From assembly GCF_011170125.1 (NCBI RefSeq), contig NZ_BLLN01000003.1, positions 1,246,001 to 1,310,000 on the forward strand: DNA of 64,000 nucleotides, read 5' to 3'. Every line of letters starts with the position of its first letter. Positions within the stretch are counted from its first letter, which is position 1. The notes under the pieces are model-generated. The model was not told the DNA's origin. It ran no database searches and saw nothing but the letters and a program-made list of their open reading frames with translations. The stretch is from Streptomyces diastaticus subsp. diastaticus. GTDB lineage: Bacteria; Actinomycetota; Actinomycetes; Streptomycetales; Streptomycetaceae. A program made the position numbers and the translations under genes. Below, one piece after another: positions 1 through 64,000 of the stretch.

Positions 1-219
1 CCACGTCACCAGCACCACCGGGTGACCGCGCTCACCCCCTGACCAGTGCGAACGCGCCCTCGGACGGGACCGGGAAGCCGCACGCAACAGATCGCCACAG
101 ACGCCTGAGCCGACGCAACGAATCGCCGCCGGATGCGCAAGGAACGCGTCTTGTGACCGCTGTGCGCGCCCACGTACGGTCGTTTCCGTTCCCCGCCGCA
201 CCACCGCCCGAGGTCAGCC
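1..219. promoter_or_regulatory. Region upstream of davA with an imperfect direct repeat
   Basis: No gene is visible here. The segment holds two copies of a 15-base element, ACGCAACAGATCGCC at 82-96 and ACGCAACGAATCGCC at 113-127. They differ at two positions and start 31 bases apart, about three helical turns. Such spacing suits a dimeric regulator binding one face of the DNA, so a role in controlling the davA-davB pair is inferred. No convincing -10/-35 pair was picked out. Confidence 0.35.
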
Positions 220-1002
220 ATGCCGTCGTTGCGCACCGCCCTGCTCCAGAGTGCCCCGGCTCCCGCCGACGCCCTGGACCGCCTCGACGAAGCGGCCCGC
301 GCGGCCGCCGCCGACGGGGCCCGGCTGCTGGTCACCTCCGAGCTGTACCTCACCGGCTACGTGCCCGAGGCCGGTTTCGACGCCCTCGCGGAGCCCGCCG
401 GCGGCCCCTCGGCCCGCGCCGTCGCCGCCCTCGCCGCCCGCCACCACCTCGCCGTCGTCCACAGCTACGCCGAACGCGGCGCCGACGGCCGCCTCTACAA
501 CGCCGCCGCCCTCACCGGTCCCGACGGCCGCCCGCTCGCCCACTACCGCAAGACCCACCTGTACGGCGACCACGAACACCGCTGGTTCACCCCGGGCGAC
601 GAGCCCGTCGTCCAGGCCCGCCTCGACGGCCTCACCATCGGCCTGCTGGTCTGCTACGACGTCGAGTTCCCGGAGGCCGTCCGCGCCCACGCGCTGGCCG
701 GCACCGACCTGCTCTGCGTCCCCACCGCCCTCGCCGAGCCCTTCACCGTCGTCCCCGACACCCTCGTGCCCGCCCGCGCGGTGGAGAGCCAGCTCTACGT
801 CGCGTACGCCAACCGCACCGGTACCGAGGGCCCGTACACCTTCGCCGGGCGAAGCTGCCTCGCCGCCCCCGACGGCACCGTGCCGGTACGCGGCGGGCGG
901 GACGAGGCGCTGCTGCTCGCCGACGCCGACCCCGCGCTGCTGGGCGCCTCCCGCGCCGACAGCCCGTACCTGCGCGACCGCCGGCCCGAACTCTACGGCT
1001 GA
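220..1002 (+). CDS. davA: 5-aminovaleramide amidase-like carbon-nitrogen hydrolase (DavA type)
   Basis: A 260-residue single-domain nitrilase-superfamily amidase that hydrolyses a C-N bond using a Glu-Lys-Cys triad. The triad is visible as Glu41 (SELYLTGY), Lys111 (HYRKTHL) and Cys145 (LLVCYDVEFPE). Length and local motifs (PERG/AERG DGR-YN, YRKTHLFG-like, ARAVES-LYVAYAN) closely follow Pseudomonas DavA, which converts 5-aminovaleramide to 5-aminovalerate. The next gene, 52 bases downstream on the same strand, encodes the partner monooxygenase that would make the amide, which strongly supports the assignment. The ATG at 220 follows GAGGTC. Exact substrate is inferred: a related amide from another basic amino acid is possible. 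Confidence 0.8.
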   Translation: MPSLRTALLQSAPAPADALDRLDEAARAAAADGARLLVTSELYLTGYVPEAGFDALAEPAGGPSARAVAALAARHHLAVVHSYAERGADGRLYNAAALTGPDGRPLAHYRKTHLYGDHEHRWFTPGDEPVVQARLDGLTIGLLVCYDVEFPEAVRAHALAGTDLLCVPTALAEPFTVVPDTLVPARAVESQLYVAYANRTGTEGPYTFAGRSCLAAPDGTVPVRGGRDEALLLADADPALLGASRADSPYLRDRRPELYG

Positions 1003-1054
1003 GCCCGCGCCCGTCCGCCACCCCTGACGCCCGTCCCCGCAAGGAGCCCGACCC

Positions 1055-2749
1055 ATGACGTCCACGGTGCCCCCCGCAGGCCGCCCGGCCGCCGGACTGC
1101 CGCCGATCACCATGGTCGGCCCCGACTTCCCCTTCCCGTACGACGACTACCTCGGCCACGCCGCCGGGCTCGGGCAGGTCCCGGCCACCGCCCACGGCAC
1201 CGAGGTCGCGGTGATCGGCGGCGGCCTCTCCGGCATCGTCACCGCGTACGAACTGATGAAGATGGGGCTCAAGCCCGTCGTCCACGAGGCCGACCAGATC
1301 GGCGGGCGGCTGCGGACCGTCGGGTTCGACGGCTGCGACCCGGGGCTGCGCGCCGAGATGGGCGCGATGCGCTTCCCGCCCTCCTCGACCTCGCTCCAGC
1401 ACTACATCGACCTGGTCGGTCTGGAGACGCGGCCGTTCCCCAACCCGCTCTCCCCGGCGACGCCGTCCACCGTGGTCGACCTCAAGGGCGAGAGCCACTA
1501 CGCCCGCACCCTGGACGACCTGCCGCAGGTCTACCGCGACGTGGCCGACGCCTGGCAGCGGTGCCTGGACGAGAACGCCGAGTTCGCCGGCATGAACGAG
1601 GCGCTGCGCACCCGCGACATCCCGCGCGTCCGGGAGATCTGGGCCCGGCTGGTCGAACGGCTCGACGACCAGACCTTCTACGGCTTCCTCTGCGGCTCCG
1701 AGGCGTTCCGCTCCTTCAAGCACCGGGAGATCTTCGGCCAGGTCGGTTTCGGCACCGGAGGCTGGGACACCGACTTCCCCAACTCCATCCTGGAGATCCT
1801 GCGGGTCGTCTACACCGAGGCCGACGACCACCACCGCGGCATCGTCGGCGGCAGCCAGCAGTTGCCGCTGCGGCTCTGGGAGCGCGCCCCGGGCAAGCTC
1901 GTCCACTGGGCGCAGGGCACCTCGCTGGCCTCGCTGCACGAGGGTGGCGCCCCGCGCGGCGCGGTCACCCGGCTGCACCGGACGGCGGGCGGCGGCGTCA
2001 CCGTCACGGAGGCGTCCGGCGCGATCCGCACCTACCCGGCGGTGGTCTTCACCGGCCAGTCCTGGCTGCTGCTGTCCAAGATCGCCTGCGACGAGTCGCT
2101 CTTCCCCATGGACCACTGGACAGCCATGGAGCGCACCCACTACATGGAGTCGAGCAAGCTCTTCGTCCCCGTCGACCGGCCCTTCTGGCTCGACCAGGAC
2201 CCGGCCACCGGCCGCGACAGGATGTCGATGACGCTGACCGACCGCATGACCCGCGGCACCTACCTGCTGGACGACGGACCGGACAGGCCCGCCGTCATCT
2301 GCCTCTCCTACACCTGGTGCGACGACAGCCTGAAGTGGCTGCCGCTCTCCCCGACGGAGCGCATGGAGGTCATGCTCGCCTCCCTCGGCGAGATCTACCC
2401 GGACGTCGACATCCGCCGCCACATCATCGGCAGTCCCGTCACCGTCTCCTGGGAGAACGAGCCCTGGTTCATGGGCGCCTTCAAGGCCAACCTGCCGGGC
2501 CACTACCGCTACCAGCGGCGGCTGTTCACCCACTTCATGCAGGACCGGCTGCCCGCCGACCGGCGCGGCATCTTCCTCGCCGGTGACGACATCTCCTGGA
2601 CGGCGGGCTGGGCCGAGGGCGCCGTCCAGACCGCGCTGAACGCCGTCTGGGGCGTCATGCGGCACTTCGGTGGCGCCACCGACCCGTCCAACCCCGGTCC
2701 GGGCGACCGCTTCGACGAGCTCGCGCCGGTGGAACTCCCCGAGGACTGA
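1055..2749 (+). CDS. davB: L-lysine 2-monooxygenase-like FAD amine oxidase (DavB type)
   Basis: A 564-residue flavoprotein of the amine-oxidase fold. It begins with a PDFPFPYDDYL segment and then the FAD dinucleotide-binding motif VIGGGLSGIVTAYELM near residues 50-65. The second flavin motif, FLAGDDISWTAGWAEGAVQT, lies near the C-terminus. Conserved stretches such as GMRFP-like AMRFPPSST, PFPNPLSPA, QVGFGTGGWDTDFPNS and MSMTLTDRMTRGTYL match, from memory, Pseudomonas lysine 2-monooxygenase (DavB), which oxidatively decarboxylates L-lysine to 5-aminovaleramide. It forms a two-gene operon with the upstream amidase, so lysine would go to 5-aminovalerate. Other members of the family act on Trp, Phe or Arg, so substrate is inferred from whole-length resemblance and gene partnership. 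Confidence 0.78.
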   Translation: MTSTVPPAGRPAAGLPPITMVGPDFPFPYDDYLGHAAGLGQVPATAHGTEVAVIGGGLSGIVTAYELMKMGLKPVVHEADQIGGRLRTVGFDGCDPGLRAEMGAMRFPPSSTSLQHYIDLVGLETRPFPNPLSPATPSTVVDLKGESHYARTLDDLPQVYRDVADAWQRCLDENAEFAGMNEALRTRDIPRVREIWARLVERLDDQTFYGFLCGSEAFRSFKHREIFGQVGFGTGGWDTDFPNSILEILRVVYTEADDHHRGIVGGSQQLPLRLWERAPGKLVHWAQGTSLASLHEGGAPRGAVTRLHRTAGGGVTVTEASGAIRTYPAVVFTGQSWLLLSKIACDESLFPMDHWTAMERTHYMESSKLFVPVDRPFWLDQDPATGRDRMSMTLTDRMTRGTYLLDDGPDRPAVICLSYTWCDDSLKWLPLSPTERMEVMLASLGEIYPDVDIRRHIIGSPVTVSWENEPWFMGAFKANLPGHYRYQRRLFTHFMQDRLPADRRGIFLAGDDISWTAGWAEGAVQTALNAVWGVMRHFGGATDPSNPGPGDRFDELAPVELPED

Positions 2750-2752
2750 GAA

Positions 2753-2774
2753 GCCGCCGGGGCGCCCCGGCGGC
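2753..2774. terminator. Bidirectional terminator between davB and the DUF5995 gene
   Basis: A perfect 22-base GC palindrome lies in the 28-base gap between two convergent genes, 3 bases after the davB stop. It can form a hairpin on either strand. No T tract follows, as is common for Streptomyces terminators. Confidence 0.6.
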
Positions 2775-2777
2775 GTC

Positions 2778-3473
2778 TCAGAACCGCAGCGGCGTCAGCA
2801 TCATGCGCGCCACCAGTCCCACCGAGGTGTCCAGGCGGCGGACGAACTCCTCGCCCAGTTCCTCCACCCCGCGCACCACCCACAGGGTCCGGGCCGTGGC
2901 CCAGGCGGCGTCCCTGGCCCGGTCCAGGCTCCAGGCCCCGGCCAGGTGGGTCAGCGGGTCGGCCAGTTCCAGCAGGTCGGGCCCGGGCATCAGCTCCTCC
3001 CTGACCTGCTCCTCCAGCGACCGCAGCACCTCGCCGACCGCGTCGAACTCGTCCTCCAGGGCCGCCGGACGACAGCCGAGCACCCGGCAGGCGTCCACCA
3101 CCGCCAGCGGCAGGTCGTGCCCGACGTGCGCGTGGACACCGGCCAGCGCGAACTGCATCGGGCGTACGCCGGGATGCCGCCGCTGGGTGAGCAGCGGCCG
3201 CCAGCACGCCGGTACCCGCTCGCCGGCCGCGTCCGCCGCCACCGCGTCCAGATAGCGTCCGGCGAAGAGCGTGACGAGCGTCGAGGCGGCGCGTACGTCG
3301 GGGAACCGGCCGGCGCCGATCCGCCGGGCCAGCTCCTCGGTGACCGTCAGGTAGACCGAGTTGAACACCCCGACACCGTCCCGCGGCGGACAGCCGGCAC
3401 CGACCCCGCGCATCCGCGCCACCGCCGCGTCCACGGTGCTCACGCCGGCCGCCGTCCCACCCGTCCGTCTCAT
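2778..3473 (-). CDS. DUF5995 family protein
   Basis: A 231-residue soluble protein of unknown function that fits the DUF5995 family. The pattern is a helical protein with FNSVYLTVTEELARR, LFAGRYLDAV, and the block MQFALAGVHAHVGHDLPLAV, whose H-x-H-x2-H spacing could bind a metal or a polar ligand. The ATG at 3473 starts MRRTGGTAAGVSTVDA. The upstream extension in the same frame is proline/arginine-rich and looks non-coding. It is convergent with davB and shares its terminator. No signal peptide or membrane segment is visible. Confidence 0.7.
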   Translation of the reverse strand: MRRTGGTAAGVSTVDAAVARMRGVGAGCPPRDGVGVFNSVYLTVTEELARRIGAGRFPDVRAASTLVTLFAGRYLDAVAADAAGERVPACWRPLLTQRRHPGVRPMQFALAGVHAHVGHDLPLAVVDACRVLGCRPAALEDEFDAVGEVLRSLEEQVREELMPGPDLLELADPLTHLAGAWSLDRARDAAWATARTLWVVRGVEELGEEFVRRLDTSVGLVARMMLTPLRF

Positions 3474-3602
3474 GACGGCAGGGTGCCAGCCCCCGCCCGC
3501 GTCACGGGCGGCGCGCCCGGCAACGTCCCCGGAACGAGGGACCGCACGGGCCGGCGGGGGCCCAGGCTGCACCGGCCTGTTCCACCTCGGCCCCCGCCGC
3601 CC

Positions 3603-4553
3603 TCACCGGCACGCGCGTGCGGAGCCCCGGGGGCGTCCCGGAAGACCGTCCCCGGCGGCACCCTGGGGCGAGGCGGCGTCGCGCAGCGCGGTGAGCAGCC
3701 CCGTCAGGGCCGGCGTCCGGGGAGCACCCGAGCGGACGGCCGCCTGGATGGTGCGGGTCGGTTCCGGCCCCCGCACCGGGCGGATCGTCACTCCTGGGTG
3801 GGGGACGGCGAGGCCGAGCCGGGGGATGAGGGCGACGCCGAGGCCGGCCGCCACGAAGCCCTGGGCCGTCGTGTAGTCCTGGCACTCGACCGCCACCTCG
3901 GGGGTGAACCCGGCCGCCGCACAGCCGTGCAGGACCGCGTGCAGGCAGGGGCCGGGCGGCTCGCTGCCGACCCAGGGCTCCTTCGCGAGGTCGGCCAGTT
4001 CCACAACCTGCCGGCCGGCCAGCGGGTGGCCGGGGGCGAGAGCCACGCGGTAGGGGTCGTCGAGCAGGTGGACCAGATCCACGCCCGGCGGCGCGGGGGC
4101 GTCCGGCCGGACGACGAGTCCGAGGCCGGCCCGCCCCTCCGCCACCTCCGCCAGCGGGTCGTCGGGCTCGCTGAGCCGCAACTCCACGCCGATCCCCGGG
4201 TGATCTCGCCGGAAACGGGCCAGCGCGGGCGCCAGTAGTCCTGGTCCGGCGGTCGCGAAGTACCGCACCGCCAGCCGTCCGGTCCGGCCCGCCCGCAGAT
4301 CGGCCAGGGCCGCCTCGGCGACGGCGACCTGACCGCCGATCAGCGCGGCGTGCTCGGCCAGCAGGGTCCCGGCCTCGGTCGGCCGCACGCCCCGGCCGGC
4401 CCGTTCCAGCAGGGGCGTGCCCGCCTGTGCCTCCAGGGCCGCCACCTGCTGGCTCACCGCCGACGGGGTGTAGCCGAGCCGCTCGGCCGCCGCCGTCACC
4501 GAGCCGCTGGTCACCACGGCCCGCAGCACCTGCATTCTCCGCACATCCAGCAT
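3603..4553 (-). CDS. LysR family transcriptional regulator
   Basis: A 316-residue LysR-type regulator. The N-terminal winged helix-turn-helix starts at once (MLDVRRMQVLRAVVTSGSVTAAAERLGYTPSAVSQQVAALE). A periplasmic-binding-protein-like effector domain follows from about residue 90. It is divergent from the EamA transporter gene, with 128 bases between the two starts, the classic LysR arrangement. Control of that transporter and autoregulation are therefore inferred. The shared gap contains a slightly AT-richer stretch (GTGTGCAAAACCTTTCGC) suitable for a promoter/operator. The inducer cannot be told from sequence. Confidence 0.88.
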   Translation of the reverse strand: MLDVRRMQVLRAVVTSGSVTAAAERLGYTPSAVSQQVAALEAQAGTPLLERAGRGVRPTEAGTLLAEHAALIGGQVAVAEAALADLRAGRTGRLAVRYFATAGPGLLAPALARFRRDHPGIGVELRLSEPDDPLAEVAEGRAGLGLVVRPDAPAPPGVDLVHLLDDPYRVALAPGHPLAGRQVVELADLAKEPWVGSEPPGPCLHAVLHGCAAAGFTPEVAVECQDYTTAQGFVAAGLGVALIPRLGLAVPHPGVTIRPVRGPEPTRTIQAAVRSGAPRTPALTGLLTALRDAASPQGAAGDGLPGRPRGSARACR

Positions 4554-4681
4554 GTAGGGCAGCTTAACGGTGTGTGCAAAACCTTTCGCTTGTCCTGTCG
4601 GGTCGACTGCGGAACCGTGAGGACGACCGGACAGGACGGACCGGGTGCGGCACGGCCCACCCGGCGGAGAAGGGTGGCGTG

Positions 4682-5623
4682 ATGCGGGACACGAGCGGCG
4701 GCGGGGTGCGGGCGACGGGCCGGGTGGTGGTGCTCGCGCTGCTCTGGGGGTCGACCTTCCTCTGGATCGACCTCGCCCTGGACGGGTTCAGCCCCGTCCA
4801 GATCACCTTCGTCCGCTGCGCCCTCGGCGCCGCCCTGCTGCTCGTGCTGGCCCGGCGGGCCGGGGTGCGCCTGCCGCGCGGACGGAGGATGGCCGGGCGG
4901 CTGCTCGTCGCCGCCCTGCTCTGCAACACCCTGCCGTTCGCCCTGTTCAGCCTCGGTCAGCAGTCCGTGGACTCCGGTGTCGCGGGCGTCCTCAACGCCA
5001 CCACCCCGCTCTGGTCCCTGCTGGTCGGCCTGGCGGCGGGGGACCGGCGCGCCCTCGGCGCCCGCCCTCTGGCCGGACTGGCCGCCGGGTTCGCCGGGAC
5101 GGTGGTGATCTTCGCCCCGTGGCAGTCGGGCGCCCTCGCGGGATGGGGTGCCCTCGCCCTGCTCGGGGCGGGTGCGAGTTACGCCCTGGCCTTCGCCTGG
5201 ATGGGGCGGGTGCTCGCCGGGCAGGGGGTGCCGGCCATCGGCCTGTCGGCGGCGCAGCTCTCGGTGGCCACGCTCCTCGCCGCACTGCTGCTGCCGTGGG
5301 GCGGGCCCCCGCCGACGGCGCCCGGCCCGGTGCCCGTCCTGGCACTGGTGGTGCTCGGGCTCTTCGCCACCGGGGTCACCTTCCACCTCACCTTCCGGAC
5401 CATCGTCGCCGAGGGGCCGACCCAGGCGGCGGCTGTCGGCTACCTGCTCCCGGTGGTCTCGGTGCTGCTCGGCGCCGTGGTCCTCGGTGAGCGGGTCGGC
5501 TGGCGGGTGGTCGCCGGGACGGCCGTCGTGCTGGGCGGGGTGGTCCTCACCCGGTGGGGGGCCCGTTCGCGGGTCCCGGCCGGGAAGGCGGGGGAGTGCC
5601 CCGAGCCGCTGCCCGCCCGCTGA
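4682..5623 (+). CDS. EamA/DMT family transporter
   Basis: A 313-residue integral membrane protein of the drug/metabolite transporter superfamily, with ten predicted hydrophobic segments in two EamA repeats. The first begins VVVLALLWGSTFLWIDLAL and the second near SYALAFAWMGRVL. The motif ending VSVLLGAVVLGERVGWRVVAGTAVVLGGVVL is typical of the last two helices. Start chosen at the ATG at 4682 after GGAGAAGG; the in-frame extension upstream lacks hydrophobic character. It probably exports a small metabolite or amino acid under control of the divergent LysR protein. Substrate unknown. Confidence 0.85.
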   Translation: MRDTSGGGVRATGRVVVLALLWGSTFLWIDLALDGFSPVQITFVRCALGAALLLVLARRAGVRLPRGRRMAGRLLVAALLCNTLPFALFSLGQQSVDSGVAGVLNATTPLWSLLVGLAAGDRRALGARPLAGLAAGFAGTVVIFAPWQSGALAGWGALALLGAGASYALAFAWMGRVLAGQGVPAIGLSAAQLSVATLLAALLLPWGGPPPTAPGPVPVLALVVLGLFATGVTFHLTFRTIVAEGPTQAAAVGYLLPVVSVLLGAVVLGERVGWRVVAGTAVVLGGVVLTRWGARSRVPAGKAGECPEPLPAR

Positions 5624-5672
5624 ACGCGCCGGAGCCCGGCACCCGTGGGGGAGGGGCCGGGCTCCGGCGCGT
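5624..5672. terminator. Strong bidirectional hairpin terminator
   Basis: Arms at 5624-5640 and 5656-5672 form a perfect 17-bp GC stem with a 15-base loop. It sits exactly between the convergent EamA and permease genes. Confidence 0.75.
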
Positions 5673-5686
5673 GCGGGCGGCCGAGG

Positions 5687-7099
5687 TCACCCGCCGTCCG
5701 TCTTTTTGTCCTCGCCGGAGAGCGGGTCCTTCTCGTCGTACGCCGAGGTGCCGGCGTCGAGGAGCGGGGCCTCCCCCTTCAGGTGGGCGGGGGCGAAGGC
5801 CCGCAGGACGTGGTAGCCGGTGATGACCACCAGGGTGCCGAGCGCGATGCCGCCCAGTTCGAAGTTGTCGGTGATCTTCAGGCTGACTCCGCCGACGCCG
5901 ATGATGATGCCCGCGGCGGCCGGGACCAGGTTGAGCGGGTTGCGCAGGTCGACCTTGGCGTTGGTCCAGATCTGCGCGCCGAGCAGGCCGATCATGCCGT
6001 ACAGGATGACGGTGATGCCGCCGAGGACGCCGCCGGGGATGGCGGCGACGACGGCGCCGAACTTGGGGCAGAGGCCGAACAGCAGGGCGAAGCAGGCGGC
6101 GGCCCAGTAGGCGGCGGTGGAGTAGACGCGGGTGGCCGCCATGACGCCGATGTTCTCGGAGTACGTGGTGTTGGGCGGGCCGCCGACGGCGGTGGAGAGC
6201 ACCGAGGCGGCGCCGTCGGCCGCGATGGCGGTGCCCAGCTTGTCGTCGAGGTCGTCGCCGGTCATCTCGCCGACCGCCTTGACGTGCCCGGCGTTCTCCG
6301 CGATGAGCGCGATGACCACGGGGAGCGCCACCAGGATCGCCGACCATTCGAAGCTCGGCGCGTGGAAGGAGGGCAGGCCGATCCAGTCCGCCTTCGCGAC
6401 GCCCGACAGGTCCAGTCGCCAGTGGTCGACCGCCTCGGCTCCGCCGGCCGGGCTGTGGATCCTGCCGAGGACGAGGTCGAGCACCCAGGAGAGCAGGTAG
6501 CCGAAGACCAGACCGAGGAAGATGGCGATACGCGAGAGGAAGCCGCGCAGGCAGACCACGGCCAGGCCGGTGAAGAGCATCACCAGCAGCGCCGTCCACT
6601 GGTCCTGCGGCCAGTAGGTGGTCGCGGTCACCGGGGCGAGGTTGAAACCGATCAGCATGACGACGGCGCCGGTCACCACCGGCGGCATCGCCGCGTGGAT
6701 GACGCGGGCGCCGAATCTGCGGACGACCAGGCCGGCGAGGAAGAGGACCACCGCCACGACCAGCACGGCACCGGTGACGGTGGCGCTGTCGCCGCCGCTC
6801 GCCCGGATCGCCGCCGCCACCCCGACGAACGACAGGGAGCAGCCCAGATAGCTGGGCACCCTCCCGCGCGTGGACAGCAGGAAGATCATGGTGGCGACAC
6901 CCGACATCATGATCGCGAGGTTGGGGTCGAGCCCCATCAGGACGGGTGCCACGAACGAGGCGCCGAACATGGCCACGACGTGCTGGGCGCCGAGCCCCGC
7001 CGTCCGGGGCCAGCTCAGCCGCTCGTCGGGGCGTACCACGGCCCCCGGGGCGGGTGTCCGTCCGTCGCCGTGCAAGGTCCAGCGCACGCCGAGGCCCAT
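5687..7099 (-). CDS. NCS2 family uracil/xanthine permease
   Basis: A 470-residue polytopic transporter of the nucleobase-cation symporter-2 family, which takes up uracil or purine bases with protons. It starts MGLGVRWTLHGDGRTP. Family signs are the QHVVAMFGASFVAP block in the first helix, then repeated glycine-rich helices. The NxxT region AVGGPPNTTYSENIGVMAATRVYST is the NCS2 signature. The UraA-like spacing suggests uracil rather than xanthine, but this is an inference. The ATG at 7099 has an AGGAG seven bases or so upstream. No pyrimidine gene lies next to it. It is transcribed alone toward the EamA gene and ends at the shared hairpin. Confidence 0.85.
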   Translation of the reverse strand: MGLGVRWTLHGDGRTPAPGAVVRPDERLSWPRTAGLGAQHVVAMFGASFVAPVLMGLDPNLAIMMSGVATMIFLLSTRGRVPSYLGCSLSFVGVAAAIRASGGDSATVTGAVLVVAVVLFLAGLVVRRFGARVIHAAMPPVVTGAVVMLIGFNLAPVTATTYWPQDQWTALLVMLFTGLAVVCLRGFLSRIAIFLGLVFGYLLSWVLDLVLGRIHSPAGGAEAVDHWRLDLSGVAKADWIGLPSFHAPSFEWSAILVALPVVIALIAENAGHVKAVGEMTGDDLDDKLGTAIAADGAASVLSTAVGGPPNTTYSENIGVMAATRVYSTAAYWAAACFALLFGLCPKFGAVVAAIPGGVLGGITVILYGMIGLLGAQIWTNAKVDLRNPLNLVPAAAGIIIGVGGVSLKITDNFELGGIALGTLVVITGYHVLRAFAPAHLKGEAPLLDAGTSAYDEKDPLSGEDKKTDGG

Positions 7100-7482
7100 G
7101 GTCGCTCCTTGTTGATCGCGAGAAGTCCGCTGAGATGGCCGAAACCCGAGGGAAACGCAGCGGGGGCGTCGCACCGTTCCGGCCCACCGGCGTGGGTGCC
7201 GGAGAAAATATCAGCCACATGGTAATGCCGCCCGGACCTCTCTCCGCGCCAGGACGGGCCGGACCGCCGTGTCACGCGGCCGGGGTGGCCGCTCATGCGC
7301 GCTGAGCGGTTGCTTAGAGTGGTGGGTGCAGACCCCGGCCGGCGGCCGTCCGGAGCCCGGCCCACCCTCGCGGGTGAGTCACTTTTCGGACATCCGTCGG
7401 CGGCCCGGTCCCCGCCCACCGGACAGGACCGCCCGCACCGGGACGCTCCCTCACCTTCCGCGCCCACCTCAGGAGACCGCCC
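7100..7482. promoter_or_regulatory. Divergent promoter region with acyl-CoA-type operator
   Basis: A 383-base gap between the permease and the thioesterase genes. An AT-richer patch around 7203-7225 (GAGAAAATATCAGCC) is likely the permease promoter. At 7302-7317 the near-palindrome CTGAGCGGTTGCTTAG has six-base half-sites with one mismatch. It resembles AGC-N4-GCT sites bound by TetR regulators of acyl-CoA metabolism, which fits the thioesterase downstream. No coding sequence is apparent. Confidence 0.4.
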
Positions 7483-7944
7483 GTGACCGCCGCCCCGCTC
7501 GCCGACGCGCCGACCGCCGCCGAGGCTTCCGGCGTCCTCGTCCCCGTCGAGGTCCACTTCGACGACCTGGACGCCCTCGGCCTCCTCCACAACGCCCGCT
7601 ACCCGCTCCTCGTCGAGCGGGCCTGGGGCGCGCACTGGGCCGAGCGCGGTCACGCCTACGCCGGGGACTGGCACGCCGCGGGCGACGCCTGCAACGCGGT
7701 CAAGGAGTTCCGCATCTCCTACGAACTCCCGGTCACCCGTTCCGGCGGCCACGCCGTGCACCTCTGGCTGGAGCGCCTAGGCCGGACCGGGCTGACCTAC
7801 GGCTTCCGGCTCTGCTCCGCCGACGGCCTCACCACGCACGCGCGCGGCCACCGGGTCCTGGTCCGGCTGGACCCCGACACGATGCGTCCCGCGCCGTGGA
7901 CCGAGGAGTTCAGGAACGCGGCGCGTCCGCTGCTGCGGGGCTGA
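7483..7944 (+). CDS. Acyl-CoA thioesterase, hot-dog fold (4HBT type)
   Basis: A 153-residue single hot-dog domain enzyme expected to hydrolyse an acyl- or aroyl-CoA thioester. The N-terminal motif VEVHFDDLDALGLLHNARYPLLVERA is the 4-hydroxybenzoyl-CoA thioesterase signature, with the catalytic Asp in the D-x-L/M-x-H-N context. The GTG at 7483 follows AGGAGA at good spacing. Its last 35 bases overlap the end of the convergent MFS gene. A palindrome about 165 bases upstream may be its operator. Substrate unknown. Confidence 0.8.
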   Translation: MTAAPLADAPTAAEASGVLVPVEVHFDDLDALGLLHNARYPLLVERAWGAHWAERGHAYAGDWHAAGDACNAVKEFRISYELPVTRSGGHAVHLWLERLGRTGLTYGFRLCSADGLTTHARGHRVLVRLDPDTMRPAPWTEEFRNAARPLLRG

Positions 7945-9133
7945 CCGCGCCCTCGGCCACCGGAGCCCCACGGCCGGTCCGGAGCACCCCCGCGCCCACC
8001 ACCAGGCCGAAGGCGAGCACCGTCACCAGCCCGAACGACACCACCAGCGAGGAGAGGTCGGCCACCCCGCCGATCGCCGAGGGCGCGATCAGCCCGGAGG
8101 TGTACGTGATGGTGGCGACGCCCGCGATGGCCTGCGCCGGGCGCGGGCCGCTGCGGGCCGCCGCCGCGAAGGCCAGCGGCACCACCACGGCCACGCCGAG
8201 GCCGATCAGCCCGAACCCGGCCAGCGCCGCCACCGTGCCGGTCGAGGCCACCACGAGGACCCCGCCCGCGGTGGCCAGCACGCCGCCCACACGGACCGTC
8301 CCCACCGGTCCGAACCGGTCCACGACGCGGTCGCCGCTGAGCCGCGCCACCGCCATGGTCAGTGCGAACGCCGTGGTGGAGGCGGCCGCGACACCGTGCG
8401 AGCCGCCGAGCACGTCCCGCAGGTAGACGCCGGACCAGTCCATCGCCGCGCCCTCCGCGAAGACCGCGCAGAAGCCGACGGCGCCGATCAGCAGCGCGGA
8501 CCTCGGCGGCAGCGCGAACCGCGGCGGCGGCGTCTCGTCGGGCTCGCTGCGGACGTCCGGCACCCCCTGGCACACCGCGACCGCGAGCGCCGTCAGCACC
8601 AGGGCGGCGCCGGCGTGGTGCAGCCGGGCGTCCACGTGCAGGTGGGCGGCGAGCGTCCCGGCCGCCGAGCCGAGCAGCGCGCCCACGCTCCACATACCGT
8701 GCAGCCCCGACATCACCGACCGGCCGATCCGGTTCTCGACCTCCACGCCCAGCGCGTTCATCGTCACGTCCGACATCCCGGCGCTGGCCCCGTAGACGAA
8801 GAGGGCCAGGCAGAGCGTGAGAAGGCTCGGGGCGAGTGAGGGCAGAGCCAGGGAGAGGGTCCACATGGCGACCAGGGCGCGCAGCGCCGCCCGGGAGCCG
8901 AACCGGTGGCTCACCGACCCGGCCAGCGGCATCGCCAGCGCGGCGCCGACGGCGGGGAAGGCGAGCGCCAGGCCCAGCTGTCCCGCGCTGAGCTGGGCGT
9001 GTTCCTGGATCCACGGCACCCGGGTCGCGAAGCTCCCCGTCACCGCGCCGTGCGCGCAGAAGACGGCGGCGACGGCGTACCGGGCCCGCCGCACACCGCC
9101 GTCCTTCACCGGTGTGTCCGCGTCCGCTGTCAT
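7910..9133 (-). CDS. MFS transporter
   Basis: A 407-residue major facilitator protein with about twelve hydrophobic segments. Features are an early VPWIQEHAQLSAGQLGLALAFPAVGAA loop and AGSVSHRFGSRAALRA, matching the loop 2-3 motif (G-x3-D/HR-x-G-x-R). The style resembles Streptomyces YbjJ/sugar-efflux-like carriers. An AGGAGG precedes the ATG at 9133. It is divergent from the ROK-family gene with an inverted repeat in the 120-base gap, so a sugar-like substrate under ROK control is inferred. It overlaps the thioesterase gene tail to tail by 35 bases. Confidence 0.82.
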   Translation of the reverse strand: MTADADTPVKDGGVRRARYAVAAVFCAHGAVTGSFATRVPWIQEHAQLSAGQLGLALAFPAVGAALAMPLAGSVSHRFGSRAALRALVAMWTLSLALPSLAPSLLTLCLALFVYGASAGMSDVTMNALGVEVENRIGRSVMSGLHGMWSVGALLGSAAGTLAAHLHVDARLHHAGAALVLTALAVAVCQGVPDVRSEPDETPPPRFALPPRSALLIGAVGFCAVFAEGAAMDWSGVYLRDVLGGSHGVAAASTTAFALTMAVARLSGDRVVDRFGPVGTVRVGGVLATAGGVLVVASTGTVAALAGFGLIGLGVAVVVPLAFAAAARSGPRPAQAIAGVATITYTSGLIAPSAIGGVADLSSLVVSFGLVTVLAFGLVVGAGVLRTGRGAPVAEGAVSPAAADAPRS

Positions 9134-9203
9134 CGGGTTCCCCTCCTGGATGGAACGGCACGGACCCGCCCCGGACGGACCGGTCGCCCTGCCGGGCGGT
9201 AAA

Positions 9204-9226
9204 CTATCAGGAACCCTGCCTGATAG
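9204..9226. promoter_or_regulatory. Palindromic operator in the MFS/ROK divergent gap
   Basis: CTATCAGG at 9204-9211 and CCTGATAG at 9219-9226 form a perfect 8-bp inverted repeat with a 7-base spacer. It lies in a locally AT-rich stretch just upstream of the ROK gene start at 9254. The position fits an operator for the ROK regulator itself, shutting both promoters; the binding protein is inferred. Confidence 0.6.
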
Positions 9227-9253
9227 ATAAGTTGTTTCTGGAAGGATCGCGGC

Positions 9254-10453
9254 ATGCCCGCCTCACCGCGCACCGCCCGGGTCATCAACGACCGGCTCGC
9301 CCTGGACCATCTGCTGCGCGAGGGCCCGCTGACCGCGGCCCGCCTCAAGGAACTGACCGGCCTCTCCCGGCCGACCGTCGCGGATCTGGTCGAGCGCCTC
9401 ACCGAGGCCGGGCTGATCCGGGTCGTGGGGGAGAGCGGCGCCGACCGGCGCGGGCCCAACGCCCGCCTCTACGGGCTGGTCGCCGAGCGCGCCCACCTCG
9501 CCGCCCTCGACGTACGGACCAGCGGCCTCGCCCTCGTCGTCACCGACCTCCTCGGCACCCCGCTCGCCGAAGCCCGGCTGCCCATCGACGGCGGCCTCGG
9601 GACGGTGCCCGCCGTGGAACGCGCGGTCGGCCTCCTCGACACAGCGCTCGCCGAGGCCCGCGTCGAGGCGCTGCACAGCGTCTGCGTCGGCGCGCCCGGC
9701 CTGGTCGACCCGGCCACCGGCGAACTGCGCGACTCCACCGGGCTGCCGGGCTGGCACCGGCGCCTGGTCCGCGCCCTCCAGGGCCACCGCTCCGCCCGCG
9801 TCCTGGTCGAGAACGAGACCAACCTCGCCGCCGTCGCCGAACGCCGCCACGGCGCGGCCCAGGACCACGACACCTTCGTGCTGCTCTGGCTCGGCCACGG
9901 CGTGGGCGCCGCCGTGGTCCTCGACGGGGTGCTGCGTCGCGGGGCCGGGGGAGGCGCGGGCGAGATCGGCTTCCTGCCCGTCCCGCTGACCTCCTCGCTG
10001 CCCAGCGCCACCGACTGCGGCGGTGGCTTCCACTCCCTGGCCGGAGCCTCGGCCGTGCACGACCTGGCCCGCCACCACGGTCTGCCCGTCGCCGGGGCGC
10101 GCGAGGACGCCGACGGCCGCGACGAGCCCGTCTCCGCGACAGCCGTCCGCGCCGCACTGGAGGCGGGCGCCGCCGGAGAGCTCTTCCTCGACGCCCTGGC
10201 CGACCGGGTCGCCCTCGGCGTCGCCGCCGTCGCCGCCGTACTGGACCCCGGCTGCGTCGTCCTCGCCGGGGAGACCGGCGAGGCCGGCGGGGAGGCCCTG
10301 GCCGCCCGTGTCGGCAAACGCCTCGCCACCCTCTCCCCGCTGCGCACCGACGTCCGGGCGACCCGTCTCGGCGGCAGGGCCGTCCTGGCCGGCGCCCTCC
10401 TGGCGGCCCAGGAGGAGGCGCGGGAGGCCGTCTTCTCGCCGGAGGCGACGTAG
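9254..10453 (+). CDS. ROK family transcriptional regulator
   Basis: A 399-residue protein. The N-terminal winged helix is LLREGPLTAARLKELTGLSRPTVADLVERLTEAGLIRVVGE (about residues 17-57). A ROK sugar-kinase-like domain follows from about residue 75, with LVENETNLAAVAER and the glycine-rich GHGVGAAVVLDGVLRRGAGGGAGEIG. The usual ROK zinc cluster CGCxGxLE is not seen: the corresponding region reads ATDCGGGFHSLAGASAV, with only one cysteine. This suggests altered metal binding. GGAAGG precedes the ATG. It likely represses the divergent MFS gene in response to a sugar or sugar phosphate. Confidence 0.85.
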   Translation: MPASPRTARVINDRLALDHLLREGPLTAARLKELTGLSRPTVADLVERLTEAGLIRVVGESGADRRGPNARLYGLVAERAHLAALDVRTSGLALVVTDLLGTPLAEARLPIDGGLGTVPAVERAVGLLDTALAEARVEALHSVCVGAPGLVDPATGELRDSTGLPGWHRRLVRALQGHRSARVLVENETNLAAVAERRHGAAQDHDTFVLLWLGHGVGAAVVLDGVLRRGAGGGAGEIGFLPVPLTSSLPSATDCGGGFHSLAGASAVHDLARHHGLPVAGAREDADGRDEPVSATAVRAALEAGAAGELFLDALADRVALGVAAVAAVLDPGCVVLAGETGEAGGEALAARVGKRLATLSPLRTDVRATRLGGRAVLAGALLAAQEEAREAVFSPEAT

Positions 10454-10863
10454 GCGGCCGCGTCCGGTCCCCGACCGGACCGTCCCGCACGCCGATCCGC
10501 CGGACAGCCGGTCAGGTGGCTGACCACGCCGGACTCCGCGAGCCCCCCGGACCCCTCCGGCTCAGCCTCTCCCGCCCCGGCCGGCGTTCAGCCCGGCCGG
10601 GCTGAACGCCGGGAAGCGGCGCCCGGGCGGCCAGGGCCGCCGAGCGCCGCGGACCACCCCGGCCCGGCACCGGCGTTCGCGGCCGGCCGTGACGGCCACC
10701 GGCACCGAGGCGTCGGCCGGCGGCCCCGCCCCCCTCGGCCGGCGGCCCCGCCCCCCTCGGCCGGCGGCCCCGCCCTGGCGTGCGGCCCCGCCCTGGCGTG
10801 CGGCCCCGCCCCGGCCGGCGGCCCGGCGCCGACCGCCCCGGCCACGCCGGAGAGCCCCAGCCC
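10454..10863. other. Intergenic stretch with short GC tandem repeats
   Basis: No credible gene in these 410 bases; open frames here are arginine- or proline-rich by-products. The notable content is a tandem repeat at 10713-10811. The rest is featureless GC-rich DNA between the convergent ROK and NAD(P)-binding genes, with the GGCCGGGCTGAACGCC region near 10580-10612 able to form weak hairpins. Confidence 0.5.
10713..10811. repeat. GC-rich minisatellite (22-base and 18-base units)
   Basis: Two exact 22-base units start at 10713 and 10735, each beginning TCGGCCGGCGGCCCCGCC. A third, shortened unit starts at 10757. Two exact 18-base units (TGGCGTGCGGCCCCGCCC) follow at 10776-10793 and 10794-10811. 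The shared core CGGCCCCGCCC shows the two unit types are related. It is probably replication-slippage DNA, and copy number may vary between strains. Confidence 0.8.
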
Positions 10864-11601
10864 TCAGGCCCCCCGCTCCGACAGGAACTCCTCGAAGGTG
10901 ACCGAGCCCCGCACCCCGCCGGGGGCCAGGTGCTTCCCCGACCGGAACGCCCCGTACGTGCGCCCGGCCAACGGCACCTCCACCATCCGCCGCTCCTTGC
11001 CGGAGGCGGCCACCCATGCCTCGGCCAGTGACCGCAGGTCGCGCACCTCCGGGCCGCCCATGTCGGGCACCCGCCCCGCGGGTGACCCGAGCGCCAGTCC
11101 GGCGAGGCGTCCCGCCACCTCCTCGACGGCCACGGGCTGGTCCTGGAGCCCCTTGGGCAGCAGCATCACCGGCGGCCGCCCCAGTGCCCGCAGCACGGAG
11201 CGCACCAGGTCGTGGAACTGGGTGGCCCGCAGCACGGTCCACCCGATGCCGGACTCCTCGACCATCCGCTCGACCTTGTGCTTGACCCGGTAGTACGGGT
11301 ACGGCACCTGGTCCACCCCCACGATCGAGATGTACACCAGGTGCTCCACACCGGCCCGGCGCGCGGCGGACAGCAGGTTCCCCGCCGCCTCGTCGTCGCC
11401 GCCCATGGGGGAGGAGGCGACGTGCACGACCGTCCCGACCCCGGCCAGGGCCGCGTCCAGGCCCTGCCCCTTGCGCAGGTCGACCGGATGGTGCGGATCG
11501 CGCCGGCTCAGCACCCGTACGTCCTGCCCCTCCTCGCGCAGCCGCGCCACCAGCGGCCGCCCCAGGGTCCCCGTCCCGCCCGTGACCATCATCGTCGTCA
11601 T
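10864..11601 (-). CDS. NAD(P)-binding SDR/NmrA-like family protein
   Basis: A 245-residue atypical short-chain dehydrogenase or NmrA-like protein with an N-terminal Rossmann motif MVTGGTGTLGRPLVARLREEG. VVHVASS follows, then YISIVGVDQVPYPYYRVKHKVE, which keeps the Y-x3-K-like catalytic pair. The C-terminal part resembles the proteins that Streptomyces genomes annotate as NAD(P)H-binding or NmrA. The ATG at 11601 is chosen because the Rossmann strand begins at residue 4. It is divergent from the riboflavin operon; no pathway link is evident. Substrate unknown. Confidence 0.8.
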   Translation of the reverse strand: MTTMMVTGGTGTLGRPLVARLREEGQDVRVLSRRDPHHPVDLRKGQGLDAALAGVGTVVHVASSPMGGDDEAAGNLLSAARRAGVEHLVYISIVGVDQVPYPYYRVKHKVERMVEESGIGWTVLRATQFHDLVRSVLRALGRPPVMLLPKGLQDQPVAVEEVAGRLAGLALGSPAGRVPDMGGPEVRDLRSLAEAWVAASGKERRMVEVPLAGRTYGAFRSGKHLAPGGVRGSVTFEEFLSERGA

Positions 11602-11683
11602 GGCTGCCAGCCTGGCAGCAGCGGGGCGGGGCCGCGCGCCGGCCGGGGCTCCTGTGAGTCGGACCACAGGCGGACGACGGCCC

Positions 11684-11713
11684 TTGACCGGCGTGGCACA
11701 CTGGCGGGAGTAG
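11684..11713 (+). promoter_or_regulatory. Probable promoter of the riboflavin operon
   Basis: TTGACC at 11684-11689 followed after 18 bases by GAGTAG at 11708-11713. This would start transcription just before the FMN riboswitch at 11721. The -35 is good and the -10 is weak; position relative to the riboswitch is the main support. Confidence 0.45.
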
Positions 11714-11720
11714 TCAAGCA

Positions 11721-11847
11721 GCGCACTCCGGGGTCGGTGTAATTCCGAACCGGCGGTAACAGTCCGCGACCCGTCCGCATCCAGTGGGCGGTTGACCAGG
11801 TGGAATTCCTGGACCGACGGTGAAAGTCCGGATGGGAGGCAGTGCGC
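11721..11847 (+). promoter_or_regulatory. FMN riboswitch (RFN element)
   Basis: The element shows the conserved RFN core: GGGGTCGGTGTAATTCCGA, ACCGGCGGTAACAGTCCGCGA and the closing GGTGAAAGTCCGGATGGGAG. The P1 helix pairs GCGCACT at 11721-11727 with AGTGCGC at 11841-11847. FMN binding is known for the family to reduce expression of riboflavin genes, here the ribD-ribE-ribM-ribBA-ribH run beginning about 150 bases later. Whether the control is by termination or start-site masking cannot be settled by eye; no obvious intrinsic terminator was found in 11848-11980. Confidence 0.95.
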
Positions 11848-11995
11848 GGCGGGCGAGGACGTGCCGCCGTGGTGCCGTTTCCGCGGGAGAGATCCCACGG
11901 GACGGTTCCTTCCGGTGTCGTGCGTGCCGTCGTCCGTCTCGCTGTCCTCGTGACAGGCCCCGGAGTCCGTGCCCGAAAGAGGCAGGAGGACCCGG

Positions 11996-13132
11996 GTGGC
12001 CGGCCCCCAGGTGAACGAGCGGGAGCGCGCCGCGATGAGCCGCGCCCTCCGACTGGCCGCGCGCGGCCTCGGCACCACCAGCCCCAACCCCGTCGTCGGC
12101 TGCGTCGTCCTCGACGCCCGTGGCGAGCGGGCGGGCGAAGGCTGGCACCGCCAGGCGGGTGGCCCGCACGCCGAGGTGCACGCCCTGCGGGAGGCGGGGG
12201 GCCGGGCGCGGGGCGGCACCGCCCTCGTCACCCTGGAGCCCTGCAACCACACCGGCCGCACCGCCCCGTGCGCCCGGGCCCTCGTCGAGGCCGGGGTGCG
12301 CCGTGTCGTGTACGCGGTCGCCGACCCCGACCCGCGGGCCGAGGGAGGCGCCGCCACGCTGCGAGCCGCGGGCGTCGAGACCGCCGCGGGCCTCCTCGGC
12401 GAGGAGGCCGAGCGGGTCAACGCCGCCTGGCTCACCTCGGTGCGGCGCGGCCGCCCGCACATCACCTGGAAGTACGCGGCCACCCTCGACGGCCGCACCG
12501 CCGCCGCCGACGGCACCAGCCGCTGGATCACCTCCGCCGAGGCCCGTGCCGACGTCCACCGGCTGCGCGCCGAGGCCGACGCGGTCCTGGTCGGCTCCGG
12601 CACCGCCCGGGCCGACGACCCGCACCTCGCCGCCCGGCTCCCGGCCCCCGCGCCGGACGCCCCCGCGCCCGTACAACCGCTGCGCGTCGTCCTCGACACC
12701 ACCGCCACCGCCGTACGCCCCGGCGCCCGCGTCCTCGACGGCGCCGCCCCCACCCTGGTCGCGGTGGCCGGGGACGCCGACGCCGGACACCTCGAGGACC
12801 ACCCGCACGCCAAGGTGCTGCGCCTGCCCCGCGCCGGCGGCGGGCTCGACCTCACCGCGCTGCTCGACGCCCTGCACGCCCGCGAGGTCCGTTCCGTGCT
12901 GCTGGAGGGCGGCGCCCGGCTCGCCGGCGCCTTCGTCGCCGCGCGGGCCGTCGACCGGGTCGTCGGCTACCTGGCGCCCGCGCTGCTGGGCGCCGGGCCG
13001 CAGGCACTGACGGACGGCGGAATCTCCACCATCGCCGACGCGTTGCGACTCGACATCACCGACGCCCGCCGCATCGGACCCGACCTGCGGATCACCGCCG
13101 TCCCCGCCACCCCCCTCACGAAGGAGCACTGA
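11996..13132 (+). CDS. ribD: Bifunctional pyrimidine deaminase/reductase RibD
   Basis: A 378-residue enzyme for two steps of riboflavin synthesis: deamination, then NADPH reduction of the ribosylaminopyrimidine. The N-terminal deaminase zinc site is visible as HAEVHAL and the PCNHTGRTAPC motif (TLEPCNHTGRTAPCARAL). The reductase domain starts near residue 160 (HITWKYAATLDGRTAAADGTSRWITSAEA), with a LLEGGARLAGAFV NADPH-binding segment near the end. The GTG at 11996 is preferred over the GTG at 11969 because AGGAGGA sits five bases before it. First gene after the FMN riboswitch; its TGA abuts the ribE start. Confidence 0.93.
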   Translation: MAGPQVNERERAAMSRALRLAARGLGTTSPNPVVGCVVLDARGERAGEGWHRQAGGPHAEVHALREAGGRARGGTALVTLEPCNHTGRTAPCARALVEAGVRRVVYAVADPDPRAEGGAATLRAAGVETAAGLLGEEAERVNAAWLTSVRRGRPHITWKYAATLDGRTAAADGTSRWITSAEARADVHRLRAEADAVLVGSGTARADDPHLAARLPAPAPDAPAPVQPLRVVLDTTATAVRPGARVLDGAAPTLVAVAGDADAGHLEDHPHAKVLRLPRAGGGLDLTALLDALHAREVRSVLLEGGARLAGAFVAARAVDRVVGYLAPALLGAGPQALTDGGISTIADALRLDITDARRIGPDLRITAVPATPLTKEH

Positions 13133-13765
13133 GTGTTCACCGGAATCGTCGAAGAGCTCGGGGAAGTCACCGCCGTGCGGGATCTCGGTGACGCCGCCCG
13201 TTTCCGGCTGCGCGGCCCGGTCGTCACCGAAGGGGCGCGGCACGGTGACTCCATCGCCGTCAACGGCGTCTGCCTGACCGTGGTCGACCACGACGGTGAC
13301 TCCTTCACCGCCGACGTCATGGCCGAGACACTCGCCCGTTCCAGCCTCGGCGCGCTCGCCCCGGGCTCCCGCGTCAACCTCGAACGCCCCACGGCCGTCG
13401 GCGGCCGCCTCGGCGGTCACCTCGTCCAGGGCCACGTCGACGGCGTCGGCACCCTCACCGCCCGCGAGCCCTCCGAGCACTGGGAACTGGTCACCGTCTC
13501 CCTCCCCGCCCCCCTCGCGCGGTACGTCGTGGAGAAGGGCTCCATCACCGTGGACGGCGTGAGCCTGACCGTGGTCGAGGCGGGCGAGGAGCACTTCACC
13601 ATCAGCCTCATCCCGACCACCCTCGCCCTGACCACCCTCGGGCTCAAGCAGCCCGGCGACCCGGTCAACCTGGAGGTCGACGTGATCGCCAAGTACGTCG
13701 AGCGGTTGCTCGGCGACCGCGCCGCGCCCGCCGCGCCCCCCGCGAGCGCCGAGGAGGCCCGGTGA
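13133..13765 (+). CDS. ribE: Riboflavin synthase alpha subunit
   Basis: A 210-residue riboflavin synthase, which dismutates two 6,7-dimethyl-8-ribityllumazines to riboflavin and the pyrimidinedione. It has the expected two lumazine-binding repeats. The first begins [12 protein letters not shown] and contains [12 protein letters not shown]. The second begins [14 protein letters not shown] and contains [16 protein letters not shown]. The GTG start immediately follows the ribD stop, and its 3' end overlaps the next gene by 4 bases (GTGA), so translational coupling is likely. Confidence 0.95.
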
Positions 13766-14412
13766 GCGCCTTCGACTGGCTCAACTCCGAGGCGTTCACC
13801 GCCTTCGGCCAGCACGTCATCTGGTCCGACATGGCCGGCAACACGATCGGTCTGGCCGCCCTCGCGCTCGGCTGGCGCCGCTCCATATGGACCTGGCCGG
13901 CCCAGTTCCTCTCCGGCCTGATCCTGGTCGGCGCCTACGCCTCGGCCCAGCTCAGCGGCGGCGTCGGCAAGCAGCTCCTGGTCATCGGCGTCGCCCTGTG
14001 GGGCTGGCGGCAGTGGACCCGGGGCAGGCAGCAGGCCCAGGACGGCTCCATCGCGGTCCGCTTCGCCACCTGGCGCGAGCGCGGCCTGCTGCTCGCCGGG
14101 ACGGCCGCCGGCACCCTCGCCGTCGGCCTCCTCTTCAGCGCCGTGCCGGCCCTCTCCTGGAACCCCTGGCCGGACGCGTACATCTTCGTCGGCACCCTCG
14201 CCGCGATGGTCGCGCAGGCCCGCGGGCTGGTGGAGTTCTGGTTCGCCTGGCTCCTCGTCGACATCGTCGGCGTCCCCCTCGCCTTCAGCAGCGGCCTGGC
14301 CTTCTCCGGCCTGGTCTACGTGATCTACCTCGCCCTCGTCCTGTGGGGCATGCGCGACTGGTGGCAGCGCTCCCGCGCCGCCACCGCCGCGCTGGAAGGA
14401 GCACCGGCATGA
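13762..14412 (+). CDS. ribM: PnuC-family riboflavin transporter RibM
   Basis: A 216-residue membrane protein with about six to seven hydrophobic helices and the PnuC-type aromatic motif [15 protein letters not shown]. PnuC homologues placed inside actinobacterial riboflavin operons (RibM) are known to import riboflavin and analogues such as roseoflavin. The position between ribE and ribBA downstream of an FMN riboswitch is the main reason for choosing riboflavin over nicotinamide riboside. It overlaps ribE by 4 bases and ribBA by 4 bases (ATGA), giving a tightly coupled operon. Confidence 0.88.
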
Positions 14413-15713
14413 GTGCTGGCCACGACAGCTACGACCCCGCCGCGCCCGGTGAGGGACGGCTCCTGCTCGACCCGGTGGAGCAGGCCGTCGCCGACATCGC
14501 CGCCGGACGGCCCGTCGTCGTGGTGGACGACGAGGACCGGGAGAACGAGGGCGACCTCGTCCTCGCCGCCGAGAAGGCCACCCCCGAGGTCGTCGCCTTC
14601 ATGATGAGCGAGTGCCGCGGGCTGATCTGCGCCCCCCTGGAGGGCCCCGACCTGGACCGCCTCGACCTGCCCCAGATGGTCGCCACCAACACCGAGTCCA
14701 TGCAGACGGCCTTCACCGTCTCGGTCGACGGCTGTGGCGCCCACGGCGTCACCACCGGTATCTCCGCGGCCGACCGCGCCACCACCCTGCGGCTGCTCGC
14801 CCACACCGCGACCACCCCCGGCGATCTGGTCCGCCCGGGCCACGTCTTCCCGCTGCGCGCCAAGCCCGGCGGTGTCCTGGTCCGGCCCGGCCACACCGAG
14901 GCCGCCGTCGACCTCGCCCGGCTCGCCGGACTGCGACCCGCCGGCGCCATCGTGGAGATCGCGGGCGAGGACGGCACCATGCTGCGCCTGCCCGAGCTGG
15001 TGCCCTTCGCCCGTAAGCACGGACTGTCGATCATCTCCATCGAGGACCTGATCGCCTACCGGCGCAGCAGCGAGCCGACCGTCCGCCGCGAGGCCACCGT
15101 CCACCTGCCGACCGCCTCCGGCGACTTCACCGCCCACGGATACCGCTCCACCGTGGACGGCGTCGAGCACGTCGCGCTCGTCCACGGCGACCTCGGCGAC
15201 GGCGAGGACATCCTGGTGCGGCTCCACTCCGAGTGCCTGACCGGGGACATCTTCCACTCCCAGCGCTGCGACTGCGGCCCCCAGCTCCAGCAGTCCATGG
15301 ACCGTGTCGTCGAGGACGGCCGGGGCGTCGTCGTCTACCTCCGCGGCCACGAGGGACGCGGCATCGGCCTGCTCTCCAAGCTCCGCGCCTACGAACTCCA
15401 GGAGCTGGGCCGCGACACCCTGGACGCCAACACCGAGCTGGGCCTGCCCGCCGACGCCCGCGACTACGCGGCCGGCGCGCAGATCCTCACCGACCTCGGC
15501 GTCCGGAGCCTGCGCCTGCTCACCAACAACCCGGACAAGTCCGACGCGCTGGCCCGGCACGGCCTGCGGATCACCGGCCGCGAACCGCTGCCGGTCCAGG
15601 CGGGCGAGCACAACCTGCGCTACCTGCGTACCAAGCGCGACCGCATGGGCCACGACCTGCCCTGGCTGGAGGGCCGTCCGCCGGCCCCCACCGGCTCCTG
15701 CGGCAGCCAGTAG
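14409..15713 (+). CDS. ribBA: Bifunctional DHBP synthase/GTP cyclohydrolase II
   Basis: A 434-residue fusion supplying both riboflavin precursors. The N-terminal 3,4-dihydroxy-2-butanone-4-phosphate synthase has [34 protein letters not shown] and [16 protein letters not shown]. The C-terminal GTP cyclohydrolase II begins near residue 225 and has [20 protein letters not shown], whose three cysteines bind zinc, and [19 protein letters not shown]. Both active-site sets look intact. The start is the ATG at 14409 overlapping the ribM stop. Confidence 0.95.
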
Positions 15714-15802
15714 ACGCACGCGCCTCCCGAACACGTGCACCCGGCGCACGTCACCCAAGACACCCACCACGATCCATCCACTGCGACCGCGAGGAGAAGC
15801 GA

Positions 15803-16288
15803 GTGAGCGGCAAGGGCGCCCCCGAACTGAGTGTGAAGAACTGCCAGGACCTGCGGGTCGCGGTGATCGCCGCGCAGTGGCACGAGCAGGTCATGGACGG
15901 GCTGGTCGACGGCGCCCTGCGCGCCCTGGGCGAACTGGGTATCAGCGAGCCCACCCTGCTGCGCGTCCCCGGCAGCTTCGAACTCCCCGTCGTCGCCAAG
16001 GTGTTGGCCTCCCGGGGGTACGACGCGATCGTCGCCCTCGGCGTCGTCGTCCGCGGCGGCACCCCCCACTTCGAGTACGTGTGCCAGGGCGTCACCCAGG
16101 GCCTCACCCAGGTCTCGGTGGACACCGGCGTCCCCGTCGGCTTCGGCGTGCTCACCTGCGACACCGAGGAGCAGGCGCTCGACCGGGCCGGCATCGAGGG
16201 CTCCCGCGAGGACAAGGGCCACGAGGCGGTCACCGCCGCCGTGGCCACCGCGGCCGCGCTGCGGACCGTCGCCGAACCCTGGCGCTGA
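15803..16288 (+). CDS. ribH: 6,7-dimethyl-8-ribityllumazine synthase
   Basis: A 161-residue lumazine synthase that condenses the pyrimidinedione with dihydroxybutanone phosphate and forms icosahedral or pentameric shells. Signature segments are [34 protein letters not shown] and [21 protein letters not shown], with the catalytic His in the TPHFEY loop. The GTG at 15803 follows GAGGAGAA. Last gene of the riboflavin run, 89 bases after ribBA. The hisE promoter appears to lie in its last codons. Confidence 0.95.
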
Positions 16289-16312
16289 CCGGTCCCAGGA
16301 AGCGCGTAGGGT
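16285..16312 (+). promoter_or_regulatory. Probable hisE promoter inside the ribH 3' end
   Basis: CTGACC at 16285-16290 and TAGGGT at 16307-16312 with a 16-base spacer lie so that transcription would begin at or next to the hisE ATG at 16323. The histidine pair may therefore be transcribed independently of the riboswitch-controlled genes, possibly leaderless. Confidence 0.45.
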
Positions 16313-16322
16313 GGGGGACACC

Positions 16323-16595
16323 ATGTCCAAGAAGACGTTCGAGGAGCTCTTCACCGAGCTCCAGCAGAAGGCCGCGCACGGCGACCCCGGCACCTCCCGC
16401 ACCGCCGAACTGGTGGACAAGGGAGTCCATGCCATCGGCAAGAAGGTCGTCGAAGAGGCCGCCGAGGTGTGGATGGCCGCCGAGTACGAGGGCAAGGAAG
16501 CCGCCGCCGAGGAGATCTCCCAGCTCCTGTACCACGTACAGGTGATGATGGTCGCCCGCGGCATCTCCCTCGACGACGTGTACGCCCATCTCTGA
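16323..16595 (+). CDS. hisE: Phosphoribosyl-ATP pyrophosphatase
   Basis: A 90-residue enzyme of the MazG-like all-alpha NTP pyrophosphatase superfamily, second step of histidine synthesis (PR-ATP to PR-AMP). Recognised from [52 protein letters not shown], with the E-E-x2-E metal ligands in [12 protein letters not shown]. The ATG at 16323 is used; an in-frame GTG four codons upstream is possible but would place the -10 inside the gene. hisG follows after 67 bases. Confidence 0.93.
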
Positions 16596-16662
16596 GCGCC
16601 CCACCCCGCGCTCCCGCACCACCTCCCCGTACCGCACTCTCCCGCACGAAGGGCCCGACCTC

Positions 16663-17520
16663 ATGCTGCGCATCGCCGTCCCCAACAAGGGTTCCCTCTC
16701 CGGACCTGCGTCGGCGATCCTCCATGAGGCCGGCTACCAGCAGCGCAAGGAGTCCAAGGAACTCGTCCTGGTCGACCCGGTCAACGAGGTCGAGTTCTTC
16801 TACCTGCGCCCGCGCGACATCGCCATCTACGTCTCCACCGGCCGCCTCGACATCGGCATCACCGGCCGCGACCTGCTGGTGGACTCCGGCGCCGACGCGG
16901 AGGAAATCCTTCCGCTCGGCTTCGCCCGGTCCACCTTCCGCTTCGCCGCCCGTCCCGGGACCGCCGAGAGCGCCGAGGACCTCAAGGGCAGCGTCGTCGC
17001 CACCTCCTACGAGGGCATCGTCGCCCGGCACCTGGCCGAGCGCGGCGTCGACGCCTCCGTCGTCCACCTGGACGGAGCCGTGGAGACCGCCATCGAACTG
17101 GGCGTCGCGCAGGTCATCGCCGACGTGGTGGAGACCGGCACCTCGCTGCGCAACGCGGGCCTGGAGGTCTTCGGCGAGCCGATCATGCACTCCGAGGCGG
17201 TCGTCATCCGACGCACCGGCGCCGGCGCCGAGGACGCCGCCGAGCCGAAGGTGCAGCAGTTCCTCCGCCGCCTCCAGGGTGTCCTGGTCGCCCGGGCCTA
17301 CGTGATGATGGACTACGACTGCCGCGCCGAGCACCTGGAGCGGGCCGTCGCCCTCACCCCCGGTCTGGAGTCGCCCACCGTCTCCCCGCTGCACAACGAG
17401 GGCTGGGTCGCGGTCCGCGCGATGGTCCCCGCCAAGGACGCCCAGCGGATCATGGACGACCTCTACGCCCTGGGCGCCCGCGCCATCCTCACCACCGCCA
17501 TCCACGCCTGCCGGCTCTGA
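16663..17520 (+). CDS. hisG: ATP phosphoribosyltransferase (long form HisG)
   Basis: A 285-residue enzyme for the first, feedback-inhibited step of histidine synthesis. It starts MLRIAVPNKGSLSGPA, carries the DIGITGRDLLVDSG segment and the PRPP loop VADVVETGTSLRNAGLEVF. The C-terminal ACT-like regulatory domain (from about residue 205, ending ILTTAIHACRL) marks the long form, which works without HisZ. GAAGGG precedes the ATG. It forms a pair with hisE; the rest of the his genes are not in this window. Confidence 0.95.
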   Translation: MLRIAVPNKGSLSGPASAILHEAGYQQRKESKELVLVDPVNEVEFFYLRPRDIAIYVSTGRLDIGITGRDLLVDSGADAEEILPLGFARSTFRFAARPGTAESAEDLKGSVVATSYEGIVARHLAERGVDASVVHLDGAVETAIELGVAQVIADVVETGTSLRNAGLEVFGEPIMHSEAVVIRRTGAGAEDAAEPKVQQFLRRLQGVLVARAYVMMDYDCRAEHLERAVALTPGLESPTVSPLHNEGWVAVRAMVPAKDAQRIMDDLYALGARAILTTAIHACRL

Positions 17521-17554
17521 GCAGCCCCGGCACGACGGACCCCCGGAGCCAGCC

Positions 17555-18022
17555 ATGAGCACCGAGCACGGCACCCCCGAACTCCCCGCGCTGCCGGTCG
17601 TCTTCCGGCCCGCGAAGACCAGGGCGGTGCTGATCGTCGCCGCGGTCGCGCTGTTCGTCGTGGTCAGCGCCGTCGCGCTGCTCCTGGACAGTCTCAGCCC
17701 GGCCGAGAAGACCAGCTTCGTCTTCACCGCCGCCCTGCTCGCGGGCATCCTGGTCCTGCTGGCCAGGCCCCGCGTGCGGGCCGACGAGGACGGGCTGACC
17801 GTCGTCAACATCACCCGGGTCCGGCGACTGGCGTGGGCGGAGATCGTCCGGGTCAACCTGCGCTCCGGGGACGCCTGGGTCTTCCTCGACCTGAGCGACG
17901 GCACCAGCATGCCCGCTCTCGGCATCCAGCCGGGCAACGGCCGGGCCGCCGCCGTCCGCGACGCCCGCGTCCTGCGGGCACTGGTCGACCGCCACTCCTC
18001 CGAGCTGCCCTCCGGCGGCTGA
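17555..18022 (+). CDS. PH-domain membrane protein
   Basis: A 155-residue protein with two adjacent transmembrane helices (about residues 24-44 and 52-70). A bacterial PH-like domain follows: VRADEDGLTVVNITRVRRLAWAEIVRVNLRSGDAWVFLDLSDG. This layout matches the small Streptomyces PH-domain proteins that sit next to hisG. It starts 34 bases after hisG and may be co-transcribed. Function is unknown; the domain probably faces the cytoplasm and binds a lipid or protein. Confidence 0.8.
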   Translation: MSTEHGTPELPALPVVFRPAKTRAVLIVAAVALFVVVSAVALLLDSLSPAEKTSFVFTAALLAGILVLLARPRVRADEDGLTVVNITRVRRLAWAEIVRVNLRSGDAWVFLDLSDGTSMPALGIQPGNGRAAAVRDARVLRALVDRHSSELPSGG

Positions 18023-18042
18023 GAGTTTCCCGCCGCCGTCCG

Positions 18043-18071
18043 CCCGCCGCCGCTCTCAGAGCGGCGGCGGG
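18043..18071. terminator. Bidirectional hairpin at the PH-domain/AAA+ convergence
   Basis: Perfect 14-bp stem (18043-18056 with 18058-18071) with a one-base centre, so in practice a slightly shorter stem and loop. It overlaps the last codons of the AAA+ gene and lies 20 bases after the PH-domain gene stop, serving both. Confidence 0.65.
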
Positions 18072-19924
18072 TTCCGCGGACCGCGCCCCGACAGCACCTC
18101 GCCGTACGCCTGCATCAGGTCCGGCAGCCGGAGCGTCGACAGGTCCTCCCGGCCGGGGGACCGCGGGAAGCCGGTCAGCCGCAGGTCCCGGTAGGCGCAG
18201 CTCTTCTCGTACAGGGTGCGCAGGAAGCGGCCGTTGCCCAGCTCGTCGATCCAGCCCTGCTCCACCACGTGCCCGCTGATGGAACGCAGCTCCTCCAGCG
18301 CCTCCTCGTCCCAGCCGTCGCCGTTCTCCGCGGCCAGCACCCCGCCGATGGCGGTCAGTTCGGACGGCCGGTACGAGGGGAAGTCGACGCGGGTGGTGAA
18401 ACGCGAGCCGAGTCCCGGGTTGGCGGTCAGCAACTGGTCCATGCCCTCCGGGTACCCGGCCAGGATCACCACCAGGCGGTCCCGGTTGTCCTCGGCCCGC
18501 TTCAGCAGCACCTGGAGCGCCTCGTCGCCGTAGGCGTCGCCGCGCCCGTAGGCCCCGTTGGAGAGGCTGTACGCCTCGTCGACGAAGAGCACCCCGCCGA
18601 GCGCCGAGTCGATCAGCTCGTTGGCCTTCACGGCGGTCTGGCCCAGGTACTCGCCGACCAGGTCGGAGCGCTGCGCCTCCACCAGGTGGTCCCCGCCGAG
18701 CAGCCCCAGCGCGTAGAAGACCCGGCCCAGGATGCGGGCCACCGTGGTCTTGCCGGTGCCGGAGGGGCCGGAGAAGACGAAATGGCGCTTCGGGGGCCGT
18801 ACCGGCAACCCCTGCCCGGCCCGCAGCCGGGCCATGCTGAGCTGTGCCGACAAGGCTTTGACCTGACGTTTCACCGGCTCCAGCCCCACCATCCGCTCCA
18901 GCTCGGCGAGCGCCTGCTCGAGCGCCACCGGGTCGGCCGAGCCGGTCGGCAGCCACCCGCCGGCAGGCCGGGCGGAGGCCGGCTTCTCCCGCGCGGTCTC
19001 CGGCGGGACCGGGAGGGACACCGGGTCCGGGACGGCCTCCGTCCGCAGCTCGCGGCCGCCCGGCTCCGTGCCGGGGACCGGCTCCGCCTGCTCGGGGGCC
19101 TCCGTGTTCTGCGCCACCGCCACGGTGGAGAGGTCCACCGCGTCGGCCAGGTCGGCGTACCCGTCGCCCTCGGTGATGGCCGCCAGCCGGGCGGCGGTGT
19201 CCATGAAGGCGGGGTCCACCCGGTGCACGGCCCGGTACAGCGGCAGGGCGGCCGCCGACCGCCCGGTGCCCTCGTGGGCGCGGGCCAGCCAGTACCGCAG
19301 CTCCTTGCGCTGCGGCTGCTCGCTGCGGCAGCGCATCAGCGCAGCCGAGAGCAGCGGCTCGGCGTGCCCGAACATCTCCAGCCGGACCCGCGCCATGCCG
19401 CCGAACAGCCCCGCCTCGATGCCCAGCAGCGGATCCTCGCGCAACGGGTCGGTGTGCCGTACCAGTTGCTCCCAGTCCTTGACCAGGTAGGCCCGGCAGG
19501 CGTGCAGGAAGCGCACCTGCGGGTCGGCCTCGACCGGCGTCAGCCCCGCCAGTGCCCGGTCCAGCTCGGGCACGTGGCGCCCGTCGAGCCAGTGCGAGGC
19601 GTGCGCGAGTAGCAGGTCCCGGCCGCTCTCCAGTACGGGCTGTACCCACCAGCCGAGCCAGTACCAGGAGTTGAGGGTGCGGCGGTGGCGGGCGCGCTGC
19701 TCGCCGAAGCGGTCGCGATGCTCGTACATGTGCAGCAGCGCGGTGGTGGTGTCGATGCGCAGGGCGTGCAGCCCCAGCCAGCCGTCCGCCATCCGGGGGT
19801 CCAGCCGGACCGCCTCCCGGAACTCCTCCTCGGCCTGCGGGTACGCGCCCATCGTGTAGGCGTCGACCCCCCGCAGCCAGGCGAGGTCGGCCGGGGCCCG
19901 AGAGCCCTGCGTGCCGAAGTCCAT
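18056..19924 (-). CDS. TPR-AAA+ ATPase of the CbxX/CfqX (EccA-like) family
   Basis: A 622-residue protein. The N-terminal half holds TPR-like helices (AYTMGAYPQAEEEFREAVRLDPRMADGW and later repeats). A roughly 100-residue low-complexity Pro/Glu linker follows, then a C-terminal AAA+ domain from about residue 325. The Walker A is GPSGTGKTTVARILG near residue 385, the Walker B is GVLFVDEAYSL, and the sensor region is LVVILAGYPEGMDQLL. This layout equals EccA of type VII secretion and its sporulation relative SpoVK. No ESX genes are near, so it is an orphan. The ATG at 19924 has GGGGGA six bases upstream; the in-frame extension lacks structure. Confidence 0.82.
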   Translation of the reverse strand: MDFGTQGSRAPADLAWLRGVDAYTMGAYPQAEEEFREAVRLDPRMADGWLGLHALRIDTTTALLHMYEHRDRFGEQRARHRRTLNSWYWLGWWVQPVLESGRDLLLAHASHWLDGRHVPELDRALAGLTPVEADPQVRFLHACRAYLVKDWEQLVRHTDPLREDPLLGIEAGLFGGMARVRLEMFGHAEPLLSAALMRCRSEQPQRKELRYWLARAHEGTGRSAAALPLYRAVHRVDPAFMDTAARLAAITEGDGYADLADAVDLSTVAVAQNTEAPEQAEPVPGTEPGGRELRTEAVPDPVSLPVPPETAREKPASARPAGGWLPTGSADPVALEQALAELERMVGLEPVKRQVKALSAQLSMARLRAGQGLPVRPPKRHFVFSGPSGTGKTTVARILGRVFYALGLLGGDHLVEAQRSDLVGEYLGQTAVKANELIDSALGGVLFVDEAYSLSNGAYGRGDAYGDEALQVLLKRAEDNRDRLVVILAGYPEGMDQLLTANPGLGSRFTTRVDFPSYRPSELTAIGGVLAAENGDGWDEEALEELRSISGHVVEQGWIDELGNGRFLRTLYEKSCAYRDLRLTGFPRSPGREDLSTLRLPDLMQAYGEVLSGRGPRNPPPL

Positions 19925-20196
19925 CACGTCCCCCACAAACTGCCCCCTGGTGTCCCGCCGGCCTCGGCGGACGACTGCTGCTCCAGCCAACCACCTTCCC
20001 GCGCACGGTCGTTGTCCGCCGGGCGGCGAGCCGCCCGAGGTCGCACCGAGGGGCATCGTACCCGTGGGAGAGGGGTGGCCGAAGGGGAAGCGGCCGGGCC
20101 CGGGGCGCGGGGCGGCGGGGCCCGGCGGCCTCCGAGGTGACACCGGGTGATCAGGTGCTTGCGCAAAGCGGTACGAAGTGGCGGCGCGGGCAGAAC

Positions 20197-20232
20197 GAAG
20201 CCCCCGGTCACGGGGGAACAACCGGGGGCTTC
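20197..20232. terminator. 12-bp hairpin, probable terminator of the kinase gene
   Basis: GAAGCCCCCGGT at 20197-20208 pairs perfectly with ACCGGGGGCTTC at 20221-20232 across a 12-base loop. It lies about 130 bases past the kinase stop, reading leftward. Confidence 0.55.
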
Positions 20233-20240
20233 GTGTCGGT

Positions 20241-20266
20241 GGGAGCGGTCGCGCGCGACCGCTCCC
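20241..20266. repeat. Perfect 26-base palindrome
   Basis: Positions 20241-20253 are the exact reverse complement of 20254-20266, with no spacer (half-site GGGAGCGGTCGCG). It directly precedes the 12-bp hairpin when read leftward. It may be a second terminator or an extrusion-prone site. The alternating CG centre is unlike the other hairpins in this window. Confidence 0.8.
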
Positions 20267-20360
20267 ACAGAACGTATGACCTGCACGGGGCCCTGGTCAA
20301 GCGGTCGCGCGCTCTTGCTGACGGCCTCTCAGCCGAGATCGGCGCAGCGCGGACGCGCCG

Positions 20361-21002
20361 TCACCCACGGTCACCGGCACGGCGGTCGAGGTGACCGCGG
20401 CCGGGGCCGGAAAGAAGTGCCGGTTCCGCCGCGCCGTGCCGCACCAGGGTGTCGGCGAAGGGCCGCGAGGGGTCCGAGGCGAAGTGCCGCCGCTCGGCCG
20501 GCATCCACCCGCGCCAGAAGGCTGCCTGCTCCGGCCCGTCCCGCCGCTCACCGCGCAGGTGGGCGGTGAGCGCGGGTACGTCCATCCACAGCAGCCGGGC
20601 CAGCACCGGCCGCACCGCGCGGCGGCCGGCGCCGACCCCCTCGATCAGGACGACCGGGGCCGCGGGCAGGGGCCTGGCCGGACCGAACGCGCGGCGCCGC
20701 CAGTCGTAGGGCCGGTACCGCGCCTCCTCGTCCCGGCTGAACGGCGCGAGGACCTGCGTGCGCAGCCGGGCCGTCCAGGCGAACAGCTCCTCGTGGCTGG
20801 CGAGGTCGTCCAGGTGGAGCACGGGCGCCCCACCGAGCGCCTCGGCCAGCCGTCCGGCGAAGGTGGTCTTCCCGGACCCGGCGTGCCCGTCCACGGCGAC
20901 GAGCCGGACCGGACCGAGGGAGGGCGGCGCGGCCCGCAGCTCGGCGGCGAGGCGGGGGAGCGGGCCGGCCGGGCCGGACTGGTGGGCGGGGTCCTGTCGC
21001 AC
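20361..21002 (-). CDS. P-loop kinase-like protein (uridine kinase family)
   Basis: A 213-residue P-loop protein. The Walker A is VDGHAGSGKTTFAGRLAEALGG (about residues 35-55), followed by PVLHLDDLASHEELFAWTARL. PVVLIEGVGAGRRAVRP has the uridine kinase-like IxEG motif. The GTG at 21002 is chosen; the extension upstream is low-complexity. It probably phosphorylates a nucleoside or small molecule, but substrate residues cannot be assigned. Divergent from the protease gene. Confidence 0.72.
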   Translation of the reverse strand: MRQDPAHQSGPAGPLPRLAAELRAAPPSLGPVRLVAVDGHAGSGKTTFAGRLAEALGGAPVLHLDDLASHEELFAWTARLRTQVLAPFSRDEEARYRPYDWRRRAFGPARPLPAAPVVLIEGVGAGRRAVRPVLARLLWMDVPALTAHLRGERRDGPEQAAFWRGWMPAERRHFASDPSRPFADTLVRHGAAEPALLSGPGRGHLDRRAGDRG

Positions 21003-21262
21003 CGCGCCAGCGTACGGGGGCCGGATCCGGCGGGACGGTGCGGGTGGTGCGGTACGGCCGGGCGCCCGCGCCGCCGCCCGGGTGGGGCGCGGGCGCGGGT
21101 CCGCGCGGCGCGGCGCCGACGCCAGTGGTTCAGGCCAATATTGGTCCGTCCCTGGCAGCCGGGAACACTGGCAGAAGGGCTGGGGCACCGGCCATAGTGG
21201 GCACTTGTCGTGCACCTGCCGTGCCTCTCGTGCTGATCCGACGTCGACTGGGGGAACCTCCC

Positions 21263-22624
21263 ATGACCCGATCCGAACTCCCCCGCAGGGCCCTGCTGAC
21301 GGCCGCCGCCGCCGTGGCCGCCACCGCGGCGGCCGGTCCCGCCGCCGCGGGCGGCCCGCTGCCGCGCCCCTCGGCCGCCGGGCGGCAGGAGCCCGCCACC
21401 ATCGACAACCGGTTCTGGAGCACCGCCTCGGACTGGCTCCAGGGCCGCGCCTCCGGCGTCCGCGTCGTCGCCGGGTCCCGCCCCGGTGTCCGCATCGCCG
21501 CGCCCGCCGGGGTCACCGAGTACACCGACCCGCACACCGGCACCACCGCCGCCTGGGAGTACGCCACCTGGACCTCCCCGCTGCACCGCAGCAAGGTCCC
21601 CGCCACGGAGCTGATCGCCTCCTGGAACGCCCGTACGCCGGCCGGGACCTGGCTCCAGACCGAGGTGGAGGGGGTCTACGCGGACGGCGGACGCACCCCC
21701 TGGTACGTGCTGGGCCGGTGGGCCTCGGGCGACCAGGACATCCGGCGGACCTCCGTCGACGGCCAGGGCGACGACCGCAGCAGCGTGTGGACCGACACCG
21801 TCTCGGTGGACGACGCCGCCTCCGGTACCCGGATCGTCGCGTACCGCCTGCGCCTGACGCTCTACCGCACCCCGGGCAGCGGCGCCACGCCCACCGTCTG
21901 GCGCGCCGGGGCGATGACCTCCGACGTCCCCGACCGCTTCACCGCCCCGGCGGCCCGCCCCGGCCGCGCCCGGGAACTGGCGGTGCCCCGCTACTCGCAG
22001 AACACCCACGTCGGTCAGTACCCGGAGTACGACAACGGCGGCGAGGCGTGGTGCAGCCCCACCTCCTCGCAGATGATCATCGAGTACTGGGGCCGTCACC
22101 CCACCGCCGAGGACCTGGCCTGGGTCAACCCCGACTACGAGGATCCCCAGGTCTGCCACGCTGCCCGCTTCACGTACGACCACCAGTACGAGGGTTGCGG
22201 CAACTGGCCCTTCAACGCCGCCTACGCGGCCACCTACGACGATCTGCGCGCCGTCGTCACCCGCCTCGGCTCCCTCACCGACCTGCACCGGCTGGTCACC
22301 GCCGGCATCCCCGTCATCACCTCGCAGTCCTTCCTCGCCGAGGAGCTGACCGGCGCCGGCTACGGCACCTCCGGGCACCTGATGACGGTCGTGGGCTTCA
22401 CCGAGGACGGCGACATCATCGCCAACGACCCCGCCTCCCCGAGCAACGAGGCGGTCCGCCGGGTCTACGACCGGTCGCAATGGTCGGACATCTGGCTGAG
22501 GACCAAGCGGTACGGCGCCGACGGCCGGGTCCTCTCGGGGACCGGCGGCGTCTGCTACCTCTACTTCCCCGCCGACGCGAGCGCCGCCCAGCGCGCCGCA
22601 CTCGCCTCGGTCGGTATCCGCTGA
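21263..22624 (+). CDS. Secreted C39-like peptidase (Tat substrate)
   Basis: A 453-residue exported protein. The signal peptide MTRSELPRRALLTAAAAVAATAAAGPAAAGG has twin arginines and an Ala-rich core with cleavage near residue 30, so Tat export is likely. The N-terminal half (about residues 45-235) is a beta-rich domain of unknown role. The C-terminal half is a C39-like papain-fold domain: Cys in GEAWCSPTSSQMIIEYWG, His in TSGHLMTVVGF and Asp in IIANDPAS form a plausible triad. It may process an extracellular protein or peptide. GGGGGAA precedes the ATG. Convergent with the chitinase gene. Confidence 0.8.
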   Translation: MTRSELPRRALLTAAAAVAATAAAGPAAAGGPLPRPSAAGRQEPATIDNRFWSTASDWLQGRASGVRVVAGSRPGVRIAAPAGVTEYTDPHTGTTAAWEYATWTSPLHRSKVPATELIASWNARTPAGTWLQTEVEGVYADGGRTPWYVLGRWASGDQDIRRTSVDGQGDDRSSVWTDTVSVDDAASGTRIVAYRLRLTLYRTPGSGATPTVWRAGAMTSDVPDRFTAPAARPGRARELAVPRYSQNTHVGQYPEYDNGGEAWCSPTSSQMIIEYWGRHPTAEDLAWVNPDYEDPQVCHAARFTYDHQYEGCGNWPFNAAYAATYDDLRAVVTRLGSLTDLHRLVTAGIPVITSQSFLAEELTGAGYGTSGHLMTVVGFTEDGDIIANDPASPSNEAVRRVYDRSQWSDIWLRTKRYGADGRVLSGTGGVCYLYFPADASAAQRAALASVGIR

Positions 22625-22641
22625 CACCGGACAGGATGCCG

Positions 22642-22675
22642 GAGGGGGCGCGGGCGACCAGGCCCGCGCCCCCTC
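22642..22675. terminator. Bidirectional terminator between protease and chitinase genes
   Basis: A perfect 14-bp stem (22642-22655 with 22662-22675) and a 6-base GACCAG loop, centred in the 70-base convergent gap. Confidence 0.75.
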
Positions 22676-22694
22676 GGTGCTCGCCGGGCGGCGG

Positions 22695-23954
22695 TCAGTC
22701 GATCGCGTGGATCAGCTCACCGTCGTCGGTGTCCCCGCTCAGCTCCCAGAAGAAGGTGCCGGCCAGGCCCTCGCGCTCCTTGAAGGCCATCTTGCCGGCG
22801 ATGGTCTCGGGCGTGTCGTAGCTCCACCACTCGCCGTCGCAGAGCGCGTAGGCCGTCCCGCCGGCCTCGCCGGTCGCCGGGCACCTCTCCTTGAGCACCT
22901 TGTAGTCCTCGATGCCCTGCTCGTGGACACCGGCGGCGGGTCCGCTCGCGCTGCCGCCCGGCGCCGCCTCGCTGACCCCGGTCCACCCCCGGCCGTAGAA
23001 GCCGAGGCCCAGCAGCAGCTTGGACGCCGGGACGCCGGCCTCCTTCAGCTTGGCGATGGTCGCCTCCGTGGTGAAGGAGGCGTCCGGGATGGCCTCGTAC
23101 GCCGTCAGGGGCGAGTGCGGGGCGGTCGGGCCCTGGGCGTCCCACGCGCCGTAGTAGTCGTAGGTCATCGGGTTGTACCAGTCGACGTACTGGGCGGCTC
23201 CGGCGTAGTCGGTGGCGTCCAGTTTGCCGCCCTCGGAGGCGTCGGCCGGGATCGCGGCGGTGACCAGGTAGTCGTCACCGAACTCGGCGCGCAGCGCGGA
23301 GACCACCTCGCCGAACGCCTCGGGGCCGCTCTCGTCGCAGGTCAGCCCGCAGGCGTTCGGATACTCCCAGTCGACGTCGATGCCGTCGAAGACGTCGGCC
23401 CAACGCGGGTCCTCGACCAGGTCGTGGCAGGACTCGGCGAAGGCGGCCGGGTCCTTGGCCGCCTCGGTGAACCCGCCGGACCAGGTCCAGCCGCCGAACG
23501 ACCAGAGGACCTTGAGGTCCGGGTGCAGCTCCTTGAGCTTCAGCAACTGGTTGAAGTTGCCGCGCAGCGGCTGGTCCCAGGCGTCAGCCTCGCCGTCCAC
23601 CGACTCCTCGGCGGTGTACGCCTTCTCGGTCGCCGCGAAGCCGTCCCCGAGGGCGCACTTGCCGCCCTGGACGTTGCCGAAGGAGTAGTTGATGTGGGTG
23701 AGCTTGTCGGCGGAGCCCGACGTCTCGATGTTCTTGACGTGGTAGTTCCGGTCGTACACCCCCCACTCGGTGAAGTAGCCGATCACCTTGGAGCCGGCCT
23801 GGGCCTCGGCTTCGGCGGATGCCTCGACGGTGGGGGAGGGCGCGGGCTCGGCGGAGGCGGTGGCGGCACCGGCGAGCAGGCCGGCGCCGAGGACGGCGGA
23901 GGTGGCGGCGGCCAGCAGGGCCGTCAGGCGGGAGCGTGGACGGGTTCCGGGCAT
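22695..23954 (-). CDS. chiD: Secreted family 18 chitinase
   Basis: A 419-residue exported GH18 chitinase. The Sec signal peptide is MPGTRPRSRLTALLAAATSAVLGAGLLAGAATASA. A short Pro/Glu/Ala stretch precedes the TIM barrel, which starts KVIGYFTEWGVYDRNYHV. The active-site motif is FDGIDVDWEYPN (DxxDxDxE with the catalytic Glu), and the substrate Tyr lies in YDYYGAWD. No chitin-binding module is visible, so it is a catalytic-domain-only chitinase like S. coelicolor ChiD. The symbol rests on that size and on remembered synteny. Upstream elements resemble DasR sites, consistent with induction by N-acetylglucosamine or chitin. Confidence 0.88.
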   Translation of the reverse strand: MPGTRPRSRLTALLAAATSAVLGAGLLAGAATASAEPAPSPTVEASAEAEAQAGSKVIGYFTEWGVYDRNYHVKNIETSGSADKLTHINYSFGNVQGGKCALGDGFAATEKAYTAEESVDGEADAWDQPLRGNFNQLLKLKELHPDLKVLWSFGGWTWSGGFTEAAKDPAAFAESCHDLVEDPRWADVFDGIDVDWEYPNACGLTCDESGPEAFGEVVSALRAEFGDDYLVTAAIPADASEGGKLDATDYAGAAQYVDWYNPMTYDYYGAWDAQGPTAPHSPLTAYEAIPDASFTTEATIAKLKEAGVPASKLLLGLGFYGRGWTGVSEAAPGGSASGPAAGVHEQGIEDYKVLKERCPATGEAGGTAYALCDGEWWSYDTPETIAGKMAFKEREGLAGTFFWELSGDTDDGELIHAID

Positions 23955-24325
23955 CGTGTCTCCTCGTGGGGGAGGCGGACGGGGCGGCGGGCCCGGTGCG
24001 CGGATTGTCATGTTCGCGACGCTTGGCCCGCCGTTGCCGGAACCTTAGGAGGACTAGACCAGTTGGTCAATGGTTCGTACCAATACGCCGCAGTGACCCC
24101 CACGAGCGGTCCTGGCCGCCACCCCGTGACGGCGGGGCCCTGATCGGGCATACTCGACGCGCCACAGCCGCTGGTCAGGCCCGGTGCGCGCCCCTCGGGG
24201 AAGCGGGACAGGGGCCGACGGTCCGCGACCCGGACCGCCGGCCGGCTGCGGCAGCGAGACCGGCGACGGCGCCACACCCCGTGCGCGGACGCCGGCATGC
24301 CCTGACACGGAGGAGAGCGCCCGCC
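23955..24325. promoter_or_regulatory. Divergent promoter region, chitinase and acyl-CoA dehydrogenase
   Basis: A 371-base gap. Its most informative part is 24053-24082. Read on the minus strand, ACTGGTCTAGTCC matches ten bases of the DasR (dre) consensus ACTGGTCTAGACCACT, and TGGTACGAACCA (24071-24082) is a second TGGT-N4-ACCA dyad. Promoters of Streptomyces chitinases are known to carry such elements. The right part should hold the dehydrogenase promoter. Confidence 0.55.
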
Positions 24326-25498
24326 ATGAACGACCGCGCCCCGCAGGCGGTGGACCGTCAACTGCCCACCGAGGAGGCCCGGGACCTGATCTCGCTCGTC
24401 CGCGAGCTGGTCCGCCGCGACATCGCCCCTGCCGCCGCCGACGAGGAGGAGGCCGGCCGCTTTCCCCGCTCCGTCTTCACCCGCCTCTCCGAGGCGGGAC
24501 TTCTCGGGCTGCCCTACCCGGTCGAGTACGGCGGCGGGGCCCAGCCCTACGAGGTCTACCTCCAGGTCCTGGAGGAGCTGGCCGCGGCCCGGCTCACCGT
24601 CGGCCTCGGCGTCAGCGTGCACACCCTCGCCTGCCACGGCCTCGCCGCCTTCGGCACCGAGGAACAGCGCGCCGCCCACCTGCCCGCCATGACCGGTGGC
24701 GGCCTCCTCGGCGCCTACGGCCTCTCGGAGCCGGCCGCCGGCTCGGACGCGGCCTCCCTGCGCACCCGGGCCCGCCGCGAGGGGGACGGCTGGGTGCTCG
24801 ACGGCACCAAGGCCTGGATCACCCACGGCGGGATCGCCGACTTCTACACCGTGATGGCCCGCACCGGCGAGGCCGGCCCGCGCGGCATCACCGCCTTCCT
24901 CGTCCCGGGCGACGCCCCGGGACTGAGCGCGGCCGCGCCCGAGCGCAAGATGGGCCTGAAGGGCTCACCCACCGCCCAGATACACCTGGACGGCGTCCGG
25001 GTCGGCGACGACCGCCGCCTCGGCGAGGAGGGGCAGGGTTTCGCCGTCGCGCTGGCCGCTCTGGACTCCGGGCGCCTCGGCATCGCCGCCTGCGCGACCG
25101 GCGTGGCCCAGGCCGCGCTCGACGCCGCGGTGGAGTACGCCTCCGGGCGCCGTCAGTTCGGCCGGCCGATCGCCGACTTCCAGGGCTTGCGGTTCCTCCT
25201 CGCCGACATGGCCACCCAGGTGGAGGCCGGACGGGCGCTCTACCTCGCGGCGGCCCGGCTGCGCGACGCGGGGCTGCCCTTCTCCCGGCAGGCCGCCATG
25301 GCCAAGCTGTTCTGCACGGACACGGCCATGAAGGTCACCACCGACGCGGTCCAGGTGCTCGGCGGGTACGGCTACACGGCCGACTTCCCCGTCGAGCGGC
25401 TGATGCGGGAGGCCAAGGTGCTCCAGATCGTCGAGGGCACCAACCAGATCCAGCGCATGGTCATCGCCCGTCACCTGGCCGGGCCGGAGAGCCGCTGA
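24326..25498 (+). CDS. Acyl-CoA dehydrogenase
   Basis: A 390-residue FAD flavoprotein of the acyl-CoA dehydrogenase family, introducing the C2-C3 double bond of an acyl-CoA. Domain order is normal: N-terminal helices, the middle beta domain with LSEPAAGSDAASLRTRA and WITHGGIADFYTVMA, and the C-terminal helices with RRQFGRPIADFQGLRFLLADMA. The catalytic base is the Glu of VLQIVEGTNQIQRMVIARHL. GGAGGAG precedes the ATG at 24326. The sequence resembles short-chain or branched-chain enzymes; chain length cannot be fixed. Transcribed alone. Confidence 0.9.
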   Translation: MNDRAPQAVDRQLPTEEARDLISLVRELVRRDIAPAAADEEEAGRFPRSVFTRLSEAGLLGLPYPVEYGGGAQPYEVYLQVLEELAAARLTVGLGVSVHTLACHGLAAFGTEEQRAAHLPAMTGGGLLGAYGLSEPAAGSDAASLRTRARREGDGWVLDGTKAWITHGGIADFYTVMARTGEAGPRGITAFLVPGDAPGLSAAAPERKMGLKGSPTAQIHLDGVRVGDDRRLGEEGQGFAVALAALDSGRLGIAACATGVAQAALDAAVEYASGRRQFGRPIADFQGLRFLLADMATQVEAGRALYLAAARLRDAGLPFSRQAAMAKLFCTDTAMKVTTDAVQVLGGYGYTADFPVERLMREAKVLQIVEGTNQIQRMVIARHLAGPESR

Positions 25499-25700
25499 AC
25501 CGGAAGACCGGGGCCGCCGCCAGCCGGGACCACTCCGGGTCGCGGCGGCCCGGCAGGGTCCGTCCGTGGCGGGCCCACTGCTGGACCACCGCGCGGTAGA
25601 TGGGCGGGTCGGCCGCAGGGGGAATCGGTTCTTCCGGGCTGGGCGGCGGCACGGGGAGCCCGTGCCGGCGCCGTCCGTTCACGGAGGGCGAAGAGGTCAT
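25461..25700 (-). CDS. Small conserved hypothetical protein
   Basis: A 79-residue protein whose core DPPIYRAVVQQWARHGRTLPGRRDPEWSRLAAAPVF resembles small Streptomyces proteins of unknown role. The pattern is Y-x3-V-x3-W-x2-RGRTLPG-x2-D-x-EW-x-RL. The N-terminal 30 residues are proline-rich and less certain. Its last 38 bases overlap the end of the acyl-CoA dehydrogenase gene on the opposite strand. The ATG at 25700 is used. No domain or function can be assigned; confidence rests on the core pattern. Confidence 0.5.
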   Translation of the reverse strand: MTSSPSVNGRRRHGLPVPPPSPEEPIPPAADPPIYRAVVQQWARHGRTLPGRRDPEWSRLAAAPVFRFSGSPARPGDGR

Positions 25701-25837
25701 GCCAGGCGAACGCCGTGCCCCGCCAAGGGGTCACGGGTGCGCCGCCGTCCGGGGCCGCCCGCCCCTCGTCGCCGCCCCGCGCGAGTGGTGGGCCCGGCGG
25801 GCGGCGCGTACGCCGCCGCGCGGGAGCGGCCGGTGGG

Positions 25838-26266
25838 TCAGGCGGCCTGGCCGCCCACCCGCTGGAGGCCGATCGGCCGGGAGCCGGGGCCGCCCACGTG
25901 GGAGAACGGCTGCGTCCGCCAGTCCAGTGTCTGCGGCAGCGTCAGCAGTACGGCGGCCTCCTGGGCGTGACGGCCCGTCTCCTCGCCGGCCGGGAGCGCC
26001 TGGCCGGCCGGGCGCCCCGTGCCGGAGCAGACCGTGAGCCCGAACGGATCCCACGGGGTGGCGCACAGGGCGTGCTGGGGCAGCGTCTCCTCGTCGGCGA
26101 GGAGGGCGATGGGCTGCGCGCAGTCGGGGCACACGACGCGGAACATCCCGAAGGTCTCGTACGTGTCGAGCTCCTCCTCGGACTCCTCGACCGGGTCGGG
26201 CACCAGCTCGACGGCGGGCTGCTGCCTGCTGCGGGCAGCACGATGGGAACGCTTGGAACTCTGCAT
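25838..26266 (-). CDS. Conserved hypothetical with CxxC motif
   Basis: A 142-residue acidic-then-hydrophobic soluble protein. The N-terminus MQSSKRSHRAARSRQQ is basic. An acidic run EESEEELDTYE follows, then GMFRVVCPDCAQPIALLADEETLPQHALC. The CPDC pair plus later cysteines could form a zinc knuckle. The C-terminus ends with TLPQTLDWRTQPFSHVGGP. No known enzyme family is recognised. The ATG at 26266 has GAGGGGGAGAAA just upstream. Divergent from the AsnC-type regulator with about 290 bases between, containing no other gene. Confidence 0.65.
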   Translation of the reverse strand: MQSSKRSHRAARSRQQPAVELVPDPVEESEEELDTYETFGMFRVVCPDCAQPIALLADEETLPQHALCATPWDPFGLTVCSGTGRPAGQALPAGEETGRHAQEAAVLLTLPQTLDWRTQPFSHVGGPGSRPIGLQRVGGQAA

Positions 26267-26543
26267 GGGTTTCTCCCCCTCGGGTGGGCCGACAAGGCGA
26301 CTGCGGCCTCGACCACAGCAAGCACTTCCCTGGGAGATCGACGGGTAATCACTTCGCAGGCCAGGACACGGCCGCACGGATGTGGCCTTGGTCACATGCC
26401 GGGCGCACTTCGCCGTGAACGGCGTAACGTTCGCGCCCCTGTCCGCGCGCGAGCACCCGTCGCACGCCGGGAAGGCGCGGGCCTCTGCTCCGGGCCGCCG
26501 TCCGCCCACTGGTCCTCGTATGCGGTCCGCCGCCGGCGCCCTG

Positions 26544-26549
26544 TAGGTT
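26544..26549 (+). promoter_or_regulatory. -10 element of a leaderless asnC-type gene
   Basis: TAGGTT at 26544-26549 lies 8 bases before the ATG at 26558. No Shine-Dalgarno sequence exists in that gap, so the transcript probably starts at the ATG itself. Confidence 0.5.
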
Positions 26550-26557
26550 CTTGCGCC

Positions 26558-26998
26558 ATGGAGGACCTGGACCGTCAGATCGTGCAGTTGCTCGTCACTG
26601 ACGGGCGGATGAGCTACACCGACCTGGGCAAGGCCACGGGCCTGTCCACCTCCGCCGTGCACCAGCGGGTGCGCAGGCTGGAGCAGCGCGGGGTGATCCG
26701 GGGCTATGCCGCCGTGGTCGACCCGGAGGCGGTGGGGCTGCCGCTGACCGCCTTCATCTCGGTCAAGCCCTTCGACCCCAGCGCCCCTGACGACATCGCC
26801 GAACGCCTCGCGGGCGTCCCGGAGATCGAGGCGTGCCACAGCGTCGCGGGCGACGAGAACTACATCCTCAAGGTCCGCGTCACCGCCCCCGTCGCCCTGG
26901 AGGACCTCCTCTCCCGGGTCCGCTCCCTGGCCGGCGTCTCGACCCGCACCACCGTCGTCCTCTCCACCCCCTACGAGGCGCGCCCGCCGCAGCTCTGA
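26558..26998 (+). CDS. Lrp/AsnC family transcriptional regulator
   Basis: A 146-residue feast/famine regulator. The N-terminal winged helix is LDRQIVQLLVTDGRMSYTDLGKATGLSTSAVHQRVRRLEQRGVIRGYAAVVD. A C-terminal RAM ligand domain contains VPEIEACHSVAGDENYILKVRV. It likely forms octamers and binds an amino acid. It may regulate its divergent neighbour or itself; no target can be stated. The start has no ribosome-binding site and a -10 sequence 8 bases upstream, indicating leaderless translation. Confidence 0.88.
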   Translation: MEDLDRQIVQLLVTDGRMSYTDLGKATGLSTSAVHQRVRRLEQRGVIRGYAAVVDPEAVGLPLTAFISVKPFDPSAPDDIAERLAGVPEIEACHSVAGDENYILKVRVTAPVALEDLLSRVRSLAGVSTRTTVVLSTPYEARPPQL

Positions 26999-27115
26999 CC
27001 GCCCCGCCCGTGGGCGCGCGAAGGAGCGGACCGGACGCACGTCCCGGCGCACCACGGCGCGCGGGAGGCGCCCCCGCGCGCCGTGCCGGCCCCCCGAGGG
27101 GCGAGACTGTCCCCC

Positions 27116-28768
27116 ATGAGTGACAGCACCGCCCCGCCCCGCCCCGGACCCGCCGCCACCCGCACCGTGCTGCTGCGCGGCGGCGAGGTGCACAGCCCCG
27201 CGGACCCGTTCGCCACCGCGATGGTCGTCGAGCGCGGACAGGTCGCCTGGGTCGGTTCGGAGGGCGCCGCCGACGCCTTCGCCGACGGTGTGGACGAGGT
27301 CGTGCACCTGGACGGCGCCCTGGTCACCCCGGCCTTCACCGACGCCCACGTCCACCTCACCAGCACCGGCCTCGCCCGCACCGGCCTCGACCTCTCCGGC
27401 ACCCGCACCGTCGAGCAGGCCCTCGACCTGGTCCGCGCCCACGCCGAGGCCCGCCCCCACGACCGGGTGCTGCTCGGCCACGGCTGGGACGCCGCCCGCT
27501 GGCCCGGCCAGTTCCCGCCCGGCCGCGCCCAGCTCGACGAGGCGACCGGCGGGCGCCCCCTGTACCTCTCCCGGATCGACGTCCACTCGGCGGTCGTCAG
27601 CAGCGCCCTGTTGGACCTGGTGCCCGGTGTCACCGAGCGCGCCGGGTACCGCCCGGACGCGCCCCTCACCGGCGACGCCCACCACGCCGTACGCGCCGCC
27701 GCGCTCGGCGCCGTGACGCCCGCCCAGCGGGCCGAGGCCCAGCGCGCCGCCCTGCGGGAGGCCGCCTCGCTGGGGGTCGGCTCCGTCCACGAGTGCGCGG
27801 GCCCCGAGATCAGCGGTGAGGACGACTTCACCGGCCTGCTGCGGCTCGCCGCCGAGGAGCCGGGGCCGCGCGTCACCGGCTACTGGGGTGAACCGGTCAC
27901 CGGCCCCTTGGGCGCCGCCCGCATCCGCGACCTCGGCGCCCACGGCGCCGCCGGGGACCTCTTCGTGGACGGCGCCCTCGGCTCCCACACCGCCTGCCTG
28001 CACGCCCCCTACGCGGACGCCGGCCACACCGGGACCGCCCACCTCGACGCCGCCGCCGTCGCCGCGCACGTCGTCGCCTGTACCGAGGCCGGTCTTCAGG
28101 CCGGGTTCCACGCCATCGGGGACGCCGCGCTGACCGCCGTCGTCGAGGGCGTCCGCGCCGCCGCCGAGAAGACCGGACTCGCCCGGGTGCGCTCTGCCCG
28201 GCACCGCGTCGAGCACGCGGAGATGCTGACCGGGGAGACCCTGGCCGCCCTCGCGGAACTGGGCATGACCGCCTCCGTGCAGCCCGCCTTCGACGCCCTG
28301 TGGGGCGGCGAGGACGGCATGTACGCCCAGCGGCTCGGCGCCTCACGCGCGCGCACCCTCAACCCGTTCGCCGCGATGCTCCGCGGCGGCATCCCGCTGG
28401 CCTTCGGCTCCGACAGCCCCGTCACCCCCGTCGCCCCCTGGGAGGGCGTCCGGGCCGCCGCCTTCCACCACACCCCCGAGCACCGCGTCTCCGTCCGCGC
28501 CGCCTTCACCGCCCACACCCGGGGCGGCTGGCGGGCGATCGGCCGCGACGACGCGGGCGTCCTCGTCCCCGGCGCCCCCGCCGACTACGCGCTCTGGCGC
28601 ACCGAGGAACTCCTGGTCCAGGCGCCGGACGACCGGGTCGCCCGCTGGTCGACCGACCCGCGCTCCGGCACCCCCGGGCTGCCCGACCTCACCCCCGGCG
28701 CCGACCTGCCGGTCTGCCTGCGGACCGTGGTGGGCGGCGAGACGGTGTACGTGCGCCCACCCGAGTGA
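27116..28768 (+). CDS. Amidohydrolase family protein (YtcJ-like)
   Basis: A 550-residue metal-dependent hydrolase of the amidohydrolase-3 group. It opens with a composite beta domain (TVLLRGGEVHSPADPFATAMVVERGQVAWVG). The metal site includes TPAFTDAHVHLTSTG, HAIGDAALTAVVEG and RHRVEHAEML, and the barrel closes with LAFGSDSPVTPVAPWEG. The layout matches YtcJ and N-substituted formamide deformylase relatives. Substrate is unknown. GAGACT seven bases before the ATG and no Shine-Dalgarno sequence suggest a leaderless start. It follows the AsnC gene by 117 bases. Confidence 0.82.
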   Translation: MSDSTAPPRPGPAATRTVLLRGGEVHSPADPFATAMVVERGQVAWVGSEGAADAFADGVDEVVHLDGALVTPAFTDAHVHLTSTGLARTGLDLSGTRTVEQALDLVRAHAEARPHDRVLLGHGWDAARWPGQFPPGRAQLDEATGGRPLYLSRIDVHSAVVSSALLDLVPGVTERAGYRPDAPLTGDAHHAVRAAALGAVTPAQRAEAQRAALREAASLGVGSVHECAGPEISGEDDFTGLLRLAAEEPGPRVTGYWGEPVTGPLGAARIRDLGAHGAAGDLFVDGALGSHTACLHAPYADAGHTGTAHLDAAAVAAHVVACTEAGLQAGFHAIGDAALTAVVEGVRAAAEKTGLARVRSARHRVEHAEMLTGETLAALAELGMTASVQPAFDALWGGEDGMYAQRLGASRARTLNPFAAMLRGGIPLAFGSDSPVTPVAPWEGVRAAAFHHTPEHRVSVRAAFTAHTRGGWRAIGRDDAGVLVPGAPADYALWRTEELLVQAPDDRVARWSTDPRSGTPGLPDLTPGADLPVCLRTVVGGETVYVRPPE

Positions 28769-29293
28769 TCTGGCGGCGCGGCGCGCTCCCGGCGACTCGC
28801 CGTCCTTGCCCGGGCCCGCCGCGGGCACCCCGGGCCTGACCTGGACCTTCCCGAAGACGCCCCAGGTGACACGGGTGTTGACAGAACCGCGAGGCGGACG
28901 GGTAGGTTCGGCCGGGTCCACCACTGGACGCCCGACCGGGGAACCCCCGAACCGTCGCCGTACGCCACTGGGTCAGGGGCGGTACGCCACCAGGCGCACC
29001 GCCACTGGGAGCCAGGCCCAGCGCTCGCGCCGCGGGGACGAGGGACGTTCCGGCCGGCCGGCGGGTGCGACCCGGGTGGGGCCCGGAGGTTCAGTAGACA
29101 ACGGTTCTCGGTCGACCCGCAGCCAGCGGTTCCCGGGCCGGCCCGAAGGACACCGGGCCCCCATTCCGCGCCGTCACCGGCACCGGAGCGTGTCCGGCCG
29201 CACACGCGGCACACCCGGTGGCCGGTCCGCCTCCGTCCCCGGCACCCTGACCATTAAGGTGGTTCCCTGTGCACGGACAGGTAAGGGGCAAAG
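28769..29293 (+). other. Long leader or non-coding region upstream of ppm1
   Basis: No credible gene in these 525 bases. TTGACA at 28878-28883 and TAGGTT at 28903-28908 (19-base gap) form a good vegetative promoter. It would start RNA near 28915, leaving some 380 bases before ppm1. That segment carries repeated GCCACTGGG boxes at 28964-28972 and 29001-29009, with the variant GCCACCAGG at 28986-28994. It could be a structured leader or a separate small RNA. A nearer ppm1 promoter is not excluded. Confidence 0.4.
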
Positions 29294-30082
29294 GTGAACG
29301 ACGGCGGTGACAGGGCTTCTTCGGCCCCGCGCGAGGAGTACGGTCCGCTCGGAACCACGCTGGTGATCATTCCGACCTACAACGAGGCCGACAACCTCGC
29401 GCCCGTCGTCGCCCGGGTCCGCGAAGCCGTCCCCGAGGCCCACGTCCTCGTCGCGGACGACAACAGCCCCGACGGCACCGGCAAGATCGCCGACGAACTC
29501 GCCGCCGACGACGAGCGGGTCCACGTCCTGCACCGGGCCGGCAAGGAAGGGCTCGGTGCCGCCTACCTCGCCGGGTTCCGCTGGGGCCTGGAGCACGACT
29601 TCGGCGTCCTGGTCGAGATGGACGCCGACGGCTCCCACCAGCCCGAGGAACTGCCGCGCCTGCTCACCGCCCTCAAGGGCGCCGACCTGGTCCTCGGCTC
29701 GCGCTGGGTGCCCGGCGGGCGGGTCGTCAACTGGCCGCGCAGCCGCCAGCTCCTCTCGCGCGGCGGCAGCACCTACTCGCGCCTGCTGCTGGACGTGCCG
29801 CTGCGCGACATCACCGGCGGGTACCGCGCCTTCCGCCGCGAGACCCTGGAGAGGCTCGGCCTGACCGAGGTCGCCTCGCAGGGGTACTGCTTCCAGGTCG
29901 ACCTCGCCCGCCGAGCCGTCCAGGCCGGCTGCTCCGTGGTGGAGGTGCCCATCACCTTCGTGGAGCGCGAACACGGCGACAGCAAGATGAGCCGCGACAT
30001 CGTCGTGGAAGCCCTCTGGCGCGTCACCGCCTGGGGCGTCGGCGGCCGCGTCAACAAGGTTCTCGGGCGTACGCCGGACTGA
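29294..30082 (+). CDS. ppm1: Polyprenol monophosphomannose synthase
   Basis: A 262-residue GT2-family transferase that moves mannose from GDP-mannose to polyprenyl phosphate, the donor for protein O-mannosylation by Pmt. Visible are TLVIIPTYNEADNLAPVVARV, the VLVADDNSPDGTGKIADELA segment and the metal-binding VEMDADGSHQPEELP. SLVLGSRW-like LVLGSRWVPGG and ITGGYRAFRRETLE follow. It has no C-terminal membrane domain, like the soluble S. coelicolor Ppm1. The GTG at 29294 follows AGGGGCAAAG. Confidence 0.88.
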   Translation: MNDGGDRASSAPREEYGPLGTTLVIIPTYNEADNLAPVVARVREAVPEAHVLVADDNSPDGTGKIADELAADDERVHVLHRAGKEGLGAAYLAGFRWGLEHDFGVLVEMDADGSHQPEELPRLLTALKGADLVLGSRWVPGGRVVNWPRSRQLLSRGGSTYSRLLLDVPLRDITGGYRAFRRETLERLGLTEVASQGYCFQVDLARRAVQAGCSVVEVPITFVEREHGDSKMSRDIVVEALWRVTAWGVGGRVNKVLGRTPD

Positions 30083-30179
30083 CCGGCGCGCGCCTGCCGC
30101 GGCCGCGCACCGGGCACGGCCGACAGGTCTTGATCGTCCCGCCGCCACGTCCCTGGCACCGGCCAGGCACACTGGAGTC

Positions 30180-30752
30180 ATGACGACTGGCGCACCGCCT
30201 CCCGCCCCCAACGCTCCGCGCTCCCGCCTGAGAACCTTTTTGCCGCTCGCCCTGGTGGTGTGGCTGGTCCTGGAGGTCTGGCTGCTCACCCGCGTCGCCG
30301 AGGCGACCAGCGGGTTCATCGTGTTCCTGCTGCTCCTGGCCGGTGTCGTGGCCGGCTCCGCGGTGATCAAGAGGGCCGGCCGACGAGCCCTGCGGAAGTT
30401 CCAGGAGACCGTCGCCCAGCAGCAGCGGGGCGTCACGCCCGAGACCGACCGCAGCGGCGGCAACGCCTTCCTGCTGATCGCCGGGCTGCTGCTCATCCTG
30501 CCGGGGCTGGTCTCCGACCTTCTCGGCCTGATCCTGCTGCTGCCCCCGGTCCGCACCGCGCTGGCCCGCCGCGCCGAACGTTCACTGGAACGGCGGATGG
30601 CCGCGGCCGGCCCCGGTTCCTTCGGCGGCGCCTTCCAGCAGGCCAGGATGCGTGCCCCCGACGGCAAGGTCGTCCAGGGTGAGGTCGTCCGCGACGACGA
30701 GCCGCCGCGGCCCGGCCACGACGACGACCCCCGCCCGCCACTCACCCCCTGA
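30180..30752 (+). CDS. fxsA: FxsA family membrane protein
   Basis: A 190-residue inner-membrane protein of the FxsA family, named for E. coli FxsA, which relieves phage T7 exclusion by F. Two hydrophobic hairpins are seen (FLPLALVVWLVLEVWLLTRV and FIVFLLLLAGVVAGSAVI). The conserved GGNAFLLIAGLLLILPGLVSDLLGLILLLPPVR comes next, then a charged hydrophilic tail. Biochemical role is unknown. CACACT six bases before the ATG suggests a leaderless start, although GGAG close to the ATG could also serve. It sits 97 bases after ppm1. Confidence 0.85.
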   Translation: MTTGAPPPAPNAPRSRLRTFLPLALVVWLVLEVWLLTRVAEATSGFIVFLLLLAGVVAGSAVIKRAGRRALRKFQETVAQQQRGVTPETDRSGGNAFLLIAGLLLILPGLVSDLLGLILLLPPVRTALARRAERSLERRMAAAGPGSFGGAFQQARMRAPDGKVVQGEVVRDDEPPRPGHDDDPRPPLTP

Positions 30753-30762
30753 GACGCTTCCT

Positions 30763-30791
30763 GCCCCCGCCCGGGTCCGCCCGGCGGGGGC
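30763..30791. terminator. Terminator after fxsA
   Basis: GCCCCCGCC at 30763-30771 pairs with GGCGGGGGC at 30783-30791, an 11-base loop, 10 bases after the fxsA stop. Confidence 0.65.
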
Positions 30792-30833
30792 ACCGCACCG
30801 CACGGGCCGGGCCGGTGCTCCGGGCGTGGAGAA

Positions 30834-30880
30834 GCCCGTGGGCCGTGCCACCCGGTGGAGGGGTCGCACGGCCCACGGGC
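30834..30880. terminator. Terminator of rbpA
   Basis: A perfect 15-bp stem (30834-30848 with 30866-30880) lies about 30 bases past the rbpA stop on the minus strand and can serve both convergent genes. Confidence 0.7.
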
Positions 30881-30912
30881 CGAAACGGTGCGTCAGGCGC
30901 TCCGGAAGTGCC

Positions 30913-31287
30913 TCAGGCGGACTTCCGGCTGTCCCGCGGGTGCACCGCGATGTTCATGGCGCCGGAACGGAGGACCGCCAGCCGCTCGGCCAGCACCTCT
31001 TCCAGCTCCTCCCGCGTGCGCCGCTCCATCAGCATGTCCCAGTGCGTACGTGCGGGCTTGCCCTTCTTCTCCTCGGGTCCGTCGCCGTCCACCAGAAGTG
31101 CCTGGGCGCCGCAGACCTTGCACTCCCACTCCGGCGGAATCTCGGCCTCAACCGAGAACGGCATCTCGAATCGATGTCCGTTCTGGCATGCGTACTCCAC
31201 GGCCTGGCGCGGGGCCAGGTCGATGCCGCGGTCGGTCTCGTAGCTCGTCACCACGAGGCGCGTGCCGCGAAGAGCTCGCTCACTCAT
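30913..31287 (-). CDS. rbpA: RNA polymerase-binding protein RbpA
   Basis: A 124-residue actinobacterial transcription factor that binds the principal sigma factor and core RNA polymerase and stabilises the open complex. Recognised from MSERALRGTRLVVTSYETDRGIDLAPRQAVEYACQNGH, the central zinc-like beta domain with FEMPFSVEAEIPPEWECKVCG, and the sigma-interaction helix THWDMLMERRTREELEEVLAERLA. Length is typical. A sigma-R promoter lies about 60 bases upstream, tying expression to disulphide stress as known for S. coelicolor rbpA. Confidence 0.96.
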   Translation of the reverse strand: MSERALRGTRLVVTSYETDRGIDLAPRQAVEYACQNGHRFEMPFSVEAEIPPEWECKVCGAQALLVDGDGPEEKKGKPARTHWDMLMERRTREELEEVLAERLAVLRSGAMNIAVHPRDSRKSA

Positions 31288-31348
31288 GAATCGTGCCTCC
31301 CGGGCTTGTCGCCCACAGGACAGGTGTCGCTGTCGTCGTCATCCGGTC

Positions 31349-31374
31349 AACGTCCGGTCGGCGGTAAAGATTCC
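31349..31374 (-). promoter_or_regulatory. Sigma-R (disulphide stress) promoter of rbpA
   Basis: On the minus strand GGAAT (31374-31370) is followed by exactly 18 bases and then GTT (31351-31349), the GGAAT-N18-GTT consensus of SigR-dependent promoters. Transcription would begin near 31342, leaving a leader of roughly 55 bases before the rbpA ATG at 31287. Confidence 0.8.
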
Positions 31375-31540
31375 CGTCAGGGTCATGCGTCGCCGTCGTA
31401 GCCGCCCCTTGTTGTACCCACCATCGCCCGGTTTGTCACGTCTGGCCGGGGATGTGCGACCTCACCGCGCGCACTTCACACGCAGTAACGGTACGCCTGG
31501 CGAGCCAAACGCGTACACTACCGCCGTTTCGCCGTCCGCG

Positions 31541-32893
31541 CTAAATCCGGCCCGGCGCGGCATTGCCCGCGTCCAGGACGGCTCTGCGTACGGGTACCCG
31601 GGCCAGCAGCGCGAAACCGATCACGAAGAAGAGGACCAGCGAGAGGATCGCGTCCCGGTAGCTGCCCGTGAGCTGGTAGGTGAGGCCGAACAGCAGCGGA
31701 CCCAGCCAGCTCATGCCCCGGTCACTCATCTCGAACGCCGCGAAGTACTCGGCCTCCTTTCCCGCGGGCACCAGGTGGGAGAAGAGCGAACGCGACAGCG
31801 CCTGGGTGCCGCCCAGAACCGTGCCGATGAAGGCCGCCAGCACGAAGAACCAGACCGGCGACCCGGCGGGCAGGAAGTACCCGGCGGCCAGGATCAGGGT
31901 CCAGACCACCAGCGAGCCCAGGATCGTGCGCTGCGCGCCGTGCCGGTCGGCCAGTCGCCCCATGCCCAGTGCCCCGGCCACCGCGAGGACCTGCACCAGC
32001 AGCACCGCCACGATCAGCGTGGACTGGTCCAGGCCCAGTTCCTCCGAGCCGAAGACCGACGCCTGGCTGATCACGGTCTGCACGCCGTCGTTGTACATCA
32101 GGTACGCCAGCAGGAACCCCAGGGTCAGCGGATGGCGGCGCATGTCCTTGACGGTCGCCGTGAGCCGGCCCCAGCCGCCGCGCCGGGCCGCCACCGCCCT
32201 GGGGCTCACCCGGCGGTCGCGCAGCCGGCGCAGCGGGACCAGCGTGAACGCGCCCCACCAGACGCCCGCCGAGGCGAGGCAGATCCGCACCGCCGTCCCC
32301 TCGCTCAGCCCGAAGGACTCGTGCGCGGTGTACAGCACCAGGTCGGCCAGCAGGACCAGGGCGCCCGCCGCGTAGCCGAACGCCCATCCCTTCGAGGAGA
32401 CGGCGTCGCGCTCCTCGGGTGCGGCGATCTGGGGCAGATAGGAGTTGTAGAGGACCATCGAGACGGCGAGTGAGGCGTTGGCGACCACCAGCAGCAGGCC
32501 GCCGAGGAGGTACCGGTCGCCGTCGAGGAAGAACATGCCGGCCGTGGCGGCCGCGCCCAGGTAGGCGGAGAGGGCCAGCAGCGGCTTCTTGCGGCCGGTG
32601 CGGTCCGCGGCGGCGCCCGCCACCGGCATCACCGCGATCGCCAGGATCACCGACAGGGAGACCGCGTACGCGAAGAAGGAGCCCGCGGCGACCGGTATGC
32701 CGAGCGGATGGACGTATCCCTCGGCGTCGGCGGCCGTCCTGGCGACCGTGGTGAGGTACGGGCCGAGGAAGACGGTGAGGACGCTGGTGGAGTAGACCGA
32801 GCAGGCCCAGTCGTAGGCGTACCAGCCGCGCTGCTCGCGGCGTCTGGCGTCGGCCCGGCCCGACTCCTCGGCAGGTACGGTCCCGCTGCTCAT
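31541..32893 (-). CDS. MFS transporter, UMF1/Atg22 type
   Basis: A 450-residue twelve-helix carrier. The start MSSGTVPAEESGRADARRREQRGWYAYDWACSVYSTSV has the W-Y-x-Y-DWA-x2-x-Y motif of the UMF1 (Atg22-like) MFS group. AGAAADRTGRKKPLLALSAYLGAAAT and a later LGMGRLADRHGAQRTILGSL are the MFS loop motifs. Fungal Atg22 exports amino acids from the vacuole; the bacterial substrate is unknown. The ATG at 32893 is preferred to an upstream in-frame start because the preceding residues look untranslated. It lies 43 bases downstream of the GDPD stop, so it may be co-transcribed with yczE and GDPD. Confidence 0.82.
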   Translation of the reverse strand: MSSGTVPAEESGRADARRREQRGWYAYDWACSVYSTSVLTVFLGPYLTTVARTAADAEGYVHPLGIPVAAGSFFAYAVSLSVILAIAVMPVAGAAADRTGRKKPLLALSAYLGAAATAGMFFLDGDRYLLGGLLLVVANASLAVSMVLYNSYLPQIAAPEERDAVSSKGWAFGYAAGALVLLADLVLYTAHESFGLSEGTAVRICLASAGVWWGAFTLVPLRRLRDRRVSPRAVAARRGGWGRLTATVKDMRRHPLTLGFLLAYLMYNDGVQTVISQASVFGSEELGLDQSTLIVAVLLVQVLAVAGALGMGRLADRHGAQRTILGSLVVWTLILAAGYFLPAGSPVWFFVLAAFIGTVLGGTQALSRSLFSHLVPAGKEAEYFAAFEMSDRGMSWLGPLLFGLTYQLTGSYRDAILSLVLFFVIGFALLARVPVRRAVLDAGNAAPGRI

Positions 32894-32936
32894 CGTCTTC
32901 CCCCTCGCTCCGGGCCGCCGCGTGGGCCGGACGGGC

Positions 32937-33713
32937 TCAGGCCCACTGCCCCCGGTCGCGCAGCACATCGCGCAGTGTGCCGATGTGATCGGTCATGATG
33001 CCATCGACGCCGAGCTCCAGGAGGGCGGCCATCCGCCCGGGATCGTTGACGGTCCACACGTGCACCTGGAGCCCCCGCGCGTGGGCCGCGCGCACGAAGC
33101 GGCCGTCCACCACCGGGACGCCGTACTGCGCCTCGGGGACCTGCACGCAGACCGCGGAGCCACGCACCGCCGCCGGCAGTCCCCAGGAGCGCAGCCGCAG
33201 GCCGAGCACGCCGCGTACCCCGTAGGAGGTGGCCAGGCGCGGGCCGCCGAGTCGCCGGGCGCGGGCCACCCGGCTCTCCGAGAAGGAGCCGACGCAGACC
33301 CGTTCCCAGGCGTCCGCCCGCTCGATCAGCTCCAGCAGCGGGCGCAGCGCGGGCTCCGCCTTCACGTCGACGTTCCAGCGCGCCCCGGGGAAACGTTCCA
33401 GCAGCTCGTCGAAGCGCGGAACCGGCTCGCGGCCCGCCACCCTGGCCCGCGCCACCTCGCTCCAGGGCAGGTCGGCGATGCGGCCGGCGCGGTCCGTGAC
33501 CCGGTCCAGCGTCGCGTCGTGGAAGGCGGCGAGCACCCCGTCCGCGGTGAGGTGGACGTCGGTCTCCAGGTACCGGTAGCCCGCCGCGACGGCCTCGGAG
33601 AAGGCCGCGGTGGTGTTCTCCCGGCCGCCGGCCGCCCCGCCACGGTGGGCGAAGGGCAGCGGGCCGGGGTGGTCCAGGTACGGATGGCGGGCCGGGGGCC
33701 TCGAAGCGGTCAC
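32937..33713 (-). CDS. Glycerophosphodiester phosphodiesterase
   Basis: A 258-residue cytoplasmic GDPD-family hydrolase that splits glycerophosphodiesters to glycerol-3-phosphate and an alcohol. The TIM-barrel motifs are PFAHRGGAAGGRENTTAAFSEAVAAGYRYLETDVHLTADGVLAAFHDATLDRVTD. These contain the HR and ExD-x-H metal/catalytic residues (H-R near 22, E-x-D near 48, H near 63). No signal peptide. The GTG start overlaps the stop of the upstream yczE gene by 3 bases, so translation is coupled. Confidence 0.88.
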   Translation of the reverse strand: MTASRPPARHPYLDHPGPLPFAHRGGAAGGRENTTAAFSEAVAAGYRYLETDVHLTADGVLAAFHDATLDRVTDRAGRIADLPWSEVARARVAGREPVPRFDELLERFPGARWNVDVKAEPALRPLLELIERADAWERVCVGSFSESRVARARRLGGPRLATSYGVRGVLGLRLRSWGLPAAVRGSAVCVQVPEAQYGVPVVDGRFVRAAHARGLQVHVWTVNDPGRMAALLELGVDGIMTDHIGTLRDVLRDRGQWA

Positions 33714-34369
33714 GGAGGCAGTATCGCCCCGTCGGCCGCGGCGGCCGGGCGCGGGGCCGCGGTGGCCGGGACCGCGAAGAGCCTCAGGAACCACTGGGCC
33801 AGCGGCCCGATGGACAGGGCGTACACCACCGTGCCCACGCCGACGGTGCCGCCGAGGGCGAAGCCGGTCACCACCACCAGCACCTCGATGCCGGTGCGGA
33901 CCAGCCGCACGGAGCCGCCGGTGACCTGGTGCAGGCCGGTCATCAGGCCGTCGCGCGGACCGGGACCGAACCGGGCGGCGATGTACAGGCCGGTCGCTGC
34001 TCCGTTCAGGACGACGCCGGTGACCATCAGCGTCACCCGGACGGCGAGGTGCCCGGTGGAGGGGAGGAGGGCCAGTGTCGCGTCCAGCGCGACACCGACC
34101 ACGAAGACGTTGCAGACCGTGCCGAGGCCGGGCCGCTGGCGCAGGGGTATCCACAGCAGCAGCACCGCCGCGCCGACCACGATCGACACCACCCCCATCG
34201 ACAGCCCGCTCAGCTCCGACAGGCCCTGCTGGAACACCCCCCACGGCTCCAGTCCGAGCCCGCCCCGCACCAGCAGGGCGACGCTCACCCCGTACAGCAC
34301 GAGGCCGGTGGACAACTGGACGAGGCGGCGGGGGAGCCGGCGCTCGTGCAGGCGTGGCGTGAGGAACAC
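33710..34369 (-). CDS. yczE: YczE-type integral membrane protein
   Basis: A 219-residue five- to six-helix membrane protein matching the YczE (YitT-like) group: RRLVQLSTGLVLYGVSVALLVRGGLGLEPWGVFQQGLSELSGLSMG and ARFGPGPRDGLMTGLHQVTGG. Genes of this family are commonly found beside MocR regulators of the YczR subgroup, exactly as here. The GTG at 34369 has AGGAGG five bases upstream. Transport substrate is unknown. It is divergent from the MocR gene across a 99-base gap that holds a palindrome, and is likely the target of that regulator. Confidence 0.82.
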   Translation of the reverse strand: MFLTPRLHERRLPRRLVQLSTGLVLYGVSVALLVRGGLGLEPWGVFQQGLSELSGLSMGVVSIVVGAAVLLLWIPLRQRPGLGTVCNVFVVGVALDATLALLPSTGHLAVRVTLMVTGVVLNGAATGLYIAARFGPGPRDGLMTGLHQVTGGSVRLVRTGIEVLVVVTGFALGGTVGVGTVVYALSIGPLAQWFLRLFAVPATAAPRPAAAADGAILPP

Positions 34370-34386
34370 CGCGACCTCCTGGCTGG

Positions 34387-34413
34387 TGACAGTGGACTGA
34401 CACGTGTCACTGT
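34387..34413. promoter_or_regulatory. Palindromic operator between yczE and yczR
   Basis: TGACACGTGTCA at 34398-34409 is a perfect 12-base palindrome, flanked by an outer inverted pair ACAGTG (34389-34394) and CACTGT (34408-34413). It lies between the divergent yczE and MocR-type genes. A MocR binding site is inferred. Confidence 0.6.
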
Positions 34414-34468
34414 GTGGCGTGCGAACAACGGCCGGACAGGGCCAATTCGGGGAAGGTGGACCGACTTC

Positions 34469-35995
34469 ATGACCCAGTGGACCTCGGTGACCGGTGCGGC
34501 ACAACTCGCCCGCCTGCTCGCCTCGCAGTCCTGGCAGACCCGTACCGGCCCCGGCGGACGCCGTCCTCCGGCCTACCGCGCCCTCGCCGACGGCGTCCGG
34601 CTGCTCGTCCTGGAGGGCCGCGTCCCCGTCGCCGCCCGCCTGCCCGCCGAACGCGAGCTGGCTCTCGCCCTCGCTGTCAGCCGCACCACCGTGGCCGCCG
34701 CCTACGAGGCGCTGCGCGGCGAGGGGTTCCTCGCCTCCCGGCGCGGCGCCGGGAGCTGGACGGCCGTCCCGGCGGGCAACCCGCTGCCCGCCCGCGGCCT
34801 CGAACCGCTGCCCCCCGAAGCCCTCGGCGCCCTCATCGACCTCGGCTGCGCCTCGCTGCCCGCCCCCGAACCGTGGCTGACCCGCGCCGTCACCGGTGCG
34901 CTGGAGTCCCTGCCGCCGTACGCCATGACACACGGCGACTACCCGGCCGGCCTGCCCGACCTGCGGGCCACGCTCGCCGAGCGGTACACGCGGCTGGGCA
35001 TCCCGACCATGCCCGAGCAGATCATGGTCACCACCGGGGCGATGGGCGCCATCGACGCCATCTGCCACCTCTTCGCCCCGCAGGGCGAGCGCATCGCGGT
35101 CGAGTCGCCCAGCTACGCCAACATCCTCCAGCTCATGCGGGAGGCCGGCGCCCGGCTGGTCCCGGTCGCCATGGCCGACCGGCTGCGCGGCTGGGACCTG
35201 GACCGCTGGCGCCAGGTGCTGCGGGACGCCGCTCCCCGGCTCGGCTACGTCGTCGCCGACTTCCACAATCCCACCGGTGCCCTCGCCGACGAGGAGCAGC
35301 GCCGCGCCCTGGTGGAGGCCGCCCGGTCGGCGGGGACCGTGCTCGTCGTCGACGAGACCATGACCGAACTCGCCCTCGACCCGGAACTCGCCCCCGCCCC
35401 CGACGGCACCTCCGCCCTGCCCCGCCGGGTCTGCGCCTTCGACCCGGCGGGCTCCACCGTGATCACGGTCGGCTCCGCGAGCAAGGCCTTCTGGGCCGGG
35501 ATGCGGATCGGCTGGGTACGGGCGGCTCCCGACGTGATCCGCCGCCTGGTCTCCGCCCGCGCCTACGCCGACCTCGGCACCCCCGTCCTCGAACAGCTCG
35601 CCGTGCACTGGCTGCTCTCCGGCGGCGGCTGGGAGGAGGCCGTGCGGCTCCGCCGCGATCAGGCGCGCGAGAACCGCGACACCCTGGTCGCCGCCGTCCG
35701 CCGGGAACTGCCCGACTGGAGTTTCGAGGTGCCGCGCGGCGGCCTCACCCTCTGGGTGCGCACCGGGGGCCTCTCCGGTTCCCGCATCGCCGCCCTCGGC
35801 GAACAGGTCGGCATCCGCGTCCCCTCCGGCCCGCGCTTCGGCGTCGACGGGGCCTTCGAGGGGTACGTCCGGCTGCCGTTCACCGTCGGGGGGGCGGTGG
35901 CCGACGAGGCGGCGGTGCGGCTCGCGGCCGCCGCCCAACTGGTCCGCGAGGGGGTGCGCGGCGGCGCTGAGTCCCCGCGCAGCGTGGTCGCCTGA
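34469..35995 (+). CDS. yczR: MocR-type PLP-dependent transcriptional regulator (YczR group)
   Basis: A 508-residue fusion of a GntR winged helix and a fold-type-I aminotransferase-like domain. The helix-turn-helix is AYRALADGVRLLVLEGRVPVAARLPAERELALALAVSRTTVAAAYEALRGEGFLASRRGAGSW. The PLP domain has VVADFHNPTGALADEE and the Schiff-base lysine in TVGSASKAFWAGMRIGWVR. Such proteins use PLP as sensor rather than catalysing. Placement divergent from yczE identifies the YczR subgroup. The effector and whether it activates or represses yczE are unknown. Confidence 0.88.
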   Translation: MTQWTSVTGAAQLARLLASQSWQTRTGPGGRRPPAYRALADGVRLLVLEGRVPVAARLPAERELALALAVSRTTVAAAYEALRGEGFLASRRGAGSWTAVPAGNPLPARGLEPLPPEALGALIDLGCASLPAPEPWLTRAVTGALESLPPYAMTHGDYPAGLPDLRATLAERYTRLGIPTMPEQIMVTTGAMGAIDAICHLFAPQGERIAVESPSYANILQLMREAGARLVPVAMADRLRGWDLDRWRQVLRDAAPRLGYVVADFHNPTGALADEEQRRALVEAARSAGTVLVVDETMTELALDPELAPAPDGTSALPRRVCAFDPAGSTVITVGSASKAFWAGMRIGWVRAAPDVIRRLVSARAYADLGTPVLEQLAVHWLLSGGGWEEAVRLRRDQARENRDTLVAAVRRELPDWSFEVPRGGLTLWVRTGGLSGSRIAALGEQVGIRVPSGPRFGVDGAFEGYVRLPFTVGGAVADEAAVRLAAAAQLVREGVRGGAESPRSVVA

Positions 35996-36004
35996 GAAAC
36001 GGCC

Positions 36005-36020
36005 GCGCCCCGCGGGGCGC
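36005..36020. terminator. Palindromic terminator candidate
   Basis: GCGCCCCGCGGGGCGC is a perfect 16-base palindrome, 9 bases after the MocR gene stop and 22 bases before the end of the convergent FtsK-like gene. Confidence 0.5.
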
Positions 36021-36041
36021 GCGGGGCGCGGGGCGCGCGGA

Positions 36042-37616
36042 TCAGCTGTCGGCGCCCGCCGGGACGGCGGGGGGCGCGGCGGGCGCCGGGGGGACCGTGA
36101 GCGGCTGGGGGCGCGGCGGCAGCAGCTCCAGCACGGCACGCCGGTCGGCCTCGGCCGTCCCCTCGTCGTACGGGTCGGGCGCGGCCGGCACCTGGAGGCG
36201 CTGGACGGGGCCGTCGCCGAGCCGGACCCAGCCCCGGCCGGGCGGGGCCGCGGCGGGCGTCGAGGTGTTGGGCGGGGCGCCGAGCACCAGGGCGACCTGG
36301 GCGGCGGAGGCGCGTCCCAGCACGACGCGGGCCCGGGTGTGGCGGCGTACCGGTTCGGCCAGGGCCTCGGTGGAGTCGAACTGCTCGGCCACCACCACGG
36401 TGACCTGGGCGGCGCGGCCGTGCCGCAACGGGACCTGGAGCAGACTCTGCGGGTCGGGCCTGCCCCCGGCCCCGGCCAGGTGCGCGAGGGCGGCGGGGCG
36501 GTCGACCAGGATCCACAGTGGGCGCCGGGTGTCCGGAGGCGGCGGATGGCCTTCCTGGCGGGCCCGGTTGGCGGCGATGAGCCGGCGTTCCGTCTCGTGG
36601 CAGGCCCATTCCAGGCCGGTGAGGGCGCCGTCGAGGTCGCACTCGACGGCGAGGACGCCCTCGCGGCCGGTCAGACAGGCGTACTCGCCGGTGCCGCCGC
36701 CGTCCACCACCAGTACGTCCCCCTGGCGCAGCGCCTGGAGGGCGAGGGAGCGCAGCAGTGAGGTGGTGCCGCTGCCGGGGTGGCCGACCGCCAGCAGATG
36801 CGGCTCGGTGGCGCGGGCACCGGTGCGCCACAGGACGGGGGGCTCGTCCCGGGGCTCGCCGTCGGGACCGGTGACGGGCAGGGTGCGGGCGGTGTCGGCG
36901 GCGTCGGTGAAGCCGAGCAGGTGCTCGCCGGGGGTGGTGGCGAAGGGCTGGGCGGTGAGGTCCGAGGGCAGGGGGGCGACGGCGGCGACGGTGAGTTCGT
37001 TGCCCTGTTCGTTCCAGTCGAAGCGGTACTCGCGGCCGCGGCCGAGCTTGGCGGCGAGGACCTGTTCGACGCGGAGCCGGGACTCGGGCTCGGCGTCGGG
37101 GAAGTAGCCGGGATAGCGCAGTAGCAGCCGGTCCGGGTGGCCGCTCCCGTCGAAGCTGTGCGAGGCGACGGCCTTCTCCCAGTCGCCGCCGTAGCTGTAG
37201 AGGGGCGCGGGGTCCTCCGGGACGGAGAAGTAGGGGACGAGCGACTCGTGGAGCGAGGCGAGCCGCCGCGTCCGCGCGTCGTCCAGGCCGGCGGGCGCGG
37301 CGGGCTTGCGGTCCCGGCCGGTCCAGGCGGCCGTGGCGAGCAGGGCGGCCAGCGCGAGCGGCAGTCCGTACCGGACGAGGGAGAGGACCAGCAGGACCGC
37401 GGCGATCAGGAAGAGCAGCGGGCCGCGCCGGTCCTTCGGGGTGTCGGCCCACTTGCGCCGTCCGGCGGCCGCCAGGCGGCGCAGGCCACGGGTGATCGTG
37501 ATCAGCGGATGGAGGACGTCCGTGGCGTTGTCCGCCGCCGACCGGGCCAGCTCACGGCTCCGGACGATCGGGGCGGTGCCGCCGCGCAGGATGCTGGGGA
37601 GTGGGCGCCGGGCCAC
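36042..37616 (-). CDS. FtsK/SpoIIIE-like membrane ATPase, unknown role
   Basis: A 524-residue protein with two membrane helices near residues 67-97 (PLLFLIAAVLLVLSLVRYGLPLALAALLATAAW). A cytoplasmic region ends in a P-loop domain whose Walker A reads AVGHPGSGTTSLLRSLALQAL, followed by GDVLVVDGGGTGEYACL and RRPLWILVDRPAALA. The canonical lysine of GxxxxGK[ST] is replaced by Thr (GSGTTS), so nucleotide binding or hydrolysis may be altered. Comparable proteins are found across Streptomyces beside a small membrane protein, as here. A DNA or peptide pump is possible but not shown. The C-terminus is proline-rich. Confidence 0.68.
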   Translation of the reverse strand: MARRPLPSILRGGTAPIVRSRELARSAADNATDVLHPLITITRGLRRLAAAGRRKWADTPKDRRGPLLFLIAAVLLVLSLVRYGLPLALAALLATAAWTGRDRKPAAPAGLDDARTRRLASLHESLVPYFSVPEDPAPLYSYGGDWEKAVASHSFDGSGHPDRLLLRYPGYFPDAEPESRLRVEQVLAAKLGRGREYRFDWNEQGNELTVAAVAPLPSDLTAQPFATTPGEHLLGFTDAADTARTLPVTGPDGEPRDEPPVLWRTGARATEPHLLAVGHPGSGTTSLLRSLALQALRQGDVLVVDGGGTGEYACLTGREGVLAVECDLDGALTGLEWACHETERRLIAANRARQEGHPPPPDTRRPLWILVDRPAALAHLAGAGGRPDPQSLLQVPLRHGRAAQVTVVVAEQFDSTEALAEPVRRHTRARVVLGRASAAQVALVLGAPPNTSTPAAAPPGRGWVRLGDGPVQRLQVPAAPDPYDEGTAEADRRAVLELLPPRPQPLTVPPAPAAPPAVPAGADS

Positions 37617-37655
37617 GTCTTGACTCCTGGGGGTGCGGGTGCGGGGAGCGGACGG

Positions 37656-37850
37656 TCAGAACTTGATCCCGCCCAGCAGCCCGGCGAGGCTCGCGCCGCC
37701 CGCCGTGATGCTGGGGGCGATGGCGGTACCCGCCAGGTAGAAGCCGAAGAGCGCGCAGACCACGGCGTGGGACGCCTTGAGGCCGTCCTTCCGGAAGAAC
37801 AGGAAGACGATGATGCCGAGGAGGACGACGCCGGACATGGACAGGATCAT
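37656..37850 (-). CDS. Small hydrophobic membrane protein
   Basis: A 64-residue protein, nearly all membrane: one helix at residues 5-19 (MSGVVLLGIIVFLFF), a short KDG basic turn, then a second helix region with FGFYLAGTAIAPSI and a glycine-rich tail GGASLAGLLGGIKF. It lies 39 bases upstream of the FtsK-like gene on the same strand and is probably translated with it. The pair may form one membrane complex. AGGAGA precedes the ATG. Function unknown. Confidence 0.75.
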   Translation of the reverse strand: MILSMSGVVLLGIIVFLFFRKDGLKASHAVVCALFGFYLAGTAIAPSITAGGASLAGLLGGIKF

Positions 37851-38180
37851 GAGAGTTCTCCTGGTGGGTGGGGACGATCACCATCAGTTGTTCCAGGCTC
37901 ACAGCATGTATCTGTACGACAAAAGGTGCAAATGGGGTAACCGGGGGTGTTTTCACTCGGCTGGTACGTCCCTGGAGGTGCCCGGCACCGGACGGTGGCA
38001 GCCTCGGCCCGTGCGCCCCTGGCCGTCCGGGCCCTCGCCCCGGGGCGTGCCCTGACGCCCCGGCGGTGGCAGTACCCTGGCGATTCACCCGGACGGCCCC
38101 CCGCCGTCCCGCCGGCCGGGCGCCCGCCCGGCCCGCGCAGCCACCCACCCCCGCACGAGAACGAAAAGGGCGTACCGCCG
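37851..38180. promoter_or_regulatory. Divergent promoter region
   Basis: A 330-base gap between the small membrane protein and the ankyrin gene. The stretch 37905-37945 (GTATCTGTACGACAAAAGG and neighbours) is unusually AT-rich for this genome and probably contains the leftward promoter. No gene or hairpin of note. Confidence 0.4.
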
Positions 38181-38594
38181 ATGAGTGAGGCACCCGACCC
38201 CGAGGTCGTCGAGCTGGCCACCAAGATCTTCGACCTGGCGCGCGAGGGGCAGCACGCCCGGCTGGCCGCCTACGTCGACGCCGGCGTTCCCGTCAACCTC
38301 ACCAACGACCAGGGCCACACCCTCGTCATGCTCGCCGCCTACCACGGCCACGCGGACGCCGTCCGCGTGCTGCTGGAGCGCGGCGCCGACCCCGACCGGG
38401 CCAACGACCGGGGCCAGACCCCGCTCGCGGGAGCCGTCTTCAAGGGCGAGGACGCGGTCGTCACCGCCCTCCTCGACGGCGGCGCCGATCCGGCCGCCGG
38501 TACCCCCTCCGCGGTGGACACGGCCCGCATGTTCGGCAAGGACGACCTGCTCGCCCGGTTCACCGCCGCCCAGGACGGTCCTGGCGCGGCCTGA
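38181..38594 (+). CDS. Ankyrin repeat protein
   Basis: A 137-residue soluble protein made of about three ankyrin repeats, the best being NLTNDQGHTLVMLAAYHGHADAVRVLLERGADPDRANDRGQTPLAGAVFKGEDAVVTALLDGGADP. Such domains mediate protein binding; no enzymatic part exists. Start at the ATG at 38181, with AAAAGGG roughly ten bases upstream. Common in Streptomyces, often beside catalase or unknown genes. Partner unknown. Confidence 0.82.
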   Translation: MSEAPDPEVVELATKIFDLAREGQHARLAAYVDAGVPVNLTNDQGHTLVMLAAYHGHADAVRVLLERGADPDRANDRGQTPLAGAVFKGEDAVVTALLDGGADPAAGTPSAVDTARMFGKDDLLARFTAAQDGPGAA

Positions 38595-38896
38595 ACCGCG
38601 CCGACCGGGGACGCCCGTTAAATCTGGTCGCGGCGCCGCGAGCCGCTGAGCCATCATGACGTCGTGATTCACGAACGCGCGAGCTGGGCAGGAGCCGCAT
38701 CATCGCGCGCACCGTGAACCGGCCCTCCCCGCGCCCCGTGGCCCGGGGACACCCTTGGGGCCATGGACGAGAGGCAGAGACGATGGACATCAGCACCCGA
38801 CAGCGGACGAGCGTGAAGAACGTCAAGACCGGTTGCGGCGCGGCCAGGTAGTGCACCGTCCCCGGTTGCGTCGACAGCTTGATGTGAGGCTCATCC
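38595..38896 (+). other. Leader region of the HEAT-repeat gene
   Basis: A 302-base gap after the ankyrin gene. It contains a palindromic GCGGCGCCGC near 38630 and a possible 22-codon open frame listed next. No terminator stronger than the short GC palindrome was seen. Confidence 0.35.
38783..38851 (+). CDS. Possible 22-residue peptide upstream of HEAT-repeat gene
   Basis: An ATG-to-TAG open frame of 22 codons encoding a basic peptide that ends KNVKTGCGAAR. GAGAGG lies about seven bases before the ATG. It ends 45 bases before the HEAT-repeat gene, so it could be a regulatory leader peptide or a small product with one cysteine. Such a short frame can arise by chance; only its ribosome site and third-position-poor bias (several A/T-ending codons, unlike neighbours) were available to judge. 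Confidence 0.25.
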   Translation: MDISTRQRTSVKNVKTGCGAAR

Positions 38897-40321
38897 ATGT
38901 GTGATTCCGTCGATCCGGTCATAGCGCCCAGCGGCACCCTCCTCGGCCTGCTCCAGCGGGGCAGGGGGGACGGCACGCTGCACGCCCTGACCGCCCCCCG
39001 TTCCGAGGCGCTCGCCGCCCTCGACCAGTGCGTCCTGCGCGACCCCCGCCACGACTGGCGGGTGGAGAACCGCTCCCTCTACTACGCCCGGCTCTACCTC
39101 GACCTGGACGGCTCCCTGGACGCCGTCGAGGCGCACCTCTTCGCGCCCGAGGACCACGCCGCCCCGGGCGAGGAACGCACCGGCCTGGCCGTCAGCGTCC
39201 TCGGCCACCTCGCCTCCTACGGTCGCGAGGACGCCCTGGCGCTCCTGCGCCGGTACGCGGCCCACGGCGCCAACTGGCCCTGGGCCCTGGACGAACTGGC
39301 CGTACGCGACGACGACGCCGCCCTCGCCGCGCTGGCCGCCCCCGTCCTCGCCCGGTTCCCCGCCACCGCCGAGGGCGAGGCGGAACTGGCCGCCGCGGCC
39401 GGCGACAGCTACGAACCGAGGCCCTGGCACCTCTGGGCCGAGGACCCCGACCCGGCGGTCGGCCCGCGCGTCAAGGCGGCCCTGGAGCGGTCCTCCTTCG
39501 GCCTGTGGCAGCGCCAGCTCACCGCCCCCGACCGCCCGCAGTGGAGCGTGGACGGAGTCCTGAGCTGGGCCCAGGAGGGCCACGACCGCGGCAACGACCG
39601 CCACGTGCCCGCCGCCCGGTGCCTGGCCACCGTCGCCACCGCCGCCGACCGGCCGGCGCTGCTGGCCGCCGCCCGCGGCGGACTCGACGGGGCGCGCGCC
39701 GCCGCCCTCAGCCACCTCGCGCGCACCGGCGACCCGGCGGCGCTCGACCTCATCGAGGCCGCCGTCGCCGACGGCTCGCCCGTGGTCCGCGAGGCCGCCG
39801 TCGAGTCGCTGGGGCGGATGGAGGGCGACACGGTCCTCGCCCGTGCCCGTCGCTGGGCCCCGCGCCCCGACGCCCTCGGCTCCGCCGCCGGACGACTCCT
39901 CGCCTGCCGGGGCCGGACCGGCGACGGCCCCCTGGTCCTCGCCGCGCTGCGCGAAGCGGTGCGCGGCCACGGCCCCGACGGGCCCGCCCTGTGGTGCCTG
40001 GTGGACGGCGCCGGGCGCCTCGGCATCGCGCAGGCCGCGCCGGTCCTGCGCCACCTCTACCGCGAGACGGCCTCCTCCCACCTGCGCGGCCGCACCGCCC
40101 AGGCGCTGGCCGCCACCGACGCCTCCTTCGCCAGCGGCTTCGCCGTCGAATGCCTCTGGGACTGCGAGGAGACCACCCGCGAGGTAGGCGCCCGCCACGC
40201 CGCCACCGGCGACCAGCGCGTCGTCGGCCGCCTCCGCCGCCTGGCCGCCGACCCGGCCGAGGAGGCGGAGGTCCAGACCGCGGTCCGCAGCCGCATCGGG
40301 CCGGACACGGCGGCGATCTGA
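38897..40321 (+). CDS. HEAT-repeat protein
   Basis: A 474-residue helical-repeat protein. The N-terminal part (MCDSVDPVIAPSGTLLGLLQRGRGDGTLHAL) is conserved-looking. HEAT-like repeats dominate from about residue 235, for example GARAAALSHLARTGDPAALDLIEAAVADGSPVVREAAVESLGRM. No catalytic motif is visible, so it is likely a scaffold or binding protein. GTGAGG lies eight bases before the ATG. It is followed by 386 gene-free bases and then the condensin-like operon on the same strand; a link between them is not shown. Confidence 0.75.
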   Translation: MCDSVDPVIAPSGTLLGLLQRGRGDGTLHALTAPRSEALAALDQCVLRDPRHDWRVENRSLYYARLYLDLDGSLDAVEAHLFAPEDHAAPGEERTGLAVSVLGHLASYGREDALALLRRYAAHGANWPWALDELAVRDDDAALAALAAPVLARFPATAEGEAELAAAAGDSYEPRPWHLWAEDPDPAVGPRVKAALERSSFGLWQRQLTAPDRPQWSVDGVLSWAQEGHDRGNDRHVPAARCLATVATAADRPALLAAARGGLDGARAAALSHLARTGDPAALDLIEAAVADGSPVVREAAVESLGRMEGDTVLARARRWAPRPDALGSAAGRLLACRGRTGDGPLVLAALREAVRGHGPDGPALWCLVDGAGRLGIAQAAPVLRHLYRETASSHLRGRTAQALAATDASFASGFAVECLWDCEETTREVGARHAATGDQRVVGRLRRLAADPAEEAEVQTAVRSRIGPDTAAI

Positions 40322-40707
40322 CGAGCCGCCGGGGCAGGGGGACCCCGGCGGTCGCACGGCACCGCGGCCCGGGCCCGCGGAGCACCGTCGCCGGCCGCGT
40401 GGGCCAGAGACGAGGCGGCCCGGCACGGGCGGGGCACGGCGCACCGAGACCCGACGCCGCACCGGCGGCGGCGCGAGCGACGCCGACGCGGCGACAGGCC
40501 ATGTCACGTCCTTTTCTGGCACCTTGAGGACGTGGCCGGACCGGGCGACGAGGGAAGGCGCGGAGAGGGCACGGCCACCGCGCCCCACGGGCCCTTCGGC
40601 CGGCCCGGGCCCCGCGGCACCCCGCCCCCGCCCCGGCGGCCGCCCGCACCCGTCTCCTCGACGGTACGTTTCGCCCGATGTCGGAGCGAGGATCTAGGCT
40701 GTCCCCC
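40322..40707 (+). promoter_or_regulatory. Upstream region of the condensin-like operon
   Basis: A 386-base gap, mostly featureless GC-rich DNA. Its end carries TAGGCT at 40695-40700, 7 bases before the GTG at 40708, a good -10 for a leaderless transcript. This decides the start codon of the kleisin-like gene. No clear terminator follows the HEAT-repeat gene. Confidence 0.45.
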
Positions 40708-42243
40708 GTGACTTCGCCCGCCTCCACGGAACCCGCTCCGTCCCAGCTCAGCGCGGGGCCGCGCCCGGCGCCGGGCCCGGCCGCCGACGAGGGCCTGGCG
40801 CGGCGGCTGCGGGCGCTGGCCTGCACGGCGCCGCTGCACGACCTGGACACCCGCAAGGCCAACCTGGCGGGGGAGTACGCGGGGTACGCGATGGCCGAGG
40901 TGGCCCTGGCCGCCATCGACCTGGTCACGCTCCACATGGACTTCGACACCGGCGCCGACCACGAGCAGATAGTGGCCAGGCTGCTGCCCCGCATCGCCGC
41001 CCAGGCCCCGGCCCGCCCCGCCGCCGAGCACGAGCGGGTCGCCCGCTGGGTCCTGGAGAACCTCGTCAACGTCGGCAGCGTCGACCGCGGTTTCCGCGCC
41101 GTGTACGGCACGTTCGCGCCCGACGGGAGCTACGTCCGCCGCGACTACGACTTCAAACTGGTGGAGGAGGTCCCCGGCCGCGGCGGCAGCGTCTACCTCC
41201 GCACCACCGACGAGGCGGTCAACGTCCTGGTCGGCGCCCTCGACACGGACGTCACCAGCGCCCAGATCGCCGCCGAGGTCAAGCTGGAGGTGCTCATCAA
41301 CCGGGGCCGCCTCGCCGACGCCCAACTCGCCGCCGAACAGGCCCGGTACCGCACCGTCCAGTACTCCGAGACGCTCCGCCGCGCCCTCGACGCCACCCGG
41401 CGCAACGTCCGAGCCGTCGACTGGCTCGGCGCCGTCCCCGACATGATCGCCGAGGCGCTCGACCACGTGGCCGACCGCTACCGCCACGAGAACGCCATCC
41501 TCACCAACATCCGCAAGGCCCGTGACGAGTCCGAGGACCCCGAGCAGAAACGGCGCGCCGCCGAACTGGTCGACATCGTCAAGGACTGCATCCGCCGGCA
41601 CACCCAGCTCCAGGCCCGGCTCCTCGAAGCGGGCCCGCTCTTCCGCGCCGAGCAGGACCGCCAGGCGTTCGCCGCCCCCGCCGCCCGGACCGGCGTCGAC
41701 CTCTACGGCCAGCTCCTCGCACCGCTGCTGCCGCTCCCCGTCGAGCAGGCCTCGCGCGCCACCGACGCCTGGTTCGCCCACGGCACCGGCCTGCGCACCC
41801 CCGCCTCGGTCCGCGTCGGCGACCTGGTCGACCTGCTGCTCACCCCGCCGGTCGAACGCGCCCACCTCGGCGCCGAGATGCCCGAGCCGGACCTGATCGC
41901 CACCCCGGACGACAGCCGCTTCAGCGAGGAGCAGCTCGCCACCGCCCGCGACCTCCTCGACCTCGAGTGGGACGCGCCCCGCCGCCTCTCCGGACTGCTG
42001 GCCGAGGCCCGCCGCCGCGACGACGACCCCTACGGCCTGCCGTACCTGGTGGCCCTCATCGCGGTGCACGCGGCCTCCCCGCCGGTCGGCACCGCCTACC
42101 GCCAGGGCGAGCGGCGCCTGCTGTTCGCCGTGGACGACGGCACCGAACTCGACGACCCCCACTTCGGCGGCGCCGACCTGATCGTCGGCAGCGCCCTCCT
42201 CGACGCCGCGGGCATGGCCGCCGACCGCACGGAGTCGGCGTGA
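40708..42243 (+). CDS. MukF/MksF (JetA)-like kleisin subunit
   Basis: A 511-residue largely helical protein. The region YLRTTDEAVNVLVGALDTDVTSAQIAAEVKLEVLINRGRLADAQLAAEQARYR matches the JetA/MksF pattern (LT-x-E-G-x2-FL, then Q-L-x3-EQ-I-x-RG-x-F-x2-A). A long alpha-helical segment follows, and a C-terminal winged-helix-like part. In MukBEF-type condensins this subunit bridges the ATPase heads and carries the small E subunit. Gene order here (kleisin, small subunit, SMC) is that of jetABC. The GTG start is leaderless. Homology is by pattern only. Confidence 0.65.
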   Translation: MTSPASTEPAPSQLSAGPRPAPGPAADEGLARRLRALACTAPLHDLDTRKANLAGEYAGYAMAEVALAAIDLVTLHMDFDTGADHEQIVARLLPRIAAQAPARPAAEHERVARWVLENLVNVGSVDRGFRAVYGTFAPDGSYVRRDYDFKLVEEVPGRGGSVYLRTTDEAVNVLVGALDTDVTSAQIAAEVKLEVLINRGRLADAQLAAEQARYRTVQYSETLRRALDATRRNVRAVDWLGAVPDMIAEALDHVADRYRHENAILTNIRKARDESEDPEQKRRAAELVDIVKDCIRRHTQLQARLLEAGPLFRAEQDRQAFAAPAARTGVDLYGQLLAPLLPLPVEQASRATDAWFAHGTGLRTPASVRVGDLVDLLLTPPVERAHLGAEMPEPDLIATPDDSRFSEEQLATARDLLDLEWDAPRRLSGLLAEARRRDDDPYGLPYLVALIAVHAASPPVGTAYRQGERRLLFAVDDGTELDDPHFGGADLIVGSALLDAAGMAADRTESA

Positions 42244-42325
42244 CCGCCGCCCGCCGCGCCCCGTCCCCCCGCCTCCCGGCCCCGTACCGCCGCCCGGGCA
42301 CGTCCCACCACCAGGAGCACCACCC

Positions 42326-43207
42326 GTGACCGAGCAGAGCACCGAGCCCGTCCGGGAGAACGCCGGCGCCCCGGCGCCGCACGCCCCCGCCGTCACCCCC
42401 GCCGACGCCGCCGACGCCGCCCGGCTGGTCTCCTTCGGCCTCCAGCCCCGGCTCCAGCCCGCCCGGGACGCCGAGTACGGAGAACTCCTGCGCCGGTACC
42501 GCGAGGACCCGCCCTTCGCCCGGCTCGCCGACGCCGTCGCCACCGGACTCGGCCTGATCGTCCTGGAGGTCTCCGACCGGGCCGGGATGGCCGTGACCGC
42601 CGCCGAGGACTCCGTCTTCGCGGTCCGCATGGGCGACTACGCCCGGCGCGCCTCCACCGACTCCGCCGACCGTTTCCTGCACGGCCTGGCCCATCTCGCG
42701 CTGGCCGCCATGGCGTTCCCCCGGCCCGAGGACCTCGCCGACGACGGCTACATCGGCCGCGTCACCGTCAACGGCGTGGACGCCTTCGTCCGCCACGCCT
42801 GCCGCAAGCTGGAGGAGCACGCCGAGGAGCGGGGCGACAACACCGACCCGGTCTCCGAAGCCCCCGGCCTGGAGGCGGCCTGGCGCGTCTGGGCCCGGCG
42901 CAGCTCCACCGGCGCCACCAAGGACGCCCGCCGGCTCGCCGGTTCCACCACCGGCATCGTCGGCAAGGCCGCCGCCTTCCTCACCGAGTCCGGCTTCCTC
43001 CAGCGCACCGGCGACGAGGCCGGCGGTACGTACCGCACCACCGCCCGCTACCAGCTCCAGGTCCGCGACCTCGCCGGCGGCGCCGCCATGAGCGAACTGA
43101 TCGCCCTCGGCATCGTCCCCGTCAGCGACGGCACCGCCACCCTGCTCCCGCCCGACGAGGGCGACGACCTCGACCTGGTCGCCGACGCCGGACTGCCCTT
43201 CTCCTGA
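42326..43207 (+). CDS. MukE/MksE (JetB)-like winged-helix subunit
   Basis: A 293-residue protein. After a Pro/Ala-rich start the body is helical with a winged-helix look: FARLADAVATGLGLIVLEVSDRAGMAVTAAEDSVFAVRMGDYA and a later block GKAAAFLTESGFLQRTGDEAGGTYRTTARYQLQVRDLA. Position between the kleisin-like and SMC genes, and size similar to other E subunits (200-300 residues), point to the MksE/JetB role of binding the kleisin and DNA. The GTG at 42326 follows CAGGAGC. Assignment is mainly contextual. Confidence 0.55.
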   Translation: MTEQSTEPVRENAGAPAPHAPAVTPADAADAARLVSFGLQPRLQPARDAEYGELLRRYREDPPFARLADAVATGLGLIVLEVSDRAGMAVTAAEDSVFAVRMGDYARRASTDSADRFLHGLAHLALAAMAFPRPEDLADDGYIGRVTVNGVDAFVRHACRKLEEHAEERGDNTDPVSEAPGLEAAWRVWARRSSTGATKDARRLAGSTTGIVGKAAAFLTESGFLQRTGDEAGGTYRTTARYQLQVRDLAGGAAMSELIALGIVPVSDGTATLLPPDEGDDLDLVADAGLPFS

Positions 43208-43289
43208 CCGGCCCGGCCGCCCGCCCACCGCCTGCCCCCGCCGTCCGGCCGCCGCCGGACCGTACCGATCGCAACGAGAGTCCGCCGCC

Positions 43290-46200
43290 ATGTACGAGCT
43301 GTCCCGGGTCCGTCTCTACTCCATCGGACCCGCAGGCGCCCGGTACGCCGACACCGTCCTGGACCTGCGCGGAGTCGGCAGGGCCGTACCCGAACCGGCC
43401 CCCGCGCAGGCGGAGTTCTTCGAGGAGGAGCCGGTCGGGCCGCCCCGCAGGCCCGCACCCGCCGGCGTCCTCTTCCTGGAGAACGGCGGTGGGAAGTCGG
43501 TGCTGCTCAAGCTGATCTTCTCGGTGATGCTGCCGGGCCACCGCAACACCCTCGGCGGTGCCAGCTCCGGCGTGCTCCGCAAGTTCCTGCTCGCCGACGA
43601 CTGCGGCCACGTCGCCCTGGAGTGGCAGCACACCCTCACCGGCGAGACCGTCGTCGTCGGCAAGGTCAGCGAATGGCGCGGCCGCCAGGTCTCCCACGAC
43701 CCGCGCAAGTTCGCCGAAGCCTGGTACTCCTTCCGCCCCGGGCCCGGCCTCAGCCTCGACTCGCTGCCCGTCGCCGAGTCCACCACCGTCCCCGCACCCG
43801 TCGAAGGCGCCTCCGGGGCACGCGGCAGGCGCCGCACCATGAAGGGGTTCCGCGACGCCCTCACCGACGCCGGGAAGTTCTACCTCCACCTCGACGTGCA
43901 CTGGGAGGAGACCCACGAGCGCTGGACCGAGCACCTCGGCGAACTCGGCCTCGACCCCGAACTCTTCCGCTACCAGCGGGAGATGAACGCCGACGAGGGC
44001 GAGGCGGCCGGCCTCTTCGCGGTCAAGAAGGACTCCGACTTCACCGACCTGCTGCTGCGCGCCGTCACCGACACCCGCGACACCGACGGCCTGGCCGACC
44101 TCGTCCACGGCTTCGGCCACAAACTCGGCCGCCGCGCCGAGCTCATCGCCGAACGCGACTTCACCGCCGGCTCCGTCGACCTCCTCGGCCGCATCGTGGA
44201 GACCACCGCCGAACGCGACCGCAGCCGCGACATCCACGCCGCCGCCGAACGCCGCACCCGCACCCTCGCCCGGGGTCTCGCTGTCCGCGCCCGTCACGAA
44301 CGCGCCCGCACCGGTGACCTCGCCCAGCAGGTCACCACCGCCGCCCACCGCGTCACCGAGGCCGACGGGGCCCGCTCCCACCGCGCCCTGACCGCCGCCG
44401 AACTCGCCTACCGGCACGCCTCGCTCGCCCTCACCGTCGCCGAGAAGGCCGCCGCCGCCCAGCGCCGCGAACTGGCCGACGCCCGCACCCTGCACGCCGC
44501 CTGGCAGGCCGCCGAGGCCGTACTGCGCCACCGCGCCGCCGCCGACCGGTCCACCCGCGTCGCCGACGCCATCCGCGAGGCCGAACGCGACGCGGCCCCG
44601 GCCCTCGCCGCCCGCTCCCAGGCCGCCACCGCGCTCGTCCGCGCCCTCGACGCCGCCGCCCGCGAGGGCGAGGAGGTCGCCACCGAACTGGAGGAGCGCG
44701 CCGCCCACCTCCAGGAGGAGGGCGAGGCCGCCCACCGCGACGCCACCGCCGCCGCCACCGAGGCCCAGCGCGCCCGCAGCGAGACCGGCCACCTGCGCCA
44801 GCGCCTCGCCGAGGTCGAGCAGGAGACCGAGGAGGCCGTACGCGCCGGCTGGCTGGAGGCCGGCGCGGCCGACGCCGACCCCGCCCGGGCCGCCCTCGCC
44901 GCCACCGACGCCGAGCAGGAGGCGGCCGCAGCCTGGGAGAGCGCCCGTGAACGCGCCCACCGCGCCGCCGACCACGCCAAGGAGTGCGCCGCCGACGAGG
45001 CCCGCGCCGACCTGGCCGCCGCCCGCGCCCACGACGCCGCCGACGCCGCCGTCCGCGCCCACGACGCCGAGCAGCGGACCGCCGCCGTCCTCGCCGCCGA
45101 ACCGCGGCTCGCCGAACTCCTCGGCCTGCCCGCGCCCGACGGCGACGAGGGCCCGCTCACCGCCGGTGAACTCGACCGCTCCGCCGACCGCCTCGCCGCC
45201 CTGCTGGACGAGGGCGTCACCGCCGCCGAACGCCAGCTCTTCGACCTGCGCACCGCCGCCGCCGACGACACCCGCATCCTCGGCGCCCTCGGCGACGGCG
45301 GGCTGCTGCCGCCCGGCCCCGACGTCCTCGCCACCGTCGAGTACCTCGGCGAACAGGGCATCCCGGCCCTGCCCGGCTGGCGCTACCTCGCCCAGGCCGT
45401 CGACCCGGCCGAGCACGCCGCCGTCCTCGCCGCCCGGCCCGAACTGGTCGACGGCGTCGTCATCACCGACCCCGACACCCACAGCCGCGCCCGCGCCGTG
45501 CTCTCCGACGCCGCCCTGCTGCCCCGCTCCGCCGTCGCCGTCGGCACCTCCGCCGCCCTCCTGGCCCCCGCGCGGACGGCCGGCGACGCCGAGGAACAGG
45601 GCGTCTTCCTCGTGCCGCCGAACCCGGCCATGCACGACGAGTACGCCGCCGACGAGGAACGCCAGACCCTGCGCGCCCGCGCCGCCGCCCGCGACGAGGA
45701 GATCCGCGCCCTGGCCGCCCGCCTCGCCAAGGACCGGGAGCTGGCCGCCCGGCTCACCTCCTGGCGGACCGGCTGCCCGGCGGGGCACCTCGCCCAGCTC
45801 CGCGCCACCGCCGACCACGCCCAGGAGCACGCGGACACCGCCGCCCACACCCTCCAGCGGGCCCGGGCCGCCCGCGCCGAGGCCGACGAGGCGGCCACCG
45901 AGGCCGCCCGCGTCCGCGACGACAGCCAGGAACGCGCCCAGCGGGCCCGCCGAGCCGCCGACGCCCTCGCCGGTCTCGCCCACCGCCTGCGCGAACGCCC
46001 CCGCTGGCAGGCCGCCCTGCGTGAACTGGCCGAGACCGCCGCCACCAGCGAGGAGCGCGCCCAGACCTGCCTGGACCGGGCCCGCGCCGCCGACGAGGAC
46101 CGCCGCGCCGCCCAGCGTGCCGCCGACGACGCCCGCCGTACCGCCCGCGCCCTGCGCGCCGAACGCGCCGAGATCGCCGGAGTCCCCGACGACGCCCAAC

Positions 46201-47891
46201 TCCCCGCCGCCCCCGACACCCCGCGCGTCTCACTGCCCGCGCTGCGCGAGGCGTACCGCTCCGCCTCCCAGCTGTACGAGAAGGTCGGCGTCGGCGCCGA
46301 CCTCAGGGCGGAGCAGGCCCGCGCGGAGAGCGACGAGTCGGCGGCCCGCGCCGAACTCGACCGGCTCAGCAACAAGGTCCGCAACCGCGCCGCGCAGCTC
46401 CTGGAGGACCCCGACGGCGCCGACGGGCCCTCCCGGCAGGCCGCAGCCGCCCGCGCCGAGGCCCTCGTCCAGATGCTGGAGACCCGCTCGGCCGCCGCCA
46501 GCGAACAGCTCGGCCGGCTGCGTGGCGAGGCCGAACGGCACGCCCCCGAGGAGGGCGAGGCCCACACCGAGCTGCCGCCTGAGCAGGTGCCGGCCGACGT
46601 CGAGGCCGCCCAGCGGCTGTTGCGCGCCGCCACCGCCGAACTCGCCACGCGCACCGACGAACTGGCCGCCGCCCGCGAGGCACACGGCGAGCTCCTGCAC
46701 GCCCACCGCGCCGCCGAGGAGGCCACCGCCGGCTTCGAGGAGACCGCCGCGCTCCTGCGCGACCTGCTCCGCGACCCGCAGGACGCCCGGGACACCGACG
46801 AGGAGCGCGGTGCCCAGCCCCCGGAGCAGTACCCGGGCAGCCTCGACGAGGCCCGCCGCGTCGCCGCCGAGGCCCGCCGCTCCCTGCGCGGCTGCGCCGC
46901 CGACCTCACCGCCGCCGAATCCGCGCTCCGCGAGACCAGCGACATCCTGGTCCGGCACGCCAACTCCACCCGCTACGAGCAGGTCCGCACCCCTGCCCGG
47001 GCCCAGATCCGCGAACTGCCCGCCGCCGCGCTGCCCGAGCACGCGGCCAAGTGGGCCGAGGCGTTCGCGCCCAGGCTGCGGGTCCTCACCGACGAACTCG
47101 ACCAGCTCGAACGCAACCGCGACTCGATCGTGGACCGCCTCCGCGGACTGGTCGAGTCCTCCCTCGCCACCCTCCGCTCCGCCCAGCGCCTGTCCCGGCT
47201 GCCCGAAGGGCTGGGGGAGTGGTCGGGCCAGGAGTTCCTGCGCGTCCGCTTCGAGGAGCCCGACCAGACCACGCTGGTGGAGCGGCTCGGCGAGGTCATC
47301 GACGAGGCCACCAGCACCGCCGTCCGCAAGAACGCCGACCTGCGCCGCGACGGCATGTCGCTGCTGCTGCGCGGCGTCCACGCCGCCCTCCAGCCGCGCG
47401 GCGTCTCCGTCGAGATCCTCAAGCCCGACGCCGTGCTGCGCGCCGAGCGCGTCCCCGTCGGGCAGATGGGCGACGTCTTCTCCGGCGGCCAGCTCCTCAC
47501 CGCCGCCATCGCGCTCTACTGCACGATGGCCGCCCTCCGCAGCAACGACCGGGGCCGTGACAAGCACCGTCACGCCGGCACGCTCTTCCTCGACAACCCC
47601 ATCGGCCGTGCCAACGCCACCTACCTGCTGGAGCTCCAGCGTGCCGTCGCCGACGCCCTCGGCGTCCAGCTCCTGTACACCACCGGCCTCTTCGACACGA
47701 CCGCGCTCGCCGAGTTCCCGCTCGTCATCCGGCTCCGCAACGACGCCGACCTCCGCGCCGGGCTGAAGTACATCAGCGTCGAGGAGCACCTGCGTCCCGG
47801 TCTGCCCCAGCAGGACCCGCAGGAGGAGACGGTGCACGGGGAGATCACGGCCACCCGGATGTTCCGCAAGCCCCAGTCCGACGAGGAGTGA
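43290..47891 (+). CDS. SMC-like ATPase (MukB/MksB/JetC type)
   Basis: A 1533-residue condensin-type ATPase. The N-terminal head has a Walker A at residues 64-71 (LFLENGGGKSVLLKL). A long Ala/Glu/Arg-rich coiled coil runs from about 300 to 1300, interrupted near residues 610-790 by a non-coil region that could be the hinge. The C-terminal head has the ABC signature VFSGGQLLTAAIALYC at about 1396 and the Walker B LFLDNPIGRANATYL at about 1432-1446, where Asn follows Asp. A late block VQLLYTTGLFDTTALAEFP may be the H-loop. Together with the two preceding genes it forms a MukBEF/Wadjet-like complex that should load on DNA and extrude loops. No JetD gene follows. Confidence 0.78.
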   Translation: MYELSRVRLYSIGPAGARYADTVLDLRGVGRAVPEPAPAQAEFFEEEPVGPPRRPAPAGVLFLENGGGKSVLLKLIFSVMLPGHRNTLGGASSGVLRKFLLADDCGHVALEWQHTLTGETVVVGKVSEWRGRQVSHDPRKFAEAWYSFRPGPGLSLDSLPVAESTTVPAPVEGASGARGRRRTMKGFRDALTDAGKFYLHLDVHWEETHERWTEHLGELGLDPELFRYQREMNADEGEAAGLFAVKKDSDFTDLLLRAVTDTRDTDGLADLVHGFGHKLGRRAELIAERDFTAGSVDLLGRIVETTAERDRSRDIHAAAERRTRTLARGLAVRARHERARTGDLAQQVTTAAHRVTEADGARSHRALTAAELAYRHASLALTVAEKAAAAQRRELADARTLHAAWQAAEAVLRHRAAADRSTRVADAIREAERDAAPALAARSQAATALVRALDAAAREGEEVATELEERAAHLQEEGEAAHRDATAAATEAQRARSETGHLRQRLAEVEQETEEAVRAGWLEAGAADADPARAALAATDAEQEAAAAWESARERAHRAADHAKECAADEARADLAAARAHDAADAAVRAHDAEQRTAAVLAAEPRLAELLGLPAPDGDEGPLTAGELDRSADRLAALLDEGVTAAERQLFDLRTAAADDTRILGALGDGGLLPPGPDVLATVEYLGEQGIPALPGWRYLAQAVDPAEHAAVLAARPELVDGVVITDPDTHSRARAVLSDAALLPRSAVAVGTSAALLAPARTAGDAEEQGVFLVPPNPAMHDEYAADEERQTLRARAAARDEEIRALAARLAKDRELAARLTSWRTGCPAGHLAQLRATADHAQEHADTAAHTLQRARAARAEADEAATEAARVRDDSQERAQRARRAADALAGLAHRLRERPRWQAALRELAETAATSEERAQTCLDRARAADEDRRAAQRAADDARRTARALRAERAEIAGVPDDAQLPAAPDTPRVSLPALREAYRSASQLYEKVGVGADLRAEQARAESDESAARAELDRLSNKVRNRAAQLLEDPDGADGPSRQAAAARAEALVQMLETRSAAASEQLGRLRGEAERHAPEEGEAHTELPPEQVPADVEAAQRLLRAATAELATRTDELAAAREAHGELLHAHRAAEEATAGFEETAALLRDLLRDPQDARDTDEERGAQPPEQYPGSLDEARRVAAEARRSLRGCAADLTAAESALRETSDILVRHANSTRYEQVRTPARAQIRELPAAALPEHAAKWAEAFAPRLRVLTDELDQLERNRDSIVDRLRGLVESSLATLRSAQRLSRLPEGLGEWSGQEFLRVRFEEPDQTTLVERLGEVIDEATSTAVRKNADLRRDGMSLLLRGVHAALQPRGVSVEILKPDAVLRAERVPVGQMGDVFSGGQLLTAAIALYCTMAALRSNDRGRDKHRHAGTLFLDNPIGRANATYLLELQRAVADALGVQLLYTTGLFDTTALAEFPLVIRLRNDADLRAGLKYISVEEHLRPGLPQQDPQEETVHGEITATRMFRKPQSDEE

Positions 47892-48929
47892 GGCGCCGGC
47901 CGGGCCTCACACCACGCCACGCGGGGCGGTGGGCGCGGCGGGGCGGGTGGGCGAAGCGGTTCGCCGGTCCCGCCCTTGCCGCCTCTCCACGCCGACGGGG
48001 CCGCTGGACCGGCGGGGAAGGCCGCGGGCGGTCACCGGGAGGGTGAGGGCCGCGGGCGATCAGGCCGATGCCGGCCCCCGACGGCCGCGGTGGTGTTCGC
48101 GGCGGCCGACCTCGTAGCCGCCTCCCGCCTCGGCCGAGACCGAGGGGGGACCAGACCGGGCCGGACGACGACGAACGTGTTGTCGAGGTGTCCAGGTCGC
48201 CGACCAGCAGAAGCGACGCGTCCTCGGACGGGGCCTCGACGTGGTCGCCGTGCGCGCTCTCGGCGCGGTAGTACGGGAGCCCTCATCGCCCTGTTCCCGT
48301 TCCACCGGCCGGCATGGTGGCGGACACGGGACATCGAGGGCTGACCCGCCCGGCAGGTCAGGCCCCGCCGGGTGCGTGGGCAGAGGCTTCTGACGCTCGC
48401 CCCGTGCCAACCGCGCCCCGCGTCCCCAAGCCAGCACACCGGCCTTGCCCGCGCAGGGCCGTCCCGCCGGGCCGGCGGGCGACGGCCGGCCCGGCGTCGC
48501 CGACCCGGCCACGACACACGACCTCGGCAGGGAGCCGGCGGTTGCCGCCCCCACCGTCGCCGGCGCGCGGGGGAGCGGTGGCGGCCTCGACGGGCCGGCC
48601 GCGATCCGCGCACGTCGCTCCGCCGGCCGCCGGCCGCCGAACGGTCCGGCGCCGGGCCGCGCCAGGCGTTCGGGCACGAGGTTCAGCGGCGCGCCGGGCG
48701 GCACGATCCGGCCGAACCGAGGGGACGACCCACGTGGGGCCCGCACGCTGCCCTCGCTGTCCCCCACGGTGACCACGACCGCCTCATGGACCTCCGCCGG
48801 GCCGCCTCCGGCCGGCCGGTTCCCGGCCTCCCGAGGGTGGCCGGCCGAGCCTCCACGCGTCGCTCGCCGGCACCTCGCGAGGCCGACCGCGGCGGGACAG
48901 GTGGTGATCCGGCCGCCGTGCGGTGCCGC
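47892..48929. other. Apparently non-coding region, possibly decayed
   Basis: About 1 kb with no intact gene on either strand; frames are interrupted, and the longest ones are Arg/Pro-rich. Between about 48150 and 48290 on the minus strand, two frames in succession look protein-like: YYRAESAHGDHVE and SEDASLLLVGDLD in one, then DNTFVVVRPGLV in another. This suggests a frameshifted remnant of a small gene. No direct repeats, transposase or tRNA boundary were seen. Confidence 0.35.
48150..48290 (-). pseudogene. Possible frameshifted remnant of a small gene
   Basis: Reading leftward, the segment encodes YYRAESAHGDHVEAPSEDAS then LLLVGDLD. Continuation in a second frame gives LDNTFVVVRPGLV. The two pieces together look like one short protein split by a frameshift near 48175. 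An in-frame TGA lies just before the first piece. The family was not recognised. This is weak evidence from amino-acid composition only. Confidence 0.25.
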
Positions 48930-49652
48930 TCAGGAAGAGTGGGTCAACTCCCGGCTCCGCTCCGAGCCTTGAGTGCCGGAGCGTTCCGCCGTGCCGATCC
49001 GGCGGGCCGCGGCCCTCACGCCGGAGCCGCCTCCGGACCGGGCACAGGCGCCGCGGTCCACCCCGGGGGCGTCACCCGCCGGCTCGCCCCCGCGCTCTGG
49101 ACCCTTGCCCGCGCGCTCCGGTGCCGGGACCGGGTCACCGCCGTCCCGCCCGCGCCGCTCCCCGTCGGAGGCCGCGGACCGCGTGCCCGCCGACGGGTCG
49201 GGTATCCGGACGCCGGAGCGGGCCGCCCGCCGGGCCGCGCGGCGCTCCCGGCGGCGTTCGCGGCGCAGCTCCCGGGCCGTGCTGCCCGGTGCCGAGACCA
49301 CGCCGTGCCGCTGGTTCCACACCTGGCGGGTGACCCAGACGTCCAGCACCGCCCAGGTCGCCGCGATGGTGCTGGCCACGCCGCTGAGCACCATCGGGAA
49401 GGCCAGCCAGGACTCCGCCAGCGTGGCCAGGAAGGCGACCATCGCCTGTATCAGCGTCAGCGCCACGATGAGCACCGCGCGCACCGCCGCCGTACGCACC
49501 GGATCGGGCATCCGGGGGCGCACCGCGGGCTCCTCCACCCACAGCGGCGGCCGGTCCGGCTGTCCGCTCCCCTCCGCCCGGCGCGGTCCGGGCACCCGCC
49601 CGCCCGGCTCGCCCCGCTCCGCCGAAGTCCTCCGACGCTCCGCCGTCGCCAT
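48930..49652 (-). CDS. Hypothetical two-helix membrane protein
   Basis: A 240-residue protein. The N-terminus (MATAERRRTSAERGEPGG) is hydrophilic. Two membrane helices lie at about residues 55-75 and 82-105 (VRAVLIVALTLIQAMVAFLATLAESWLAFPMVLSGVASTIAATWAVLDVWV). An Arg-rich segment ERRRERRAARRAARSG and a low-complexity tail follow. The hydrophobic hairpin and W-x-QRHGVVSAPGS segment look real; the tail beyond residue 150 is low complexity and may be poorly conserved. Divergent from the conservon, 502 bases away. Function unknown. Confidence 0.62.
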   Translation of the reverse strand: MATAERRRTSAERGEPGGRVPGPRRAEGSGQPDRPPLWVEEPAVRPRMPDPVRTAAVRAVLIVALTLIQAMVAFLATLAESWLAFPMVLSGVASTIAATWAVLDVWVTRQVWNQRHGVVSAPGSTARELRRERRRERRAARRAARSGVRIPDPSAGTRSAASDGERRGRDGGDPVPAPERAGKGPERGGEPAGDAPGVDRGACARSGGGSGVRAAARRIGTAERSGTQGSERSRELTHSS

Positions 49653-50154
49653 CAGTCCGTCACTCCCCGCCTGCCTTGCCGTCAGCCGACCGGCGTCGGG
49701 CCGAACCCGCGCCGTCATCAGTCTGGCTGCCCGCCTTCGTCCGCTTTACGCCGCCGCCGTCGAGATCCGGCGGCCGCCGGTCCGCGCCGGCGCACCCCTC
49801 CCGTACCAACTCCGCACACCGCGTACACGACTCGTACAGAAGGACGCGCGGAGCACTCCGATGATTCCCGATCCGGCGGGTGAGATGTCGGAAGTGACCA
49901 GGGAGATGCCCGGAATCGGCCGGTCCGGGCGGCGGCCGGCCCGTGTCCGGGGGACTCACCCGACCGTCGGAGAACGGCCCACCGGTCACGCCGACGTCGC
50001 CGAACGGCGGGAACCGGCCGCCGCCGCCCGGTCCCGGGCGGAAAACCTCCCCGACGCCTCTTCGATCACCCCTGTGTCAGTAGTAGGCTCGCGCCGCTTG
50101 TTGACGCACGGATGTGCACCCCGGACACCAGCGGGGGACGGACTGGGGGAGGCC
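49653..50154. promoter_or_regulatory. Divergent promoter region upstream of the conservon
   Basis: A 502-base gap. Frames within are low-complexity. Close to cvnA, TAGTAGGCTCG at about 50089-50099 could supply a -10 (TAGGCT) for a leader of some 55 bases, with GGGGGAGG at 50145-50152 as the ribosome site. No other structure noted. Confidence 0.4.
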
Positions 50155-52776
50155 ATGCGCTTTCGCGGCAGGACGATCCGGCGGAAGATCGTGGCGCTGC
50201 TGCTCGTGCCGCTGGTCTCCCTCACCGCGATCTGGGGATTCGCCACCGTGCTGACCGGGCGGGAGGCCGCCGAGATCCTCGAGATCGGCGAGGCCGACGA
50301 CCGGGTCGGGCGACCCGTCGAGGAAGCCGCCCGGGTACTCCAGGACGAACGGCGCAGAACCCTCGTCCACCTCGCCGACCCGCGCGCCTCGGCCGCCCTC
50401 GGCGATCTGCGCCGCGCCCGGACCGTCACCGACCGGGCACTGGCCCGCGTCCGGGCCGGAGCCGAGGACGCCGACGCGACCGGAGGGCTCAGCGCCGACT
50501 CCCGGCGGCGGCTCACCGCCCTCCTCGAGTCCTTCGAGGGGATCACCACCCTGCGCCGTTCCGTCGAGGACAACACGGTCACCCGCACCGCCGCCCTCGA
50601 CCTCTACAACCGCCTCGTGGACCCCTGCTTCGTCTTCCTGACCCACCTGCCGGCCCTCAAGGACGTCGCACTCGACAAGCAGAACCGCGCCCTGGTCAAC
50701 GTCGCCCGCGCCCGCGACCTGCTCTCCCGCGAGGACGCCCTGGTCGCCTCCGCACTCGTCGGCGAACGCCTCGACAAGGCCGACCTCCGCCAGGTGTCGG
50801 ACCTCCTGGCCCAGCGCACCCTCCTCTACGAGATCAGCCTCCCGCTCCTCCCGGACGACGAACGCGCCCGCTACGAGCGGTACTGGCAGGGCCCCGAGAC
50901 CGCACCCCTGCGCGACCTGGAGACCTCCGTCGCCGCCGCCGCGCCCGGGCCGCCGCACGGCGTGACCGCCAAGAGCTGGGACACGGCCGCGGTGAAGGTC
51001 CTCGACGGCCTCGCCGAGCGCGGCAGCGCAGCGGCCGACCGCTACGAGGAACGCGTGCGGCCCGTCGCCGTCGGCATCCTGGTCCAGGCCGGAGCCACCG
51101 CCGTCCTCGGCTTCGCCGCCCTCCTGCTCTCGCTCTACCTCTCCGTCCGCATCGGCCGCAGCCTCATCCGCGCCCTCTCCCGGCTGCGCCACCAGGCCCA
51201 CGAGGCCTCCGGCGTGCGCCTGCCGTCGGTGCAGCGCCGGCTGGCCGCGGGTGAGCAGGTCGACGTCGACACCGAGGCGCCCCGGCTGGAGTACGACAAG
51301 AACGAGATCGGCCAGGTCGGGCAAGCCCTCAACACCCTCCAGCGCGCCGCCGTCGAAGGCGCCGTCAAGCAGGCCCAGATGCGGCGCGGGGTCTCGGAGG
51401 TCTTCGTCAACCTCGCCCGCCGCAGCCAGGTCCTCCTGCACAAGCAGCTCACCCTGCTGGACACCATGGAGCGGCGCACCGAGGACTCCGAGGAACTGGC
51501 CGACCTCTTCCGCCTGGACCACCTCACCACCCGCATGCGCCGCCACGCCGAGGGCCTGGTGATCCTCTCCGGCGCCGCGCCCTCCCGGCAGTGGCGGCGC
51601 CCGGTCCAGCTCATGGACGTCGTCCGCGCCTCCGTCGCCGAGGTCGAGGACTACGAGCGCATCGAGGTCCGCCGGCTGCCGAAGATCGCGGTGACCGGCC
51701 CCGCCGTCGCCGACCTCACCCACCTCACGGCGGAACTCCTGGAGAACGCCACCGTCTTCTCACCCCCGCACACCGCGGTCCAGGTGCACGGCGAGTCCGT
51801 CGCCAACGGCTTCACCCTGGAGATCCACGACCGGGGTCTCGGTATGGCCCCGGACGTCCTCCTCGACGCCAACCTCCGCCTCGCCGAGACCCCCGACTTC
51901 GAACTCTCCGACACCGACAGGCTGGGCCTGTTCGTGGTGAGCCGCCTCGCGCAGCGCCAGAACATCCGGGTCTCCCTCCAGAAGTCGCCGTACGGGGGCA
52001 CGACCGCCGTCGTCTTCATCCCGGACGCCCTGCTCATCGAGACCGACGGCGAACCGTCCGGCTCCACCGACGGCCGCGGCCTGGCCCTCGACGGCCTCGG
52101 CAACGGTGCGCGGGGCCCCGGCCGCCCCGCCCTGACCCGTATCCCCACCTCCCGTCCGCCCGCGAACCGGCCCTTCCCCGACGGACCGGTCGAGCTGGAG
52201 GCCCCGGCCGGCACTCCGGGCCTGGACGACGAGGACTTCCCCGGCGCCCTCCGCGACGAGGACAGCGAACCGGGCGTCTTCCGGCCCCGGCGTCCGCTGG
52301 CCCCCGCGGCCGACCCCCGCGACCAGCATCAGCAGGCCGACGACGACGGGGCTCGGGACGCCCGGCCGGGCGGACCGTCACCCTCCGGTACGGGCCCCGC
52401 GCCGCTGCCCCGCCGCCGCACCCCGAAGCTGGTCAGCTCGCACGGCCGCACCGTCGCCCACGGCACGCGCGAAGAAGCGGCACAGGACCCGGAGAACCGG
52501 GGCGGCCCGCACGGAGAGGCCGCCTCCCGGGCGCCCGGGGCCGGTCCGGCGGCGCTGCCGCGCAGGGTCCGGCAGGCCAGTCTCGCCCCCCAGCTCAAGG
52601 ACACCCGCGGGAGCGCCGCGGACGACCGCGGCCAGGACGCCGCCCCCGACACCGAACGCGACGCCGAACAGGTCCGCAGCCGCATGGCCTCGCTCCAGCG
52701 GGGCTGGCAGCGCGGCCGCGACGAGAACGCGGGCCCCACAGCACCACGAACGACACCCGAGGGAGACGGTCGATGA
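50155..52776 (+). CDS. cvnA: Conservon sensor-like histidine kinase CvnA
   Basis: An 873-residue membrane sensor. A short cytoplasmic start is followed by helix 1 (KIVALLLVPLVSLTAIWGFATVL). A nitrate/nitrite-sensing-type extracellular helical domain covers about residues 40-310, and helix 2 is VAVGILVQAGATAVLGFAALLLSLYL. Then come a HAMP-like linker, the SEVFVNLARRSQVLLHKQLTLLDTMERRTED helices and an HATPase_c domain (LTAELLENATVFSPPHT, DRGLGM). The phospho-acceptor His is replaced in the usual conservon manner. A long Pro/Gly/Asp-rich tail follows. It heads a four-gene conservon thought to work with a Ras-like GTPase. Confidence 0.9.
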   Translation: MRFRGRTIRRKIVALLLVPLVSLTAIWGFATVLTGREAAEILEIGEADDRVGRPVEEAARVLQDERRRTLVHLADPRASAALGDLRRARTVTDRALARVRAGAEDADATGGLSADSRRRLTALLESFEGITTLRRSVEDNTVTRTAALDLYNRLVDPCFVFLTHLPALKDVALDKQNRALVNVARARDLLSREDALVASALVGERLDKADLRQVSDLLAQRTLLYEISLPLLPDDERARYERYWQGPETAPLRDLETSVAAAAPGPPHGVTAKSWDTAAVKVLDGLAERGSAAADRYEERVRPVAVGILVQAGATAVLGFAALLLSLYLSVRIGRSLIRALSRLRHQAHEASGVRLPSVQRRLAAGEQVDVDTEAPRLEYDKNEIGQVGQALNTLQRAAVEGAVKQAQMRRGVSEVFVNLARRSQVLLHKQLTLLDTMERRTEDSEELADLFRLDHLTTRMRRHAEGLVILSGAAPSRQWRRPVQLMDVVRASVAEVEDYERIEVRRLPKIAVTGPAVADLTHLTAELLENATVFSPPHTAVQVHGESVANGFTLEIHDRGLGMAPDVLLDANLRLAETPDFELSDTDRLGLFVVSRLAQRQNIRVSLQKSPYGGTTAVVFIPDALLIETDGEPSGSTDGRGLALDGLGNGARGPGRPALTRIPTSRPPANRPFPDGPVELEAPAGTPGLDDEDFPGALRDEDSEPGVFRPRRPLAPAADPRDQHQQADDDGARDARPGGPSPSGTGPAPLPRRRTPKLVSSHGRTVAHGTREEAAQDPENRGGPHGEAASRAPGAGPAALPRRVRQASLAPQLKDTRGSAADDRGQDAAPDTERDAEQVRSRMASLQRGWQRGRDENAGPTAPRTTPEGDGR

Positions 52777-53204
52777 CCGCATCGAAGACCGCCGCGCACA
52801 CCACCGGTTCCGGGGAGCTGAACTGGCTCCTCGACGACCTGGTCAACAGGGTCGCGGGCATCCGCAAGGTCCTGGTCCTGTCCGGCGACGGGCTGCCCAC
52901 CGGGGTCTCCCAGGATCTGACCCGCGAGGACAGCGAACACCTGGCCGCCGTCGCCTCCGGCTTCCACAGCCTGGCCAAGGGCGTCGGCCGGCACTTCGAC
53001 GCGGGCCGGGTCCGGCAGACCGTCGTCGAACTCGACGAGGCGTTCCTCTTCGTCACCGCCGCCGGCGACGGAAGCTGCCTCGCCGTCCTCGCCGACTCCG
53101 ACTCCGACGTGGGCCTCGTCGCGTACGAGATGACGTTGCTGGTCAAGCGGGTCGGCGTGCATCTGGGCAGCGCGCCGCGCACGGATCTGCCCGCGGGCGG
53201 GTAG
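52773..53204 (+). CDS. cvnB: Conservon roadblock/LC7 protein CvnB
   Basis: A 143-residue Roadblock/LC7-domain protein: LNWLLDDLVNRVAGIRKVLVLSGDGLPTGVSQDLTREDSEHLAAVASGFHSLAKGVGRHFDAG, then FLFVTAAGDGSCLAVLADSDSDVGLVAYEMTLLVKRVG. These proteins act as GTPase-activating or scaffold factors for MglA-like GTPases. It overlaps cvnA by 4 bases (ATGA), so it is translationally coupled. It would link the CvnA kinase-like sensor to the CvnD GTPase. Confidence 0.93.
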   Translation: MTASKTAAHTTGSGELNWLLDDLVNRVAGIRKVLVLSGDGLPTGVSQDLTREDSEHLAAVASGFHSLAKGVGRHFDAGRVRQTVVELDEAFLFVTAAGDGSCLAVLADSDSDVGLVAYEMTLLVKRVGVHLGSAPRTDLPAGG

Positions 53205-53214
53205 TGAACCGGTC

Positions 53215-53610
53215 ATGAGCGAAGACGGGAACGGGGCGCACCGCTGGTTCGACGACGACGCCGGACCGGTGGTCCGCCCGTACGCCATGACCCGGGGCCG
53301 GACCACCGGCGCCGGCCAGCACCGCCTGGACCTCATCGCGCTCGTCGTCGCGGAGCCGCGCGCCGACGACCCGGAGGGGAACCGCACTCTGTCGCCCGAG
53401 CACGTCGACATCGTGGCGCTGTGCCGTACGGCGCCCCAGTCGGTGGCGGAACTCGCCGCCGAGCTGGACCTGCCGGTCGGTGTCGTCCGGGTCCTGATCG
53501 GTGACCTCGTGGAGGAGGAGTTCGTGCACGTGAACCGGCCGGTGCCGCCGGCGGAACTGCCCGACGAAAGCATTCTGCGCGAGGTGATCAGCGGGCTGCG
53601 CGCCCTCTGA
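53215..53610 (+). CDS. cvnC: Conservon DUF742 protein CvnC
   Basis: A 131-residue DUF742 protein: RWFDDDAGPVVRPYAMTRGRTTGAGQHRLDLIALVVAEPR followed by a winged-helix-like half, LSPEHVDIVALCRTAPQSVAELAAELDLPVGVVRVLIGDLVEEEFVHVNRP. Third member of the conservon; DNA or protein binding is suspected from the fold. Ten bases after cvnB. In most conservons the next gene overlaps; here 151 bases with a hairpin intervene. Confidence 0.93.
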   Translation: MSEDGNGAHRWFDDDAGPVVRPYAMTRGRTTGAGQHRLDLIALVVAEPRADDPEGNRTLSPEHVDIVALCRTAPQSVAELAAELDLPVGVVRVLIGDLVEEEFVHVNRPVPPAELPDESILREVISGLRAL

Positions 53611-53650
53611 CCCCCGGTCGGCGGACGACCCTGCCACCGGAGCACGGCGC

Positions 53651-53684
53651 GCCGCCCGCCCCCCTTCCCCGGGGTGCGGGCGGC
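53651..53684 (+). terminator. Hairpin between cvnC and cvnD
   Basis: GCCGCCCGC at 53651-53659 pairs with GCGGGCGGC at 53676-53684 (16-base loop). It may end or attenuate transcription ahead of cvnD. Confidence 0.5.
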
Positions 53685-53761
53685 GCCCCCTCCGCCGCCG
53701 GACGCCGGCGCACCGTCGGCCCCACCCCCGAGAGATCAGCGAAAGCAGGAGACGAGACCCC

Positions 53762-54367
53762 ATGAAGTCCGGGCGTTCACCGCGGGAGAAGGCCCCCGTC
53801 GAGCCGGTCACCCTGAAGATCCTGGTGGCCGGGGGGTTCGGCGTCGGCAAGACCACCCTGGTGGCGGCGGTCAGCGAGATCAGGCCGCTGCGGACCGAGG
53901 AGACCCTGAGTGAGGCGGGCCGCCCCGTCGACGACACCGGCGGGGTGGAGGCCAAGCACACCACCACGGTCGCCATGGACTTCGGCCGCATCACGCTCCG
54001 CGAGGACCTCACGCTCTACCTCTTCGGAACCCCCGGGCAGGACCGGTTCTGGTTCCTCTGGGACGAGTTGGCGCAGGGGGCCCTCGGCGCCGTCGTCCTC
54101 GCCGACACCCGCCGCCTCCAGGACAGCTTCGCCGCCGTCGACTACTTCGAGCGCCGCGGCATCCCCTTCGTCGTCGGCGTCAACTGCTTCGACGAGGCCG
54201 ACCCCTACCCGGCCGAGGACATCCGCACCGCTCTCGACCTGGACGCGGGCGTTCCCCTGGTCCTCTGCGACGCCCGCGAGCGTGCTTCCGCCAAGGGCGT
54301 CCTCATCGAGGTCGTCGAACACGCCGTGGCTCGCGCCGCCGCACCCCGGAAGAGCGCGCCGCACTGA
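53762..54367 (+). CDS. cvnD: Conservon Ras-like GTPase CvnD
   Basis: A 201-residue small GTPase of the MglA/Ras-like group: Walker A KILVAGGFGVGKTTLVAAVSEI, switch region GGVEAKHTTTVAMDFGRITL, and the Walker B region LYLFGTPGQDRFWFLWDELAQGALGAVVLADTR. FVVGVNCFDEAD takes the place of NKxD. The start MKSGRSPREKAPVEPV is the ATG at 53762 with GGAG about 11 bases upstream. Completes cvnABCD, which by analogy with eukaryotic G-protein signalling couples a membrane sensor to morphology or secondary metabolism. Confidence 0.92.
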   Translation: MKSGRSPREKAPVEPVTLKILVAGGFGVGKTTLVAAVSEIRPLRTEETLSEAGRPVDDTGGVEAKHTTTVAMDFGRITLREDLTLYLFGTPGQDRFWFLWDELAQGALGAVVLADTRRLQDSFAAVDYFERRGIPFVVGVNCFDEADPYPAEDIRTALDLDAGVPLVLCDARERASAKGVLIEVVEHAVARAAAPRKSAPH

Positions 54368-54392
54368 CCGGGCACACCGCCGGCGGACGCGC

Positions 54393-54420
54393 CCCGCACC
54401 CTCGCCGACCGGGGTGCGGG
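54393..54420. terminator. Terminator after cvnD
   Basis: CCCGCACCC at 54393-54401 pairs with GGGTGCGGG at 54412-54420 across 10 bases, 26 bases after the cvnD stop. Confidence 0.6.
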
Positions 54421-54488
54421 CCGCGTGCCGGGGAAGTGTTCTCCCGCCCCGGCGAGCCGTCAGGACGCGGTGCCGTCACCTCCGCCGG

Positions 54489-54836
54489 TCAGCCGTTCTC
54501 CGCGAGCCACTTCCGGGCCGTCTCGGCCAGCTCGTGGTCCCGCCCCGCCAGCATCGTCCGGATCATCTGCGCGTCGCCGCGCAACGACCAGGCGGGGTGC
54601 CCGAAGGTCGCCGGGTTGTTCCCCTCTATGAGGAAGTGCGCGGGCCAGGCCGTGCCGTACCCGATCAGCGGCAGCGCCGCCAGGTACCGCTTGCGCCCGC
54701 GGGCCAGCCCGTAGGCGCTGAGCGCCAGCCCGGTCAGGGTCCCGGTGAGGTGCACCCACCGCGTCGCCGCCTTGGAGTGCATCGCCACGTAGTAGGGCCA
54801 GAATTCCTCGTACGTCTCAAAGGTCCGTCGGTCCAT
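54489..54836 (-). CDS. DUF962 (Mpo1-like) membrane protein
   Basis: A 115-residue protein of the DUF962/Mpo1-like family: TFETYEEFWPYYVAMHSKAATRWVHLTGTLTGLALSAYGLARGRKRYLAALPLIGYGTAWPAHFLIEGNNPATFGHPAWSLRGD. Yeast Mpo1 is an iron-dependent dioxygenase for 2-hydroxy fatty acids. The conserved His residues (MHSK, RWVHLTG, AHFLIEGN, FGHP) that would bind iron are all here. Two membrane helices. Start is the ATG at 54836. Role in bacteria unknown. Transcribed alone, convergent with cvnD. Confidence 0.85.
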   Translation of the reverse strand: MDRRTFETYEEFWPYYVAMHSKAATRWVHLTGTLTGLALSAYGLARGRKRYLAALPLIGYGTAWPAHFLIEGNNPATFGHPAWSLRGDAQMIRTMLAGRDHELAETARKWLAENG

Positions 54837-54906
54837 GCGGGCACCGTAGCCGCCGCTCCGCCGCCCGGACCAGGTCCGCGACCGGCCGGACGGCGGCGAC
54901 GGGCGC

Positions 54907-55791
54907 TCAGTGGCGGTGGCCGCCGGGCAGCGAACGGCGCTCCACCGGGAAGTCGAAGTAGGTGTCGGGGAAGAGCTCCGGCCGGTGGGTGAAGTGCCAC
55001 CACTCCTCGGGGAGGTTGGTGAACCCCTCGCCCGCCAGTGCCGACCTCAGCAGGTCGCGGTGGGCCCGCTGGGCGCCGGTGACCCGGGGATCGTCGGTGT
55101 GCGAGAGCGTGTCGAAGCAGTCGAACCCGGTGCCCATGTCCACCGAGTTGTCCGGGAACCGCTGGTCGCGAGGGGCGAAGCAGGGCCTCAGAGGCTCACC
55201 GGGGAGGTAGGGCCGGGTGGGCTTCGCGGGCAGCTTCACCAGCGTCAGGTCCACCGTGGAGCCCCGGCTGTGGCCGGACTTCTCCGCGATGTAGCCGTCC
55301 TCGAAGAGCCGGGACTTCTCCACCCGCGGGTAGAACTCCGCCTTCATCCGCTCGTCCGCCACGTCCTCGGCCCAGCGGACGAAGTGGTCGACCGCCCGCT
55401 GGGGCCGGTAGCAGTCGTAGACCTTGAGCGAGTAGCCCTCGCGCAGCAGCCCGCGCTGGGCCCGCTTCAGCGCCTCGGCCGTCGGCCTGGTGACGAGGCA
55501 CATCGGCGCGCGGTAGCCGTCGACCGGCTCGCCGACGAAGTTGTGCGGCGTCGTGTAGCGGATCTCCTGGAGGATCGTCGGCGCCACGTCGGAGAGGGCC
55601 ACGAAGCCGCGCGGCGCCTTCGGCCCGCCGGACGGCGGGGCGTCCGCGACCGGCGCGGCGGTCGCGGGCGAGGCCGTCGCGGCGGCGGTCAGGGCGAGCG
55701 CGGCGGCCGCGAGCGCCGCGCCGAACGCGCGCCGGGCACGGGAGGGGCGCCTGCCCGGGGAGGTACGGCCGTAGGAATCGATTCCTGTCAT
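54907..55791 (-). CDS. Secreted M15 D-Ala-D-Ala dipeptidase (VanX-like)
   Basis: A 294-residue exported zinc peptidase of the M15D family. The signal peptide contains GRRPSRARRAFGAALAAAALALTAAATASPATAA, with twin-Arg-like pairs. The mature domain has IRYTTPHNFVGEPVDGY, VYDCYRPQRAVDHFVRWA, zinc ligands in SGHSRGSTVDLTLV (S-x-H-x6-D) and EEWWHFTH, where the catalytic Glu and the third His lie. VanX-type proteins cleave D-Ala-D-Ala, but the secreted form more likely recycles peptidoglycan than confers vancomycin resistance. There are no vanHA genes here. Confidence 0.88.
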   Translation of the reverse strand: MTGIDSYGRTSPGRRPSRARRAFGAALAAAALALTAAATASPATAAPVADAPPSGGPKAPRGFVALSDVAPTILQEIRYTTPHNFVGEPVDGYRAPMCLVTRPTAEALKRAQRGLLREGYSLKVYDCYRPQRAVDHFVRWAEDVADERMKAEFYPRVEKSRLFEDGYIAEKSGHSRGSTVDLTLVKLPAKPTRPYLPGEPLRPCFAPRDQRFPDNSVDMGTGFDCFDTLSHTDDPRVTGAQRAHRDLLRSALAGEGFTNLPEEWWHFTHRPELFPDTYFDFPVERRSLPGGHRH

Positions 55792-55951
55792 GCGCCTTTC
55801 ATCTATCAGCTCCTCCCGTCGTGAGGGAAGAGCGACCCGCCGCCCCCGCGCACCGCCACCCCGCCCGCACGCCGCCGGGGGAAGGGCGCCCGCCGCCACC
55901 CCGCACCCGGATCGGCCCGTCGGCGCCCGGCCGCTCCGCTACAGTCCCCGC

Positions 55952-56509
55952 GTGCCTCCCACCACGCCCAGCCCCACACCCACGCCCGTCCCCACCTCAC
56001 AGCCGCCCGTGCCCGGCTCGCACTGCTCGGCCTGCGGCGCGCCCTGCCCGGACCCCCGGGCCGACCGCCGGGTCTGCCCGGCCTGCGGGACGACCGCCTA
56101 CCGCAACCCCCTGCCGGTCGCCGTCGCCCTTCTGCCCGTACGCGACGGCGAGGGCCCGGCGCTGCTCACCGTCGTCCGAGCCATCGCACCGGCGCGCGGC
56201 ACCACGGTCCTGCCCGGCGGCTTCATCGACGGCGACGAGGACTGGCGCCACGCCGTCGTCCGCGAACTGCGCGAGGAGACCGGCGTCCTCGCCGGCCCCG
56301 CCGACGTCACCCTGGCCGACGCGATGAGCTCCGGCGACGGCCACCTCCTCCTCTTCGGCCTCCTCCCCGAGCGCCCCGCCGCGAGCCTGCCCGCCTTCAC
56401 GCCCACCACCGAGACCACCGCCACCCGCCTCCTGCGCGCCCCCGCCGAACTCGGCTTCCCCCTGCACACCCGGGCCGCGGCGGCCTGGTTCGCCGGACGG
56501 TACGGGTGA
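55952..56509 (+). CDS. Nudix hydrolase with N-terminal zinc ribbon
   Basis: A 185-residue protein. An N-terminal zinc ribbon (CSACGAPCPDPRADRRVCPACG) precedes a Nudix domain whose box fits the consensus perfectly: GFIDGDEDWRHAVVRELREE followed by TGV. This two-part layout is seen in NUDIX proteins related to NADH pyrophosphatase and in Streptomyces pyrophosphohydrolases; the substrate is unknown. TACAGT six bases before the GTG at 55952 and no Shine-Dalgarno sequence suggest a leaderless transcript. Divergent from the VanX-like gene. Confidence 0.85.
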   Translation: MPPTTPSPTPTPVPTSQPPVPGSHCSACGAPCPDPRADRRVCPACGTTAYRNPLPVAVALLPVRDGEGPALLTVVRAIAPARGTTVLPGGFIDGDEDWRHAVVRELREETGVLAGPADVTLADAMSSGDGHLLLFGLLPERPAASLPAFTPTTETTATRLLRAPAELGFPLHTRAAAAWFAGRYG

Positions 56510-56569
56510 GGCCCGCCGCCCGGCCGGAACCCGCTTGCCGCAGCCGCCCCCGCTGCCGGCGGTGAGCCC

Positions 56570-56923
56570 ATGACACACCCGTTCCCGGCCTTCCTCCCCG
56601 GCCTGGAACTCTCCCGTCTCCTCCACGAGGAGGCCGTCCGCCCACTGCGCGACGAGGTCCACCCGGGCCTGCGGCACACGGCCTCCGGGGGTCGGCGACG
56701 GCCCGGAGGCGCTGGGCCCCGACACGCCCCGCTCCGCCGATCACCAGTGGGGTCCACGGCTCCAGCTCTTCCGCACCCCGAGGACGCCGCCCGCCACACC
56801 GCCGCCCTCCACGAGCTGCCGCGAAAGCGGCTGCCGAAGGAGGTGGAGGCCGGCCGGCCCACCGCGCCCTCCCCCACCGGCAGCACGGACCTCCTGACGC
56901 GGCCGGGCGCCCGTACCCACTGA
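56570..56923 (+). pseudogene. Broken DUF4037 gene (frameshifted, truncated)
   Basis: The start MTHPFPAFLPGLELSRLLHEEAVRPLRDEVHPGLRHT matches the DUF4037 N-terminus. After about residue 39 the sense shifts frame: VGDGPEALGPDTPRSADHQWGPRLQLFRTP is encoded one frame over (about 56689-56778). It then returns as HPEDAARHTAALHELPRKRLPKEVEAGRP. At least two frameshifts and a loss of the C-terminal two-thirds (family length about 350-400) mark it as dead. A nucleotidyltransferase-like fold is known for such proteins. No mobile element borders it. Confidence 0.75.
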
Positions 56924-57016
56924 ACCGGTGGCGCGCGTTCCCGGCCCGACCGGCGCTCGTGGCGTCGGTGACGCCCGCTCAGGGAGCACCCGGCCTCCCC
57001 GGCGCGAGACGCCGCC

Positions 57017-58655
57017 TCACCCGACTCCCCGCACCCGGGCCGTACCCCTCACCTCCTCCCCACGCCCCTCCTCCCGCACCACGACCCGCCCCTCCTCCCA
57101 CCGGGAGACCATTCGTTCCAGCACCCCGGACTCCCGCACCACCATCCCGGCGCCGCCACGCCCGGGCGCGGGCGCCCACACCTCCCACTCGACCTCCCCG
57201 TCCGCCCCGCGCACCGGCACCACCGCCCCGGCCCGCGCGAACACCGGCAAGCGGTCCGCCGCGACCTCCACCGGCACGGCGGCACCCCCCTGGTACGCCC
57301 GCCCGGTGGCCGTGTCGTACCACCGCCCGGCCGGCAACCGCACCGCCGACGGCCCGCCCCCGGGCTCCAGCACCGGTACGACCAGGAACGCGTCCCCCAG
57401 CAGGAAGGCGTCCCCGCCCTCCCGCAGCTCCCGGTCCTCCGGGGTGTCCCACCACACCGGCCTCACCGCGGGCACTCCGGTCAGCCCGGCGGACGCGCCG
57501 AGCGCCGCGTGGTACGGCAGCAACCGCCGCCGCTCGGCCAGCGCCACCCGGGCCGGCTCCGCCAGACCGGGCCGCGCCCCGCACCCGTCGGGCCCCGCCC
57601 CCGCACGGAACACCGGGAGATACGCCCCCCGTTGCCACCACCGCGCCCACACCGCCGCCGGCGCCCTCTCCCCCGGGCCGTCGCTCCCGGCCCCGGCCGG
57701 CGCCGCCCCGCACACCCCGAGCGCCGTCACCCGGGCCAGCGCCGCACGCATCGCCGTCCAGCCGTCAGTGGCGGCCGCCCCCTGCCGGGGGCACCCGCGT
57801 ACGCGGCCGGGCGGGCCGGCCGCCGCTCCCGCCCACCCCGGTCACGGAGACCGGCGCGACCTCGGGCGTCCCCGCCACCGCCGTCCACGAGGCGAGCGCC
57901 CGCGCGGGTGTGCCCACCGCCATCCAGTGGCGCGGCGGCCCGCCCGCGTCCCGCAACTCGGCCCGGCCCGGCCGGTCGTGCCCCGACCCGGCGCCCTCGG
58001 AGCCCTCCGCCAGGCACACCGCCGCGGTGTCCGTCCCGTCGGGAACCACCAGATGGGTCCCCGCGTCCGCCACCACCCAGTGCACCGGGGACCCCGGGCC
58101 GCCTGGCAGCGGATGTGTCCCGGTGCCCAGCCGCAGCCCCGCCCCGTGCCCGCCCGGACCGTGGAAGCGCGCGTCCGCGCAGACCTCCGAGCGCCGCGCC
58201 CACCGCGCGGGCCCGCCGCCGTCCCGCTCCCACCAGCGTGGCGGCAGGTCCCGGCGGAGCAGCACGCCGCCCGGCGTACACAGCTCGACCGTCCCGGTGG
58301 GCGAGACGGTGAGGGTCAGCCGCTCCGACACCACCCGCCAGCCGCCCGCCGTGTGCGGTTCCAGCCGGGCCCGCACGTCCGGCTGGAGCCGTTCCCCGCG
58401 GACCAGCGCGGAGGGCGTCGGCTCCGCCCCGTCCCAGCCGCAGAACACCGCCCCGGCCGTCGTCACCAGCACCCGCAGCGCCGACCGCTCGAACCGCACC
58501 ACGCCACCCCCCGGCCCGGGTTCCGCACCCAGCGCGTGCCCTGGCACCCGGGCCCGCTCCCCGGGGGCCGCGTGGCCACGCCCCGGCCACCGGGGGCGCA
58601 ACTGCCCGAGCCCTGTCACCGCTGCCACCGAACGTACGAGGTCACGACCGTCCAT
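57017..58655 (-). pseudogene. GH31 glycosidase gene lacking its catalytic middle
   Basis: Two pieces in different frames. Piece 1 (58655 down to 57765, 296 codons) starts MDGRDLVRSVAAVTGLGQLRP and carries the N-terminal beta domain, ending soon after HWMAVGTPARALASWTAVAG. Piece 2 (open from about 57790, ATG at 57751, down to 57017) begins TDGWTAMRAALARVTALGVCGAAPAG. It continues with ARWWQRGAYLPVFRAG, RRLLPYHAAL and the C-terminal beta domain (DAFLLGDAFLVVPVLEPGGG, LPAGRWYDTATGRAY). Normal family members have about 250-300 residues more between these points, including the D-M-N-E nucleophile segment and the acid/base. Deletion with frame change makes it inactive as an alpha-glucosidase-type enzyme. 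Confidence 0.78.
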
Positions 58656-58880
58656 GCCGGTCAGCCTGCCATCCGTGATCGCCCCGGAGGGCATCGTTCA
58701 GCCGCCGTTCACCCAGTGACCGGCCACACCGCCGACCGGGCAGGTGTGTGGCCGCCACCCTGGTGCGGAGATCGATCACGTGGCATCGTCGGCCCCACCG
58801 CACCGCCCTCGCGTACCGTCGGCCGCCCACCCGGCGGCGCGGGCGCGGGCACCGAGTACGCACCGCACGGGAGCCGCCCC

Positions 58881-60863
58881 ATGTCGACCGCCGCACCCCA
58901 GCCCCAGCCGCTCTGGCAGCCCAGCGAGGAGCGCGTCGCGCAAGCCGCGGTGACCCGTTTCCAGAGCTGGGCGGCCGAGCGCCACGGCGCGCCCGCCGAA
59001 GGCGGCTACCCGGCCCTGCACCGCTGGTCCGTCGAGGAGCTCGACACGTTCTGGCAGGCCGTCACCGAATGGTTCGACGTGCGCTTCGACACCCCGGCCG
59101 AGCGGGTGCTGGGGGAGCGGTCCATGCCGGGCGCCCAGTGGTTCCCCGGCGCCACCCTGAACTACGCCGAGCACGCGCTGCGCGCCGCCGCCGGCCGGCC
59201 CGACGCCCCCGCCCTCCTGCACGTGGACGAGACCGGCACCGTCGACCCGGTCCCGTGGGCCGAGCTGCGCCGCCAGGTCGGCTCGCTCGCCGCCGAGCTG
59301 CGCGCCCTCGACGTGCGGCCCGGCGACCGGGTCAGCGGCTACCTGCCCAACATTCCCCAGGCCGTCGTCGCCCTGCTCGCCTCCGCGGCCGTCGGAGCCG
59401 TCTGGACCTCCTGCGCCCCCGACTTCGGCGCCCGCAGCGTCCTCGACCGCTTCCAGCAGGTCGAACCCGTGGTGCTGTTCACGGTCGACGGCTACCGCTA
59501 CGGCGGCAAGGAGCACGACCGCCGCGACACCGTCGCCGAACTCCGCGCGGCCCTGCCCTCCCTGCGCGCCGTCGTCCACGTCCCGCTGCTCGGCACGCCC
59601 GCTCCCGAGGGCGCCCGCGACTGGGCCGACCTGGTCGCAGCGGACACCGAGCCGGTCTTCACCCCGGTCCCGTTCGACCACCCGCTGTGGGTCCTCTACT
59701 CCTCCGGTACGACCGGCCTGCCCAAGGCCATCGTCCAGTCGCAGGGCGGCATCCTCGTCGAACACCTCAAGCAGCTCGGCCTCCACTGCGACCTGGGCCC
59801 CGAGGACCGCTTCTTCTGGTACACCTCCACCGGCTGGATGATGTGGAACTTCCTCGTCTCCGGCCTCCTCACCGGCACCACCGTCGTCCTCTACGACGGC
59901 AGCCCGGGTCACCCGGACACCGGCGCCCAGTGGCGCGTGGCCGAACGCACCGGCACCACCCTCTACGGCACCTCCGCGGCGTACGTCATGGCCTGCCGCA
60001 AGGCCGGTGTCCACCCCGCCCGCGACCACGACCTCTCCCGCGTCCAGTGCGTCGCCACCACCGGTTCCCCTCTGCCCCCGGACGGTTTCCGCTGGCTCCA
60101 CGACGAGTTCGCCGAGGCCGGGTCCGACCTGTGGATCGCCTCCGTCAGCGGCGGCACCGACGTGTGCAGCTGCTTCGCGGGTGCCGTGCCCACCCTGCCC
60201 GTACACATCGGCGAACTCCAGGCCCCCGGCCTCGGCACCGACCTCCAGGCCTGGGACCCCGCCGGACGGCCGCTGACCGAGGAGGTCGGCGAACTGGTCG
60301 TCACCAACCCCATGCCGTCCATGCCGGTCCGCTTCTGGAACGACCCCGACGGCAGCCGCTACCACGACAGCTACTTCGACACCTACGAGGGCGTCTGGCG
60401 GCACGGCGACTGGATCACCGTCACCGACCGCGGCTCCGTCGTCATCCACGGCCGCTCCGACTCCACCCTGAACCGCCAGGGCGTCCGCATGGGCTCGGCC
60501 GACATCTACGAGGTCGTGGAGCGGCTCCCGGAGATCCGCGAATCCCTGGTCATCGGCGTCGAACAGCCCGACGGCGGCTACTGGATGCCGCTCTTCGTCC
60601 ACCTCGTCGACGGCGCCACCCTCGACGACTCCCTGCGCGAGTCCGTCAAGAAGGCGATCCGCCACAGCCTCTCCCCGCGCCACGTCCCGGACGAGATCAT
60701 CGAGGTCCCCGGCGTCCCCCACACCCTCACCGGCAAACGCATCGAGGTGCCCGTCAAACGCCTGATGCAGGGCACCCCCCTGGAGAAGGCCGTCAACCCG
60801 GGCTCCGTCGACCGCCTGGACCTCCTCCAGCACTACGCCGACCTGGCCCGCGACCGCGGCTGA
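58881..60863 (+). CDS. Acetoacetate-CoA ligase
   Basis: A 660-residue AMP-forming ligase that makes acetoacetyl-CoA from acetoacetate, ATP and CoA. Recognised from the acetoacetyl-CoA synthetase start (PLWQPSEERVAQAAVTRFQSW), MPGAQWFPGATLNYAEHAL and the AMP-binding P-loop LYSSGTTGLPKAIVQSQGG. FFWYTSTGWMMWNFLVSGLL, SVSGGTDVCSCFAGAVPTLP and the hinge region HGRSDSTLNRQGVRMG follow, with the catalytic Lys in HTLTGKRIEVPVKRL near residue 615. Length fits the family. Start is the ATG at 58881 after GGGAG. Likely used to recover ketone-type or PHB-derived carbon. Confidence 0.92.
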   Translation: MSTAAPQPQPLWQPSEERVAQAAVTRFQSWAAERHGAPAEGGYPALHRWSVEELDTFWQAVTEWFDVRFDTPAERVLGERSMPGAQWFPGATLNYAEHALRAAAGRPDAPALLHVDETGTVDPVPWAELRRQVGSLAAELRALDVRPGDRVSGYLPNIPQAVVALLASAAVGAVWTSCAPDFGARSVLDRFQQVEPVVLFTVDGYRYGGKEHDRRDTVAELRAALPSLRAVVHVPLLGTPAPEGARDWADLVAADTEPVFTPVPFDHPLWVLYSSGTTGLPKAIVQSQGGILVEHLKQLGLHCDLGPEDRFFWYTSTGWMMWNFLVSGLLTGTTVVLYDGSPGHPDTGAQWRVAERTGTTLYGTSAAYVMACRKAGVHPARDHDLSRVQCVATTGSPLPPDGFRWLHDEFAEAGSDLWIASVSGGTDVCSCFAGAVPTLPVHIGELQAPGLGTDLQAWDPAGRPLTEEVGELVVTNPMPSMPVRFWNDPDGSRYHDSYFDTYEGVWRHGDWITVTDRGSVVIHGRSDSTLNRQGVRMGSADIYEVVERLPEIRESLVIGVEQPDGGYWMPLFVHLVDGATLDDSLRESVKKAIRHSLSPRHVPDEIIEVPGVPHTLTGKRIEVPVKRLMQGTPLEKAVNPGSVDRLDLLQHYADLARDRG

Positions 60864-60885
60864 ACCCCGTCCCGCCCCCGCTCGG

Positions 60886-60944
60886 CCCTCACTGTCAGTG
60901 AGGGTGATTACGGTGAGTGAGCAAGTTCGTACCGCTCACTCACC
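60886..60944 (+). promoter_or_regulatory. Two nested CTCACT/AGTGAG inverted repeats
   Basis: CCCTCACTGTCAGTGAGGG at 60886-60904 is a 9-bp-arm palindrome, and GGTGAGTGAGC at 60912-60922 pairs with GCTCACTCACC at 60934-60944 (11 bp, 11-base spacer). Both use the AGTGAG hexamer. The first may end the ligase transcript; the second sits 13 bases before the next gene start, within its likely 5' leader, with CAGGGGG as the ribosome site. An operator role (BldD-like AGTGA...TCAC pattern) is inferred. Confidence 0.55.
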
Positions 60945-60957
60945 AGGGGGACCCCGC

Positions 60958-61845
60958 ATGACCACCACCCAGCCGAGCCCGCGCCAGCTGCTGCGCCGCG
61001 AGATCACCGGCACCCTCGGACTGATCGCCTCGGCCGCCGACTTCGCGGCCATGCGCCGCTACCGCACCTTCCCCTTCGACGACCACACCACCTACCTCCG
61101 GCAGGCCGAGGACCTGCTGTGCTCCCGCGCCGCCCAGGGCCGCACCACCTCGGTGGTCCTCTTCGACCCCGACGAGTTCGCCCGCTTCTGCGCCCAGGAA
61201 GGACGCGACCCGAACACCGCCGACAGCCGTGCGCGCTACACCGCGGAGGCGGCCGCCCTCGGCCCCTGCCTCCTCCACGAGGGCGAGCCCCTCCCCGAAC
61301 TGCTCCAGAGCCTCCTCGCGGAATCCCTCCGCCAGGCCACCTGGGAGTACGCCACCGACCTCCTGGAGGACCTGGGAGCCTGCCCACGCTGCTCCACCCC
61401 CCTCGCCCACCACGCCCAGAACCAAGCCGGACACCTCCTGCGGGCGGTCCTCGACACCACGGCCCCGGGCCACCACCAGCTCGTCTGCTCCCTCACCACC
61501 GCCGGCCGCACTCTGCTCGCGGCCCTGCACGCCGACACCCGTACCGCCGGCGAGGCCTTCATCGACCACGAGGAGTCCGTCGACTTCACCGTCCTGCTCG
61601 CCTGCGCCCTCGCCCTGCCCGCACCGGCGGGACTCGTCATGCGCAGCCGGGTCGAGGGACAGCCCGAGGAGGTCCGCGGCTGGCGGCTGCGCGCGGGCCG
61701 AGCCCAGCCGCTGACCGCCGCCGAGGTCTTCGACGCCTACTGCACCGACGCGGTCACCGGCGAACCGGTCGCCCCCGAACCGGGCGTCGAGTACCGCGCG
61801 GGCACCCCGCTCGACGACGACCACGGCCGGAGCCCCTGCCACTGA
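60958..61845 (+). CDS. Conserved hypothetical protein, CxxC-containing
   Basis: A 295-residue soluble protein of unknown function. It starts MTTTQPSPRQLLRREITGTLGLIASAADFAAMRRYRTFPFDDHTTYLRQAEDLL. It contains VVLFDPDEFARFCAQEGRDP, a central CPRCSTPLAHHAQNQAG (possible zinc pair with the two His) and an acidic C-terminus. No enzyme family is recognised. The ATG at 60958 follows CAGGGGG. Its leader holds a strong inverted repeat, so it is probably regulated, and a 17-bp hairpin terminates it before ptsI. Confidence 0.68.
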   Translation: MTTTQPSPRQLLRREITGTLGLIASAADFAAMRRYRTFPFDDHTTYLRQAEDLLCSRAAQGRTTSVVLFDPDEFARFCAQEGRDPNTADSRARYTAEAAALGPCLLHEGEPLPELLQSLLAESLRQATWEYATDLLEDLGACPRCSTPLAHHAQNQAGHLLRAVLDTTAPGHHQLVCSLTTAGRTLLAALHADTRTAGEAFIDHEESVDFTVLLACALALPAPAGLVMRSRVEGQPEEVRGWRLRAGRAQPLTAAEVFDAYCTDAVTGEPVAPEPGVEYRAGTPLDDDHGRSPCH

Positions 61846-61848
61846 CGA

Positions 61849-61887
61849 CGGCAGGGGCGTCCTCCCGGCCGGAGGACGCCCCTGCCG
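61849..61887. terminator. Strong bidirectional terminator
   Basis: A perfect 17-bp stem (61849-61865 with 61871-61887) and a 5-base loop CGGCC, starting 4 bases after the stop of the unknown gene and 32 bases before the ptsI stop. It serves both convergent genes. Confidence 0.8.
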
Positions 61888-61918
61888 CGAACCCGGGGCG
61901 GCCACCCCGGCCCCGGGA

Positions 61919-63589
61919 TCACTCGCCGGAGAGCACCGCCCGCGCCGCCGCCCGCGCCTCGTCCGCGGACTCGGTGGCCCGCGCCGCGGCGGCGGCCCGC
62001 TCGCACTGCGCCAGCGTGTACTTGGCCAGCGCCGCCCGCACGTACGGGATCGAGGCCGCGCCCATCGACAAGGAGGTGACCCCCAGACCGGTCAGTACAC
62101 AGGCCAGCAGCGGGTCGGAGGCGGCCTCGCCGCACACCCCGCAGCTCTTCCCCTCGGCCCGCCCCGCCTCGGCCGCCAGCGCGACCAGGTCGAGCAGCGC
62201 CGGCTGCCACGGGTCCTGGAGCCGCGACACCGCTCCCACCTGCCGGTCGGCGGCGAAGGTGTACTGCGCCAGGTCGTTGGTGCCCAGCGACAGGAACTCC
62301 ACCTCCTGGAGCACGGACCGCGCCCGCAGCGCAGCCGAGGGGATCTCCACCATCGCCCCGAACTTGGCGTGCAGCCCGGCCGCCCGGCACGCGTCGGCGA
62401 ACGCCCTGGCGTCCGCCCGGTCGGCGACCATCGGCGCCATGACCTCCAGGTGCACCGGCAGCCCCTCGGCCGCCCGCGCCAGCGCGGTCAACTGCGTCCG
62501 CAGCACGTCCGGATGGTCGAGCAGACTGCGCAGTCCCCGCACCCCTAGCGCCGGATTCGGCTCGTCGGCCGGCGTCAGGAAGTCCAGCGGCTTGTCCGCC
62601 CCGGCGTCCAGCACCCGCACCACGACCCGCCCTTGCGGGAACGCCTCCAGCACCTGCCGGTACGCGGCCGTCTGCTTCTCCTCCGACGGCGCCCGGGTGC
62701 CGTCGTCCAGGAAGAGGAACTCGGTCCGGAACAGCCCGACCCCCTCCGCCCCCGCCTCGACCGCCGCCGCCACGTCACCGGGACCTCCGATGTTGGCCAG
62801 CAGCGGCACGGTGTGGCCGTCCGAGGTCGCGCCCGGACCGCTCGCCGCAGACAGCGCCGCCCTGCGGGCCGCCGCGTCCGCCTCCAGCGCCGCCCGCTTC
62901 TCGGCGCTCGGGTCCACGAAGACCTCGCCGGAACTGCCGTCGATCGCGATCTCGGTCCCTTCGCCCAGCTCCCCGGCGCCCGGCAGTGCCACGATCGCCG
63001 GGACGCCGAGCGCCCGCGCCAGAATCGCGCTGTGGCTGGTCGGCCCGCCCTCCTCGGTCACGAAACCGAGGACCAGCGTCGGATCGAGCAGCGCGGTGTC
63101 CGCCGGTGCCAGATCCCGCGCGATCAGGATGTACGGCTCGTCGCTGTCCGGCACCCCCGGCATCGGCACGCCCAGCAGCCGCGCCACGATCCGGTTCCGC
63201 ACGTCGTCCAGGTCCGCGACCCGGCCCGCCAGATACTCACCGGCCCCCGCCAGCAGTGCCCGGTACGAGGCGAAGGCGTCGTAGACGGCACGTTCGGCGG
63301 TGCTGCCCACCGCGATCCGCCGCTCCACGTCGGCGATCAGCTCCGGGTCCTGCGCCATCATGGCCTGGGCCTCCAGCACGCCCTGGGCCTCGCCGCCCGC
63401 CAGGTTGCCGCGCGCCGTCAGATCGGCGGCGACCGCCTCCACGGCCCGCCGCGCCCGGGCCTGCTCGCGCTCCGCCTCCCCGGCGGGGATCTGCTTGGCC
63501 GGCGGCTCCAGCACCGCCGTCCCCATGTGCCGTACCTCGCCGATCGCCACTCCGTGGCTCACGCCGACGCCTCGCAGCGTTGTCTCCAT
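61919..63589 (-). CDS. ptsI: PTS enzyme I (phosphoenolpyruvate-protein phosphotransferase)
   Basis: A 556-residue Enzyme I, the first component of the sugar phosphotransferase system. METTLRGVGVSHGVAIGEV opens the HPr-binding/phosphohistidine half. The active His lies in EEGGPTSHSAILARALGVPAIV near residue 190. The C-terminal PEP-binding barrel has LFRTEFLFLDDGTRAPSEEKQ, MVEIPSAALRA and the Cys-containing KSCGVCGEAASDP. Length fits. It passes phosphate to HPr and then to EIIA-Crr, encoded 75 bases upstream on the same strand. The ptsH gene is not in the window. Confidence 0.95.
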   Translation of the reverse strand: METTLRGVGVSHGVAIGEVRHMGTAVLEPPAKQIPAGEAEREQARARRAVEAVAADLTARGNLAGGEAQGVLEAQAMMAQDPELIADVERRIAVGSTAERAVYDAFASYRALLAGAGEYLAGRVADLDDVRNRIVARLLGVPMPGVPDSDEPYILIARDLAPADTALLDPTLVLGFVTEEGGPTSHSAILARALGVPAIVALPGAGELGEGTEIAIDGSSGEVFVDPSAEKRAALEADAAARRAALSAASGPGATSDGHTVPLLANIGGPGDVAAAVEAGAEGVGLFRTEFLFLDDGTRAPSEEKQTAAYRQVLEAFPQGRVVVRVLDAGADKPLDFLTPADEPNPALGVRGLRSLLDHPDVLRTQLTALARAAEGLPVHLEVMAPMVADRADARAFADACRAAGLHAKFGAMVEIPSAALRARSVLQEVEFLSLGTNDLAQYTFAADRQVGAVSRLQDPWQPALLDLVALAAEAGRAEGKSCGVCGEAASDPLLACVLTGLGVTSLSMGAASIPYVRAALAKYTLAQCERAAAAARATESADEARAAARAVLSGE

Positions 63590-63664
63590 CTCACCGTCTC
63601 CGCTCGTGCGGCGTGCCCGCCGCGTTGGATGTGGTCGCCCGCCGGACACCGGCGCCGGGAGCGG

Positions 63665-64000
63665 TCAGTTCCAGCTGAACAGCGGCCGGCCCGCCTGTAC
63701 GTCCCCATCCTCGCGAACACCGGACAGCTGGTCGGCGACCGCCTCCAGCGCCACCACCGGGCAGACCGGCGACTTCCCGGCGCCCTCCACGGCGGAGGGG
63801 TCCCAGCGCACCACGGGCTGGCCCTGCGCCACGGTGTCGCCCTTGCGTACCAGCAACTCGAACCCCTCACCGTTGAGCTGCACGGTGTCGATGCCGAGGT
63901 GGGTGAGCACCCCGCGCCCCGTCTCGTCCACCACGACGAACGCGTGCGGGTGCAGGGAGACCACGACGCCGGCGACCGGGGAGACCGCCTCCGAGGGCTC
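63665..64000 (-). CDS. crr: PTS glucose-type EIIA component (partial)
   Basis: The C-terminal 111 residues of a EIIA-Glc-type protein; the start lies beyond the window's right end. The visible segment EAVSPVAGVVVSLHPHAFVVVDETGRGVLTHLGIDTVQLNGEGFELLVRKGD contains the phospho-acceptor His in THLGIDTV and the second active-site His in HPHAF. It receives phosphate from HPr and passes it to a membrane EIIBC. Paired with ptsI as in S. coelicolor. The GSV-like linker and termini look normal. Confidence 0.93.
   Translation of the reverse strand, partial: EPSEAVSPVAGVVVSLHPHAFVVVDETGRGVLTHLGIDTVQLNGEGFELLVRKGDTVAQGQPVVRWDPSAVEGAGKSPVCPVVALEAVADQLSGVREDGDVQAGRPLFSWN

What the first reader, a model, noticed from the sequence alone, without database searches (positions are those of the whole stretch)
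40708..47891. JetABC/MksFEB-like condensin operon with no JetD nuclease
Seen: three same-strand genes encoding a 511-residue helical protein with the JetA/MksF-type repeat (LRTTDEAVNVLV... ALDTDVTSAQIAAEVKLEVLINRGRLADAQLAAE), a 293-residue winged-helix-like protein, and a 1533-residue SMC-type ATPase with Walker A, SGGQ signature and Walker B. Known: MukBEF-type complexes linked to a toprim nuclease (JetD/MksG) form Wadjet, which cuts circular plasmids. Here the next 1 kb is gene-free and no toprim gene occurs anywhere in 64 kb. Inference: either a stand-alone chromosome-organising condensin special to actinomycetes, or a defence complex whose effector is elsewhere, or a Wadjet that has lost jetD.
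Basis: partly seen in the sequence, partly recalled or inferred. Interest (0 to 1): 0.78.

Follow-up and report, generated by a model that had tools for sequence, protein, structure and literature searches.

The report
Streptomyces DNA-damage condensin without Wadjet nuclease
Nearly every Streptomyces carries an unannotated DNA-folding machine built from the three motor parts of an anti-plasmid defence system but without its DNA-cutting part, and it is preceded by what looks like a DNA-damage promoter, so it is probably a defence machine turned into a genome-maintenance one.

Summary
In detail: 40708-47891 encodes JetA, JetB and JetC of the Wadjet type III kind, and no JetD is found in the genome. 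It is not a local loss. JetA is in 198 of 200 genomes of the host's family, 17 of 17 genera. JetD lies beside jetC in 0 of 94 testable loci of this clade, but in 7 of 7 second copies picked by JetA alone. JetA and JetC trees nest the JetD-less copies among JetD-bearing ones: a Wadjet motor lost its nuclease once or twice and became core. The motor is intact and under purifying selection. New here: a RecA-NDp/PafBC-type DNA-damage promoter precedes jetA in 79 of 80 named Streptomyces loci. In 1.6 Mb of the same genome that motif lies upstream of 6 of 1235 called genes: recA, xth, ligA, a DinG/YoaA-like and a RadD-like helicase, and an ABC transporter. Best reading: a DNA-damage-inducible, nuclease-free, MukBEF-like complex acting on the chromosome. 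Function is inferred, not shown.

The parts
40679..40700 (+). RecA-NDp/PafBC-type promoter TGTCGG-N10-TAGGCT; its TANNNT element (40695-40700) ends 7 nt before the GTG start, so a leaderless mRNA is likely (inference)
   Evidence: exact match to TGTCRG-N10-TANNNT; 2 in the window against 0.04 expected; same site near jetA in 79 of 80 named Streptomyces loci; TANNNT spacing in 79 of 80
40708..42243 (+). jetA-like gene (511 aa), kleisin subunit by homology to JetA3
   Evidence: PADLOC JetA3 PDLC00567 1e-185; present in 198 of 200 genomes of the family; kleisin fold itself not shown, the AlphaFold model was poor
42326..43207 (+). jetB-like gene (293 aa), MukE-like winged-helix (KITE) subunit
43290..47891 (+). 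jetC-like gene (1533 aa), SMC-type ATPase of the DUF3584 kind
   Evidence: PADLOC JetC3 PDLC00588 E=0; Walker A in 87 of 88 relatives, signature and Walker B in 81 of 81
47892..48929 (.). gene-free stretch where jetD would be expected
   Evidence: no gene called; jetD is beside jetC in 0 of 94 testable relatives of this operon and in 15 of 15 accessory operons, 8 of which were picked by their JetD

Best explanation
This is a MukBEF-like SMC complex (JetC motor, JetA kleisin, JetB KITE) derived from a type III Wadjet by loss of the JetD nuclease. It became a core, chromosomal, DNA-damage-inducible machine in Streptomycetaceae. Proposed working: ssDNA at damaged or stalled DNA activates PafBC; PafBC directs housekeeping RNA polymerase to the RecA-NDp promoter; JetABC is made from a leaderless mRNA; it loads on DNA and extrudes or bridges loops, as Wadjet JetABC and MukBEF do; without JetD it cannot cut, so it compacts, tethers or helps segregate damaged chromosomes, working like Smc5/6 or RecN rather than like Wadjet. 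Shown here: gene content, no JetD found, family-wide conservation, nesting among JetD-bearing copies, intact ATPase motifs, conserved promoter motif shared with recA and other repair genes of the same genome. Inferred: PafBC control, induction by damage, loop extrusion, and action on the chromosome.
For: JetA in 147 of 150 genus genomes (146 of 147 good-quality) and in 198 of 200 family genomes, 193 of 194 good-quality, 17 of 17 genera. By contrast JetD3 at E<1e-40 is in 11 of 150 genus genomes, all 11 with more than one JetA match. jetD beside jetC: 0 of 94 testable loci of this clade; 15 of 15 accessory loci, of which 7 of 7 were picked by JetA alone and 8 by their JetD. JetD-less copies nest among JetD-bearing lineages in the JetA and JetC trees. 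Median dN/dS: A 0.099, B 0.156, C 0.181. Of columns invariant in eight accessory JetA, 77 of 81 are kept in at least 90% of JetD-less rows. An SMC-family gene with both PF02463 halves is also encoded, so this complex is additional. Promoter: TGTCRG-N10-TANNNT near jetA in 79 of 80, 19 of 19 and 21 of 25 genus loci and 8 of 10 loci of other genera; the seven misses differ by one fixed letter, against 0.3% of shuffled regions that come so close. The 80 named loci hold 80 such sites in all, and 79 of the loci have one at jetA. In 1.6 Mb of the own genome 6 of 1235 called genes have the motif upstream; 5 are recA, xth, ligA, a YoaA/DinG-like and a RadD-like helicase. PMC5087735 (passages): a RecA-NDp promoter precedes S. 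coelicolor recA and SCO6735, and SCO6735 is UV-induced about 5-fold.
Against: No expression, binding or phenotype data for this operon were found. PMC9380542 (passages) states that an initial search suggested that the M. smegmatis PafBC motif is not conserved in S. venezuelae. SCO6735, with such a promoter, gave no UV or MMS sensitivity when deleted (PMC5087735, passages), so the promoter does not prove a repair role. Simulated sequence of the same size gave 3, 1 and 4 motif sites against 8 found, so some of the 8 are likely chance; two of the five repair genes have it 164 and 168 nt upstream. The motif is also near jetA in 5 of 16 accessory operons and in only 2 of 17 JetD-less operons of the second family, the rest of which look like shuffled sequence. 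No column invariant in the accessory copies is lost in both JetD-less groups, so there is no sign that a JetD docking surface decayed; a nuclease in trans stays possible. Walker B is LDNP, with Asn where ABC ATPases usually have the catalytic Glu (the usual residue is recalled), so hydrolysis is not assured, though the accessory copies share it.
Confidence: 0.58

Rival explanations
1. Defence without cutting: the complex still recognises small circular or foreign DNA and silences it by compaction (as Smc5/6 is known to do to extrachromosomal DNA; recalled), or recruits an unrelated nuclease encoded elsewhere.
For: Its closest relatives are JetABCD Wadjets. Positions conserved in accessory copies are mostly kept. 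A PafBC-type promoter could sense ssDNA from conjugation as well as damage, and 5 of 16 accessory operons carry the same motif.
Against: Family-wide presence, mostly one JetA match per genome; only 4 of 72,556 plasmid records, none above 60% identity, and 0 of 50,697 phage records have relatives; the 11 genus genomes with a strong JetD3 keep a core-like JetA match too; the promoter motif is shared with recA, xth and ligA.
Confidence: 0.22
2. Constitutive chromosome-organising condensin (for instance in sporulation), for which damage control is incidental.
For: P. aeruginosa MksBEF is assumed to act in chromosome organisation (PMC7083940, passages) and MukBEF does (recalled); presence in 17 of 17 genera of the family.
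Against: An SMC gene is encoded as well, and Streptomyces arm alignment is attributed to SMC and ParB (PMC8410768, passages). The most conserved upstream element is a RecA-NDp-type promoter.
Confidence: 0.17
3. Decaying Wadjet remnant after jetD loss.
For: No jetD is found.
Against: 80 of 81 uncut jetC genes of the family are at least 1400 aa, dN/dS 0.10-0.18, 198 of 200 genomes have jetA.
Confidence: 0.01

Closest known systems
Wadjet type III (JetABCD, PADLOC JetA3/JetB3/JetC3/JetD3)
   Same: JetA and JetC sequence families and gene order; neighbouring lineages in the trees
   Different: no JetD found beside the operon or elsewhere in the genome; core rather than sporadic; spaced genes (A-B median 95.5 bp, B-C 71.5 bp, 78 loci) instead of nearly overlapping ones (A-B -4, B-C 6, C-D -4, 15 loci)
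MksBEF without MksG (Pseudomonas aeruginosa) and MukBEF (E. coli)
   Same: three-part SMC-kleisin-KITE make-up without nuclease; JetB model resembles MukE
   Different: JetA and JetC find no convincing match among PDB chain sequences; origin within type III Wadjet; found beside an SMC gene; damage-type promoter
MksBEFG of Corynebacterium glutamicum
   Same: actinobacterial second SMC complex beside SMC-ScpAB
   Different: that system has the MksG nuclease and is described as acting on non-chromosomal DNA only (PMC7083940, passages); C. glutamicum rings in the JetD controls, this genome does not
RecA-NDp/PafBC regulon of actinobacteria
   Same: promoter motif and position; recA, xth, ligA and two repair-type helicases in this genome have it upstream
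   Different: no SMC complex in it that I can recall; the listings (the last showing 20 of 30 papers) named none in titles or abstract openings

Membership tests
Wadjet defence system (type III) | JetA, JetB and JetC subunits | tested here: met
   PADLOC JetA3 and JetC3; JetB by alignment and model, not by profile
Wadjet defence system (type III) | JetD nuclease encoded with JetABC | tested here: not met
   0 of 94 testable loci of the clade; none in the genome by PF11795, PF09983, PDLC00594
Wadjet defence system (type III) | cleaves or restricts circular plasmids | not testable with these tools
   needs a transformation assay
MukBEF/MksBEF-type condensin | SMC ATPase with Walker A, signature and Walker B | tested here: met
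   87 of 88, 81 of 81, 81 of 81 relatives; the usual catalytic Glu position is Asn
MukBEF/MksBEF-type condensin | MukE-like KITE subunit | tested here: met
MukBEF/MksBEF-type condensin | MukF-like kleisin fold | tested here: inconclusive
   AlphaFold model of JetA had pLDDT 42; no convincing PDB sequence match
MukBEF/MksBEF-type condensin | acts in chromosome organisation | not testable with these tools
   needs Hi-C or segregation assays
RecA-NDp/PafBC regulon | promoter motif TGTCRG-N10-TANNNT before the gene | tested here: met
   the consensus letters are recalled, with recA of the same genome as internal control
RecA-NDp/PafBC regulon | PafBC-dependent induction by DNA damage | not testable with these tools
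   no expression data held

The most novel reading that the evidence does not exclude
A type III Wadjet was domesticated in actinomycetes: it lost its nuclease and became a core, PafBC-controlled DNA-damage SMC complex of Streptomyces, a bacterial counterpart of Smc5/6, with JetABCD Wadjets retained beside it as mobile defence in some strains.
Probability: 0.5. Interest if true: 0.88.

Novelty: new variant of a known kind. Interest (0 to 1): 0.76.

Why it matters
The Streptomyces condensin papers I looked into treat SMC as the condensin (passages). A second SMC complex present in 198 of 200 family genomes, whose JetA is named only hypothetical, uncharacterised, membrane or DUF3375 protein among the 120 of 1137 relatives listed, would be a missing part of how these linear chromosomes survive damage and are packed. 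It is also a natural experiment on how an SMC immune nuclease and an SMC genome keeper interconvert: same motor, nuclease lost. It gives a concrete target for the question, left open in PMC9380542, of whether Streptomyces has a PafBC-type damage response.

Tried and rejected
Local or recent loss of jetD: rejected, 0 of 94 testable clade loci have it. Pseudogene or remnant: rejected. Replacement of SMC: rejected, an SMC gene is at C5:1699976-1703890. JetD missed because Pfam is weak on type III: a real concern, since PF09983 missed the JetD of G007, G022, G090 and G094 that PDLC00594 found; the own genome is negative with both and with PF11795. The PDLC00594 search rang in none of its 14 control genomes, but in 21 of 150 genus genomes. 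First class-wide search scored only 5 candidates per genome; the JetA3 profile search scored at most 3 (61 of 394 genomes), so hits elsewhere may be missed. JetB relatives at 57-61% (to the L178 JetB) in named Amycolatopsis, Prauserella and Saccharomonospora, with no such names among the 120 of 442 JetD relatives listed, hint at a further JetD-less lineage; not tested, I had no loci and no searches left. JetA structure: poor. JetA and JetC against PDB sequences: nothing convincing. Search for a JetD docking surface lost in the JetD-less copies: none. Rfam on 38000-50500: nothing. My simple gene caller and start choice are rough; L095, L145, L152 and the accessory L105 have short jetC frames that I did not resolve. 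Of the 15 accessory loci with JetD, L105-L108 and L136-L139 were fetched around JetD hits, so only L101-L104, L156, L157 and L178 test the pairing. The 1.6 Mb block was chosen around smc and recA, so the regulon sample is not random; the hypergeometric figures assume a guessed number of repair genes and are not used.
Full report

JetD is not found. Own genome: no match to PF11795, PF09983 or JetD3 PDLC00594. Beside jetC: of loci with an uncut jetC and at least 1.2 kb behind it, 0 of 72 named Streptomyces loci, 0 of 10 of other genera of the family and 0 of 12 of family f18 have a tblastn hit to any of eight JetD queries, while 15 of 15 accessory operons have one (8, 0, 5 and 2 loci were too short or cut and dropped). 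Eight of these 15 had been fetched because of their JetD; the other seven (L101-L104, L156, L157, L178) were picked by JetA. Accessory operons are Wadjet III: JetD3 at 3e-110 in L101, 2e-115 in L156, 1e-104 in L178, and in two plasmid-borne operons, L182 (Rhodococcus) and L183 (Streptomyces).

It is core. JetA is in 147 of 150 genus genomes, 82-91% identical in most listed rows, and in 198 of 200 family genomes, 17 of 17 genera. The misses are G050, G073, G079, G508 and G556; three of the five are under 85% complete and four are in more than 600 contigs. In contrast JetD3 at E<1e-40 occurs in 11 of 150 genus genomes, and all 11 have more than one JetA match; two further genomes with more than one JetA match, G119 and G128, lack such a JetD and were not examined. 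In family f18 JetA is in 19 of 35 genomes. Across the class the JetA3 profile matched 61 of 394 genomes: 40 of f1, 19 of f18, one of f46 and one weakly of f17.

Ancestry. In the JetA tree (53 rows) the JetD-less copies of f1 and of f18 each form a clade (100/98 and 100/99) among JetD-bearing lineages; the outer branches are JetD-bearing too, save L180, whose jetC is cut so that JetD could not be seen. The JetC tree (33 rows) agrees: both clades 100/100; holding them together as one clade is not rejected (p-AU 0.499). So jetD was lost once or twice. Long branches, and in the JetC tree uneven composition, are flagged by the tool; the root is by midpoint. The JetB tree (50 rows) is compatible but weakly resolved.

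Function is kept. 80 of 81 uncut family jetC genes are at least 1400 aa; VFSGGQL and LFLDNPIG are in 81 of 81. Walker A LFLENGGGKSVL is in 87 of 88 rows that have that end (76 directly, 11 in frame before my chosen start; the exception is L095, frame broken). Median dN/dS over 276 pairs from 24 loci drawn from 67: A 0.099, B 0.156, C 0.181. Of alignment columns invariant in the accessory copies, 77 of 81 (JetA) and 124 of 173 (JetC) are kept in at least 90% of JetD-less rows, and none is lost in both JetD-less groups.

The promoter. Aligning 78 named loci and the window showed a strongly conserved block ending at the GTG start. TANNNT lies exactly 7 nt before GTG in 79 of 80. The block fits the RecA-NDp consensus, which I recalled as tTGTCRGtg-N8-TAnnnT; no passage I saw prints the letters. 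TGTCRG-N10-TANNNT occurs near the start of jetA in 79 of 80 named, 19 of 19 and 21 of 25 further genus loci, 8 of 10 of other genera, 2 of 17 f18 JetD-less and 5 of 16 accessory operons; the genus sets may share genomes. The seven misses of the first family differ by one fixed letter (0.3% of shuffled regions come as close); the f18 misses look like shuffled sequence. The 80 named loci hold 80 such sites in 3.2 million bases counted over both strands. In the window 2 occur against 0.04 expected.

Internal control. In 1.6 Mb of the same genome (C5:420001-2020000) there are 8 sites, against 3, 1 and 4 in simulated sequence, so the excess is real but some sites may be chance. Six have a called gene start near: xth (7 nt), a YoaA/DinG-like helicase (9 nt), recA (inside my called start, before the usual RecA start), ligA (168 nt), a RadD-like SF2 helicase (164 nt) and an ABC transporter (89 nt). 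The DinG/YoaA- and RadD-like names are from NCBIfam matches below their cut-offs. The other two sites precede a 119-residue frame and a 500-residue frame that I did not search. So the motif is enriched before DNA-repair genes here.

Literature. PMC5087735 (passages) and PMC9411070 (passages) report a RecA-NDp promoter before SCO6735 of S. coelicolor, the former also aligning that of recA; SCO6735 is UV-induced, but its deletion gave no UV or MMS sensitivity. PMC8223512 and PMC6789036 (passages) tie RecA-NDp to PafBC; PMC11804915 (passages) describes sigma adaptation and ssDNA activation. PMC9380542 (passages) says an initial search suggested the M. smegmatis motif is not conserved in S. venezuelae; my counts point the other way for this genus. 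In PMC8410768 and PMC13121528 (passages) MksB and Wadjet occur only in a reference title or not at all. PMC7083940 (passages) contrasts plasmid-only MksBEFG with P. aeruginosa MksBEF, assumed chromosomal. The listings (20 of 30 papers shown in 35 and 115) show no paper on this operon by title or abstract opening; the library is open-access only, so absence from print is not shown.

Verdict. It works most likely like MukBEF or Smc5/6, on damaged chromosomes; I do not file it as a Wadjet, because JetD, a defining part, was tested and not found; its parts descend from type III Wadjet. The mechanism beyond gene content and promoter is inference. Mending these counts did not change my odds.

Noticed in passing
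window 60893-60914: A second exact RecA-NDp-type site, 43 nt before a 295-aa protein (60958-61845) that matches nothing in Pfam or NCBIfam: a candidate unknown DNA-damage gene.
   Followed up: partly
jetC, window 43290-47891, and relatives: Walker B reads LDNP, with Asn at the usual catalytic Glu, in family copies and in 15 of 15 accessory JetC; a trait of this JetC subgroup worth an ATPase assay.
   Followed up: partly
accessory operons L105-L108, L155: 5 of 16 accessory operons also carry an exact RecA-NDp-type motif near jetA, so some Wadjets may be damage- or ssDNA-inducible.
   Followed up: partly
Amycolatopsis, Prauserella, Saccharomonospora proteins P0150-P0212: JetB relatives form a coherent Pseudonocardiaceae group with no such names among the 120 of 442 JetD relatives listed: possibly a further JetD-less lineage.
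   Followed up: partly
L137 and L138 (G090:C1 near both contig ends): A JetABCD operon is present near both ends of a one-contig genome, the second copy with a shorter jetD frame: possibly Wadjet in terminal repeats.
   Followed up: no
window 50155-54367: A NIT-domain histidine-kinase-like gene, DUF742 and a GTP/ATP-binding gene (conservon-like order, recalled) follow the operon; the first is also found in 41 of 65 named loci.
   Followed up: no
L221/L220 (own genome C5:1320738) and L257 (C5:693068): Two further exact RecA-NDp-type sites sit 6-7 nt before GTG/ATG frames not searched against libraries.
   Followed up: no
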